A program made the translations under genes and the position numbers. From Cymbidium sinense (lineage: Eukaryota; Streptophyta; Magnoliopsida; Asparagales; Orchidaceae), in contig CM038221.1 in the NCBI GenBank assembly GCA_021442155.1, positions 148,109,601-148,173,600 on the forward strand: 64,000 nt of DNA. The letters run 5' to 3'. The notes under the pieces were generated by a model that did no database searches, was not told the origin of the DNA, and saw nothing but the letters and a program-made list of their open reading frames with translations. Position 1 is the stretch's first letter, and every line of letters begins with the position of its first letter. Below are positions 1 to 64,000 of this stretch, piece by piece.

Positions 1-59
1 AAAAATATGTTGTGATTCTTCCAAGCTTTTCACTACATGTCATCCACATATACCTCCAT

Positions 60-580
60 TTATAGATATAGGTCTTTAAAGACCTTATTCATAAAGCGTT
101 GATAGGTAGCACTCTTTTTTAATCCAAATGACATAACTTGGTAATAGTATAAACCTTTATATGTTTGAAATCTAGCTTTTTCATCCGTTGGGTTCATTTT
201 ATTTGGTTGTAACGAGTAAGCATCCAAAAAGCGAGCATTTGATGTCCGTAGCATCAAGATCAATTCGAGGAGAGAAAACTATCTTTTAGCAAGCCTTGTT
301 AAGGTCGTAATCAATACACATTCTTCATGTTATTTTCTTAACCATGATAACATTCTCTAGCCATGTAGGGTAATGTACCTCTCGTATGAATCCCGCTTCT
401 AGAAGCTTGTTAACTTCTTGCTCAATAGCTTGAAGGCGATCAGGTGCAAAACTTCGCTTCTTTTGGATGATCGGTTTGAATGTTGGATCGATCTTGAGGG
501 AGTGCATGATCACATTGGGGTCGACTCCCGGCATGTCCGTCGGACTCCAAGCGAAGATGTCTTGATTTTTGTGCAAGAAG
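60..580 (-). pseudogene. Reverse transcriptase N-terminal part, Ty3/gypsy
   Basis: Two adjacent minus-strand open stretches (325-576, 83 codons; 60-263, 67 codons) encode consecutive parts of a gypsy RT. The first has the pre-RT linker and palm entry: DIFAWSPTDMPGVDP, then KLLEAGFIREV and an NVIMVKK end that match the conserved FAWS..DMPGI, LL.AGFIREV and NVV.VKK blocks. The second has DAYS, KMNPTDE and YYYQVMSFGLKKSATYQR, matching D.YSGYNQI.M...DE and MPFGLKNAGATYQR. The join between them is frameshifted, and the expected catalytic YVDD would lie off the left end. The product, if intact, would copy element RNA into cDNA in cytoplasmic particles. No function is expected from this copy. Confidence 0.85.
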
Positions 581-837
581 TCTATGTATTTTTCCCTTTG
601 TTCATCGAGAGATCCAACTTACCGTTGGTAATGGTTGGTCATCTGATAATGCAACAAAGAGCAAGTCTTCTACAGGCGAAGCTTTTTGGGGTACTTCTTC
701 ATCTCGAAAATTAAAATCTTCGATACTGAAGGTCACAGAAGGGCGTGATTGAGCTTATTTGAGATAACATAATTGTGCTATCTGTTGATTTCCATAGACC
801 ACTCCAACTCTAACGGGGGGTTAGAAATTTCATCTTA

Positions 838-1545
838 AGATGAGATATTGAAGTGACTGCACCAAAAATTGATTGAAGGGGCCTTCCAAAGATAGCGTTA
901 TATGCTGAATCTAACTTGACCACCATGAATTGGATTAAATGAGCCACTTATCGAGGAAATTTACCAAGGACAATAGGAAGGGTGATTGTACCTTTACTCA
1001 TGAGGCGATTATCAAACCCTAATGGTGCGGGTTGGAGTTTTCCCTAACCAGGCCCATGTTAAGAAATGTGGAGTAAAATAAGACATCAACAGAGCTCTCA
1101 TTGTCAATCAAAATTCTCTTAACATTATAGAATGGGTCATCGATCCCTGCACTGATGACAAGTGGATCTTGATGAGGAACATGTACTCCTTCTAAATCTG
1201 AGTCATTAAAAGTGATGGAATGATCGGTACGAGACTTCTTTAACTCTGGCTCTTCAGAGATGGTAATGAGAACTTGATTAGATAGTATTGGTCCTCCTGT
1301 GATTGTTTCAATTTCTCCAACTATTTGATGATTGTTTTGTTGTTTCTGTGATGATTATCCTGGTTGCCCCCCAGTTTGAGGTATGTTTGTTTGAGTCGAT
1401 TGATTCTTCATAAGTCAACGTAGATATCCTTGCTGAATGAGCCTCTCAATTTCTTCTTTGAGTTGTTTGCATGCCTCAGTAGTATGTCCATGACTTCGAT
1501 GGAAGTGACAATATTGCTCTTGATTTCCTGAATTTGGTTTCAGTG
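838..1545 (-). pseudogene. Gag zinc knuckle, linker and aspartic protease, Ty3/gypsy
   Basis: Translating the minus strand in one frame from about 1545 gives a knuckle-like block YCHFHRSHGHTTEACKQL followed by EEIERLIQQGYL, the typical C-x2-H..GH..E.C arrangement before gypsy proteases. After a linker comes DPLVISAGIDDPFYNVKR and the protease active-site region at 1089-1109, where the usual D-S/N-G-S-S reads D-N-E-S-S. The essential glycine is thus replaced by glutamate. Further on, VVKLDSAYNAIFGRP matches the C-terminal protease block (V..PSAYNAILGRP). At least two stops break the frame (one just after the knuckle, one in the protease). This is gag-pol processing protease in origin and is now inactive. 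Confidence 0.75.
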
Positions 1546-2480
1546 GATGCGGCCACTTGAATAGACATTAGGAGGTTAACACGAGATGTGTTTAACGACG
1601 TGTATTCCTTTTTTGGTTCACGCGTCGTTGATATGTGTGGAGGAGATCACGGCGCCGTTGCTTCTTTTGATAGGACTATCGGTCCGCATTCCTTGGGGTG
1701 CTTTTACGTTTTCCTGTAGATTGCTCAAATTATTTGTGATGGGCAGTAATAGCCTCATCAGAGATTTGTGCTTCCACGATGAACCAAGTCGCATATGAAG
1801 CGGGGTGTCTCTATTAGTGACAGTAAAAGGCCTCGGAGTCCTCCAAGGAAAACTCCTCTTAATAGTTCAGGGTCTACTACAGATATTTGGTGAGCTTCTA
1901 AGGAGAACCTCTAGAAGTATTTCTTAAGTGATTCGCCCTCGTTTTAATGAATGCTGGAGAGATGGGAGGAATCTTTAATGATCCTCCGGTTTGTAATGAA
2001 CTGTTCTACAAAAATCTTGACGAGTTCATCAAAGGTATGGATGGATTCCCTTGGAAGGGAGTAGAACCAAGTATGAGCTTATCCCTTGAGGGTAACTAGA
2101 AAGACCTGACAAAGCAATGTGTCAGGAGCTCGTTGGATATGTATGATAGTCCTATAATGGTCGATGTGTTCATGTGGGTCAGTCGCCTCATCATAGGAAT
2201 CAATGTTCGGAAGCTTGAAACCCACGGGAATATGATGTTGAAGAATAGCTTCAGCTAAAGGTGAGGATTCCTCATAGCTGCGGTGAGGGGGAAGATGATT
2301 TCTATCTTGGAGGTAAAATTCATCTTGCATTAAGCGTCATAATTTTGCACGTATAACATGACGAGTGGGATCAGCAGGATGAGAATGTGTCAAGCTACCA
2401 GCAATAATTGGTGTATTAGCAGTCGGTTGAGCTGCACTTGATGGATGAGTAGAACCTGTGTCGAGGAGATGACATCCGCG
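1546..2480 (-). pseudogene. Gag (capsid-like) fragment, Ty3/gypsy
   Basis: The clearest part is 2079-2330 (83 codons, minus): IPVGFKLPNIDSYDEATDPHEHI followed by about 25 residues and LLCQVFLVTLKG. This corresponds to the start of the retrotransposon gag domain (P.GF..P.I..YDG..DP..H), ending in the conserved C.AFP.TL.G block. The rest of gag toward 1546 is present but split between frames. Gag forms the virus-like particle. The segment lies directly upstream (element sense) of the knuckle and protease stretch, as expected. No intact start codon can be chosen. Confidence 0.75.
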
Positions 2481-2837
2481 GTCTCTGCGGAGGAACTTGA
2501 TCAAGGAAATTAGAATTTTGACCTCCCCCGACTAACGATCGATCTTAGGGAAGATGTGTTTTCCGTGGTAGTGACTATTGTATTCCTCGCAAAAGTTGGA
2601 TCATCTCATTTTGAGACTCATCCATTCGGTGCACACGATTTCTAAAGAGATTTCTACCGCCTTCATACGAGTCACACCTATCATGGGAAGTGAGCGAAGG
2701 TTGGTCCTTGGTTCAAGGATTGGTTTGAGTGGCGGAGTTGGGCGGGAGGCTCCGTTATTACAGTGTTGCGCTATTGCCATAACGGTGTTCTGATTGTGAT
2801 TGAAGGGTTCTCTTCCCGGTGGCCATTGCGTGCTAGA

Positions 2838-3480
2838 AAACCGATTCGGTAGAGTAAAAGTTTTGCCTTAGCCGTTGTGAAATCCCAGCACACAGTATTT
2901 AAAGAGTGAACAATAAAACTCGAATTTTTTACTGAAAACCTCAAAAGAGGGAAAAATCATGGGGCTAGCGATAAAAGCTTCACTATATATCGTTTGAGTA
3001 CAAGATCTTCCGATCTGGGATTACAATGTATATGAGAAAAGGACAATTCTAGTAATAGGCGATGTTGACGGCGATGTTCGCGATGTTGGCGATGATGTTG
3101 ATACGATGTTGATGATGATGTTGGCGACGATGACCGGCGATAGTGGCCGGTGATGATGGCCCGCGGTGGTCGGCATGGCGAGGATCGGCGGTGGCGGTGA
3201 CGGTGGCGGCCGCGTGGTTGACGCCGTCAGTGGCGGTGCGATTTGCTTGGAGGATCTTTAGAGCTCTCTCTCCTCTCTTGGGCTCCCCTCATATGAGGAA
3301 TGAGGGGCTATTTATAGATTGGAGTAGTGGAGTCTCTGCAAATACATGCAAAATCAGAACCACTCCTCTCCATCAGACGGCTCATGATGATTCCCTTGAT
3401 CATATGATGTATTTTGTGTATTTGAATGCTCAAATGAAGTCGGAATTGTAAGATATTTGGCTTGTTGGAACCGGATCATC
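2838..3480 (-). repeat. Probable 5' LTR of the 1-3480 gypsy relic
   Basis: This non-coding block lies just upstream (minus sense) of the gag relic. On the minus strand it has a TATA box (TATAAATAG, complement of 3308-3316) followed by a pyrimidine-rich, gene-like 5' stretch. The plus strand at 3058-3240 is a degenerate GATGTTG/GGCGATG simple repeat grading into a GC-rich segment, much richer than its surroundings. Exact LTR ends and target duplications were not found, because the second LTR lies outside the window. The edges are approximate. Confidence 0.45.
3308..3316 (-). promoter_or_regulatory. TATA box in LTR
   Basis: The minus strand reads TATAAATAG, a canonical plant TATA box, inside the putative LTR and upstream (element sense) of gag. 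It is followed by CT-rich leader sequence typical of plant transcription starts. Confidence 0.55.
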
Positions 3481-4504
3481 GAGACGCTCGATTTAACTAT
3501 AAACACTCCATATTTGAGAGCTTTTTAGGAATTTAACTGATGTCTCAAAGTTTCCAATGATATTTTAAGTGCTTGATCTCAACTAGTTTCAATTTACGAT
3601 TAGACAACAGCATCAGATTAGATTCTTTTTAGAGAAATTTTTAAGGTCATATCAATAATAATGGCCTAATTTGAACTCATAAGACCTCAATTCAAATAAT
3701 ATTTCTCCCATCAATTGTATTAGTCATTTTATCATTAAAAAAAGAATTTTTTTTAAACAATTTAAAGATATAAGTAATTTGTTTTGAAATTGTGTAAACA
3801 TATGTAATGTTGTTTCATTTCAACTCCATTTTAAATAATAATAAAAAAATAATATGATAAATATTAATAGGTTTGTATATACTAAATATGTGTTATATAA
3901 GTATAAAGCAAATAAATAAGTTCATTTCCTATCATCATCCCCCTAAATTTTATTAAATTAAAAAAATGTATATTTTATTTTCTTATCCGTGCTAAGCCTT
4001 GTACGCCCATACCTCTCACCTCCCTCTTAGCTAATAAAAATGTTGCATACCTCTTCCTCCATATTTCCTTCACACGTGATGTCTATAATAAAAAATAATT
4101 TTGATATATAAAATAATAATAAATTGGTCAGTGAGAAAATATTACGTGCGTCCGTAGCTTCGTCCGGGTATTGGAATGTAACAATATAATTATAAAATAT
4201 ATTTTTTCTTACTTTATAGCTTTGCAATGTAACAATGCCGTTAATGTTAACCCGGCCTGGCCCATTAAAGCGGGGAGAAAAATATTAGACGGCGTTCAGT
4301 TTTGAGCCTCGGAAAATTTAGGTATTTTCATTTTGTGCAGAAAAGACTCCCTCTCCGGTGTCCTCTAACAGAGATTTGCTAAATCTTGAGCATTAAAAAT
4401 TAAGGTATTATACGAGACTCCATGAGGTATTTCTTCCTGCATTCTTGAACTTTAAAGATTTTACAATTTTCACATTGGTTCTGACCGTCGAATAGGAGCA
4501 CATT
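3481..4504. other. AT-rich intergenic DNA, nothing recognised
   Basis: Low-complexity AT-rich sequence. The 66-codon open stretch on the minus strand near 4027-4227 has no recognisable domain and biased AT composition, so it is not called. No repeat partner was noticed inside the window. Confidence 0.5.
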
Positions 4505-7403
4505 TGAATTCTTTAAAAGAAAGGAGGCTATTTTGCTAGTTTTTAGAGCTATTTTACATTTGTACTCTCTGTACTCTCATGAGGGTACACCTCATTTTTT
4601 CAATTTTTTTAAGTGCGGGGCTTATCATATGTTTAGTATATCCTATTGTAAGATGTTTGGAGATGTTTTATGAAGAATTTGGTCATTTTTGGAGCTATTT
4701 TGCATGTGTACTCTCTATACTCTCATAAGGGTACACCTTATTTTTTGAAAATTTTCAATTATGGGGTTTGTCATATGTTTAGTATATCCTATTGTAAGAT
4801 GTTTGAAGATGTTTCATGAAGAATTTGCTAATTTTTGGGCTGTTTTGTATGTGTACTCTGTATACTCTTATGAGGGTACACCTCATTATTTCAATTTTTT
4901 CAATAGTGAGACTTGTCATATATTTAGTATATTATATTGTAAGATGTTTGGAGATGTTTCATGAAGAATTTGATAGTTTTTGGAGCTATTTTGTATGTGT
5001 ACTCTCTGTACTCTCATGAGGGTACACCCTATTTTTTCAAAATTTTTAACTATGGGGCTTATTATATATTTAGTCTACCCTATTGTAAGATGTTTGGAGA
5101 TGTTTCATGAAGAATTTGCTAATTTTTTAGGCTGTTTTGTATATGTACTTTTTGTACTCTCATGAGGGTACACCCAATTTTTTCAACTGTGGGACTTAGT
5201 CATATATTTAGTATATCCTATTGTAATATGTTTGGAGATGTTTCATGAAGAATTTACTGATTTTTGGGAATGTTTTGCATATGTGCTCCCTATACTCTCA
5301 TTAGGGTACACCCCATTTTTTCAATTTTTTCAACTATGGGGCTTATCATATGTTTATTATATTCTATTGTAAGATGTTTGGAGATATTTCATGAAGAATT
5401 TGATGATTTTTGAAACTATTTTGCATGTGTACTCTCTGTATTCTCATGAGGGAACATAGTATTTTCTCAAAATTTTTAACTGTGGGGCTTGTCATATGTT
5501 TAGTGCATCATATTGTAAGATAGTTGGAGATGTTTCATAAAGAATTTTATAATTTTTAGGATTATTTTACATGTATACTCTCTATACTCTCATGAGGGTA
5601 CACACCATTTTTTTCAAAATTTTCAACTATGGGGCGTATCATATATTTAGTATATCTTATTATAAGATGTTTGGAGATATTTCATGAAGAATTTGGTAAT
5701 TTTTGAGGCTATTTTGCATGTATACTCTCTGTACTCTCATGAGGGTACACCTCATTATTTTAATTTTTTCAACTGTGAGGCTTGTCATATGCTTAGTACA
5801 TTCTATTGTATGTTGTTTGGAGATGTTTCATGAAGAATTTGGGTATTTTAGAGCTATTTTGTATGTGTACTCTCTGTACACTCATGAGGGTACACCCCAT
5901 TTTTTTTCAAAATTTTTAGGGCTTGTCATATCTTTAGTACATCCTCTTGTAAGCTATTTGGAGATATGTCATGAAGAATTTGGGTATTTTTTGAGCTATT
6001 TTACATGTGTGCTCTTTGTACTCTCATAAGAGTGCACCCTATTTTTCTATTTTTTTCAACAATGAGGCTTGTCATATGTTTATTATATCCTATTGTAAGA
6101 TGTTTGGAGATGTTTCATGAATAAATTGGATATTTTTGGAGATGTTTTGCCTGTGTACTCTATGTACTCTCATGAGGGTACACCCAATTTGTTTAATTAT
6201 TTTAACTGTGGGGCTTGTCATATGTTTAGTACATCCTATTTGAAGATGTTTGGTAATATTTTATGAAGAACTTGGGTGTTTTTGGAGCTATTTTATATGT
6301 GTACTTTCTATACTCTCATGAGGGTACACCCATTTTTTTTAAATTTTTAATTGTGGGATTTGTCATATGTTTACTATATTCTATTGTAAGATGGTTGGAG
6401 ATGTTTCATAAAGAATTTAGTGATTTTTAGAGTTATTTTGTATGTGTACTCTCTATACTGTCATGAAGGTACACCCTATGCCTTCAATTTTTTCAACTGT
6501 GAGGCTTATCATATATTTAGTACATTCTATTGTAAGCTGTTTGGAGATGTTTCATGAAGAATTTGAGTATTTTTGAAGCTATTTTGCATATGTACTCTTT
6601 ATACTCTCATGAGGATACACCCCATTTTTCCGGAAAGTTTCAACTATGGGGCTTGTCATATGTTTACCATAGTTTATTGTAAGATGTTTGGAGATGTTTC
6701 ATGAAGAATTTGTTAATTTTTAGAGTTATTTTATATGTGTACTCTCTGTACTCTCATGAGGGTACATCACATTTTTTCAAAAATTTTAACTGTGGGGCTT
6801 ATCATATGTTTAGTATATTCTATTGTAAGATATTTAGAGATGTTTCATGAAGAATTTGATAGTTTTTGGAGCTATTCTGTATGTGCACTCTCTCTACTCT
6901 CATGAGGGTACACTCTATTTTTTCAAAATTTTCAGCTATGGGGCTTGTCATGTGTTTAGTAGATCCTATTGTAAGATGTTTGTAGATATTTCATTTAGAA
7001 TTCAGATATTTTTAAAGCTATTTTGCATGTATACTTTTTGTACTCTCATGAGAGTACACTCCATTTTCTCAAATTTTTAGTTGTCATAATATTTAGTAGA
7101 TCTATTATAAGATGTTTAGAGATGTTTCATGAAAAATTTTTTTTTGAAGCTTTTGCATGTGTATTCTTTGTACTCATGAGGGTACACTATATTTTTTCAG
7201 TTTTTTCAACTATGGGGCTTGTTATATATTTAGTGCATCCTATTATAAGCTATTTGAAAATATTTCATGAAGAATTTGGGTATTTTTAGAGCTATTTTGC
7301 ATGTGTACTTTCTGTACTCTCATGAGGGTACACCCTATTTGTTTTCAATTTTTTCAACTATGGGGCTTGTCATATATTTACTATATCCTATTGTAAGATA
7401 TTT
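4505..7403. repeat. Satellite-like tandem array, about 20 monomers of about 145 bp
   Basis: The landmark TGTACTCTCTGTACTCTCAT recurs, with variation, near 4561, 4707, 4852, 4998, 5144, 5282, 5428, 5573, 5720, 5866, 6007, 6153, 6299, 6444, 6591, 6738, 6883, 7029, 7159 and 7303. The spacing is 145-147 bp, with a few shortened units (138, 141, 130). Each monomer holds two palindromes centred on TCATGA: TTCATGAA and the 16-bp near-palindrome TACTCTCATGAGGGTA, about 55 bp apart. A GTGTAC/GTACAC inverted pair surrounds the second. Monomers diverge by point changes and small indels, so the array is not recent. Open frames crossing it (up to 108 codons) arise because the unit length is not a multiple of three and are not genes. 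Confidence 0.93.
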
Positions 7404-7439
7404 GATGCGCTAATCAAAGATTAGAGTGTTTGATAGTAG

Positions 7440-8205
7440 CTTTTTGATGAAGTACTTATCATTTTAAGAAGGCTACATGTGCATCAATTTATTAGAATGC
7501 ATGAAATTCAACAAGATTCAGCTACCATCACTTCAATTACGTCATGCTGGAATATAGAAAAGCAGACATTCTATTTTGGTGGCCAATGCATTACTTTCAC
7601 CCACGATGAAGTTGCATTGATTGTGGGGATGCCAAATAGAGGGGAGAAGATCATATGGCAAAAATCCTCACTTTCCAAGTCCAATTTAGTTGATTTTAAG
7701 AATAAAATTGAGAAGTTGGATCGCTTGTTGACTGCAGCACGATTTGTGCAGTTGTACATACAATATTTTACTTTTAATTTTTTTCATATATCATAATTAT
7801 AGAGTGACGTCAAAAATGATAGCCTGCACCGACAGCATAGAGAGATTTATTGATTATAATTGGCTAGAAGCTATCTGGAGCTTCCTGGTTGCACAGTTTG
7901 ATGGTATTACATCCAAAATTTTGACACAAAAGGCACCTGGGTACATGAGTGGGTGGCTTTGCCACTCTTCTAATGGTACATTTTGCTTCTTCAGATTTAT
8001 ATTATTTTATGCATTAAAGCTAAGTTATGTAAATCTTCATTACAGATCTGGGTGGCATAGCACATAGGAATCATAAGGCCACTCATTCCTTCTGCAAATG
8101 CACGTATGTTACGATGGCCAAAAATAAAGTTTACAGATGATTCCTTCAGTGGTTTGCAAGGACACCAAGTGATGAGAAATAAATTGACTTCATTTACCTC
8201 AAAAT
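7440..8205 (+). pseudogene. Plant mobile domain (PMD)-like gene remnant
   Basis: Exon 1 (about 7440-7752) encodes LRRLHVHQFIRMHEIQQDSA followed by SITSCWNIEKQTFYFGGQ and ITFTHDEVALIVGMPNRGE. This follows the PMD pattern (L..RW..ET.TFH...GE.TITL.DVA.LLGLP..G). A later block in another frame has FIDYNWLEAIWSFLVAQF. A GT at 7975 and a TTACAG ending at 8045 bound a plausible 71-bp intron. After it the frame reads IWVA-stop-HIGIIRPLIP, then RMLRWPKIKFTDD, resembling the C-terminal W..EH..I.RP...R.LRW block. The in-frame TAG sits where glutamate is expected. PMD proteins occur as host genes (MAIN/MAIL) and inside transposons; which applies here is unknown. The start codon is unclear, and the gap between 7752 and 7806 needs an unusually short intron or a frameshift. 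Confidence 0.6.
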
Positions 8206-8380
8206 ATATTTATTCATATTAAAAATAATCATATATTTTTTATTGGTGTAACACATGTCTACCTTAGATTTGCGTGGGTCGCTCATACACATAATCGAAT
8301 AAACACCACAAAGCACTACCGAGAGTGTATAATTGAAATCATCGACACAAGTGAGCTATCCTTCTTGAGATGACTCTGCA
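8206..8380. other. Short spacer without recognised feature
   Basis: AT-rich sequence between the PMD remnant and the next gypsy relic. It includes the unresolved, truncated pol-side end of that relic. Confidence 0.4.
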
Positions 8381-9052
8381 CTACCTATTTTCATAGGTGG
8401 ATTCAAAGTGATAGTCTAAATCAGACTCAATTATTTTATACATTGCCTTTCTTGAAAGCTTATAAGTTCCCTTAGGTCTGATAGGGATATCTTCTTCTTC
8501 TTGTGTGTCACTTCCAAAATGAGGAACAAGTCTTCTTAATTTAGATGTAAAATCAAGTGCTTTAGGGAGAGTGGATTGCTTTCTTTCTTCCTTTTTGCCT
8601 TCGTTCTTTCTCCTTATGAAGTTATTTTTTAGTTCCTGAAGTGGATGCCACTGCCTTAAGAGGCTCTGTTGCTTAGGCTCTTTAGGGATGAAATATTTTG
8701 TATCTTCATAAATTTTTGCTTCATGGAAGGAGAATGGTTGAAGGTTGCCAGAAATTATGAACTGTTCTCCATCTCTTAGGTACTTCATACACTGATGCAT
8801 AGTTGATGGGACCATACCGTACTTATGCAGCCATGGCCGACTCAAAAGAGCTCTAAACGATGTATCAGCATCGATCACATGAAACTTGGCTTCTGTATAC
8901 AAATTTTGAAATCTGAGTGGGAGGATAAAAGAACCTAGACTTTTCTGCCCTTTCTCATTGAAATCATGAACCATCAACTTATCCCTTCCAAGATGTTGGA
9001 TATCAAGTGATAATCCCTTAGCTTTCAAACTCATAAGATTGATAGAAAAATC
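8381..9052 (-). pseudogene. Retropepsin-like aspartic protease region, catalytic motif lost
   Basis: The longest open stretch is 217 codons (8381-9034). It has VHDFNEKGQKSLGSFILPL, then FHVIDADTSFRALLSRPWLH and MVPSTMHQCMKYLRDGEQF. These match the gypsy protease flap and C-terminal blocks (GF.G....LG.I.L.L, FHVID..TSY..LLGRPWLH, .PSTLHQC.K). The expected catalytic DSGSSIN just before MSLKAKGLS reads D-F-S-I-N at about 9035-9052, so the S-G-S core is missing. The C-terminal half is basic and then acidic linker (DTQEEEDIPIRP). In an intact element this enzyme would cleave Gag-Pol in the particle. The homologous region in the giant element is 61884-62093. Confidence 0.75.
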
Positions 9053-9179
9053 TAGATTAATCGATTCAATTGTTCAAGATATCATCACTCTTTAATATAT
9101 AGGCGGTGATCTTTCCAAAAAGATCTTTTCAAAAAATGTGATTACTGGGATATCTTGAGTTTGCAATGATTCAGTCATA

Positions 9180-9865
9180 CATTTTGTGGCAAAATAAGCT
9201 TCATATCTCTCCAGGTCTTTAAGATCTTGTATTAAAGTTTCTCAGAGATCTCTTAACATTAAGAGAGCCTCATATATACTTAATTGTGCAGGGATCTTTC
9301 TCAGATGTGAGAGTATATTATAATTTATTTTTTCACTTGATTTAAGTTTATTTTTAGGATCTTTGGGAATGATATCTTCGTTGATTTCAATTTGTTTGCT
9401 TTTGTCTTTATTTGAATTTCCCTTCTTTGATGGTGGTGGCAATACTTTACCACTCCTCAACTGAACTTAAATCACATTGTCTTGTTCAGACTCGTTTGAA
9501 GAAGTAGTTTCTTCCAATTCACCTTTCATTCTAGAGGATTGGCCAAAAGAGCTAGAGTCACTTTTCAACTTCATACATTCCATACGTGATGTTGTTTCTC
9601 TATCAGGAAAACATAAGTCCTCATCTGAACTGTTATCTTTTTGTTGGGTCATTAGACAAAATTCAGATGTTAACTCCTCAGGCTCTTTTTTCTTTTCTGT
9701 GAAAAATTCTGATGGGTTGGTCGAGTCTGTTTGAGTGTCACTGTCATTTTGGAGTGACTTGTGTTGAAAAACATCCGATATCACATAAATGATTCGACAT
9801 GTCTCTATTGGGTAAAATTCACTATCATCGTCTTTATCCAACTCAATAATATGGATTTTAGACAT
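9180..9865 (-). pseudogene. Gag-pol linker between knuckle and protease
   Basis: Two open stretches: 9467-9865 (132 codons) is Ser/Glu/Asp-rich with no fold evident. 9242-9460 (72 codons) is Lys-rich and ends in INYNILSHLRKIPAQLSIYE. That block recurs in the giant element (about 61545-61610, DYNVLSHLRKLPSKLSIY) and is a conserved marker upstream of the protease in this gypsy branch. The two stretches are out of frame with each other. Confidence 0.65.
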
Positions 9866-10430
9866 AAAGTCTGCAAGCTTAACTGGTTGTCTTTGTGATA
9901 CTCCTCTAAATTGTTAATAACCTTTTGAGTTGTAGTCCTCTTCTTTTTCTTCTTTATTTTATTTAGTTTGATTGACTTCTTTGAGAGATCTTGTGGAATT
10001 TGTGCCAATTTCTTTTCTCTTTTGGATGAATTAGTAGTATTGGGGAGTCTTTGAGTCAATGACATGGAGGTTGACACATACAATCTTGACACTGCTTTAA
10101 GATCAATCACTAGTTCAAGAGGTGATTTTTGCCTAACACCAGGAACTCCTTCAAGTTTCTTCAACATATTTATTATCTTTTTAGAGATTGTAGTTTCCTA
10201 TTCTTCAATCTGAATTGATTTTTCTTTCTTTTTTGTCTTTAATGGATGATACATAAGAGGATATAATCATCCTTGTAGACTCTCTTTTCAGGTTGACTAG
10301 AATACTATTAGATAATATAAATTCACCTCGTTGATACTTCTTTTCTAGCCAATCTTTGAAGACATAACAATCCTCAATAGAATGATTGATCACCTGATGA
10401 TATGGATAATACTTTGGATTATTAACTTGA
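9866..10430 (-). pseudogene. Gag zinc-knuckle-like block and linker
   Basis: The minus strand from about 10430 gives PKYYPYHQVINHSIEDCYVF followed by KDWLEKKYQRGEFIL. This is the H..H..EDC.VFKDW.E...  pattern found after gag in this gypsy branch, and it parallels 60558-60806 (YHRMLGHILEDCFTFKAWLE). The first knuckle cysteine is not preserved. The downstream 9805-10167 stretch (120 codons) is Lys-rich linker. The block is broken by stops. Confidence 0.65.
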
Positions 10431-12209
10431 CCAGCCTTTAGCCTTTTACTTTGTAATCAGACCGACTTTGACTACTTATCAAATAGTTTGACCACACTAT
10501 CCCTTCTAAAAAAATATTCTTTATTCATCTTTTTTTTAAGAGATGGTCGCTTCATCATCTCTTGTTACTTATTTTGGACACTCTCCACCACCTAGAAAAG
10601 TCTGTGGCTTATCATTGCCTCCTAACACCATTTTTGATTGTGGATTAGGATGAACAAACTTCTTTCTTTTATCAACACTATACATAGGCTATTTTCCTTT
10701 ATCTATATTATAGATCACTCATTTTTCACCACTTGAGTTATATGAAGTAGCATTAGTTTCATTTTTTCTTGAGTCTGAAGGCTTATTTTTCTTTGATTTA
10801 TCTATGTAGATTTCAGACTTAGAGCGATTCAACTTTTTAAATTTGGCCATGCTATCAAGCAAGTCCTAGAATGTTGTGATTCAGGTCATATATAAAAATA
10901 GTGTCATTTTATCATTCATATGTCTCATTAACAATTGGATCGCATGCTCTTCCTCTAACCGTTATTCATATTTCATGCTTAGGCTTCGCCAATGTCACAC
11001 CTCTCTCATTCTTCAAAGGAATTTTATCATGAGGCTTTAGCCTCCATATCTACTTACCCTTTTGTCATGACCTTTGACAAGATTCTGACATGTGGTCTAT
11101 GTCAATGAACATGCTCACCACGCGAGGCATGCTTGGCTTATTGACTAGTTACCGTAAGAGATGGAAACTTCCTTGGTGGAACCTCAGTATTTTCAATCAT
11201 CACAGGCCCTGAAATTTTCTTTTCATTATGCCTCTTTCCTTGGCTACATTAAAAACATTGTGTATTCTAGCAGACAATGTTTCAAGCTATCTTCTCTGTG
11301 GTGCTGTGGCTCAATGTTGTTGAGCCCAAAAAGATTGTTTCACCTTGCCAGTAGAGCTATTCTTTTTTACCCATTTTAAATTATCAAAGTTATTATGGGT
11401 AGAAATACTCGCTTCTGGTGATAATATTGCTTGTTCACTGGGTCGTTCAAGTAAGCTTTGTTGAGCCCTCAACTCAGCATTTCTTCTTCTTCTTTGAATT
11501 ATAGTTAATTTGCTTCCTGATAAGGAAGGCTCACAATCATTTCTCCCATATACGAAAGTTTTAGTTGGCAAAATAGTTGTGCCTCTAGGCATCAAAGATA
11601 CAGTTTGCCCAATGACGGTCCTCTTCATCAAGGGGGCTTCAGGCTGACCTAGTCTTTCAAACACCAAAGATTTATTGCAGTGGACCTCCTTAACAGAGGA
11701 TGGTTGTTGCATGTATTGGTGAGCATGATGTGTAGGAGCTTCAGTAAACTGGCCTTCCAGCATGGCCTCAGATAGGTGCTTCATGGATAGGTACTTCAGA
11801 AGTTGTAGCTACAATGGCTTGGAAATCTACGCTACAAAATTGAATGGTAGCTCCAACATCCCATGTGTTGATGATGGCGTTAGCTAAATGGATGTTTGCA
11901 CCATGCCCAAGCTGAACAATGAAAGGAGTGTTTTGTAGATCCATTCTACATAAATTAAAGATGGGGATTACTAATAAACAATTATCATTTTATCCCACAC
12001 TTTCAATATGCAGAGGTACTACATAATAGGATAATGATGTAATAAAAGAATACACTATATAATTATCATTCAACATAGAGCATTATACATTAATAATTTG
12101 AGTTTATTACTCATTTAAATCATAAATTTTTTTATTCAATTTGAATTTTTAAATATTTTATTACTACTATAGCATATATATAACTAGCCAAAGATGGATA
12201 AAGAAACCT
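10431..12209 (-). pseudogene. Degraded gag and 5' leader of the second gypsy relic
   Basis: Best-preserved is 11311-11784 (157 codons, minus), with SLVFERLGQPEAPLMKR and RRRNAELRAQQSL. The FERLG block is typical of gag-pol linkers of plant gypsy elements. The remainder has too many stops to assign. The segment from about 10985 to the LTR is repeated, in the same orientation and shortened by many small deletions, at 26660-28345. The functional order within this segment is unclear. Confidence 0.55.
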
Positions 12210-12228
12210 GTCCCCAGCGAAGTTGCCA
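12210..12228 (-). other. Primer binding site
   Basis: The minus strand reads TGGCAACTTCGCTGGGGAC, starting with the required TGG, six bases from the LTR end (GAGCCCACA). It resembles the TGGCGACT..GCTGGGGAC type common in plant Ty3/gypsy elements. The giant element has a matching TGGCAACTCGCTTGG at 55819-55833. I do not assign the tRNA. Confidence 0.7.
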
Positions 12229-12234
12229 GAAATC

Positions 12235-13760
12235 TGTGGGCTCTAAAAATTCGCGTCCGGCCTCTCGATGAAATGAGAGTATAAATTTAGTATCGAATGA
12301 AATTTTTAGAAGGTAGATGATTGGTAGTTGTGGATAAATAAGACACTACCCAATATTTCGCCCTCATTTGGTGAGGACTTTAGATCGATTCGTGTTTTCT
12401 ATTAAAGAAGCACCTATAGTTAATTACATCTCTCCAATCGTGAGAGAGAACTTTCTATCATAGGTTGCTAATTGCTTAGCATATAGTAGCAAAAATTTGG
12501 GTTTGAAATTTAATGAAATTCACCCTTTTCTTTTGGAGCATATGGTTGGGGATTCATGACACGCCCAATTAAGATCCCATTTGTCATCCCAGCTATCATG
12601 ATCTCGGTCCACTTAGGGAGAGGTGATCACAACCCGAAGGATCCTTGTTAGTAGCCATGGGTTGCATCGTTCAAGGGTACCTTGTAGACTATTATTAATA
12701 TTTGTCAAAGGGACAATCTTAAGTCCACTCTATCTAACAACGGGCTTTATGCCCTATTAGGTATACCCTATGATCTACAACTCAAAGGGGTAGAAAACCA
12801 TTGGGAAAACATACATAGCAGGCGACGTAATATAGTGGAGCTTACTAGCCAAACCACCTAATTAGAGGGTTCTGGTCATAACCGCTTCATATGTGGAGCC
12901 TACTGGCTAAATCACGTGGATAGAGGACACGGGCCACATCCTTATTGGTGTAAAACATTTTGAGTACAGATATAACAATATACACAATATGGAATTTTCA
13001 TGAGCTTAACATTAAATTTATTACTCGATAAATAATTAAGATGGATGGATGAATTTATTATTATTATCTTTATAATGAATTTTCATTTAATTAATTTTCT
13101 TATTTTAAAATTTTCTTGAATATTTGATAATTAATAGAAATTTCACTTAACTTTGAAGATTTTAGAAAATTTTGATAATGGTGAACCCTCGGTTGATATT
13201 CTTAGCAACACACCGCCATCGTAGACCTCAACTCGCTTTTGTTTGAAAAGGATCGGGTCTAAAAACTTTGAAATCTCATTATATCACATTAGATCTTGGC
13301 AACTCTACCCTTATAGGAGAAGGATTAGATCTATGGATTGAATAATTGTGTTTTTAAGATTTTTATATTAAATATTTGAATTTCTAAACATAAAATAGTC
13401 ATATTAAAACTATTAAAGGCTTTATAAAAGTAGTAAGAGTATGCTTAATGTGATCAATTTGAAAGTATCATTTTATATTGGTTTTTCTGTGCAACCTTGC
13501 TGAGCTTAATTATTTAATTTTCTTTTGAAATAATCAGTTTTATCAATCCCTATGGGGAGAAGGATTTAACTGCTCAGATATGACTTAAAACTTCCATCAT
13601 ACGAATGTGTTGATTCACTAAAATCATATATAAGCGTATATTTAGAATATTGAATTTTAAAAATATGCTCAGGCTTTCAAAATGATTGTTTCCCCTTCAA
13701 AATAATTGCATAATTTTTTACTGTAAGATATTTAAGTCAATTTAGTTTTTAATCCGCGCA
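12235..13760 (-). repeat. 5' LTR (at least its U5-proximal part)
   Basis: It begins (plus view) with TGTGGGCTC next to the PBS. The first 700 bp recur at 18138-18850 and, degraded, at 27700-28345, which is the behaviour of an LTR end. Motifs shared by the copies include ACACTACCC, GGTGAGGACTTTAGAT, AGTTAATTACATC followed by a CTCTC/GAGAG hairpin, and AGAGGACACGGGCCACATCC. The outer end is not fixed; the LTR could extend to or beyond the GC-richer island at 15600-16360. Confidence 0.6.
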
Positions 13761-13812
13761 GAATCCTCAGACACCTGAATTTAAACATTCAACACTATGT
13801 CGGGGCCCATGC

Positions 13813-13944
13813 GGGTGTTTGATAATTCAGATAATTTTATTTTTAAATTATGAGATTAATTTTTTACTTTTATTTAATCTAACTTAGCCTACACAGCCTT
13901 TTTAGACATTAAAATTTTCACTCTAAATCCTTATATCCAAACAC
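13813..13944. mobile_element. Candidate MITE
   Basis: GGGTGTTTG at 13813 is mirrored by CCAAACAC ending at 13944, leaving a 132-bp AT-rich element with an inverted terminal repeat of the common plant GGGTGTTTG type. ATGC lies next to both ends as a possible short target duplication. No second copy was seen in the window. Confidence 0.35.
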
Positions 13945-14335
13945 ATGCACGCTTTTTAGCTTAGATAATTTCATCTAATTAATGAAATCATTGATTTTGA
14001 AAATCATAATTAGAATGAGAATTTTTAATTTTGGATTGAAGAAAGCTCCATTCATGTAATTTAATTTAGTCGCTCTCTGCTTAAAAATTGCATATTCGGT
14101 GACGAATTTGGAGTAGAATTGAATTTCTATTTGCAATTCAAAATATTGCATCTTTGTTTATATTTAATTTGATAGAAAATTAAATAAAAGTAAAATGATT
14201 ACTTAGCTTATGCATATTGATAAGATTTTACATCTTTGCTAATCATCATATTCAACTTTCATTCTCATCTAGAATCATTTTTTAAAGGTGAGAGGTTCTT
14301 TTCTGACTTAAATATTGCTTGTTGGCAAGCTACTT

Positions 14336-14338
<3 letters not shown>

Positions 14339-14421
<83 letters not shown>
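14339..14421. repeat. (TA)n microsatellite, about 83 bp
   Basis: An uninterrupted TA dinucleotide run. It makes a spurious Ile-Tyr open frame on the plus strand. Confidence 0.98.
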
Positions 14422-14424
<3 letters not shown>

Positions 14425-15600
14425 ATATTTTGCTATCAAGAAATTATTTTTGTGCACATGATTTCTCCTTTGGAGGATAATATTGGATTTGTTGAACTTG
14501 AATCATAATGATGTGAAGCACCTTTTCACATCATAGAAGCAAAGATATATATTTCAAGTGTATGTTTTATGTTCTAAACAAAAAATAATCAATCTAGTAT
14601 ATTTTTTATAATATTGCAATAATTCTAGTTTATTCAACTAAACCACCATTTGATTTTGATTTAAGATATTATGGTGTATCAGAACATGATAGCATTAAAT
14701 AGAATCTGAGCCACTCAAGCATTAATTAAGGCTTGTTTTGTTTTGAGGAGTTTGAAAGAAATATAACTCACTTTACCATGGAATTTACATTTATTGTCTT
14801 GATTTAATTTAATCCATAGAAAATTACATTTGTAGGGAAAAATATTATCACATACAATTTTCATTTGTGACAATTATCCATCCAACCCTAGTGAGAAAGA
14901 TAAAAATGAAATTGTGTTGGATCATCACTGTTATTCACATAATCCCTCCTAACAAAATTCAAATATGTGGAATAAAGTGGTTGTAACATATTTTACACAT
15001 GTCGCACTAATTTAAGATTCCATAAATTGAATATGAATATTGCTAAAAGAGCTCACTTTCCTCTTATAAATTGAAGGAATTTGGGAGACCATTTCCCTCA
15101 CATTTCATTTGTCTTAAAGTCATAAGTGATCCTTTGAGCATTGGGTAGAGGAAGGGGAGAAATTAATATTGCTTGTGAGCTTTCAAATTATTTCAAATCC
15201 CTATAAGTCTTTTTATTTGTTTGTTCAATGAACCATTTAACATTTCTAAATTTCGCTTTAGATTATTGCATGATTGCTTTTTTTTAGACAAATCCCTTTT
15301 TCTTAGTCCAAAATTCAGTAAAATTTCACATGACATAAGGAGATCTAATAGCTGCCTACCTATCACGATGAGGTGGAGATTAAACACCTCAACCGATTTT
15401 ATCTCGTATGCATAAAGATAATCTTCAAATCATAAAAAACACATATACATATAATTTCCACACACTTCTCCACATTTACAATCAGCAACAATGATAAACC
15501 TGCATGAGAATGCAATTGACAACTTAAGAGCATAATGTTTAAATCCAATTTTTCTTTTATCCAAAAGAGGTAGAATAGGAAAGCCAATTAGAGGTTCAGT
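14422..15600. other. AT-rich intergenic DNA, nothing recognised
   Basis: No protein domain, terminal repeat or tandem structure was identified. Short open stretches on both strands near 15193-15587 overlap each other and look random. Confidence 0.5.
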
Positions 15601-16360
15601 TTGGATGAAATGTCGGAAGCAAGATCGGGTTAGGGAATAGGAGGATTAGGAGGAATAATTGCTGTTTTGACAACCAAGCGAAGGAGTAAGGAGGACTGTT
15701 GAGCTATAACAATGAGTAAAAAAAATTCAGTGAAGTAGATCGGATGGACTGAGAGACGGGAAGGAGAAAGACAATCCCGTGCGGTTGCTGGAGTGTGCTT
15801 GCTGGGGAGGTAAACCAAGAGAACAAAAATTGAGAGGAACTATGGCGGAATTGCCTCTCGGCTGTGGCAGAGAGAATGGTCGGAGGAGGGATCGTGCGAT
15901 TGTGTGTTCGACTGGAGGAGGAATCGAGAAGGGTAGTCGAGAGAAATCTGCCTGATGGCGGAGTTGACGAGAGGAAACCGGGAAAGGAAGACGGTTTTAC
16001 GGTTTGAGGGGACGAGGGAAACTGACCAGCTGATGCTTGCGGATCGAGGCTCGAAGGGCGGCGGGGAGAGAGCGAAGGAGTAGAACGAAGGCTTTTGTCT
16101 TTTTGAGGACGAACCGAGAGGGGGCGAGTGGATGCGGCTCCAAGAATACTGGACGAACGAGAAGGAGCGAGAGCGTGCGTTTTCTTTCGGATGGGGGGAG
16201 GGGGGCAAATGCGGGAGAGGTTTCGTTTCGGCTGTGTCCATGAGGAATCTAGAGTGTCCGTGGAAAAACCGAGTGTGCCCGAGCGGATGAGGGAGGAAAT
16301 TAAATTAGAGTTGTTAAAAATACTTTTGTCATTTTGTAAAACGGCTAAGGACGAGTGAGT
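15601..16360 (-). other. GC-richer, purine-rich island (possible LTR or leader segment)
   Basis: Base composition changes sharply from the surrounding AT-rich DNA. The plus strand is G/A-rich; the minus strand is C/T-rich, like a plant 5' untranslated region. A 252-codon minus-strand frame (15704-16462) is Ser/Pro/Arg-rich without a recognisable domain and begins in AT-rich flank; overlapping frames are also open, so I do not call a gene. Similar islands occur at 21180-21990 and 31300-31993, each to the right of second-family LTR material. TGTTCGACTGG is shared between this island and the one at 21180-21990. Confidence 0.4.
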
Positions 16361-16611
16361 GGGGAAATTGATTTTTTTGGGTTTTATTTTAAAATTAAAT
16401 TTACACAGATTTTGAATTTTATTAAAATTAAATTTAATTAATTTACATAATAAAATTTTCACAGATTTTATATGTAGTTAATTTATCTTAATTAACTCAT
16501 TTCCATTTCATTTTCATTTTTTATTTTATTTTATTTTATTTACAAACTAATATATATACATATAATATTATTCAAAATAAAGAAAGTATTTTAAATTTTA
16601 TTTGTCTAATT

Positions 16612-16616
<5 letters not shown>

Positions 16617-16703
<87 letters not shown>
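16617..16703. repeat. (TA)n microsatellite, about 87 bp
   Basis: An uninterrupted TA run inside strongly AT-rich DNA. A shorter AT run follows near 16856-16870. Confidence 0.98.
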
Positions 16704-16706
<3 letters not shown>

Positions 16707-18137
16707 AATATAAATGGAAGGTATTAAATATGTAGCATTCTTTAAAATGATAACTTGATTTTAATGGAAATAATAACATATTTTAATAGTAAATTTAAAA
16801 TATTCTGCACTTATTTATATTTATAAAATATATTCAAATAATTATATTTATGTTAAATATATATATATATCATAAATATATTCAAGTACTTTTTTTTCTC
16901 TTTTTTATTTTTTATTTATAAATATCATGTTAGATATTTTGAATTATCATTGTGGAGTTTTGCACGTAGATAACTTTGCATTTTGCATTTATTATCTGAT
17001 TATCTTCCATCAAATTAATCAAGACAATTTCTTAGACGATTTAGCAAGCATTATTTAAATTAAATTTAATCTTTTTTTTGAAGCATTTCAAACTCAACTT
17101 GTATGATTTTATGTCCTTTACTCTTTGATTTTATCGTGTTTGGTTGACCCATCTTATGGAGCTAGATTGGAGGTCAACAATGTAGTGTAGCATGCTGTAT
17201 AAATAAAAGCCTAGTCAGCTTGTCTGCCTGTGAGTGTGTTATGTTTTGTGGAGCTACATTTAGGTGCAGGCCATTTCTATATACTTCAATAATTAAGAAT
17301 CTTGTACAAATTTGTGGAGCTCATATTGTTTTCCTTATGAAATTGTTATTATTTACATGACATCTCTTGTTGTTGATGAAGATATCTTCTGGACACCATT
17401 GATGTTGCCGGACAGCAGCAAAGATCATCAGGATGCGATTGCTAGATGAACTGCTAAAATTCAACCCTTCTGTTTCTTCACTCTCTGTAATTGTCTTCCA
17501 AATTGTTTAGAAGAAGATTAATTGTTACTGCAATATGTATTTTACGTCTGTCTCCTTATTAGGTGTGATTGCTTCTATTTTGTTTGCACTTCGTTTATTG
17601 TGTGTCGTTGTATTTGTAGATATTGCACAAGAAATTGATTACTTAAAATCTTAAATTAACTGGATTTAGACTGTAAGGGATATATAAATGCATAGTTGGT
17701 TTTTGGTGATTTGGGTACTATAGTTTCTATAATTTCAAATTTTATTATTCTTGATATATTAAAAAATTATCAGCAATCAAATTAAATAAATAAATTACTT
17801 CTCTCTTTCTTCCTGGATTGAGTGATGCTTCTTTTGAATTTTTTTTCTTTTCAATTCTAAAAGATGTAATTATTTTCATTTTGATGAAAGGATAATTTTA
17901 TACTTAATACCAAATGTCTCCTCTTTCAGGGAAGATCATCCATATTGAACTCTTGCACTCAAAGTTTTTTTTATTACTTTAATAAGATTTGATGGAATGT
18001 CAACTATCTTTTCATAAATGGATATACTGCCTCTTAGATTCAATATCAAAGCAAAAATATGTTGCTAGATGGTTAATTATCAAAACAAAGCATTAATTTA
18101 ACTTAAAAAGCTAATTTGCTCATTGCATATTGCACTT
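16704..18137. other. AT-rich DNA with one TATA-like site
   Basis: No coding region was recognised. A TATAAATA at 17198-17205 (+) is followed by a less AT-rich 350-bp stretch that could be a transcription unit or LTR fragment. An inverted pair GTTGACC/GGTCAAC surrounds 17143-17178. Nothing further can be supported. Confidence 0.4.
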
Positions 18138-20060
18138 CGTGGGCTCCGAAAATTGGTCACCGACCACTCAATTAAGAGAATAGATTAAATGTCGATGAAA
18201 TTTTCAGAAGGTAGATGAAATAGTAGATAAGACACTACCCAGAGATTTTGTGAGGACTTTAGATCTGGTTCTAGGTTTTCTATAGGCGCAAGCACCTATA
18301 GTTAATTATCCCTCACAATGCTGAGAGAGAATTTTCAAGCAGGTAAATCGCTAAATGCATAGCGTGTAGTAGCAGCATGTGGAGTATAAAATTATGAATT
18401 TATGAAATTCATCATATTAACTTAAAGCGGATGGTTGGGGGAACGATGATGCGTCCAATCAAGATCACATGGTTCTGTCATCCAGAGCTGCCATGGTCCC
18501 TAGTCTACTTAGTCAGAGGAGGTAGTCTACCCAACCCGAGAGAAGGATCCGCCAGCCATGGGCATCGGGAGACCTGTGAACTGGTGTTTGTCTAAGGAGA
18601 CAAGCTTAAGTCCACCTTAGCTAACATATGATTTTTTTGCCATATCAGGTGTACCATATAGTTCACAACTCAAGGTACAGAGTTATTGGGGAGCATACGG
18701 GCTACAATCGTGATCGTAATATAATGGCGTCATTTGGTGGAAACCACCCAATCAGAGGACTCAAGTCGTAACTGCATCATATGTGAAGCATACTAGCCAA
18801 ACCACGCGATTAGAGGACACGAGCCACATCCTTATTGACATGAGATTGATTGAGAGTGAATATAGAAATACACTTGACTTGACATTGACTCCTTTGTGAA
18901 CTAGAATTTTCTTAATTTGTCACATTCAACAAATAATTGCGAAATGTAAATTGGATTTTAGCTTTATGTTTTTTAGATTGATGATTTTCATTTAGTCATT
19001 TTGAGCTTAATAATTCATCAAATTTTTTTTATTTGAATTGATACTTAATTTAAGTTAATTTGATATGAATTACAATCACATTTTGATGAAAGTATCCCCT
19101 CTGGTTGAAATCTTCATTCAACACAACCATCACAGGGTATGAATGATTTGAGCATTCACATTGTAATTTGATAATTTCATTTTCAAGATAGAATCCCTCC
19201 AATTGAAATCTACAATTAGCACAATCATAACTAAAGTAGATCTTGTCAACTCTATTCTTTTTTTAGCAGATGATTGAGTCTACAACTTGCATTTAGAAAT
19301 TTGAATTTGAGATACGATGATTTTAAAATCTTAACAACAGTAATTCCCTTTGGTTGAAATCTACGCTTACCACAGCCATCGCTGGGGAAGACCATGTCAA
19401 CTCTACTTATTTTCCAGTACAGGATCAAGTCTATGACTAAAATTTGCAATCTTATTTTTCATACCAAATTAGAGAATTTAGGATTTTAAATAAGAAATTC
19501 TTCTATTAAGACCTTTGATGGTCATATGTAAATATAAAAATTAAATCATCCTTTAGTAATTGAACATTTGATTTACAACCAATATTATCAACTCTGACCC
19601 TAATAAGGAGGAGGATTAGATTGGCTAAGTGGGACTTATGACTTTACCATATAGATAAAGCGGCCTATGGAACCCCTCCAATTGAAATCTACATTTAGCG
19701 TAATCATCATTGGGGTAGACCCTACCGACTCTGCTCATTTGTTAACAAATGATCGAGTCTATAACTTGTATTCATGAATTTGGATTTGAAGTGATTTAAC
19801 ATAAATACTTTGAAAATTTAGATAATAATAATCTCCTCCGATTAGATTCTTTAATCAACACAACCATCACTAGGGAGAGTTTGATCATAAAATTTCTCTG
19901 TTTAGACATTTGATGCTCGTATGTAAATGTATAAATCAAATTTCTTTTTGGTGATTGAGCATTTGATTTAGAATCAATCCTATCAACTCTATTTCGCAAG
20001 GAGGATTAGATTGATTAAGTGGGACTTATGACTTCACCATATAGATAAAGCGGCGCAATT
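18138..20060 (-). repeat. LTR-like copy related to the second gypsy family
   Basis: From GTGGGCTCCG at about 18138 to 18850 this matches 12235-12960, including the CACTACCC, GAGGACTTTAGATCTGG, AGTTAATTA plus hairpin, and AGAGGACACGAGCCACATCC motifs. No PBS or gag lies to its left, so it is a solo or truncated LTR. The rest (19085-20055) contains a reiterated motif, CCTCYRRTTGAAATCTAC followed by CACAACCATC, at about 19090, 19195, 19345, 19674 and 19832. A longer unit, AGGAGGATTAGATTG followed by GTGGGACTTATGACTT, occurs at about 19607 and 19994 (about 387 bp apart). Simpler single versions of these occur in the LTR at 13160-13600. Confidence 0.55.
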
Positions 20061-20899
20061 GAGTCCAATTTCAATTTCATTGAATTTTGTGCAATCTATA
20101 AAATTTGCATGCTTTACGAGGAAATTAAGGCTATGCCTTAGACACTCCTCGTGAAATATGTAATTCAATTGAGAGTACTTGCACAATTCTTAAAGCATTT
20201 GAATTTATATCATCTTATTATATACACAAATCTTGAAGCAGTAAGTAGAAGTTTGACCGCCTCATATATAAATTTTAATTTCATTTGAGCATAATTGACT
20301 ACTTGTGCACATTTTAGCTTAATCTACATGAAGATTACATCGAGATGCATGCAAACTTCATTTCCATAAGCTGCTTACACGCATTTTTCAGGCATTTTAC
20401 TTGAGTGTATTGGCTTTATAATCATGTAAGACTCATCTCCTTATAATATTTACATGCATCTTGGTGTGATAGACTTGTATGTATAGTTGCTTTGGAGTAT
20501 CTGCAAGTATCTTAAAATCAGCTTGATGTGGATGTCTATTTAATATATTGAGCTTTAGGTTTGATAACCTCACTTCATGGTCATTTAACGTTCTCTTAAT
20601 CATCTCAATATAGATTGTTAAATAATCGATATTCAACAAAAGTTGCATTCATGCTCATTAAGCTATCAGGTTTAGTAGAAGAGTTATTGAGTTCAATTCA
20701 ACTTTGCTTCAAGTCCAATTGAAGTCTCATTTGTGTATAGATTCAAGAGATCTCAATGTCATCGCAAATTTCATTTAAATTTTATTCTAATATGTTTTTT
20801 GCAAGTTCATTTTTTGTTTTAGAATTTTGTATTTTAATTTAATATCAATTTTGACTTCAAGTGTCTTTTATTGTCCATTGTTAATCCAAATTCTGACAA
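20061..20899. other. AT-rich DNA, possible continuation of the LTR-like copy
   Basis: No coding potential or clear repeat was seen. It may be the outer part of the LTR-like segment on its left, but I could not align it to the copy at 12235-13760. Confidence 0.35.
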
Positions 20900-20904
20900 A
20901 ATTT

Positions 20905-21016
20905 TGGCAAAACCTCTATAGCTGTGGAGATTTCTACCAAAGCGAGGCCTGCCCACCCATCTAAAAATGTGCATGGGTGGTGTTTTGCAATACCACAGCT
21001 GTATAAGCTCCAACCT
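20905..21016. repeat. Nested inverted repeats
   Basis: CCACCCAT and ATGGGTGG form an 8-bp stem with a loop of about 12 nt near 20952-20980. TATAGCTGTGG (about 20919) faces CCACAGCTGTATA (about 20993), and GCAAAAC (about 20908) faces GTTTTGC (about 20981). The last two pairs interlock, so either one or the other folds, or a pseudoknot forms. This may be the end of a small foldback transposon. Confidence 0.45.
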
Positions 21017-21179
21017 GCCTGTCTAAAGAGACACGCATTGGCTATTCAAATACCTGCACAACATGAAACACATACACACATACATTCATGTATATACACA
21101 TCATGTTATACCTTTCCAAAGAGTAACACAAGACAATGAAATATGGCAAAATTTTCTTTTCTTGAATAGATTTAAATAA

Positions 21180-21990
21180 AATTTATTTTATTTTCTAGAT
21201 TTGTGGAAGTGGTTCGGGTAGAGGAAGAATTATGGAGAAGAGTCAACTCTTGGGCTTGCAAGTGCGAAATAGAGGAGGAGATGGGGAGATAGATGAATCG
21301 AGTTGCTGCCCAGCTAGGAGGTTCAGCCTGCTACAGGTACAAAAGGAATCCAAACCATAACTTTGTTGGGATCTACTCGATTTCTTGTGTGATTGGCGGA
21401 TAGAAAACTAGCTCTCAGCCAGATGAAGTGTTCGACTGGGGGAGAAAGAAGTGAGATAAAGGGACAACCGCCTCGTTTAGCCTGGTGGTTCATGCACAAG
21501 ATGTCAGCAGTAGGGGATCAGCCTTGAGGTGGCTTGCGATAGTGTGGGGGCTCATCAACAGAGAGATAGAGAGAGTCGTTCGGCTCTTATGTGGCTGGAG
21601 CTACTGGAGTGGAAAGGGAGACGGCAAGGAGGGAAGGTGCTGCAACCAACGCTCGGCTTTCGTGGCGTGCTGATGGCAAGGGAGGAATGAACATGGGGAT
21701 CGAATGGAGTGATGTACCGAGTAGAGGAGGACGGATTGGGTTTTGTTCGGTTGGAGGGAAGGTCGGAATGGATCGACTAAGCTTGTGCTCACGTGTGGAG
21801 TCTTGGGAGAGAGAACGGACGGGTAGGGTTGCTCATTCGGCTGTTGTGCTTACCTCGTTGGGAGGAAGGAACGAAAGGGTAGTCACTCAGTTTTGGAAGC
21901 TCCAACTGAGAGCTCTGTTTGTCACACGTGGTATAGTATTATGGATAGCTGGAGTCCCCTTAGGGTTAGATATTAAGATGTATATGTAGG
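21180..21990. other. GC-richer, purine-rich island, second of three
   Basis: A sharp shift to a G-rich plus strand, like 15601-16360. Open frames on both strands (for example 132 codons, plus, 21591-21989) have no recognised domain and overlap one another, so no gene is called. It lies about 3 kb to the right of the LTR-type terminus at 18138. Confidence 0.4.
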
Positions 21991-22129
21991 CCTTTTTTAT
22001 TTGAGTGCTTAATTGATCCTAATATGAACTTTTATGGCGGCATTATTATATGGCCAATATATATATATTGATTCTATTTTATTTCATTATTACGCAAAGA
22101 ACAAGTCATTTCACAATCGAGACATTTTG

Positions 22130-22810
22130 TCAAGTAATCGATCAATTTCAGTTCAAAATTGCGCGTCTTTGCTTCTAATGGCTCGATATTTATGTAGACT
22201 CATTCGAATTGAGCATAAATAGTCTCATTTGATAGATTTTGATGTTTTAACATTTTAACGCTAAAGACATGATCAATTTGGTGAATGGAGGTCATTTAGG
22301 CATCCTCGCAGCTTCCCAATCTCGACATGCGCATAGGCGCATCGATGGATTTTTTTCTTGTTCAGTTGACCATTGAATTGTGCAATATGTTTATTCTAAT
22401 CAATTTTGACATTTTGAATGTGATGGCAAAGTTCGTTCATCGATCATAAGTTATTTCAATTGATTTTGGTGATGCCTAGTGCATTTCAGCTCTGATTTGT
22501 ATGCTACTATATTCGATCACTTGATATTCACACTGACTCATTCAAATTGAGCGCATATAGTCTCATTTGATATATTTTGATGTTTCAAAGAAAACGATAC
22601 TACCAATTTCATGAACAAAGGTCATTTGTGCATCATCGTAGCCTCTCGACTTCGATAAATATGTAGGCGTGTCGATGGCTCGATCTCTTGATCGATTGAT
22701 CGTTAGATTATGCAATATGTATATTTCAGTCAATTTTGACATTCTGAATGCGAAAAAAAAGTTTGTTCATCGATTGGAGATCATTTTGACTATTTTTGGC
22801 ATGTTTTAGC
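22130..22810. repeat. Imperfect tandem duplication, period about 335-340 bp
   Basis: CTCATTCGAATTGAGC (about 22200) recurs as CTCATTCAAATTGAGC (about 22539). CATCGATGG/GTCGATGG, CAATTTTGACATT and GTTCATCGAT also recur in the same order at the same offset. Two diverged copies are visible. Origin unknown. Confidence 0.65.
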
Positions 22811-23731
22811 CGATGCTTTGACAAGTCAAGTTATACATGAAGTCCGTCGAATTCGGCTCATGAGCTTGACTCGACTTATGACGCTTGCATGGAGATCAAC
22901 ACACCCTTGATATATAAGCAATGAAAACAACAATTTCCAATCGAGGCATTTATGGAATGCATCACTGAAGGCACTTCTCGCATAGTTTCTTTAAGAATCT
23001 CTCTCAAGTTTCACTCAAAATCTCTCTTAGATATCTCTCAAAATCTCTTAAATTTTCAATTGAAATACCTTCAGATTCATCTCAAAATCTCTTTTAAGGA
23101 TTTCTCTTCAATTTGTTTTATAAATATAATGGATCCTTTTAAATTTTGATTCTCTTTTACACTCTCAAACTCTTGCACCAAATGTCTTAGGATTCTAGCT
23201 TTTTTTATTGATGGGATAAGTTCATAAGGCCATAGCTAAAGCAAGGTTTGCTCATTATGAAGATAAAGCATAAGTTGGGTGTGATTCCGAAATATAATAC
23301 CACTCATCTTGACTTAGTACTAACAAATAAGGCTCAATATCTAAACTATTTAGCATATTATTGAAGTGACATGAGATAGCGAAAGAAGTCGCCATCAACT
23401 TCTATTGCTAATGATCCATAATAATCTAGCTTGTCCTATTGATGTCCATAGTATACTTTACTATATAAATGCCTTTATAATGGGTGTATCTCAACCTTAT
23501 ATGTGGCACATCATTAGCACTAGCTTGATGGACTTACATGTACTTGGGAAATCTTTCTTAGTTTAGTGGAGTTCATTATATACTTGAGGAAGCACTTATT
23601 GATCTTGTGAGATTTTCATCATGGTCTAAATATTTTCTCAAAAGGTACAAAAATTCAAGGAGACTAATTGCACATTCATTATAACATTCAATATACAACC
23701 AATTTTAACCTTAATTAAGACACTATAATTA

Positions 23732-23785
<54 letters not shown>

Positions 23786-25726
23786 CAATACTTATCACCA
23801 ATCATCAAAGCTTCATAATATCAACACAATAATTTAACCTCCTAGACCAAGGGTTGTCACATTGATGAACATAAAGAATCACCTCTATGTTTATAAAGCT
23901 CATTTGAATGTTATAGGTGGTTCTTCTAGAATATCTTCTAATACTTGAGCCTATAAGAATCTTACCTCTTAAAGTTTTTTTCCTCTTAATTATTTTTATT
24001 TTCTACATCAAATCAATCACTTTAACACCTATGGAAAGTCTACCACTGCCTCACCATACTAGGCATGGGTTTATGATCAAACCACTATAAATCTCATGTT
24101 CTTACTCTTTGCTACCTCGGGCTTTGTTCTTCTTACATTGAGTTTCATTTTTTTACTTGATTTTAATAAAGTATTATAGTCATACTAGATTTTCTCTCAC
24201 TCTCTTTCAAACATTGCCCATAAATAATTTTAAATTTTTCCATTAACATTTAGTGTAATATATAGAAATAAACAATACATCATATCAAAAAAATAATAAT
24301 AATAAAAGCAAAGAAAAGGAAAGAAATCCAAAAACTCTCATGATTTACTCAGCACACTACTCGAGCTTAGAGAAGGCTTTGGGTTTAATGGCTTCATCAC
24401 ACAAAGCTAACATTTTTTTTTATTTATCATGCATGCACGCAAAGCTAACTTGATGCTCACTTTAAAATAATATAAGACTAGATTGCTAGTCTTATAGAAC
24501 TTGCGGGATTGACTTTTCATTATTAATTTTCACCTATCTTTCTACATCTCACACCTCATTTACTTCTTCTAACTAGAAGAAGAGAATTATCATCATCAAT
24601 AATACACTTGCATATGCACCATTCTCTGCTCTTTGCCCTTAAGGTGTGTCTCATCTTCCATAGCCCCATTTTTCCTTCACTTCGAAATCTTAGAGGAATG
24701 CTTGCAGTTTAAATCCCTTTATCTTGAATCTTAAAGGGACCACTAATCTTGACAATGATGAATATACTTACAAGAGTGTGATGTTCTTGTATAAATTTTA
24801 TGACACTATTACATGTCACATTCTCATCAACACTCTTAAAGGTTTTACACATATATTGTTCAACTTCTTACATCCCTTTAATATTGACTATGTAGGCTTT
24901 CTCCTACTCTTTGCTCACATTTTGTAGCAATGAAGAGATTGGCTAAGAACTCTTATTCTTGGTTCTATATTCAAAAGAATAAAGGGAATCACTATGACTT
25001 TTCATCATAATTTCAAGAGGGTTAACCATGAAGTCACTTGTTATGACATGAACATGGGGCAACTTTCACTATGGGGAACCTTTTGAACCATTTTAAATTT
25101 TTCTTTCTAAAACCTTCTCTTGATTATGGAGGTTACACCATAAAGCTCAAATTTTATCAGTATTAAGGAGCATATGATTCTTGCAAAATAACTTAGGTTT
25201 AAAGTATAATCTTACTAATGAAAAATGATATAGAATGTTAAAACATACCAAAATACAATGAAAGTTAGGAGAAGCTTTGATAAAGATGAGCTTGAAATGA
25301 AATCTTCTTCCAAAAGGTGGGTTTCCTCAAAGTAAAGGTTAGCCGTTAAAAGACCTATGTCAAAATGCCTAAATTTATTAGGTCATAAGCATATGAATTT
25401 TATAACTACAAAAACCTTGATTAGGATGTTGACGCTTGCTTATGATTGATCCCTCACACGAATTTATTGAAAGCCAATATCTCATAGGTTGGATAGATAA
25501 ATTAATTTTGGTATATTTTAGTTTCTTTAATGCTCAAAGGCCCAATCTCTTGGATTTTCATTAGGGTGTTGTATTTGATTTTAACATATTAGTTCTTTTA
25601 ATGATAATTTAACCTAAGCATGTGCATCATGTTCCTGTAATTGTTTTCTCATGATTGAAAATTTCTATGCATTAGAAAAAAATAAAGATATTGTTCTAGG
25701 ATGCTTACACAATGAAAAAAAATTAG
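22811..25726. other. AT-rich DNA without recognised genes
   Basis: 22970-23110 has a loose reiteration of CTCTCAAAATCTCTT. 23140-25726 looks like decayed repeat DNA, but no domain, terminal repeat or second copy was recognised. The 67-codon stretch at 24724-24927 (+) has no identifiable homology. Confidence 0.4.
23734..23783. repeat. (TA)n microsatellite, about 50 bp
   Basis: An uninterrupted AT/TA dinucleotide run. Confidence 0.97.
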
Positions 25727-25804
25727 CACTACAATAAAATTGAGGTGCCTAAACATTAAGTTTTAGTCACATATTGGTTTGTGATTAATATAATATCTTT
25801 GATC

Positions 25805-25871
<67 letters not shown>

Positions 25872-25930
25872 AACCATAATTTTATAAAATGTGGCTAAAT
25901 AATTATCTTTATTGATAGATAGTCTAGGTA
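25727..25930. mobile_element. Possible CACTA-type transposon end with internal (TA)n
   Basis: CACTACAATAAAATT at 25727 resembles the CACTACAAGAAAA terminus of plant CACTA (En/Spm) elements, followed by TTTTAGTCACATATTGG, similar to sub-terminal repeats of that group. A (TA)n run at 25809-25866 lies inside. The opposite terminus was not found, so only an end or a derived small element can be claimed. Confidence 0.35.
25809..25866. repeat. (TA)n microsatellite, about 58 bp
   Basis: An uninterrupted TA run. Confidence 0.97.
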
Positions 25931-28345
25931 GAGGGGCGGAATCAACCATAAGTTTCATGAGAGTCAAATTTATATGTTATGACAAAGGACAAAAAAATAT
26001 TTAGCTGGGGTGGGGGGCTCTTCTTCTTCCTATATTTCTTTTTGTTGTTCTCCTCCTTGTTCATCTTCAGATGAATAACTTTATTGTCCTTCTCTTTGTG
26101 CGTTTGTAGGGACATTTATTACTGGAGCTGAGCAACGGTGCTGAATATAAAAGTGTGTATCATGCTAATCAATTCCTGGTTCAACCATATAAACAGCCTC
26201 AACTCCTATGATCTCTTTTTTCATTTTGATCGTCTTCATCTTCTTCCTCTTCAGTAGAGATTGAAGATCCATCTTCTACTCGCTTTAGTGAAGACTCTTC
26301 TTCATAAACATTGAATTCAGGTTCAAGTTCACTGGATTCATGTTGTTGATGGTGTTGAGCAGAAAGTTCATCTATATGTTTCACCATATAGACGACTTCT
26401 ACATCGTCATCCTCTTCTTGCACATGGATTTCAGATCGATGCTTCCAGAATCTCGTCTGGAAAACAAAATTTTCTTTTCTTCATTGGGGAGCGATCAAAG
26501 TCAACTTTCTTTCATGGGGCTGAATCTGATTGATGATGGGATCACCTAGAGGATTCTCCATGGTGTCGACCATCATAAGTTTTATCATGAGCAACCCTTC
26601 TTTTAGGTATCCACTTCTAATGAGTTATTTTTGAGGTGGATCTCTGAATATGTGCATCAGATGTCACACCTCTCTCATTCTTCAAAGGAATTTCATCACG
26701 AGGCTTTGGCCTCCATATCTACCCTTTTGTCATGACCTTTTGACAACAGATTCTTGGACATGCGGTCCAAGTGTGAAATATGCTCTCATGCTGCTTTGTT
26801 GACTAGTTACTGTAAGAGATGAAACTTCATTGGTGGAACCTCAGTATTTTCAATCATCACAGGCCCTGAAATTTTCTTTTCATTAAGCCTCTTTCCTTGG
26901 CTACATTAAAACATTGTGTATTCTCAGATATATTTCAAATCTTCTCATGTGTTGGTTAATGTTATTTTTAAATTGTTTCTTGCAATGAGTTTATTTTTTT
27001 ATACATTTTAAATTGTTAAAGTTATTATTAGAAATATAATTTATATAATATTGTTTGTTCACTGTAAGTAGATCTTGAGCCCTCAACTCAAAGATTTCTT
27101 CTTCTTCGACTTATAATTCCTTCATGAGGAAGGCTCACAATCATTTTATATACGAAAGATTTAGTTGGAAAATAGTTTTGAGGCATCAAAGATACTGTAA
27201 TGACTTCTTCATCATGGGGTTTCATAATTTATATTTCAAAATCAAGATTTCTTTTTTAACCTCCTTAACAGAGGATAGTTGCATGGATTGGTGAGCATAT
27301 GTGTAGAATTTTAAAATGCAAGAGGCCTTGTTATTTTTATAAAAATATGTATATTGAATGATTCAACATTCTTGATGATGGCATTAAATAAATGGATGTC
27401 TAAACTATGCCCAAGTCAACAATGAAAGGAGTGTTTTAGATCCATTCTACATAAATTAAAGATGGAGATTAGTAATCAACAATTATCATTTATCCACACT
27501 TTCAATATGAGGTACTACATAATAGATAATGATGTAATAAGAATACATATATAATTATCATTCAACATAGAGCATTATACATTAATAATTTGAGTTTATT
27601 ACTCATTTAAATTATAAATTTTTTTATTCAATTTAATTTTCAAATATTTTATTGCTACTTATATATATATAACTACCAAGATGGAAAAGAAACATGTCTC
27701 AAATTCGCCAAATCTACTTTTCAAAAATTCACGTCGCCTCGATGAAATGAGAGTAATTTAGTATCGAACTCTTTTTAGAATAATGATTGTTATTGTGGAT
27801 AAATAAGACACTACCTAAAGATTTCGCCCTCATTTGGTGAGGACTTTAGATATGATTCCAGGTTTTCTATTACAACACCTAGTTAATTACATCTCCAATC
27901 GAGAGAGAGCTTTATTAACTCCATTTATCGCTAATTGTTCATATATGTAGCAAAAAAAATTTGGGTTTGAAATTTAATAAAATTCATTTTCTTATGCTTA
28001 AGCATATGGTTATCAACAAGCCAATCAATCATGGTTGACCATCCATATCATGATCTACCACTTATCGAGAGGTATCACCCAACCCCAAGGATCCTTTCGA
28101 ATGTTGCATCCTTAAGGATAAATTTTTGTAATCTATTATGATATTTGTCAAAGATAATCAAGTCCACTCTAGTAACAATCCTTATGCCTTATATATATCC
28201 CATGATCTACAACTCTCAAAAAACATCTTGAAACTTTATCTATAGCTCCTGTAATATAATAGCCTAATAGCCAAACCACCATACTAGATCAATAACTTCA
28301 TATGTAGTCATATAGATCATGTGGATAGAGGACACTGGCTATGCT
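25931..28345 (-). mobile_element. Decayed copy of second-family gypsy gag leader and LTR end (minus)
   Basis: From about 26660 to 28345 this follows 10985-12960 in order and orientation: TCACACCTCTCTCATTCTTC, then TCATGACCTTTTGACAA, GGAACCTCAGTATTTTCAAT, ATTCAACATAGAGCATTATA, and finally the LTR-end motifs (GACACTACC, GAGGACTTTAGAT, GTGGATAGAGGACAC). It is about 290 bp shorter because of many 1-5 base losses. The PBS is destroyed. At 26199-26423 an acidic 74-codon minus-strand stretch (Glu/Asp-rich) may be gag-pol linker. It is cut on the right by the LINE at 28347. Confidence 0.7.
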
Positions 28346-28349
28346 CAAT

Positions 28350-28910
28350 TACTCTCTCCCATAATTTTAATGTATGACACATTAACTTAATTCCTCTATA
28401 ATTTGAACACTCTTGTACATCACCTTTATTCTTAAATATAGAACCAAACTCTTTCTCCACTCATCACATCTTTTAGTCTTAAAATAACATTAAAAAGATT
28501 TGTAAGCCAAGAAATTCCTTGATCTCCTAAACATTTCCACACTTCTATTGGAATATCATCGTCTACTGCTTTTCCACATTTCATTTTCTTTAAAGCTTCT
28601 CTAACTTCAGATTTACTAATACAATGATAAAAATAAAATTCTCTATTTTATTTAGGGTATTAAGGTTGCTAAAATCAATCGTACATTCAGATCCTTCATT
28701 GAAAAGTTTATCAAAATATCACATCCACCTATTTTCAATATCCTTTTCTAAGAAAAGCATTTTATTATCTTCATCCTTAATACACCTCACTTGAACTAGG
28801 TCTTTACTTCTCCTGTATCTTTGGTTGGCTAACTTATACATACATCTTTCACCTTCTTTGGTATCTAATCTATTATATAAATCACTAAAAGCTAAATTTT
28901 TTTGCATCAT
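28350..28910 (-). pseudogene. LINE linker and N-terminal reverse transcriptase
   Basis: 28719-28910 (63 codons) reads AFSDLYNRLDTKEGERCMYK, then ANQRYRRSKDLVQVRCIKDED, matching the LINE linker (DLY..LDTKEGE...YK.A..R.R...D..QV.CIKDED). Further on, SEVREALKKMKCGKAVDDD, IPIEVWKCLGDQGISWLTNL and, after frameshifts, NYRGIKLMCHTLKLWERVIE match the first RT motifs (GKA.GPD.IP.E.WK, NYRGI.L.....K..E..I). The GPD of the first motif is DDD. Stops and frameshifts interrupt the frame. Confidence 0.8.
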
Positions 28911-29915
28911 ATATTGCTTTCTTATAATCTTTATAGGCCACTTTATATATTTCCCAATTCTCCAAGTTTTTACATCTAAATCAAATTTTATAATAATGCT
29001 TCTTATTTTTTATCTTTTCTTGAACACTCTGACTCCACCACCAACTATTTTTATTAAAAGAAGCTTTTCCTTTTGATTCTCCAAGCATATTTTTAGCAAC
29101 TTGCTTAATTTCACTTGTTACTTTTTCTCACATAATATTAGCTTCTTTATGAACATCCCAAATTCTAAGCTCTTGTAGCTTGCTCTTAAAAATATTTTTA
29201 TTTGTGTTCTTTAAGTGTCTCCATCTAATCCTAGGATAATAATTTAATTTATTTTTCCTCTTACAATCTTTCATCTTAAAATCTAAAACTAACAATCGAT
29301 GTTGGGTACTTAAACTTTCACTTGGAATGACCTTACAATCTTTACAATCTAAACGATCTATTTTTCTCAATAGAAAATAATCAATCTGTAATTTACTATA
29401 TCCATTTTTATATGTAATAATATGTTCATCTCTTTTCTTAAATAAAGTATTAGCAACTATAAAATCATAAGCTAAGGCAAAATCTACTATAGTCCTACCT
29501 TCTTCATTAGTCACTCCAAATCCATAACCACCATGAACACTTTTAAAATCTTCTACCACTCTACCAACATGTCCATTTAAATCTCCTCCAATAAATACTT
29601 TTTCTTCAAGAGGTATCTTTTGTATTAATCCCTCTAATTCATTCCAAAATTTTTTCTTTTGAGCTTACATCCAAACCTACTTGAGGAGCATAAACACTTA
29701 TAACATTGATAATCTTAGTATCAACAATAATCTTTAAAGCTATAATTCTATCTCCACATCTATTAATATTTATAACATTATCCTTCAAACTTTTATCTAT
29801 AATCACACCTACACCATTTCTAGTTTGACTTCTACCTGAATACCAAAGTTTAAAACTTAAACTATCAATCTCCTTGGCCTTCTCCCCAACCCAAATTTAT
29901 TAACGAGCTGTTAAT
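28911..29915 (-). pseudogene. LINE endonuclease domain (partial)
   Basis: The longest open stretch is 29128-29559 (143 codons): VHGGYGFGVTNEEGRTIVDF, then ALAYDFIVANTLFKKR, HIITYKNGYSKLQIDYFLLR, DCKVIPSESLSTQHRLLVLD. The QIDYFLL and STQHRLLV.D blocks hold the conserved Asp and His of the endonuclease active site. Upstream in other frames come RNGVGVIIDKSL, VISVYAPQ and IGGDLNGHVG-like sequence. The missing N-terminus would hold the first catalytic residues. In a live element this enzyme nicks the target DNA for reverse transcription. Confidence 0.8.
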
Positions 29916-31299
29916 TTATTGTGAGTCTCATTTAAAATTTCTAAACTATTTTTTTATTGTGTAATATGAGTTATAAAACATGATGTATGTGCACATCTAA
30001 AAGTCTTGGCTATGCTCATCAACAAACTACTTGGTTCCACCATAAATCATTGTTGCATAAGATACAACATAATCCAATAATTCATTAAAGAGCTTTAGTT
30101 ATGCTTGCCAACATGTTACTTAGCTCCACCATAGGTCTCTTATGAATCTCATTTGATTTCTTCTCTCTTTTTTTAAACATGACACTCAACAAATTTTCTA
30201 TGATTTTAGTTTTACATTGAAATGCAAACACAGATAGACCTTGAAAGTGTAGCATTCATGACTATTGACAAGTCATCAAGTTATGCTTGTGAGTAAGCTA
30301 TTGAATCTTTCATAGTCATTTATTTTGAGTTTGAATCAATCTAGCTCTTTTAATATATAATATTATTTGAATCCTCGTAAAGTTTTATTCATGCTCATCC
30401 GGACATCATCGCATTTCATATAAGTCTTTGCATATGATATCAAAGTCTTCTATGAATATTACTTGTGTTTAATAATGAGCTTTCAAATCCTTTATATGTA
30501 CTATATAGGTTCTACTTATGCTTAATTTTATTCTTCATTCTCCACTTCGTTCAGCCTATAAGATAGCACAAATATTTGTTGGAGGTTTTCACTTGTATCC
30601 TTTAGTGAGCATTCAAACTTATTGTAAATCTCATTCGAGTTCTTCTGGGATTTCACCTATTTGTCCAACGAGGGTTGTAGCAGAGTCCAATTGTACATTT
30701 AATAGTCATGAGTATACTCATTGGCTATCCGATCATGTTCTTATTTGTAGGTGATTTTCCAAGTCCTTTGTGATCCAGATTTGCTTTTAATCTTTGTTTA
30801 AAGATGATCTTTCAAGTTTATTATACACTATTTTCTTTATAAGCTTCATTTGAATTCAGTTATTACTCATATGCGAGCTATTGGGTCCCATGTCAGTTCT
30901 AATTTTGGTAGCCTTCTAGCATCATCCCCATAGGGGCTACTGAGTCCCCCGCTCATCGATTACAAAGAGCGTATGAGTGGTATAAATCACAAGTCTTCAT
31001 TTTCTATACCATGCTATAAAGAGCATGCATAGGTTACCTGCACAAAAAAAATCATGTAATTTTCCCCATCACGTCACGAGTGTCGCCTACAAATTTTTCC
31101 CCATGCTATAAAGACCGCATACGGGTTTCGCTTGTCGCGCCAAATGCACTGCATATAGGATTTGAGTAGGATTTAGTTTACACTATGCCAAACAACAAGA
31201 ACTATAGTTCTAAATCCTATAGAACTTTGCCTTATCTCCTCCATATTTTACCCAAAGTTCTAGATTGGATGAATTCCAGTAATGGGTTGCTCAACTTGA
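29916..31299. other. AT-rich repeat-derived DNA, no gene
   Basis: Loose repeats of TTATGCTTG/TATGCTCATC followed by TTCCACCATAG are seen around 30000-30150. At 30930-31140 there are gypsy-LTR-like phrases (CCCCATAGGGGCTACTGAGT) and two copies of CATGCTATAAAGA followed by GCATA (about 31010 and 31103). The 78-codon stretch at 30518-30754 (+) has no recognised domain. Confidence 0.4.
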
Positions 31300-31993
31300 A
31301 ATCCTCTTGGCCCATTATCTCCTTGGGCTCTATACAATAAATGGAAAAGGGAGGTGGAAGAGAAACTTAGCTGGGTTGAATGGTCACTAGATTTGATCAA
31401 GATTCAGGATAGATTTAACTTAAATCTAGCCAATGATAATCTCTAAAGCCAGTTTAGCATGGAAAAATCTAGGAATGCAGTTGATAGGCAGAGTCACATA
31501 ATTTAGGCAAATTGAGGCACGTACGAAGTGGAAGTGAAGGTAGCAGAAAATTTGAGATTGAAGGATGGGATTTCGCTAGCTGCCTATGTCAGCTGGAGAT
31601 AGGATGTCATGAGATTTGGAGCTGCCATAGTGAGGATGAGATTTTCCGCTTCGACTTCTCGTGGAGTTGCCAGGTTTTCGTCTAGAGAAAGGAAGCGGAG
31701 AGGTAGGATGGCGTAGGATTTGAACGGGGAGGAGAGAGTTCTGTGAGAGAAGGCCAAAGAGGAAATTAGATCGCTCAGCTAGGCAGTGCGTGCAACTGAT
31801 CCACTTGCGAGGGACGAGACACGAGCTCACATGGGCTTCTTGGCTCGTGCGACTAGGAGGAAGGAATGGATGAGAGGGAGTTTGATGGCCTTCCTCATCC
31901 AAAGGAAAATGAGAGAGGGGGAGATCAAAGGAGTTCATTTCAATGAGAAAGAGGAAGAGGAGGCTGGTTTTCATCCATTTTCCTTGCATGTGT
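31300..31993 (-). other. GC-richer island, third of three, interrupted by the giant element
   Basis: The composition shift resembles 15601-16360 and 21180-21990; the minus strand is CT-rich and 5'-UTR-like. The 137-codon minus-strand stretch (31576-31989) is Ser/Pro-rich without a domain and is not called. The island ends abruptly at the LTR terminus at 31994, which suggests the giant element inserted into it. Confidence 0.4.
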
Positions 31994-33767
31994 TGGTTGA
32001 AAAATTCCTATAAGGGAGTCACCTTCAAATCTATGTGGAGAAATGAAAGAGGTAACACCTATATAAAAATTCATCTTGGTAAGATGCCACGTAGATCCGT
32101 AGATGTACTTATTCAGGTGATCGAAAATATCATTAAGGAAATAGTGTACTATCTTGAGAGATAGAAATCACTACCCTTTAATAGAACCAATCACCTCAAT
32201 AAGGACTCCTAAGGATGATGGGTCTGCATATGTACCAAAGATTCTTCCCCTACTTTACATGAGAAAGTAAAGCAAGGTTTATTTTAAACCGAGTTCATTA
32301 AGTTCCCTACAGGGGCAAGTCCACATAGTTAATTACATCCTAAGGGACGGGATCCCTTAGGAAAACTCTCGATTAAGGTAAATGATTGTTGTCTCTGAAG
32401 ATTTTAATAAGAAGGACTATCAATCGATTGGTTTATGTTTGAAGATCAAATAGGATTGATCAAAAGATGGAGTTATTATCGAAGCCAAAATGGAAGATAA
32501 GTAGGAGATTCCCATGATGCTAGGAAACCTAGTGAGCATCTCAGACTATCCTATAGTTGGGCTTTACATTTTAGAAATTGATTTAGTTTGTTTGAGTTGT
32601 ATTTTCATTAGAAATTTAGGACTTAAGATTTCTTAACACAAGATTAAGGAAATTCCTAAGAGGTGAGGAATTATGCTTATGGCCCACAAAAGGGAGAAGT
32701 AACCTCATAACCTAAATCTAGAGAGCTTCAACGAGGGCCAGAAGCTCAACCTAAATCTAAGGAAAAAAATGAGTAATTAGTTTGCCTCCACAAGAGAGGA
32801 CAAACCACCCGACAGCTTAGACTTATGACCGCCTAGGAGTGGCCGCCAACTAACTCCTCCTATGATTTTATATACATGTAGGCAAGCCTTTATGCTTATG
32901 CAAGATAGCTAGGTTGTTATTTATTAGAAAGAGACTAAGTCCTTAAGTTCACTCCCTAAAGAGACTAGATCATGTAAAAGGCATGCTTCAAATGACCTAA
33001 ATCTAATGCAATTCAAATTTTATTTTATTTCATTTTGGACAATTATTTTGACTCAGGCTAATAGGATTTTTATGAATAATGCATGAGAAATTAGATTATT
33101 GGCCAAAATCGAGAAGGAGAGGAGGTGAGTTTCCACCACTACTCTCTCAAAGGTCAAGGAAGTTCTCGGCAAAGGTGGAAGCCCTCCAATCAAGAGTGAA
33201 ATAAGATGCATTTGTGCATGATATTATAAAGAAATGCTCATCCAGTTAAGGGGTTGCTAATTCTTTTATCTTGATTTTAAACCTAAGCTTTAGGTGAGGT
33301 TATGAGTTGTTTAATTTTAATTTGAATTATTAAGTTGGGTAAAAGATTTATTTTTCCTAAAGAGTCTAATCCACATCCAGCCATACATAAAGTAAGGAAG
33401 AAACTAGAAAATCATGCCACTTAATGCAAAAGCTAAACAAATCATCAATCAATTTATAAAGCCAAATCACAAAAGAAATAAATGGCTGTGGTGCACCACA
33501 CAAACCCAAAAATATCAAACATGGGTAGCAGAGCTCTATCCTTATACAACCTGAATTATAAATGAATTAAATTACAATTAAGCAAAGGAATTCATTGTTA
33601 TGGGGGTCTTCAAGCTTTATTCTTCTTTCTTCTTCTTTTCTTCTTTTCATCTTTGGTTCCTCCTTTGGATGGTTGGAAGGTGGATGATCAAAGGCTTCAC
33701 ATGGTGCATAAGATAGGATCTTATGACCAATGGTCATCCTAATCCCACAACAAATCATTCCAAAATC

Positions 33768-33776
33768 CTAGTTATA
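33768..33776 (-). promoter_or_regulatory. Mutated TATA box of the 3' LTR
   Basis: The minus strand reads TATAACTAG, where the other two LTR copies have TATAAATAG (46869-46877 minus, 54086-54094 plus). Confidence 0.5.
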
Positions 33777-36700
33777 CAAATTTTTACATGAAAAGGAATA
33801 GTGAAAATCTAACTAACACTTGTAAAATAAAGGTTAACTAAAACACACCACATAAATCCTAAGCATGTATATTAGACTTATCACTCACACATGGGTGACT
33901 AAGTCCACCTGGCCTATGGATTATGCTTAGGGGTATAAAGCACCTGCAAGCAAAAGCATTTATATTTTTATTTATGATAGCAAATCCCTCAGAAAAGAAT
34001 GGTTAGACTAAGAACGTTATACCATTCATTCTACAAGCATGCACCCAAATATCCAATCTAAAATATATATCACAAAACAAAATATAACATCAAACCATGC
34101 ACCGACCTAACCTACGGCTAGAAGTGGTGACTTAGGCTTATGTGTGTGCTTTGAAGGTTTGGGTGGTATGCTTAGTTATGACTTTAGGTTTAAATTTTTT
34201 AAGTGTGAAGAACATGTTCAACTTAGAGGAGGGTTTCATTTAAGTTATTTAAGTGTTTTGGGTTGGTTTTATTTCATGTTTTTATTTAGTTTAAGTGAAA
34301 CCTAATTAATTAATTATGATGAAGAGGGAAAGAGAAGATAACTTCTTCCTTCCCTAACCTTAAGTAATTTTCTAAAGTAGGTTCATGTTTTAGTTTCATT
34401 TTAGGTGAATGTTTTGATTACATCTTTTAATCAATCCTAAGTTTAGATAAACTCTAAACAAACCTATTGAAAAGAAAGGCATTTTAAGATTAAATAAAAT
34501 GAACCAAAATTCACATAACACATATTACTTCATTTCTTTCCAAACATATATAACATGCATATGGATGGACCCTAAGCATATCTATACATGCAAATGAGAG
34601 TATTTAACACACTTTATGATACATGCTAAGTAATCCATTTAAGGAAATTTAGAAGTTGAATATGCATGATTTTTTTAAGTAGAAAGAGTGTTCCTTATCT
34701 AAATTTTCACATACATAGTAGGAAAGGCATAAGTGAGTACAGGCATCATGTGAGGTGTAAGGTACAAGACCTACTTAGGCTACTTAAAGTTTCACAACCT
34801 TGGTTGTCCAGACTAATATACCACTTTCCTTAAATACAAAACATGCATATAAAGAAATGAAATAGAAAAGGGATATGCAAAAGTTGTTTAATGGATTCAT
34901 TTTATCTTATGCAATTTATGTATGCAAGTAGTAACCCTTCTTAAATGATAGCATAGGGATGAATAGGGTATAAAATTAAGTTGGGTTCTTTTCAAATGAA
35001 CCCTACATCTTACCAACTCATATTCAAAACTATATAAGAAAGAAAGGAAAACTACTAAGCATGACTTTATAATCTATCACATGCAAGATTATAATTAAAG
35101 TATAAGTAGCACACTTTCAGGTATTTGATTTATGTACTTTGAAAATAATTTGGATTTAGTAGTGATAACACCACTCATATTTCTACTTTAACCAACACAT
35201 GCAAATTTGACATAAAGTAAACAATTTTTTAAAATTTGAATTCCAAAACTATGAATGCATGAAATCACATGGCATGCAGTTTAACATGTTGAGGAAAGAT
35301 CCAAAGCAATGAAAGCATGTAAACAAACTCACTTTACTTAAATCCTAAAGACATTCTTATAGAATAAAAAAATTTAGAATAAATCAAAGTGAATTTCAAA
35401 ATGATTTTTGTTTAGTTTGAAGTTTGATTTAATTTTGAAAAGGTGAGATTAGTTTACTGTTCCTAACCCATTCTCATATGTGTTTGATATTTTTGTTTAA
35501 GATAATTAGATCTATTTTTATGCATTGATTAGGTTAAGCTATGAATTAAGTAGCTTAATTAACCCTTACCTACACTTTAGAAGAATTAACCAAATAATTA
35601 TGAGCCAATGAGATGACATAAACCCACAAGAATTTAAATTGTAAATGCACCCAATAAAAATGCCTAATGCAATTATTTGGCTCACAAAAAGTTAATTAAG
35701 CTAAGGGTTTAGCTTAAGTAATTTCAAAACACCCTTTCACATGTGAATTGGATTTTGATTTCCTTTAAATGAACATATTAACAAAGCATCTACCCAAGGT
35801 AGATTAATTAAGTTCAAAAACTTTTTTTAGAATTTTAGAAATTGATTAAGGGTATAATGATTTAACCCTTAATTAGGAGATTAAGGAGAAGAGGGGGTTT
35901 AGGGAATAGCTTAAGGTAAATGCCCCAAAATTATTCCATAAATCTTCTATTTACTTGATCTCACCTTAATAAACCCTAATCATAGGGTAAATCCACTAAT
36001 CCTACTCTAATTATGTTTAATTACATGAGAAGGGTAATTAAGAAAACCATATGCAATTACTCTAATCAATCCTTCAATAAATCCCAAGAAAATTAGGAGA
36101 GGTAGAGGTCATCCCTTAAAACTTACCTAAAAAAATTGGGATTAATCAGAGGCCTAATCAAAGAGTAATTAGCAAAATACACTTTCCAATAAAGCCTAAA
36201 TTCAAAGAAAATCATAATCAAAACTCATCAAAATTAATTTTAAAATGTTCTAGGTTTAATTATCTATCCATGTTTTATTTCATATTTTTTGAATTTTTTT
36301 TATGAAGAGTTATACATTTTGAAGATATATGGATTAACAAAAAATTAGTTAAGCATTTTAAATAATCCCTAAATCTTTTCACGGCGCGACATGGCAGCAT
36401 TAGCGCTTTACAGTTAACATGAGGAGATAACTTAAGTTGTCACCTCACAAACGGCAGTGGCGGCGCACACGCTTATATTCTCTGTCATCCGATCAAAGAT
36501 CAAACGGTTAAGGATTCCCCCACATTTTATAAAGGATAAACAGATAACTAAATGTGTTAAATAATCTCAATCGTCCATCTAAAAAGGATGGATCAGATGA
36601 TCAAGTTCTTCCCTGACCAGAGACCATGATCAAGGGGAAGATCCAAGCTAGATCTAGCATAAAATCACACCAAATTCAACCCACACCATCTAGAGATATA

Positions 36701-37589
36701 GAGCGCCAAATCCAACGATCAAAACTTGATAAGGTGAATATTTCTTTCACAAAGATCCACACCGCATTGAGTTTAGTGATTAAAAAATTTCATACCTTGC
36801 CAGAGGTGATCACCAATGCTCGAGATCGATGAGGTAGCTTCATCTGCTGGAGGCGAAGCCCTGTTGAAATTCGTAGGCCTTGGGATTGAGTGGCTTGCTC
36901 TATGGACCAACACCACTTGAAGATCCTTGCGGCTTTAATCCAATTGCTCCTCTCCTGGGAACTCCAATGGAAGCTTGAGTGAGCTATTCCAAGAAGTGTG
37001 GGAGAATTGATGGTTTTAGTGTGGAAGAAATTCAAGATTGATTGAGCTCTATTTTTTGCATGCAAACCGAGAAATGGGGAATTCAAATCCTCTCTAAGAA
37101 ACTTGGGAGTGCTCTCTGATGGTTACTCTGGGTTCCTTAGCTTCAATGAGAGGTGTATGAAAAAAGTGAATTAGTATATCTCCCCTTGAAGGATGGATCA
37201 ATGTCCATGCCATTTTGATCCAATTGATGAGATTGGGAGGCTATTTGATCTATTTGAGTGTGCACATGGTGGTTTGATCCAAGGAGTGGATTGCCAACCT
37301 CCATGTGCTTAATTTGAGCTTAAGAGGAGTTTGAAAATTCAATTTTAAGCTAGGGTTTGGTCTAGGACCAAATGGGCTGACCAAACCATTGGTTGGGTGC
37401 ACCACTCATCACTAAGTCTTGAGCTTTGGAAAGCCTCAAGTGATTGTGAAGAGGGTATGATACCCATGGGTTAGGCCAAAATTGTTCTATGGCCTAGGGT
37501 GATGGTCATTTTGCTATTTTTTTTACTTTGGACATGGGTATGTGGAGAAACAAGGTTTGGCCAAGTTTCATTGATTTGGAATCCATTTG

Positions 37590-38475
37590 GTTTATGTTGA
37601 CCCATTTAGGTCAAAATGGGTCAACTTGGAAGTTGACCAATTGGTCAATTGGTCAAACTGGTTGGGTCAAGTTCATATGACCATTTGAAATGTTTGGCTT
37701 TGGTTTGATTCAATTTGGTATATATTTGGTTTTGGCTCATATGACTTCATTTAGGTCAAATGGGTCAAGTTGACCTATTTGACCCATTTGACCTATTTGG
37801 GGTAAAGTAGGTTTGGGTTTGGTTAGTCATATGAGTGGATTGATATCTTTGTTTCCAATCAATTTTGGTTAAGTTCAATTTGGCTCAACATGACCCCTTT
37901 CTCATGTTGGGTAAGGTCACTTGTCTAGTCCAATTAACTTTGGTCAAGTTCCACAAGTGATTTGGAATGGACTTGACCCATTGGTTTTAATCAATTTGGC
38001 TTAAATCAAGTTTAACACATTTTGACCCTTTAGGTCAAAATAATCAACTTGGGTCAAGTGGGCCAATTGGGCTAGGTTAGCTCAAATGTTGGCTTGGTCA
38101 AGTTCAAACATAGGTCATGAGTGAACTTAGATCAATGGTTTCAATCAATTTGGCCTATGGTGAATTTGCTATGTTAGGTTTCATTTAGGTTAAGTGTTGA
38201 CTTGGTCAACCCTTAGGTTTGACTTGGTTTGACCCAATTTGATTGATTGATCAACCCATGATGATTGTTGATCATGATGAGAGGATATATGAGTTTGGTT
38301 CAATCCAATTTGGATAGGATCAAGTTGGCTATAAGGGTACTTTAGGTCACTTTGGGTCAAGTGAGCCTAAGTGGGTCAAATGGCTTGGTTAAAACTTGAT
38401 TTGAAGTTGGTTGATCTTGTATATGGACTCATGATTGAAATATGAATCCATTTACAAGTGGTTTGAGGTCAAATG
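37590..38475. promoter_or_regulatory. W-box-dense block in LTR U3 (left copy)
   Basis: I counted about 23 occurrences of TTGACC or GGTCAA in about 890 bp, where well under one would be expected by chance. TTGACC/T is the core of the W-box bound by WRKY transcription factors. The words sit in a degenerate ATGGGTCAA-like minisatellite. The same block, inverted, is at 49330-50240. Confidence 0.6.
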
Positions 38476-39489
38476 GATTTTGATCCATTTCAAAATTTCA
38501 TATTCAAAGGAAGAATATGAACGAGTCTTGGGTTTGATTTTTGATTTGGGTTTTGATTGAATGATTGAAGTTTGGATTTATATATGAGCTCATGATTGTA
38601 GGTTGATTGAACCATGAGAGTAACTCAAGTGTTTGCCTTGATTTGAAAGTGATTTGACTAAGTTCAAGATTTTGACTTGAAAGGCTTAGATTTGATTTTG
38701 ATTTGATCTGAGTTTGATTTTTGAAATTAGTTTTGATTGTTTGAATTTATATTTTATTTATATATGTGAATATAAATGAGAATATAAATGGATCATGAGA
38801 AAATTTTCAGGATTTGAAGTGGTTTAATCATGATTTAGGTTAAATCCATTAAAGGAAATTTAAAGGATTTAAGAGAATTTTTAATTTGAAATTTAATTTT
38901 TGAATTGGATTTGATTGATGAATATTGATATTTATTTTATATGTGAGAATATAAATGAGAATATAAATAAGTTTTGAGAAAATCCCATGAATTTGAATGA
39001 GTTTGATCATGATTTAGGTTAAATCCATTAATGGGAATTTAAAGGATTTAAAGGAATTTTAAATTAGAATTTAATTTTTGCCTTGGATTTAAATGATTTA
39101 TATTTATATTTCATTTATTTATGAGAATATAAATAAGTTTTGAGAAAATCCTAAGAGTTTGAGTAGGTTTGATGAAGATTTATGTTAAATCCATTAAAGG
39201 GAATTTAAAGGATATACGGAGAATTTCATGAATTGATTTTGAATTTGGAATTTGATTTGATGGGTTTGAATTTATATTTCATTTAAAATATATAAATGAG
39301 GATATAAATGGAACATGAGAAAATCTCAAAGATTTGAATAGGTTTGAATCATGATTTTGAATAAGTCCTTAGCTTAAGGACAAATAAAAATTTAAAATTT
39401 TTGATGATTTGATCATGGATTTCAATCATGGAATTCTATCATGAAATTGATTTGAGTTTGGAGAAAGTCAAATATAATTGATTTGGAGT

Positions 39490-42400
39490 TTGACTTGAAA
39501 GAGTTCTATTAGAAAAAGAAATAGAAAAGCTAATTGAAATGGAAGAAGTTGGTGGAAGAATCTAAAATGGAGGTCGGACATGCTGGTGGTAAGAGGTTAT
39601 CCACACATGTTGCTACTACTACTACTATTGTTGAGTCATTTCTAGAGTTGGCAACTTGCAAACTTCCTTGGTGTTGGAGGTTTGAGTGACTGCACTGCAA
39701 GGAAAGCTTCTTGATCTTAATTATTTTCTTAGAGGTTTTAGACAAAGAAATGTCCCAACCTTCTTTGGTTTTGGTAAGATCACTTGTATCCCCAAGGATT
39801 ACCCTAATGGAACTAGAAGGTTGTTTGACAAGGTATTCCTTCGGGATAACTACAACACCAATTTTGAAACTGTGTTCAAGCTAGTCCTTGAATGTGAAGC
39901 AATCCTCCAAAATGTGGCCTTATGGGGTAAGGGAAAAAGTTTGGATCATGACTTTTGCCTACTTTCTCGGTCTCTAGATTAAATGAAAATTAGGTTTCTT
40001 TAAGAGATTCTTAAAGATTTTCTGATTACTCCCTCTTAAAAGAATAAGGTTTGTTTAACTTATCTAAAAGAGTAGTGGACCATAGCTACAATGGATATGC
40101 ATGTCATCATTAGCGTATGGTATGGTCTGGCCGTGGAAGCTGGGGTGAGGCCTAGGGCGCCTCTGTTGGAAAAGGAGGTGGAGTCACTAAGGTCATGTTC
40201 TCTCTGATGATCTCTAGCTGGCTACCCATGTCAACGTTACTGCCTCCCGGTTTCTTCTCATAAACCTTTTTGGATTTCTACGTCCGATCTAGAAAAGGCA
40301 AGCTTTGGCCTCTCCTTGTAGACTAGTCACCTTGTTGATTAGCTTCAAATATCTTTATGGTGAAGCCCTTAAGCATGAAGGCAAGCCATGGATATTCTTT
40401 AAGAGAATCTCAATGACATGTATTCGCATATATGGTTCACACTTCATACTCAAGTTATGCCATCAGAGAATATAATCAATAAGTGACTCACCAGAGTGCT
40501 GTTAGGCTACAATGAGATCACCTATAACAACTCTTTGCTGAGCTCCAACAAATCTCTTGATGAAAAGTTGCTCTAACTCAACAAATGTCTTTACTGAACC
40601 ATTGGGTAGTTCAACATACCAATCAAAAGCAATACTCGCTAGGCTAATGACAAAGTGTCTAAAGAGTAAAGCATGTGCCACCGCAACAAATAACAACCAA
40701 GTGAGCTATATGCCTCATTCCCACGCCATCAAAGAAGGAAGGAGGCACAAAACCCTTGGGATCTTGGATAGCATCAATTCCTCCGGTAGGGTCTACCCTT
40801 TGAACGATGATCCTCCTGCTTGAGCCAAAGCTTCCTTTACCTGTTGCTCAACCATGGATTTTAGATCTTTTCTTGTATGGAGGTACTTTCCACTACTTTC
40901 CTATACAGGCTAGTGCTACCTTGCTCAACGAGAGGTAGAGTCTTAACTGGGTCTAAGACATGCACTAACTGAGGCAGACTGACATCGACTGTAATAGGAT
41001 GAACTGAGGGGCTTATTTCTGAAGCACTGACACTGCTACTAACAAGTCCTGTAACTGACGTGCCATCCTATCAATCTGCTCGTCCTTCTGCCTTAATTGA
41101 ATTCAGAGGTGTTGGGCTGATTTTACGGTGTCCTCTTGATCAACCTCATCACCTTCCATGTTGCTCCCTAAGAAGAGATCCTCTAATATCGACCATGCAT
41201 ACTCGAGCTGAATCCCCCAATCAAGTCATCTTCGTTGGGATCGAAGTTGACTCTCGCTTCATCGGACCAGGCGTATCCTAAGATCTCCTCTTTCTCCATA
41301 AAATAGTGTGCAACTATCTTATCTAAGGATCGATCTAACTCGATAGGTACAAATATTTGGGCTACCTGGTGTGATCATTATCATGCACCGGAGGCACCAC
41401 TCCTATCATGGGGAGTCAATCTGTGGTTGTACTCATTAAGAATGATACTCGACCCGGCCGTAATAGGGTAACAATCCTAGGATGATCCTCTACCACCGCT
41501 ACAACCGAAGCCATCTAGAATATCTTATAATTGTCACCATCTCTGCATCCGGTTGTGTGGGTGGAGTTGGTGAAAGAATGACCACGATGCTCCAGGATCG
41601 TCACTTCTTTCGCACCACCACTAGGCGAAGGTCGAGGAGAGCTCCTACCATAATGGGTGGTGGAGGAGTAGATTTGGTCATAGGATCACCAACGGGAATA
41701 ATTTTCCTAGATGCGGCCTTCATGGCCTTAGATAGAATGGGAGATCCTGAAACCTGCATTGGCGATGGCAGACGAGGGGTAGAGTGGTGGGGTGGAGACA
41801 CCACCGACTCTCTGTATATAGGAACTTCCCTCCTGTGGTGGCTGGTCCCTGTGAAAAGAATACTATCAATATGGTGATGTGCGTGAGTCGGAAAATCAAC
41901 CAAAGCGAAGACCGTGATGAACCTCCATCACTCTACTAGTAATGTGATGTATGGGCCTCACAGGCCTCTCTCTAATGGATCTACCTCCCTCAGGGAATAG
42001 ATCAAAAGATTGAATTGGGTAGGACTCGAGCAGATGCTCCACCTAGCAGAATAGATCGGAGGTTGGTGTCCACCTCTTACTCCTAAAATGTCGAAGTGCA
42101 CCATTTGAGGAGGTGATGGATCCTCCCGGCATCCTCTGTATCGAGAGAGGATGAAACTAGTTTTGTGTAACCAGTGGTAAAGTGATCATGGGAGACTCAT
42201 CCATGGTTGATCTAGCTGCTGCCTCTAGCTCCCTGGCTATCCGAGTGTGGAACCGTTTGATCATACGGTTCTTGTTCCTATATTGGGTATGAGTAGGATA
42301 GAGGAGTGTGAGCTAGACCTATACTCAAACGTGGGGGAGGCAAGCCTTGAAACCAAAGGAGCCTTACCCTTGGAGATGGTAGGGTGCTAGCCCGCACTGG

Positions 42401-42700
42401 GGCAACATGGGCAACTCTAGGACAAATTGCAATTAGAACAGGTATTGCCAGTACTACTGGAACTGTAATAGCTAAAGTTTGTGGTACTGCCACAGCTTTC
42501 CTCTTCAATGAGAAGACATCCGAATTAGAAGGTAAATCTGCTGACCTTTCCACACCTTGTTCTGAATGTGGTGAGGGAATGCCTCACAAGTGATCTGGCC
42601 CCCCTCCTTGGCCAAAGTGGATCAAGTTGGTATGGTCTAGATGAGGGAAGTCACCTTGATCTAAAGCTAGATCCATACCATGGGGGAAAGTAAAGACAAA
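39490..42700 (-). pseudogene. Gag of the giant element, left copy
   Basis: The core of the retrotransposon gag domain is at 40502-40696 (64 open codons, minus): LLFRHFVISLASIAFDWYVE, then LPNGSVKTFVELEQLFIKRF and VGAQQRVVIGDLIVA. This matches LLF..F..SL.G.A..WY..L..GSI.TW..LE..F...F. Continuing left, HSGESLIDYIL and SMKCEP follow in shifted frames. The zinc-knuckle region lies at about 39690-40000, where the minus strand has SHDPNF followed by frameshifted knuckle sequence. The N-terminal third (41600-42600) is Pro/Ser/His-rich. Multiple frameshifts leave it non-functional. The homologous right copy is 58140-60840. Confidence 0.75.
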
Positions 42701-45124
42701 TTTTTTGAGAACTAGCCATTTGCACAACTATAGTAAACTGACACTAAACTGCACTACACTGATTGAAAAGAATCTACAATGAGAAATAAACTTGTATCAG
42801 TTTTTTGTCTCCATAGATTTTGAATTTTGAATTTCAAAAATTTGAACCCACATCCAACAACTTGGAAGTGTTAAGTGGGGTTCAAATGAATTTGGAAAGA
42901 TTGATTGAAAGAGGAATTTGAATATGAATCCAAATTTTAACAAATTTGAGTATGTTGAAATATGGATTCAAAATTTTTGATAGGATGCTTCCATAAGTTC
43001 ATTGTTGTTTTGAATTTGAATTTGAGGACCCTTTCCTTTAACAAATTTAGGTATGTTAAAGTAAGGTCAAATTGGTTTTTTTTTTTGTTTGAATGTTTTT
43101 AGAATTTTACTTAGCAAATTTAGGTATGCTAGGCAAAGTAAAAGTGATTATTTCTTTTTGTGAATTTTTTTTTGTTTTGATTTTTTTGGAAAATTTGAAC
43201 TTCATACTTAGAAAATTTAGGTATGCTAAGTGAAGAACCCAAGTGTATTTTGTTTAATTTTTGAAAATAGGATTCTTAGCAAATTTAGGTATGCTAAGAA
43301 AATCCTAAGTGTTTCATTTGTATTTGGAATGTTTTGATTTTTGAAAAGGGTAGGATCCTTAGCAAATTTGGTATGCTAAGGAGATCCTAAGTGTTTTTTT
43401 TTTTTTTTTTTTTTTTTGTTTTGAGGTGATTGAAAGTGGAGATTCAACTTTAGCAAATTTGGTATGCTAAAGGAAGTCCCACTTAGTTTTATGAAATAAA
43501 ATTTTACTTAGCAAATTTGAGTATGCTAAATGAAATTCCAAATGGTGTGTTTAAAATTTGATTTCATTTTGGTTTTGAAAATGGAAACTTCACCCTTAGC
43601 AAATTTGGTATGCTAATGGAAGAAGTTCAAAAGGTGTTTAAAATTTTTGGATTTTGGAAACTTTACTTAGCAAATTTGAATATGTAGGTGGAGTCCAAAA
43701 TATATTTTGAAATTTTTTGGATTTTGGATTTGGAAACTTTATTTAATAAATTCGGGTATGTTAAATGAAGTTCCAAATACGTTTGAAAATTTTGAATTTC
43801 TTTTGATTTGGAGACTTCACTTAACAAATTTGGGTATGTTAAGTGAGGTTCCAAAATGTGCTTTAAAAAAAATTTAAATATGATTGTTGATTTTGGATTT
43901 TGGATTTGGAGATTTCACTTAGCAAATTTGATTATGCTAAAAAAAATTCCAAAATGTGTTCTAAAAATTTTTAAATTTTCGGATTTGGAGACTTTACTTA
44001 ACAAATTTGGGTATGTTAAGTGAGGTTCCAAAATATGTTTTGAAATTTTTTTGAATTTTGGATTTTGATACTTCACTTAACAAATTTGGGTATGCTAAAT
44101 GAAGTTCCAAATATTGCTTGAAAATTTTGAAATATGATTGTTGATTTTGATTTTAGATTTGGAAACTTCACTTAGCAAATTTGAGTATGCTAAGTAAGGT
44201 TCCAAATGTAAGTTTAAAAAAAATTGAAATATGACTGTTGAAGTTTTAATTTTTGAAAAAGGGGACCTCCATTCTACAAATTTAGGTATGTAGAATGGAG
44301 ATCAATTTTATTTTTAAAATGTGATTTTTTGTGTGTGATTGTTGCTTTTTGAAAGAGATGAACTCCAACTTAAAACATATGTGAAATATGTTGAAGTAGG
44401 ATTTCCTAAATGATATTTTATTTTTACTTGAATGAAATCTTCATTTAATAAACTTGAGTATATTAAATGAAGATGTTCATGTGCTTTTTGAAAATTTTAA
44501 TTTTGTTTACAAATGAACTTTTTATTCAATAAGTGTGAGTATATTGAATAGAAAATTCATGTGCTTTTTTTTATGATTATGATTGTGATTTTTTGAAAAG
44601 GATGATTCTTTATTTTATTTTGAAAATGAAATCTTCATCAAAGTGAATTGAAAGAAGATGTTCATTTGTGCTTTTGAAAATGTTGTTTAATTTTATTTTG
44701 AAAATCCTACATGTAACAATTATGGGAATTGTTAAATGAGGGTGACAAAATTTTATGGAAAATATTTTATTAAGTGCATTTTTTGAAAAAGTGCTTTTGA
44801 AAAGCAAAGTTCTTTATGGAAGATTTATTATTTTAGGATGAACCTTTCCTTATCATGAAAATGGTAAGGAGGAAGTCTTTAAGATGCTTTATTTTTATTT
44901 AGATCTTTTCACCAATGGGGTTTTAAGACCAACCAAGAATGCAGTCCTAAAACCTAATGATATTTGCTAACTCAACTCAAGAATGAAATGAGTTAAGTGC
45001 CAACAGAAAGAAGGATAGTCTTGGATTCATACCAAAGTACAAATCCACTATCGATACTCAAAGACAATGATCATTTACCAAAGATGGAGAGAGGAACCAT
45101 CAAATGAGTAGCCAAAAAATCTAT
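42700..45124 (-). repeat. Hairpin-array leader of the giant element, left copy
   Basis: This lies between the 5' LTR and gag. It holds more than 20 stem-loops at 80-90 bp spacing, at about 42842-42884, 42926-42969, 43027-43068, 43105-43143, 43200-43236, 43270-43305, 43353-43387, 43447-43475, 43500-43538, 43585-43629, 43660-43694, 43730-43778, 43807-43855, 43904-43952, 43983-44032, 44064-44108, 44158-44206, 44264-44303, 44358-44406, 44438-44473, 44512-44559, 44704-44745 and 44835-44873. The typical core is CTTAGCA / TGCTAAG around a loop AAATTTRGGTA, with outer pairs such as GGATC/GATCC or TTGGAA/TTCCAA. Stems vary with compensation (TTAACA/TGTTAA, TTCTACA/TGTAGAA, TTTAATA/TATTAAA, TTCAATA/TATTGAA). 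A T23-type homopolymer lies at about 43397-43419. No open frame crosses it. Confidence 0.9.
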
Positions 45125-48100
45125 TGGTTGAAAAATTCCTATAAGGGAGTTGCCTTCAAATCTATGGGGAGAAATGAAAGAGGCAACACCTATATAAAAA
45201 TTCATCTTGGTAAGATGCCACGCAGATCCACAGATGTACTTATTCAGGTGATCGGATTCATCATCAAGGAAATAGTGTACTATCTCAAGAGATAGAAATC
45301 ACTACCCTTTAATGGAACCAATCACCTCAAAAAGAACTCCTAAGGACGATGGGTTTGCATGTGAGATTCTTCCCTACTTTATATGGGAAAAGCAGGTTTA
45401 TTTTAAATTGGGTTCGTTAAGTTCTACAGGGAAAGCCCCATAGTTAATTACATCCTAAAGGAGGATCCTTAGGAAAACTCTTGATTAAGGTAAATGATCA
45501 TTGTCTCAAGATTTCAAGAAGGACTATCAATCGATTTTGTTTGAAGATCAAATGAGATTGATCAAAAGAGGAGTTATTATCAAGCCAAAATGAAGATAAG
45601 TAGGAGATGCCCATGATGCTATGAAACCTAGTGAGCATTTGACTATCCTATAGGCTTTACATTTTAGAAATTGATTTAGTTTATTTAAGTTACATTTTTT
45701 ATTAGAAATTTAGGACTTAAGATTCCTTAACATAAGATTAAGAAATGCCTAAGAGGTGAGGAGTTATGCTTGTGGCCCACAAAGGGGAGAAGCAACCTCA
45801 GAACCTAAATCTAGGGAGCTTCGGCGAGGGCCGGAAGCACAGCCCAAATCTAAGGAAAAATTGGATAATTTTGGTTTGCCACCATAAGAGAGGACAAACC
45901 ACCGACAACTTAGACTTACAATTGCCTAGGGGTGGCCTCCAACTAACTCCTCCAATGATTTTAAATACATGTACGCAAGTCTTTATGCTTATGCAAGATA
46001 GCTAGGGTGTTATTTATTAGAAAGAGACTAAGTCATTAAACTCACTCCTTAAATAGACTAGATCATGTAAAAAGCATGCTTCAAATGACCTAAATCTAAT
46101 GCAATTCAAATTTCATTTTATTTCATTTTGGATAATTATTTTGACTTAGGATAATAGGATTTTTATGACTAATGCATGAGAAATTAGATTATTGGCCAAA
46201 ATCAGCGAGAAGGGAGGAGGTGAGTTTTCACCACGGCTCTCAAAAGTCAAGCCGAGTTCTCTGGAAAAGGTGAAAGCCCTCCAATTAAGAGTGAAATAAG
46301 ATACATTTGTGCATGATATTATAAAGAAATGCTCATCTAGCTAAGGGGTTGCTAATTCTTTTATCTTGATTTTAAACCTAAGCTTTATGTGAGGTTATGA
46401 GTTATTTAATTTTAATTTGAATTGTTAAGTTGGGTAAAAGATTTATTTTTTTCTAAAGAGCCTAATCTAAATCCAAACCACATATAAAGCAAGAAAGAAA
46501 CTAGAAAAATCATGCCACTTAATGTAAAAGCTAAATAAATCAATAATCAATTTATAAAACTAATCGTAAAAAGAATAAATGGTCATTGTGGTCAGGCACC
46601 ACCACACAAACCCAAAAATATCAAACATGGGTAGCCGAGCTCTACCGTTATACAAACTAGATTATAAATGAATTAAATTACAATTAAGAAAATGAATTCA
46701 TTGTTATGGGAGTCTTCAAGCTTTATTCTTCTTTCTTTCTTTTTCTTTTCTTCTTTGGTTCCTCCTTTGAATGGTTGGAAGGTGGATGCTCCAAGGCTTA
46801 ACATGGTGCATAAGATAGGATCTTATGATCAATGTTCATCCTAATCCATAACAAATCATTTTAAAATCCTATTTATACAAATTTTTACATGAAAAGGAAA
46901 AGTGGAAATCTAACTAACACCTACAAAATAAAGGTTAGCTAAAATACACTACACAAATCCCAAGTATGTATATTGGACTTATCACCCACACATGGGTGAC
47001 TAAGTCCACTTAGCCTATGGAATATGCTTAGGGGTATAAAGCACCTACAAGCAAAAGCATTTATATTTTTATCTATAATAGTACTCCTTAAGCACAATCC
47101 CCTATAGAAAAGAATGGTTAGATTAAGAACGTCCTACCATTCATTCTACAAGCATACACCCTAACATCCAGTCTAAAACATATATCACAAAATAAAACAT
47201 AACATCAAACCATGCATCGACCTAACCTAAGGCTAGAAGTGGTGACTTAAGCTAATATGTGTGTTTTGAAGGTTTCTGTGGTATGCTCAGTTATGACTTT
47301 AGGTTTAAATTTTCTAAGTGTGAAGAACATGTTCAACTTAGAGGAGGATTTCATTAAGTTGTTTAAGTGTTTTGGGTTGGTTTTATTTCATGTTTTAATT
47401 TGGTTTAAGTGAAACCTACAATTAATTACTAAGTTATGAAGAGAGGGAAAGAGAAGATAACTTCTCTTTCCTTCCCTAACCTTAAGTAATTTTCTAAAGT
47501 AGGTTCATGTTTTAGTTTCATTTTAGGTGAATGTTTTGATTACATCTTTTAATCAATCCTAAGTTTAGATAAACTCTAAACAAACCTATTCAAAAAGAAA
47601 GACATTTTAAGATTAAATAAAATGAACCAAAATTCACATAACACATATTACTTCATTTCTTTCCCCAACATATATAACATGCATGTGGATGGACCCTAAG
47701 CATATCTATACTTGCAAATGAGAGTATTTAACACACTTTATGATACATGCTAAGTAATTCATTTAAGGAAATTTAGGAGTTGAATATACATGATTTTTCT
47801 TAAGTAGAAGTGTTCCTTATCTAAATTTTCACATACATACATGAAAGTAGGAAAGGCATAAGTGAGTCCAGTGTAAGGTACAAGACCTACTTAAGGCTAC
47901 TTAAAGCCTCGCAACCTCGGGGTTGTCCAGACTAATATACCACTTTCCTTAAATATGAATATGCATATAAAAGAAATGAAATAGAAAAGGAATATGCAAC
48001 AGTTGTTTAATGGATTCATTTTATCTTATGCAATTTATGTATGCAAGTATAGGTAACCCTTCTTAAATGATAACATAGGGATGAATAGGGTATAGAATTA

Positions 48101-48930
48101 AGTAAGTGTTGGGTTCTTTTCAAATGAACCCTACATCTTACCAACTCCTTTTCAAAACTATGCTAACATAAGAAAGAAAGGAAAAACTACACTAAGCATG
48201 ACTTTATAATCTATCACATGCAAGCTTATAATTAAAGTATAAGTAGCACACTTTCAGATTTAGTATTTGATTTATGTATTTTAAAAATAATTTGGATTTA
48301 GTAGTGATAATAGCCACTCATATTTCTACTTTAGCCAACACATGTAAATTTGACATAAAGTAAACAATTTCATTTTAAAATTTGAATTCCAAAACTATGA
48401 ATGCATGAAATCACTTGGCATGCAATTTAACATGTTGAGGAAAGATCCAAAGCAATGAAAGCATGTAAACAAAATCACTTTACTTAAATCCTAAAGACAT
48501 TCTTATAGAATAAGAAAATTTAGAATAAATCAAAGTGAATTTCAAAATGATTTTTGTTTACTTTGAAGTTTGATATAATTTTGAAAAGGTGAGATAAGTT
48601 TGCTATTCATAACCCATTTTGATATGTGTTTGATACTTTTGTTTAATTTTCATATAATTAGATCCATTTTTATGCATTGATTAGTTTAAGGTATGAATTA
48701 AGTAGCTTAATTAACCCTTACCTACACCACCTTAGAAGAATTAACTAAATAATTATGAGCTAGATGACATAAAAACCCACAAGGAATTTAAATTTGTAAT
48801 GCACCTAATAATGAAAAGGCCTAATGCAATTTGGCTCACAATTAAAGTTAATTAAGCTAAGGGGTTTAGCTTAAGTAATTTCAAAACACCCTTCACACAT
48901 GTGAATTGGATTTTGATTTCCTTAAATAAA
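45125..48930 (-). repeat. 5' LTR of the giant element, left copy (cut by gap)
   Basis: A direct repeat of 31994-35770, in the same order and with the same motifs, bordered on the left (element 3' side) by the leader. Its TATA box is intact (TATAAATAG, complement of 46869-46877), and a CTT/GAA-rich tract (46725-46760) follows in the element sense. The U3 portion beyond 48930 is lost in the gap. It differs from the 3' LTR by numerous small indels, so the insertion is old or the consensus has indel errors. Confidence 0.85.
46869..46877 (-). promoter_or_regulatory. TATA box, 5' LTR of left giant element
   Basis: TATAAATAG on the minus strand, about 120 bp upstream (element sense) of the GAA-rich tract and AATAAA signal, at the same LTR position as 54086-54094. 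Confidence 0.6.
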
Positions 48931-49030
48931 NNNNNNNNNNNNNNNNNNNNNNNNNNNNNNNNNNNNNNNNNNNNNNNNNNNNNNNNNNNNNNNNNNNNNN
49001 NNNNNNNNNNNNNNNNNNNNNNNNNNNNNN
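48931..49030. other. Assembly gap (100 N)
   Basis: A run of 100 undetermined bases separates two oppositely oriented 5' LTRs. The round size suggests a placeholder of unknown true length. The missing U3 parts of both LTRs should lie here if both are complete. Confidence 0.99.
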
Positions 49031-49329
49031 TGAAATATAACAAACCAATTTCAAAAAATCAAACTCATCAAATCAAAATCAAATATAAGCCTTTCAAGTA
49101 AAAATCTTGAACTTAGCCAAATCACTTTCAAATCAAGCCAAACTCTTGATTTTCTCTCATGGTTCAATCAATCTTACAATCATGAGCTCATATATAAATC
49201 CAAACTTCAATCATTCAATCAAAACCCAAAACCAAATCAAAATCAAACTCCAAGACCCCTTCATATTCTTCTTCCTTTGAATTTTCAAATGGATCAAACC
49301 ATTTGACTTCAAACCACTTGTAAATGGAT

Positions 49330-50240
49330 TTATATTTCAATCATGAGTCCATATACAAGATCAACTTCAAATCAAGCTTTGACCAAGCCATTTGACCCAC
49401 TTAGGCTCACTTGACCCAAAGTGACCTAAAGTACCTTATGAGCCAACTTTGATCCTAACCAAATTGGATTGAACCAAACTCATATATCCTCTCATCATGA
49501 TCAACAATCATGGGATGATCAATCAATCAAATTGGGTCAAACCAAGTCAAACCTAAGGGTTGACCAAGTCAACACTTAACCTAAAATGAAACCTAACATA
49601 GCCAAATTCCAATAGGCCAAATTGATTGAAACCATTGATCTAAGTTCACTCATGACCTATGTTTGAACTTGACCAAGCCAACATTTGAGCCTAACCCAGC
49701 CCAATTGGCTCACTTGACTGTTGACCCATTTTGACCTAAAGGGTCAAAATGTGTCAAAACTTGATCTAAGCCAAATTGATTTGAACCAATGGGTCAAGTC
49801 CATTCCAAATCACTTGTGGAACTTGACCAAAGCCTCAATTGGCCAACTAGACCCAACCTAGCCCAATTGACCTTAGACCCAACATGACCCAAAGGGGTCA
49901 TGTTGAGCCAAAATTGAACTTAACCAAAATTGATTAACAAAGATATCAATCCACTCATATGACTAACCAAACCCAAACCTACCCTAGACCTACCTCAAAT
50001 TGGTCAAATGGGTCAAATAAGTCAACTTGACCCATTTGACCTAAATGAAGTCATATGAGCCAAAACCAAATATATACCAAATTGAATCAAACCAAAGCCA
50101 CCAAAACATTTCAAATGGTCATATGAACTTGACCCAACCCTTGGTTTGACCCAATTTGACCAATTGGTCAACTTGACCAAGTTGACCCATTTTGACCTAA
50201 ATGGGTCAACATGAGCCAAACCCTATCAAATGGATTCCAA
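49330..50240. promoter_or_regulatory. W-box-dense block in LTR U3 (right copy)
   Basis: The inverse of 37590-38475, with repeated TTGACC words such as those around 49550-49570, 49735-49760 and 50020-50210. It lies about 4 kb upstream of the TATA box, so it would be a distal element at most. Confidence 0.55.
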
Positions 50241-53200
50241 ATCCAATGAAACTTGGCCAAACCTAGTTTCTCCACCAAAACCCCAAAGTAAAAATAGCAA
50301 AAATGACCATCCTACCCCTAGTCCATAGAACAAATTTTGGCCTAACCCATGGGTAATTTGGTCATACCCTCTTCACAATCACTGAGGCATTCCTAAAAGC
50401 TCAAGGGGACTTAGTGATGAGTGGTGCACCCAACCTAATGGGTTTGTCAGCCCATTTGGTCCCTAGACCAAACCCACCCAGCTAAAATTGAATTTTCAAA
50501 CTCCCTTAAGCTCAAATTAAGGCACATGGGAGGTTCAATCCACTCTTGGATGAAATCACCATGTGCACACTCAAAATAGATCAAAAGCCTCCCAATCTCA
50601 TCAATTGATCAAAAATGGCATGGACATGTCGTCGATCCTTCAAGGGGAGATATACTCCCCTAATTCACTATTTTCATACACCCTCTCGATTGAAGCTAAG
50701 AACCAGAACATCATGAGAGCACTCCCAAGCTTCTTAGAGAGGATAAGAATTCCCCATTTCTCAGTTTTGCAAAGTGAAAAAATTAGGGAGCTCAATCCAA
50801 TCTTGAATTTCCTCCACACTGAAAACCACCTCAATTCCTCCTACACACTTCTTCTAAGGACCAATCCGAGCTCACTTAAGCTTCCATTGGAGTTCCCATA
50901 GCAAGGAGAGGAGCAATTGGATCAAAGTCATAAGGATCTTCAAGTGGTGTTGGTCCATAGAGAAAGCCACTCAATCCTAAGGCCTAGGAATTTCAACAGG
51001 GCTTCATCTTCACCATATGAAGCTACCTCATCGATTTCGAGCACCGATGATCACCTTCGGGGAGGTATGGAATTTTTCGATCACTAAACTCAATGTGGCG
51101 TGGAGCTTTATAAAAGGAATTTTCACCTCATCAAATTTTGACCATTGGATTTGCCGCTCTCTATCTCTAGATGGTGTGGGTTGAATTTGGTGTGATTCCA
51201 TGCTAGATCTAGCTTGGATCTTCCCCTTGGTCATGGACGGTCTCTGTTGATCAAGGGGAAGAACTTGGATCATCACAGTCATCCATCCGCACATTTTAGA
51301 TGGATAGCTGAGATTATTTAACACGTTTAGCTATCCGTTAATCCTTTATAAAACACGGGAGAATCTTTAGCCATCCGATCTTTGATCAGACGATAGAGAA
51401 TATAAGCGCGTGCACCATCGCCGCTATTTGTGAGGTGACAACTTAAGTTGTCCCCTTGTGTGATGCATGTAAAGCGCCAATCACCACACATCACGCCGGA
51501 ACCAAGGATTAGTTATTATTAAAAATGCTTAATTAATTTCTAGTAATCCATGGATCTTCAAAATGCATAACTCTTCATAGAAAATTAGAAAATATGAAAT
51601 AAAACCTATGGATAGATAATTAAACTTAGAACATTTTAAAATTAATTTTGATTTTTGAATTATGATTTTTTAATTTGGGTTTATTGAAAGTGTATTTGCT
51701 AATTACTCTTTGATTAAGCCTATAATTAATCCCAAATTACTTGGGTAAGTTGTAGGGGATGATCTCTACCTCCCCTAATTTTCTTGGAATTTATTAAAGG
51801 CTTGATTAAAGTAACTGCATATGGTTTCTTTAATTTTTCTTCTCATGTAATTAAATATAATTAGGGTATGATTAGTGGTTTACCCTATGATTAGGGTTGA
51901 TTAAGGTCATATCCAATAAGTAGAGGATTTATGGAATAATTTTGGGGCATTTCCCTAAAGTTATTCCCTAAACCCCTCTTCTCTCTCCTCTTAATTAAGG
52001 GTTAATTCAATTATCCCTTTAATCAATTTCTAAAAAATTCTAAAAAAGTTCCAAAACTTAATTAATCTACCTTGGGTAGATGCTTAGTGTAATAGCCTAA
52101 GTTCATTTAAGGAAATCAAAATCCAATTCACATGTGTGAAAGGGTGTTTTGAAATTACTTAAGCTAAACCCCTTAGCTTAATTAACTTTAATTGTGAGCC
52201 AAATTGCATTAGGCCTTTTCATTAGGTGCATTACAAATTTAAATTCTTGTGGGTTTTATGTCATCTCATTGGCTCATAATTATTTAGTTAATTCTTCTAA
52301 GGTGGTGTAAGGTTAATTGCTACTTAATTCATACCTTAAACTAATCAATGCATAAATGGATCTAATTATCTAAAATTAAACAAAATATCAAACACATATG
52401 AAATGGGTTAGAACAGCAAACTCATCTCACCTTTTCAAAATTATATCAAACTTCAAACTAAACAAAAATCATTTTGAAATTCACTTTGATTTATTCTAAA
52501 TTTTCTTATTCTATAATAATGTCTTTAGGATTTAAGTAAAGTGATTTTGTTTACATGCTTTCATTGCTTTGGATCTTTTCAACATGTTAAATTGTATGCC
52601 AAGTGATTTCATGCATTCATAGTTTTGAATTCAAATTTTAAAATGAAATTGTTTACTTTATGTCAAATTTGCATGTGTTGGCTAAAGTAGAAATATGATT
52701 TTATCACTACTAAATCCAAATTATTTTAAAATACATAAATCAAATACTAAATCAGAAACTGTGCTACTTATACTTTAATTATAAGCTTGCATGTGATAGA
52801 TTATAAAGTCATGCTTAGTAGTTTTTCCTTTCTTATGTTAGCATAGTTTTGAATTGGAGTTGGTAAGATGTAGGGTTCATTTGAAAAGAACCCAACACTT
52901 ACTTAATTCTATACCCTATTCATCCCTATGCTATCATTTAAGAAGGGTTACTATACTTGCATACATAAATTGCATAAGATAAAATGAATCCATTAAACAA
53001 CTTTTGCATATTCCTTTTCTATTTCATTTCTTTTATATGCATGTTCATATTTAAGGAAAGTGGTATATTAGTCTGGACAACCCCAAGGTTGTGAGGCTTT
53101 AAGTAGCCCTAAGTAGGTCTTGTACCTTACACCTCGTTAACAATACTATACTCACTTATGCCTTTCTACTTTCATGTATGTATGTGAAAATTTAGATAAG

Positions 53201-54085
53201 GAACACTCTTTCTACTTAAGAAAAATCATGCATATTCAACTTCTAAATTTTCTTAAATGAATTACTTAGCATGCATCATAAAGTGTGTTAAATACTCTCA
53301 TTTGCATGTATAGATATGCTTAGGGTCCATCCACATGCATGTATATATGTTGGGAAAGAAATGAAGTAATATGTGTTATGTGAATTTTGGTTCATTTTAT
53401 TTAATCTTAAAATATCTTTCTTTTGAATAGGTTTGTTTAGAGTTTATCTAAACTTAGGATTGATTAAAAGATGTAATCAAAACATTCACCTAAAATGAAA
53501 CTAAAACATGAACCTCTTTAGAAAATTACTTGGTTAGGAAGGAAAGAGAAGTCTTCTCTTTCCTCTCTTCATAACTTAGTAATTAATTGTAGGTTTCACT
53601 TAAAACAAATTAAAAAAAGAAATAAAACCAACCCAAAACACTTAAACAACTTAATGAAATCCTCCTCTAAGTTGAACATGTTCTTCACACTTAGAAAATT
53701 TAAACCTAAAGTCATAACTGAGCATACCACAAACCTTCAAAGCACACATATATTTAAGTCACCACTTCTAGCCTTAGTTATGTGCATGGTTTGATGTTAT
53801 GTTTTATTTTGTGATATATGTTTTATGATGTTAGGGTATGCTTGTAGAATGAATGGTAGGATGTCTTATAACCATTCTTTCTTGGGATTGTGCTTAAGGG
53901 TGCTATTATAAATAAAAATATAAATGCTTTTGCTTGTGTGCTTTATCCCTAAGCATAATCCATAGGACTTAGTCACCCATGTGTGGGTGATAAGTCCAAT
54001 ATACATGCTTGGATTTGTGGTGTGTTTTAGCTAACCTTTATTTTGTAGGTGTTAGTTAGATTTTTTCCTTTTCATGTAAAATTTG

Positions 54086-54094
54086 TATAAATAG
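54086..54094 (+). promoter_or_regulatory. TATA box of the right giant LTR
   Basis: TATAAATAG, followed by a GA-rich transcribed segment and AATAAA at 54241. It is at the same place as the TATA of the left 5' LTR. Confidence 0.65.
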
Positions 54095-54193
54095 ATTTTG
54101 GAATGATTTGTTAAGATTAGATGAACATTGGTCATAAGATCCTATCTTATGCACCATGTGAAGCCTTGGAGCATCCACCTTCAACCATTCAAA

Positions 54194-54246
54194 GGAGGAA
54201 CCAAAGAAGAAAAGAAGAAGAAGAAAGAAGAAAGAAGAAGAATAAA
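54194..54246 (+). terminator. GAA-rich R segment with AATAAA polyadenylation signal
   Basis: A run of GAAGAAGAAAGAA-type repeats ends in AATAAA at 54241-54246, about 150 bp after the TATA box, as expected for the R region of an LTR. The tract length differs between the three LTR copies (33608-33660, 46725-46760). Confidence 0.5.
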
Positions 54247-55818
54247 GCTTGAAGACCCCATAACAATGAATTCCTTTGCTTAATTGTAATTTAATTCATT
54301 TATAATCTGGGTTGTATAAGATCAGAGCTCAGCTACCCATGTTTAATATTTTTAGGTTTGTGTGGTGGTGCCCGACCACAACGACCATTTATTCTTTTTA
54401 CAATTAGCTTTATAAATTGATTGATGATTTATTTAGCTTTTGCATTAAGTGGCATGATTTTTCTAGTTTCTTTCTTGCTTTATATATGGCCTGGATGTGG
54501 ATTAGGCTCTTTAGGAAAAAATAAATCTTTTACCCAACTTAACAATTCAAATTAAAATTAAATAACTCATAACCTCACCTAAAGCTTAGTTTAAAATCAA
54601 GATAAAAGAATTAGCAACCCCTTAGCTAGATGAGCATTTCTTTATAATATCATGCACAAATGCATCTTATTTCACTCTTAATTGAGGGCTTCCACCTTTG
54701 CTAGAGAACTCAGCTTGACCTTTGAGAGCCATGGTGGAAACTCCTCCTCCCCTTCTCAATTTTGGCCAATCTAATTTCTCATGCATTAGTCATAAAAATC
54801 TTATTATCCTAAGTCAAAATAATTATCCAAAATGAAATAAAATAAAATTTGAATTGCATTAGATTTAGGTCATTTGAAGCATGCCTTTTACATGATCTAG
54901 TCTCTTTAGGGAGTGAGTTTAAGGACTTAGTCTCTTTCTAATAAATAATAACCTAGCTATCTTGCATAAGCATAAAGACTTGCCTACATGTATTTAAAAT
55001 CATAGGAAGAGTTAGTTGGCCACCCCTGGTTGTAAGTCCAAGTCGGTTTTGTCCTCTCATGGTGGCAAACCAATTACCCATTTTGCCTTAGATTTAGGTT
55101 GTGCTTCTGGCCCTCAAAGCTCCCTAGATTTAGGTTCTGAGGTTGCTTCTCCCTTTGTGGGCCATAAGAATAATTCCTCACCTCTTAGGAATTTCTTAAT
55201 CTTGTGTTAAGGAACCTTAAGTCCTAAATTTCTAATGAAAAATACAGCTCAAACAAACTAAATCAATTTCTAAAATGTAAAGCCCAACTATAGGATAGTC
55301 CGAATGCTCACTAGGTTTCTTAGCATCATGGGAATCTCCTATTTATCTTCCATTTTGGCTTCGATAATAACTCCTTCTTTTGATCAATCCTATTTGATCT
55401 TCAAACATAAACCAATCGATTGATAGTCCTTATTGAAATCTTCAGACAATGATCATTTACCTTAATCGAGAGTTTTCTGGGATCCCATCCTTTAGGTAAT
55501 TAACTATGGGGCTTGCCCTGTAGGGAACTTAATGAACCCGATTTAAAATAAACCCGCTTTACTTTCCCATGTAAAGTAGGGAAGAATCTCTAGTACATAT
55601 GCAAACCCATCATCCTTAGAGTTCTTTTGAGGTGATTGGTTCCATTAAAGGGTAGTGATTCTATCTCTGAGATAGTACACTATTTCCTTGATGATGTATC
55701 GATCCTGAATAAGTACATATGGATTCATGGCATCTTACCAAGATGAATTTTATATAGTGTTTCCCTTTCATTTCTCCCATATTTAAAGTGATATATAGAA
55801 TTTTTCACCACATTTTTT

Positions 55819-55833
55819 TGGCAACTCGCTTGG
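55819..55833 (+). other. Primer binding site of the giant element
   Basis: TGGCAACTCGCTTGG lies a few bases after the LTR end (ACCACA, then a T-run). It matches the PBS of the second gypsy family (complement of 12210-12228) except for one missing T and a few changes. In the left copy the same site (complement of about 45095-45115) is mutated to GGCTACTCATTTGATGG. Confidence 0.6.
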
Positions 55834-58140
55834 ATGGTCTCTCCATCTTTGGTAAATGATCATTGTCTTTGAGTATCGTGGATTTGTACTTTGGTATGAA
55901 TCCAAGACTATCCTTCTTTCTATTGGCACTTAACTTTTCATTCTTGAGTTGAGTTAGCCAACATCTTTAGGTTTTAGGACGCATTCCTGTTGGTCTTAAA
56001 ACCCCGTTGTGTTCTCCAATGGGTAACATGAAAAGATCTAAATAAAAAGAAAGCATCATAAAGACTTCCTCCTTACCATTTTCATGATAAGGAAAGGTTC
56101 ATCCTAAATAATAAGTCTTCCATAAAGAACTTTTTTTTCAAAAGCACTTTTCAAAATGCACTTAATAAAATATTTTCCACAAAATTTTGTCACCCTCATT
56201 TAACAATTCCCATAATTGTTACATGTAGGGATTTTCAAAAATAAAACTAAACAACATTTTCTAAAAGCATAAATAAACATCTTCTTTCAATTCACTTTGA
56301 TGAAGATTTCATTTTCAAAATAAAAAAAAGAATCATCCTTTTCAAAAATCACAGTCGTAATCATAAAATTTTCAAAAGCACATGAAATTTTTTATTCAAT
56401 ATACTCACACTTATTGAATAGAAAGTTCATTTGTAAACAAAATTAAAATTTTCAAAAAGCACACATGAATATCTTCATTTAATATACTCAAGTTTATTAA
56501 ATGAAGATTTCATTCCCAAGTAAAAATAAAATATCATTTAGAAATCTACTTAACATATTTCACATATGTTTTAAGTTGAGTTCCTCTCTTCAAAAGCAAC
56601 AATCACAAAAAAAATCACATTTAAAAATAAAATTGATCTCCATTCTACATACCTAAATTTGTTGAAATGGAGGTCCCCTTTTCAAAATTAAAACTTCAAC
56701 AATCATGTTTGAAACTTTTCAAACTTACATTTGGAACCTCACTTAGCATACAAATTTGCTAAGTGAAGTTTCCAAATCTAAAATCAAAATAAACAATCAT
56801 ATTTCAAAATTTTCAATATTTGGAACTTCATTTAACATACCCAAATTTGTTAAGTGAAGTATCCAAATCCAAAATTCAAAAAATTTTCAAAACACATTTT
56901 GGAACCTCACTTAACATACCCAAATTTGTTAAGTGAAGTCTCCAAATCCCAAAATTTAAAAATTTTTAGAACACATTTTGTAATTTTATTTAGCATAATC
57001 AAATTTGCTAAGTGAAATCTCTAAATCCAAAATCCAAAATCAACAATCATATTTTAAAATTTTTTTAAAAAAGCACATTTTGGAACCTCACTTAACATAC
57101 CCAAATTTGTTAAGTGAAGTCTCCAAATCCAAAATTCAAAATTTTCAAACATATTTGGAACTTCATTTAACATACCCAAATTTGTTAAGTAAAGTTTCCA
57201 AATCCAAAAATCCAAAATTTTCAAAACATATTTTGGAACTCCACCTAGCATATTCAAATTTGCTAAGTAAAGTTTCCAAAGTCAAAAAAAATTTTAAACA
57301 CCTTTTGAACTTCTTCCCTTAGCATACCAAATTTGCTAAGGGAAGTTTCCATTTTCAAAACCAAAAATGAAATCAAAATTTTAAACACCATTTGGAATTT
57401 CATTTAGCATACAAATTTGCTAAGTAAAAAATTTCCATTTCATAAACCAAGTGGGACTTCCTTTAGCATACCAAATTTGCTAAAGTTGAATCTCCACTTT
57501 TAATCACCTCAAAAAAAAAAAAAAAAACAAACACTTAGGATCTCCTTAGCATGGTAAATTTGCTAAGGATCCTACCCTTTTCAAAAATCAAAACATTCCA
57601 AATACAAATGAAACACTTAGGATTTTTTTAGCATACCTAAATTTGCTAAGAATCCTATTTTCAAAAATTAAACAAAATACACTTGGGTTCTTCACTTAGC
57701 ATACCTAAATTTGCTAAGTAAGAAATCCAAATAAAAAAATCAAACAAAACAAAATTCACAAAAAGAAACAATCACTTTTACTTTGCTTAGCATACCTAAA
57801 TTTGCTAAGTAAAATTCCAAAAAAATTCAAACAAAACAAAACCAATTTGACCTTACTTTAACATACCTAAATTTGTTAAAGGAAAGGGTCCTCAAATTCA
57901 AAACATTAATGAACTTATGGAAGCATCCTATCAAAAATTTTGAATCCATATTTCAACATACTCAAATTTGTTGAAATTTGGATTCATATTCAAATTCCTC
58001 TTTCAATCAATCTTTCCAAATTCATTTGAACCCCACTTAACACTTCCAAGTTGTTGGATGTGGGTTCAAATTTTTAAATTCAAAATTCAAAATCTATGGA
58101 GATAGAAAATTGATACAAGTTCATTTCTCATTGCATTCTT
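55834..58140 (+). repeat. Hairpin-array leader of the giant element, right copy
   Basis: The inverse of 42700-45124 in element-sense orientation. The typical unit reads CTTAGCATACC-TAAATTTGCTAAG (for example 57695-57718). Variants include TTTAACATACC/TTTGTTAAA, CATTTAACATAC/TTGTTAAGT and CTTCATTTAATA/TATTAAATGAAG-type stems. A few stems have decayed here relative to the left copy (for example near 56640-56675, where GTAGAA has become GTTGAAA). An A17-type homopolymer at about 57512-57528 corresponds to the T-run of the left copy. Confidence 0.88.
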
Positions 58141-60250
58141 TCACAAGGTCAGGTCACAGTCTGCAAAATGGCCGTTCAAAAATTTGTCTTTACTTTCCCC
58201 ATGGTATGGATCTAGCTTTAGATCGTGACTTCCTCATCTGAGACCATACCCACTTGATCCACTTTTCGGAGGATTTGAGGGGCCAGATCACTTGTGAGGG
58301 CATTCCCCTCACCACCAGGAAGAAGGGGTAAGCCGGTCATCAGGATTTACCTTCTAATTCATATGTCTCCTCATTGAAGAGGAAAGTGTGGCGTCAGCTT
58401 AGTCTAGTAGTACCGGCATCATTCCAGCTGCATTGTTGTCCTAAGTTGCCCATGCAAGCACTACCATCAGACTCCCAAGGGTAAGGCTCCCCGTTTAGGC
58501 TTGCCTCCCCACATTTGAGTATGGGTCTAGCTCACTCCTCTATCCTACTGCACAGTGTAGGAACAAAAATGATCAAATGGTTCCACACTGGATAGCCAGC
58601 TAGAGGCTAGCCAGATGCCATGGATGAGTCTCCCATGATCACTTCACCACCGTAAAACCAATTTCATCCTCTCTCGGATTAGATAGAGAGGATGCTAGGG
58701 AGATGTTCATCACCTCCGGTCTACAACCAGCCTAGAGTAAGAGGTCGTAGTTCGATTTGTATGCCAGCATACAAATGCCGTGAGTCCCAGTACTTTGATC
58801 TTTGATCTATTATCCCACGTAGGAGGTAGATCATCGAGAGGGCCGTGAGGCCCATACATCACATTACTAGCAGAGAGTGAGGAGGTTCACCATCATCGGC
58901 CGCTTCTTTGGTTGATTTTCTAGCGCATGCTACCGCAACCATACGATAGTATTCTTTTACCCACCACGAGGGCGTTCTGTATACAGAGAGTCGGGTGTCT
59001 CCACCCCACGCTCTACCCCTGCCCACCATCCAAGAGGTTTCATCTCCCATTCCATCTAAGGCCATGAAGGCCGTGACTGGGGAAAACGCCCGTTGGTGAT
59101 CCAGCTATGGCCAAGGGATCCTACTCCTCCAACACCACCCTTTATGGTAGGGTCGAGCTCTCTTGCTTGACCTTCTACCCCAGTGGTGGTGCGAAAGAAG
59201 TGGTGATCCCGGAGCATCGTGGTTGTTCCTTCACCAACTCCACCCACACAAATTAAGATGGTGAGTTATCATGATATTCCAGACAATCATCAAATTGTAG
59301 CGTGATGTGAGGATCATCCTAAGATTACACTATTACAAACAAGACGTACTAGGAGTATCATTCTTCTAGTGAGCACATTAAGACATGGATTGATCCCAAT
59401 GAAGATGACTTGATGGGGGATTCAACTCGAGTATGCATGGTCGATACTAGAGGATCTCTTCTTAGGGAGAAACAGGCCATGGAAGGTGATGAGGTTGATC
59501 AAGAGGACACCGTAAAATCAGCCCAACACCTCTGAATTCAGTTAAGGTAGAAGGACAAGTAGATTGATAGGATGGCACGTCAGTTATAGGACTTATTAGC
59601 AGCAGTATCAATGCTTAAGAAATAAGCCCCTTCAGTTCATCCTATTACAGTCGATGTCAGTCAGCCTGAGCTAGTGCATGTCTTAGACCCAGTTAAGACT
59701 CTACCTCCCATTGAGCAAGGTAGCACTAGCTGTATAGAAGTGAGTGGAAAGTACCTCCATATAAAATATAAATCCATGGTTGAGCAATAGGTAGGAAGCT
59801 TTGGCTCAAGCCGGGGAGGATCATCGGTTCCAAAGGGTAGACCCTACAGGAATTGATGCTATCTCCATATCCCAAGGATTTAGGCCTCCTTCCTTCAAAA
59901 GCTTGATGATGGTGAAAATCGAGGATGAACTACTGATTAGGTGAAGATATTTTGCTTAGAGCAACTTTTTATCAAGATATTTGTTGGAGCTCAACAAAAG
60001 GTTACTGTATGTGATCTCGTTGTAGCCCAATAGCACTCTGGCGAGTCACTTGTTGATTATATTCTCCGATGATGTAACTTGAGTATGAAGTGTGAACCAC
60101 AGTTGTCTGAATAACATGCCATTAAGATTCTCTTGAAGAATATCCATTGCCCAGTTGCCTTCATGCTTAAGGGCTTCACCATCAAGATATTTGAGAAGTT
60201 AATCAACAAGGCTAGTCTACAAGGAGAGGCCAAAGCAGTTGCCTTTTCAG
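58141..60250 (+). pseudogene. Gag of the giant element, right copy
   Basis: The N-terminal part (58141-59850) is the inverse of 40860-42650 and is badly frameshifted. The core is readable at about 59950-60245: EQLFIKIFVGAQQKVTVCDL, then HSGESLVDYIL, NLSMKCEPQLSE, IKILLKNIHCPVAFMLKGFT and FEKLINKASLQGEAKA. This corresponds to the LE..F...F.......DL....Q...ESV.DYI.RFR end of the retrotransposon gag domain. At least three in-frame stops are present. Gag would form the particle shell. Confidence 0.75.
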
Positions 60251-60557
60251 AATGTTGTGAATCAAAAGTTTATGAGAGAAAACCGGGGCGGATGGTTGAC
60301 AGGGAAGCGACCATAGATCGGTCGAGACCGACCTTAGCGGACTCCACCTCCTTTGCCACACACTAGGCATCCTCCTCCCACGACTTCCACGGTGAGCACA
60401 ACCACCACCACCGCCTGACATCAACGACATGCATATCCGCCAGGTAGTATGGTCCACCTACTCTTTTAGATAAGTTAAACAAACCTTATTCTTTTAAGAG
60501 GTAATCAAAAAAATCTTTAAGAATCTCTTAAAGAAACCATTTTCTACAAGCCTAGGA

Positions 60558-60806
60558 ATGGAGGAAGTAGGAAAAATTCATGTTCCAAACTTTTGCCTTT
60601 ACCACCGTATGCTAGGCCACATTTTAGAGGATTGCTTCACATTCAAGGCCTGGCTTGAACATAGTTTCAAAATCGATGCTGTAGTTATCCCGATGGAATA
60701 CCTTGTGGAACAACCTTCTAGTTCCATTAGGGTAATCCTTGGGGATACAAGTGATCCTACCAAAACCAAAGAAGGTTGGGACATTTCTTTGTATAAAATC
60801 TCTTAG
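60558..60806 (+). pseudogene. Gag zinc-knuckle-like block, right copy
   Basis: 82 open codons: EEVGKIHVPNFCLYHRMLGH, then ILEDCFTFKAWLEHSFKID, then SSIRVILGDTSDPTKTKEGW. The C..H...GH..EDC.TFK.WLE pattern is the modified knuckle of this gypsy branch (compare 10205-10430 and the left copy at 39690-40000). The frame is open only here; flanks are shifted. The intact protein would bind genomic RNA. Confidence 0.7.
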
Positions 60807-61050
60807 AAAATAATTTAGAAGATCAAGAAGCTTTCCTTTTCGGTGCAGTCATCAAACCTCCAACCAAGGAAGGTTTGTAAGTTGCCTGCCAACTCTAGAA
60901 AGCGGAGCTCAGTGCGCGTGCAACATGTGTCGGCCCGGATAGCCTCTTAGCAATAGCCACCATGTGTCCGACCTCCAACCATGGGTTCTTCCACACGGTG
61001 ACTTCTTCCATTTTAGCTCTTATATTTCTTCTGTATAGAACTCTTGTATA

Positions 61051-61700
61051 GTGGATAAGGGCATCAAATCCCCTTCCACTTACTCACTTGACTTCTACTT
61101 TGTACCCCCAAATACTTCCAAGAAATTGAAGAATAAAGCTAGTTTGAATTACATCACTGTCTCTTCTGATGAGTTGTATTCTTTTATTCCTAATGATAAC
61201 TCTTCAAGTCTAATTAACTATAACAATTTTGATCATCCTCTTTATGATTCAGAGTTGGACTTTCCAACTCTGAATATTATGGGTTCACCTCTTGAGATAG
61301 ACTTGGAATTATCTGATTCCGAGAGTCCCATAGGAGAAGCTGTAAGTGAGCCTGAAGTGTGTAGAACTTGCCACCACCTTACCTCTAGAGATTACTGAAG
61401 TTAACCTCCATAGTGGCTAGGTTCTACCTCCTAGGGTAACACTTCAAGATGGAGGGAAATAAGTCATTGGTACCGAAGATCGAGAAGCCCTTCCATAGGA
61501 TGCTCCACCCTTGGATATGCTTATGGAAGACTAGCAGAAGGTGGACTACAATGTCCTTTCTCATCTAAGAAAGTTGCCATCTAAGCTAAGCATATATTGC
61601 TGTCTTATCCAAAGAGATGAGGAATCACTAATCAAGGCTCTCCTTGATCACGAAAATATAGCTTCTTGCTATAGGTGAGGAAGCACACTATGCAAAGAAG
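61051..61700 (+). pseudogene. Gag-pol linker, right copy
   Basis: 61051-61398 (115 codons) is Ser/Asp/Asn-rich with no recognised fold. Near 61545-61610 the frame gives DYNVLSHLRKLPSKLSIY and then SLIKALLDHE, the conserved block seen at 9242-9460 in the second family. A stop and shift lie between the two. Confidence 0.65.
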
Positions 61701-61739
61701 CCCAAGGGATCACCTTCAGATGAAGACCTTCTCTAGGGG

Positions 61740-62200
61740 ACTTGGAGCACAACCGTTCCCTTACATTACGGTCGACATGGACAAATTGGACTCCCAGGTT
61801 CTCATGGATTGGTGCATGTGAATATTATGAGTTAAGACCCTTGCCTATTTGAAGATGATCGACATCTACACTGAGGAGATAGGATGATGTTGAGAGGATT
61901 CAATGATCAAGGTGAGCGGGCTTTAGGTTCTATAGTGTTACCGTTGGAGATCGGTGACTGGAAGACTAAAGCCAAGTTCTACATCATTGATTTGAATACT
62001 TCATTCACTTCTTTGCTTAGTAGGCCTTGGATACATCATAACAAGATCATTCCATCCTCCCTTCATCAGTGCATCAAGTTTAGAAAAGATTGAATTGATT
62101 ACCGTATCAATGGAGACAAAAAGCTATTTTCAGTTAGAGAGGTTGAGATCTATGAGGATGCGACTTACTATCTTCCTCAAAACACCATTCCTCATGAACT
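61740..62200 (+). pseudogene. Retropepsin-like protease, right copy
   Basis: The open part at 61884-62093 (69 codons) has LRGFNDQGERALGSIVLPLE, KAKFYIIDLNTSFTSLLSRP and WIHHNKIIPSSLHQCIKF. It is collinear with 8381-9034 (GF.G....LGSI.LPL, F..ID..TSF..LLSRPW.H, PS.LHQC.K). The catalytic D-S/T-G expected just upstream is not readable because of frameshifts around 61740-61880. After HQC the frame continues past a stop with NGDKKLFSVREVEIYEDATY, also parallel to the second family. Confidence 0.7.
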
Positions 62201-63129
62201 TGGACAAAATTCAAATGCAAATGCAAAAGTAAAAGAAAATGAAGCAAAATAAAAGATAAAAGAAAATGAAAAATAAAAGTCTAAGTGAGAAGAAAGGGGA
62301 ATTGAAGAAGAAGATCCGCATATCACATTCCACCCAGTTCATTCCATCATGGACATGTGGGTGGGATGGCTCAACCTCCACTAGGTAGAGGCAGAGGTAG
62401 AAATAGAGGCAATTTCAGAGGTGGGAGACCCCCTAGCCTTCATCATGGGGTCATGTGTTCTAGTCCATGGGGTACCTACTATTCACATAGACTTGGAATC
62501 CAGCTCGAAGGATGAGTTTAATTTGATTAATATACCAGCCACCCCTCTCAGCGGGTTCCATTGGAGGTGACTTTTGATCCAACCAGAGATGAAGACCAGG
62601 CCTCCAAGCAAAGCAAAGTATTTGAATCTAATTTATGTGAAACTATTCGGCAGTAATTGGGAACCTTAGCTCTTACCTCACTTACATCTTAGAAAGTTGA
62701 AGGTTTAGTAGTTATGGAAGTCCCTAAGTCTTCCAGTGACACAAAGCAAAAGAGGTTCTTTTTGAGTTCATCATCCTCAGAGCATGTAGGACTTAAGGAA
62801 GATACTTTTAAGAATTAATGGAATTACCTTTTGACTTTTACTCGCCTTGTGTTCAAAATCTTATACAAAGGTTTAGTTCCTTACATGGTCTACAGCAGTC
62901 AAATAAGCTATGGAAAATATAGGGGAAGCACAATCAAAAGTATAGGATTTGGTACAGTGGGTCTAGTCGATGACGAAGATTATTTCCTAATTGTTACCAA
63001 TCATTTGGAATCTTATAGGTTCTTCTCACAAATCCCCAACTCTTATGAGAATGTGTGTTTAGAAATTTCAGATGATCCATATGATCTCCAAGTTAAAGAG
63101 GCACCACCAGAACTTGAAGAAGAGATTCA
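62201..63129 (+). pseudogene. Protease-RT linker with Arg-Gly-rich segment, right copy
   Basis: Around 62370-62440 one frame reads LGRGRGRNRGNFRGGRPP, an RGG-type nucleic-acid-binding composition. 62831-63129 is open (part of a 143-codon stretch to 63262), with GFGTVGLVDDEDYFLIVTNH and PPELEEEIHSTIDKL. I do not recognise a domain there beyond the usual variable spacer before RT. Confidence 0.5.
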
Positions 63130-64000
63130 TTCAACAATAGACAAGCTTAAAGAAATCAGCTTTGGGACAGAAGAAAATCCACGCCCTACATACATCAGTT
63201 CGTTGCTAAATGAAGAAGAAACGAATGACTTAGTTAGTTTATTGGCGAGTTTAAAAGCATAGTTATGAAGAAATTATCTCTTGGCGTAGCGGTCCAGCTA
63301 TCAATAGATAATGTTACCCTATTAAGCAAGCTCCTAGATGCATGCGATTAAAATTGAACAACGGGTCATTTGAAGTCAAGAAATTGATCGATTTGGTTTC
63401 ATCGGAAGAAAAAATATTCTACACGGTTAGCTAGTGTCATCCTAGTTAAAAGAAGAATGGCCAAATTTCATTTGTCGATTTTGATTAAATAAGGCATGTC
63501 CTAAGGATGAGTTTCCTCTTCCTATACCAGAATTAATGGTGGACATCACCTCATCTCATGTAGTCTTCTCTTTCATGGATGGATCATCTGGCTATAACCA
63601 AATCAAGATGTCTCCTAAAGATGAAAGAAATACTATTTTTTGAACCCTGATCAAAATCTTCTGTTATAGGGTCATGCCTTTCGACCTTAAAATGCGTGCT
63701 ACATACCAGCGGCCATGACTCGGATCTTCAACGAACTCATCCATCATCGTTGAGTGCTTTTGATGATGAGTCAGAGGAAGACCACCTCTTTAACTTGAGT
63801 AGTTTTGAGCGGGATAATATAACCTTAAGATGAATCCCCTGAAGTGTGCATTCTGAGTCACTTCAAGGAAATTCCTTAGGTTTGTTATTCGACATCAGGG
63901 AATAGAAATAGATCCTGAAAAGATCAAAGCTAAATGTCACCTCCTAAGAGTTTAACTCAACTTAGATCCTTTCAAGGATGATTGGCATATCTAAAATGCT
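63130..64000 (+). pseudogene. Reverse transcriptase (partial), Ty3/gypsy, right copy
   Basis: It starts with LKEISFGTEENPRPTYISSL (pre-RT signature I.IGTEE.PRPTYIS.LL). After frameshifts come KACPKDEFPLPIPELMVD, VFSFMDGSSGYNQIKMSPKD and MPFDLK..ATYQR. The catalytic region reads F-D-D-E-S-E-E-D-H-L-F at 63759-63788, corresponding to Y-V-D-D...EDHL, so both metal-binding aspartates are still encoded. Then MNPLKCAF, HQGIEIDPEKIKA and a degenerate LR.FQ.RLAYI block run to the window end. Stops and shifts make it non-functional; RNase H and integrase lie beyond the window. Confidence 0.85.

Follow-up and report, generated by a model that had tools for sequence, protein, structure and literature searches.

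The leader of a likely Ty3/gypsy retrotransposon in Cymbidium sinense carries a tandem array of about twenty predicted hairpins with a nearly constant loop and with stems that differ between units and yet pair. Judged from comparison of its copies, the hairpins look to be under selection in the active lineage. We suggest that the array may be a multivalent platform by which the genomic RNA binds a protein, most probably Gag during packaging, and give this reading a probability of roughly 0.4. The analysis started from a window of 64,000 nt, i.e. the whole stretch of DNA under study, and was extended to further copies from the same genome.

Element architecture and hairpin units

Self-comparison reveals two inverted copies of one element (A and B) in the window, running in opposite directions around a run of 100 N. 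A direct repeat (31993-35773 versus 45124-48930, 89%) and an inverted repeat (31998-38733 versus 49042-55807, 87%) are read as the LTRs of these copies. Copy B shows the plus-strand order LTR, primer site, array, gag, protease-like piece and reverse transcriptase. Copy A is its mirror image, gag being the sole coding piece found for it in the window. The inverted juxtaposition may be an assembly or scaffolding join. The features are as follows.

31993-38733, minus: copy A, 3' LTR of about 6.7 kb (self-comparison)
40502-40702, minus: copy A, gag piece (PF03732, E 0.0041, below the curated cut-off)
41103-42841, minus: copy A, remaining leader from array to gag (open reading frame list)
42842-44873, minus: copy A, hairpin array; the element sense is the minus strand
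42919-42975, 43026-43076, 43102-43144, 43193-43246, 43272-43312, 43341-43395, minus: copy A, homologous units (nhmmer)
43430-43487, 43500-43548, 43575-43633, 43652-43701, 43724-43778, 43803-43860, minus: copy A, homologous units (nhmmer)
43900-43959, 43980-44037, 44058-44116, 44154-44207, 44259-44310, 44432-44472, minus: copy A, homologous units (nhmmer)
42842-42888 and about 44367-44400, minus: copy A, non-homologous hairpins
44510-44563, 44706-44742 and 44845-44872, minus: copy A, LTR-side hairpins with other loops
45097-45119, minus: copy A, decayed primer-binding-site region just past the LTR end
45124-48930, minus: copy A, part of the 5' LTR, ending at the N run; the 89% direct repeat of 31993-35773
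48931-49030, no strand: run of 100 N between copies A and B
49042-55807, plus: copy B, 5' LTR (self-comparison)
55814-55837, plus: copy B, decayed primer-binding-site region
56067-58069, plus: copy B, hairpin array, with bounds set by eye from homology to copy A
between 56473 and 57992, plus: copy B, 18 homologous units (sequence profile)
59941-60066, plus: copy B, gag piece (tblastn)
61727-61976, plus: copy B, protease-like pieces (tblastn; the query piece is without Pfam match)
62921-63682, plus: copy B, reverse-transcriptase pieces (tblastn)

The gag of copy A likely starts near 41150, as we infer. The primer-site region directly follows the LTR end. In copy L028 it reads TGGCGACTCCGCTGGGGA, which is the complement of the tRNA-Arg(ACG) 3' end, as encoded in this genome and extended by CCA; in the other copies compared it is altered to varying degrees relative to L028. 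The order gag, protease, reverse transcriptase, RNase H is present in copies L018 and L029, with the protease recognised by eye and tblastn only. PF03732 reaches E 9.5e-05 in L018, likewise just below the curated cut-off, and L029 matches RVT_1 below and RT_RNaseH above the respective cut-offs. Based on the tRNA-Arg primer and the matches to PF03732, RVT_1 (sub-cut-off) and RNase H, the element is likely a Ty3/gypsy retrotransposon. We tentatively place it in the Ogre/Tat group; Ogre elements use tRNA-Arg as primer (PMC2206039, in part). A protein search with the piece preceding the reverse transcriptase returned 22 candidates, none of which scored. No integrase could be identified in the reading frames of the single L029 copy inspected, which contains an N run. 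In L029 the RNase H (3753-4312) is followed within about 0.3 kb by this N run and then by LTR-like frames, and the copy may be deleted or non-autonomous.

A simple scan of 42842-44873 finds 27 hairpins with a score of at least 8, while 100 dinucleotide shuffles average 12.5 and reach 19 at most. The hairpin array reported by a first-pass annotation is thus real, with part of the 27 due to chance since shuffles also yield hairpins. Homologous units were defined by a sequence-only profile (nhmmer) that makes no use of structure. They number 18 in copy A (42919-44472), 405 in 22 copies and 731 in the 40 copies compared, which are the genome matches listed and include the two in the window. The claim of more than 20 stem-loops therefore holds if non-homologous hairpins are counted, but not for the 18 homologous units, and the period of 80-90 bp given before is slightly too regular, as the units of copy A follow each other at 69-107 bp and, in the final step, at 173 bp. 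Both the nearly constant loop and the stem variants named are present as described. The stem singled out as an example, CTCCATTCTACA/TGTAGAATGGAG, pairs perfectly in copy A, although across rows its fourth pair is most often an A-A mismatch (30 of 35 rows).

The location between primer site and gag, i.e. in the leader, was also correctly recognised. The strand was not: the array had been read antisense to gag, whose pieces lie on the minus strand in copy A and on the plus strand in copy B, the latter together with the protease-like and reverse-transcriptase pieces. Hence the loop AAATTTRGGTA is the antisense version. The transcribed loop reads UACCYAAAUU with minor changes; it has 9 bases in some units and is near-constant with 9-10 bases overall. 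Copies contain 9 to 23 units (40 copies), the lowest counts occurring in seemingly cut-off arrays. Whole-unit copying, which the annotation had set against its own reading, does occur, but only within units 9-15, the part of the array that varies in unit number between copies. Rfam covariance models gave no match at E <= 1 in window positions 41200-45200. A 22-base hairpin pattern has no match in viral contigs; its one exact match in a marine bacterium is taken as chance.

Genome-wide there are 96,159 occurrences of the 14-base loop pattern, compared to 72 of the reversed pattern. As family-1 arrays were seen with at most 23 units, this would correspond to about 4,000 arrays or more, and we estimate several thousand copies of the element in the genome. 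By hand count, the first 100 of these places group into about 29 clusters within 6.8 Mb. Eight multi-hit clusters were taken by position, irrespective of similarity. Five are family 1, one (L054) represents a second family and two (L055 and L058) a third. Families 2 and 3 each share ~67% identity with family 1, and 66% with one another, and combine the same loop with other stems; the 40 matches listed for each have 92-100% identity to the 601-base query. The family-2 array adjoins an LTR end resembling that of family 1, and the score of its primer-site-like stretch only equals the best of 200 shuffles. In the flanks read for family 3 neither a primer site nor a family-1-like gag was found, and a primer site was not located inside the eight short position-chosen stretches. 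Several of the copies closest to the window lie on the same contig at 147.9-149.3 Mb, i.e. within 1.4 Mb, a clustering that suggests local duplication alongside retrotransposition.

Pairing of the arms and its maintenance

The commonest pairs were tabulated for 18 unit classes and 13 stem pairs. Watson-Crick pairs fill 194 of 232 cells, versus 160 +/- 4.3 (maximum 176 of 2000) after permutation, a comparison that ignores relatedness. Measured against a tree-based null, the summed pairing excess is 1.51 (351 of 405 unit rows) versus 0.12 +/- 0.20 with a maximum of 0.62 of 200; weighting the null by column rates raises this maximum to 0.68 of 200. For the three families the excess amounts to 1.65 (244 of 320 rows) versus 0.08 +/- 0.20 (maximum 0.60 of 150), while controls with slid partners range from -0.24 to 0.28. 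No individual stem pair is clearly significant, the best E being about 0.05 in family 1 and 0.07 in the three families. Covariation above a phylogenetic null, a check proposed in the annotation, is consequently seen in aggregate and is weak for single pairs.

Swapping arms between units points the same way. Native hairpins of L018 have -16.8 kcal/mol versus -10.3 kcal/mol after swapping, and none of 5000 permutations matches the native state in any of five family-1 copies or of three copies from the other families. On average, family-1 copies lose ~5 to 7 kcal/mol by swapping, and those of the other families 4 to 6 kcal/mol. In only part of the diverged classes does the native arm make the best partner (6 of 10 in L018, 3 of 9 in L009, 4 of 9 in L010).

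Matched arms may also arise without selection. In a passive palindromic minisatellite, slippage would multiply the units, and template switching between arms, either in the host or during reverse transcription, would keep them complementary. Template switching is described as creating and maintaining hairpins (PMC8794818, in part) and would explain long perfect stems as well as paired changes; switching during reverse transcription alone may account for matched arms. The variable unit number, the whole-unit duplications in units 9-15 and wobbles without strand bias fit such a process. However, the arms of the present array diverge once a copy is dead. Terminal branches are long in this star-like family, and for this reason most changes are taken as dead-copy decay, which provides a neutral yardstick. 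Among 467 of 470 units in 13 clear classes, out of 731 units, 4 double arm changes are found versus 6.0 expected, and paired doubles number 3 versus 2.9 expected. Thus arms mutate independently in dead copies, and the host keeps no arm matching at a detectable rate. In a first tree mapping 15 double changes (10 compensatory) had appeared on terminal branches, which turned out to be an artefact of unit assignment; assigning units by class gave 3 versus 3.5 expected and subsequently the 4 versus 6.0. Moreover, all 20 internal-branch changes at inner-stem pairs are one-sided (22 copies), which likewise speaks against arm copying.

Changes shared by at least four copies are taken to have arisen in active elements, and constraint was evaluated as variants in at least four copies (shared) over variants in at most two (private). 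This ratio is 28/331 in hairpins and 54/215 in spacers (odds ratio 0.34, p 7.7e-6), i.e. shared changes are about threefold rarer in hairpins, where p values serve as guides since shared variants may include recurrent mutation. The odds ratio is 0.34 (p 3.3e-4) without the search-query intervals, 0.36 (p 7e-4) without homopolymers, 0.39 (p 0.007) without both and 0.50 (p 0.001) with a three-copy cut. It falls below 1 in 9 of 10 evaluable intervals, the remaining one having 1.20. Under the strictest filter in 22 copies it is 0.74 (p 0.39). In the same number of copies the gag-side flank has as few shared variants as the hairpins, yet it has the most of them in the tree mapping. The depletion concerns loop and stem, and the loop is almost identical across three families, both of which are hard to reconcile with a passive minisatellite. 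All in all we consider this explanation unlikely. The many dead copies are of general use here: as a neutral yardstick, they allow selection on RNA structure to be told apart from passive copying of arms with no need for bench work.

Where both sides of a pair have changed between families 1 and 3, Watson-Crick pairing is retained in 8 or 10 cases, depending on the mapping, and lost in one; slid controls retain 1-3 pairs. One-sided differences comprise 10-15 of the type pair/wobble and 3-4 of the type pair/mismatch. In an earlier comparison, which used two family-3 copies and excluded 14 of 96 cells, pairing was kept 9 times and broken once. The matching of units between both families is supported by a collinear alignment, but the unit-order score of 181 is exceeded among 1000 shuffled orders, which average 140 and peak at 197.

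A separate pattern concerns the first C of CAAATTT in family-1 units. C to A changes occur at apparently the same stem C in 4-10 of ~30-40 copies and in several classes, as if this position were a mutation hot spot.

Strand of folding and possible functions

When whole arrays are folded, the sense strand forms 506 of 721 unit hairpins, compared with 302 of 721 for the antisense strand. The sense strand is favoured in 38 of 40 copies, with one copy equal and one opposite, and also in the eight position-chosen copies (88 of 139 versus 56 of 139). Spacers contain 52% A and 3.5% G in element sense, and the sense advantage survives shuffling of the spacer letters (2 copies, 10 shuffles). In these fold predictions the asymmetry of the whole array is a matter of spacer composition, for which selection for unstructured linkers and strand-biased editing or mutation are alternative sources. 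The sense RNA is predicted to fold as separate hairpins linked by nearly G-free, A-rich linkers. Isolated units are about equally stable in both strands (-15.65 antisense versus -15.15 sense; 200 versus 187 of 395), and their z values against shuffles are -4.7 in sense and -3.1 in antisense (74 units). A strand bias of wobbles is absent, with 12 G-T versus 11 A-C modal cells and 8 versus 7 between families. As selection on the RNA of one strand would favour one wobble type, this weakens the RNA-level reading, which is suggested by the leader position and the clean predicted sense fold.

The even wobbles would also suit symmetric sites in DNA, i.e. inverted half-sites bound by a host factor. 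Such dyads have a precedent in a repeated palindromic motif described in plant LTR retrotransposons (Sirevirus; PMC2829016, in part). A factor that reads sequence should however forbid the variation seen in the half-site letters, which differ by unit and family and yet pair. In addition, the most constant part is the asymmetric loop, and the array sits in the leader. Binding at the DNA level thus appears quite improbable.

As a platform on the genomic RNA, the array would be recognised by a protein that reads the constant loop, merely presented by the stem, and pairing would be selected at the RNA level. About twenty loop sites would give avidity and tolerate gain or loss of a few, and we propose this avidity as an explanation for the variable unit number. 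The weakest step is the identity of the reader. Gag would be the natural one because LTR elements keep packaging signals in the leader, and the array has the position of such a signal, in the leader and downstream of the primer site. The packaging role suggested in the annotation seems a good guess; its alternatives of ribosome shunting and a small-RNA source drew no support from the sequences compared. Retroviral nucleocapsid binds sites with exposed G in loops. The sense loop UACCYAAAUU lacks G and so counts against Gag. The complete proposal, in which a retroelement packages or condenses its genome via an approximately twenty-copy array of protein-binding hairpins that compensatory evolution preserves in at least three families within a 3.5-Gb genome, is somewhat doubtful. 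To our knowledge, little is known about how plant LTR retrotransposons select their own RNA for packaging into particles, and a repeated constant-loop hairpin would be a concrete, testable handle on this choice. If protein-binding, the array would be comparable to engineered hairpin arrays and represent a built-in multivalent RNA tag.

The nearest rival to the Gag reading is a structured leader serving another fate of the RNA such as export or retention of the unspliced genomic RNA, protection from decay or control of translation. It shares the argument from the array's location within the leader. A fraction of Ogre transcripts is spliced (PMC6317226, in part), and the structured leader of a plant pararetrovirus recruits export factors (PMC12786077, in part). 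The sense strand has fewer start codons than shuffles do (216 versus 371 in 22 copies), but ATG holds only rank 7-12 of 64 among depleted trinucleotides in 4 copies, and no clear scanning signature emerges; start-codon avoidance for scanning ribosomes was dismissed as weak on the same grounds. An RNA-fate role is, in our view, about as improbable as the passive minisatellite. Lastly, the hairpins could feed dicer enzymes as a source or decoy of host small RNAs. Hairpins of maize LTR elements have a higher small-RNA density, but maize Ty3 elements are without an obvious hairpin peak in the data given there (PMC10760457, in part). Being a small-RNA source would moreover hold no benefit for the element that could cause the observed depletion of shared changes, which makes this very improbable. 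Binding of a protein, most probably Gag, remains our preferred reading.

Comparison with described systems and further features of the window

A leader array of such form was not found in the literature searched, which was mostly outside subscription journals, and an earlier description is possible. The nearest described system is the Sirevirus motif (PMC2829016, in part), likewise a symmetric motif in high copy in non-coding parts of a plant LTR retrotransposon. According to that part of the source it resides in LTRs and near env, has a CGG-CCG core in nearly all cases and may provide sites for DNA-binding factors. It is described there without constant loop and covarying stems, whereas the array lies in the leader and has no CGG-CCG core. 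In Ty1, likewise, an LTR retrotransposon RNA bears stem-loops in its 5' leader, and these hairpins serve dimerization and packaging as tested by compensatory mutation (PMC5454406, in part). As far as described there, Ty1 has few unlike hairpins plus kissing loops and no tandem homologous array; the Cymbidium array, in contrast, is known from sequence alone.

Retroviral packaging leaders such as that of HIV-1 have a non-repetitive fold and sites with exposed G. The array differs by repeating one hairpin with a loop devoid of G. The likeness would lie in a leader RNA with many protein sites, as HIV-1 leader RNA binds about two dozen nucleocapsid copies (PMC7395439, in part). Ogre/Tat elements resemble the present one as Ty3/gypsy elements with large non-coding regions and, for Ogre, in using tRNA-Arg; the word 'hairpin' is absent from the main texts of PMC6317226 and PMC2206039. 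The array occupies the leader. Satellite-type repeats of Ogre/Tat are located in the 3' region.

The window contains a second tandem array at 4532-7404 with a period of 146 bp and ~20 units, in many of which GTGTACTCTC...GAGGGTACAC resembles a hairpin. At 8381-9073 on the minus strand, a related element has a protease-like frame (41% over 46 residues). One end of the LTR (37001-39000 and 49001-51000) is rich in TTGAC[CT] and its complement, with 13-16 per kb. These motifs resemble plant W-boxes.
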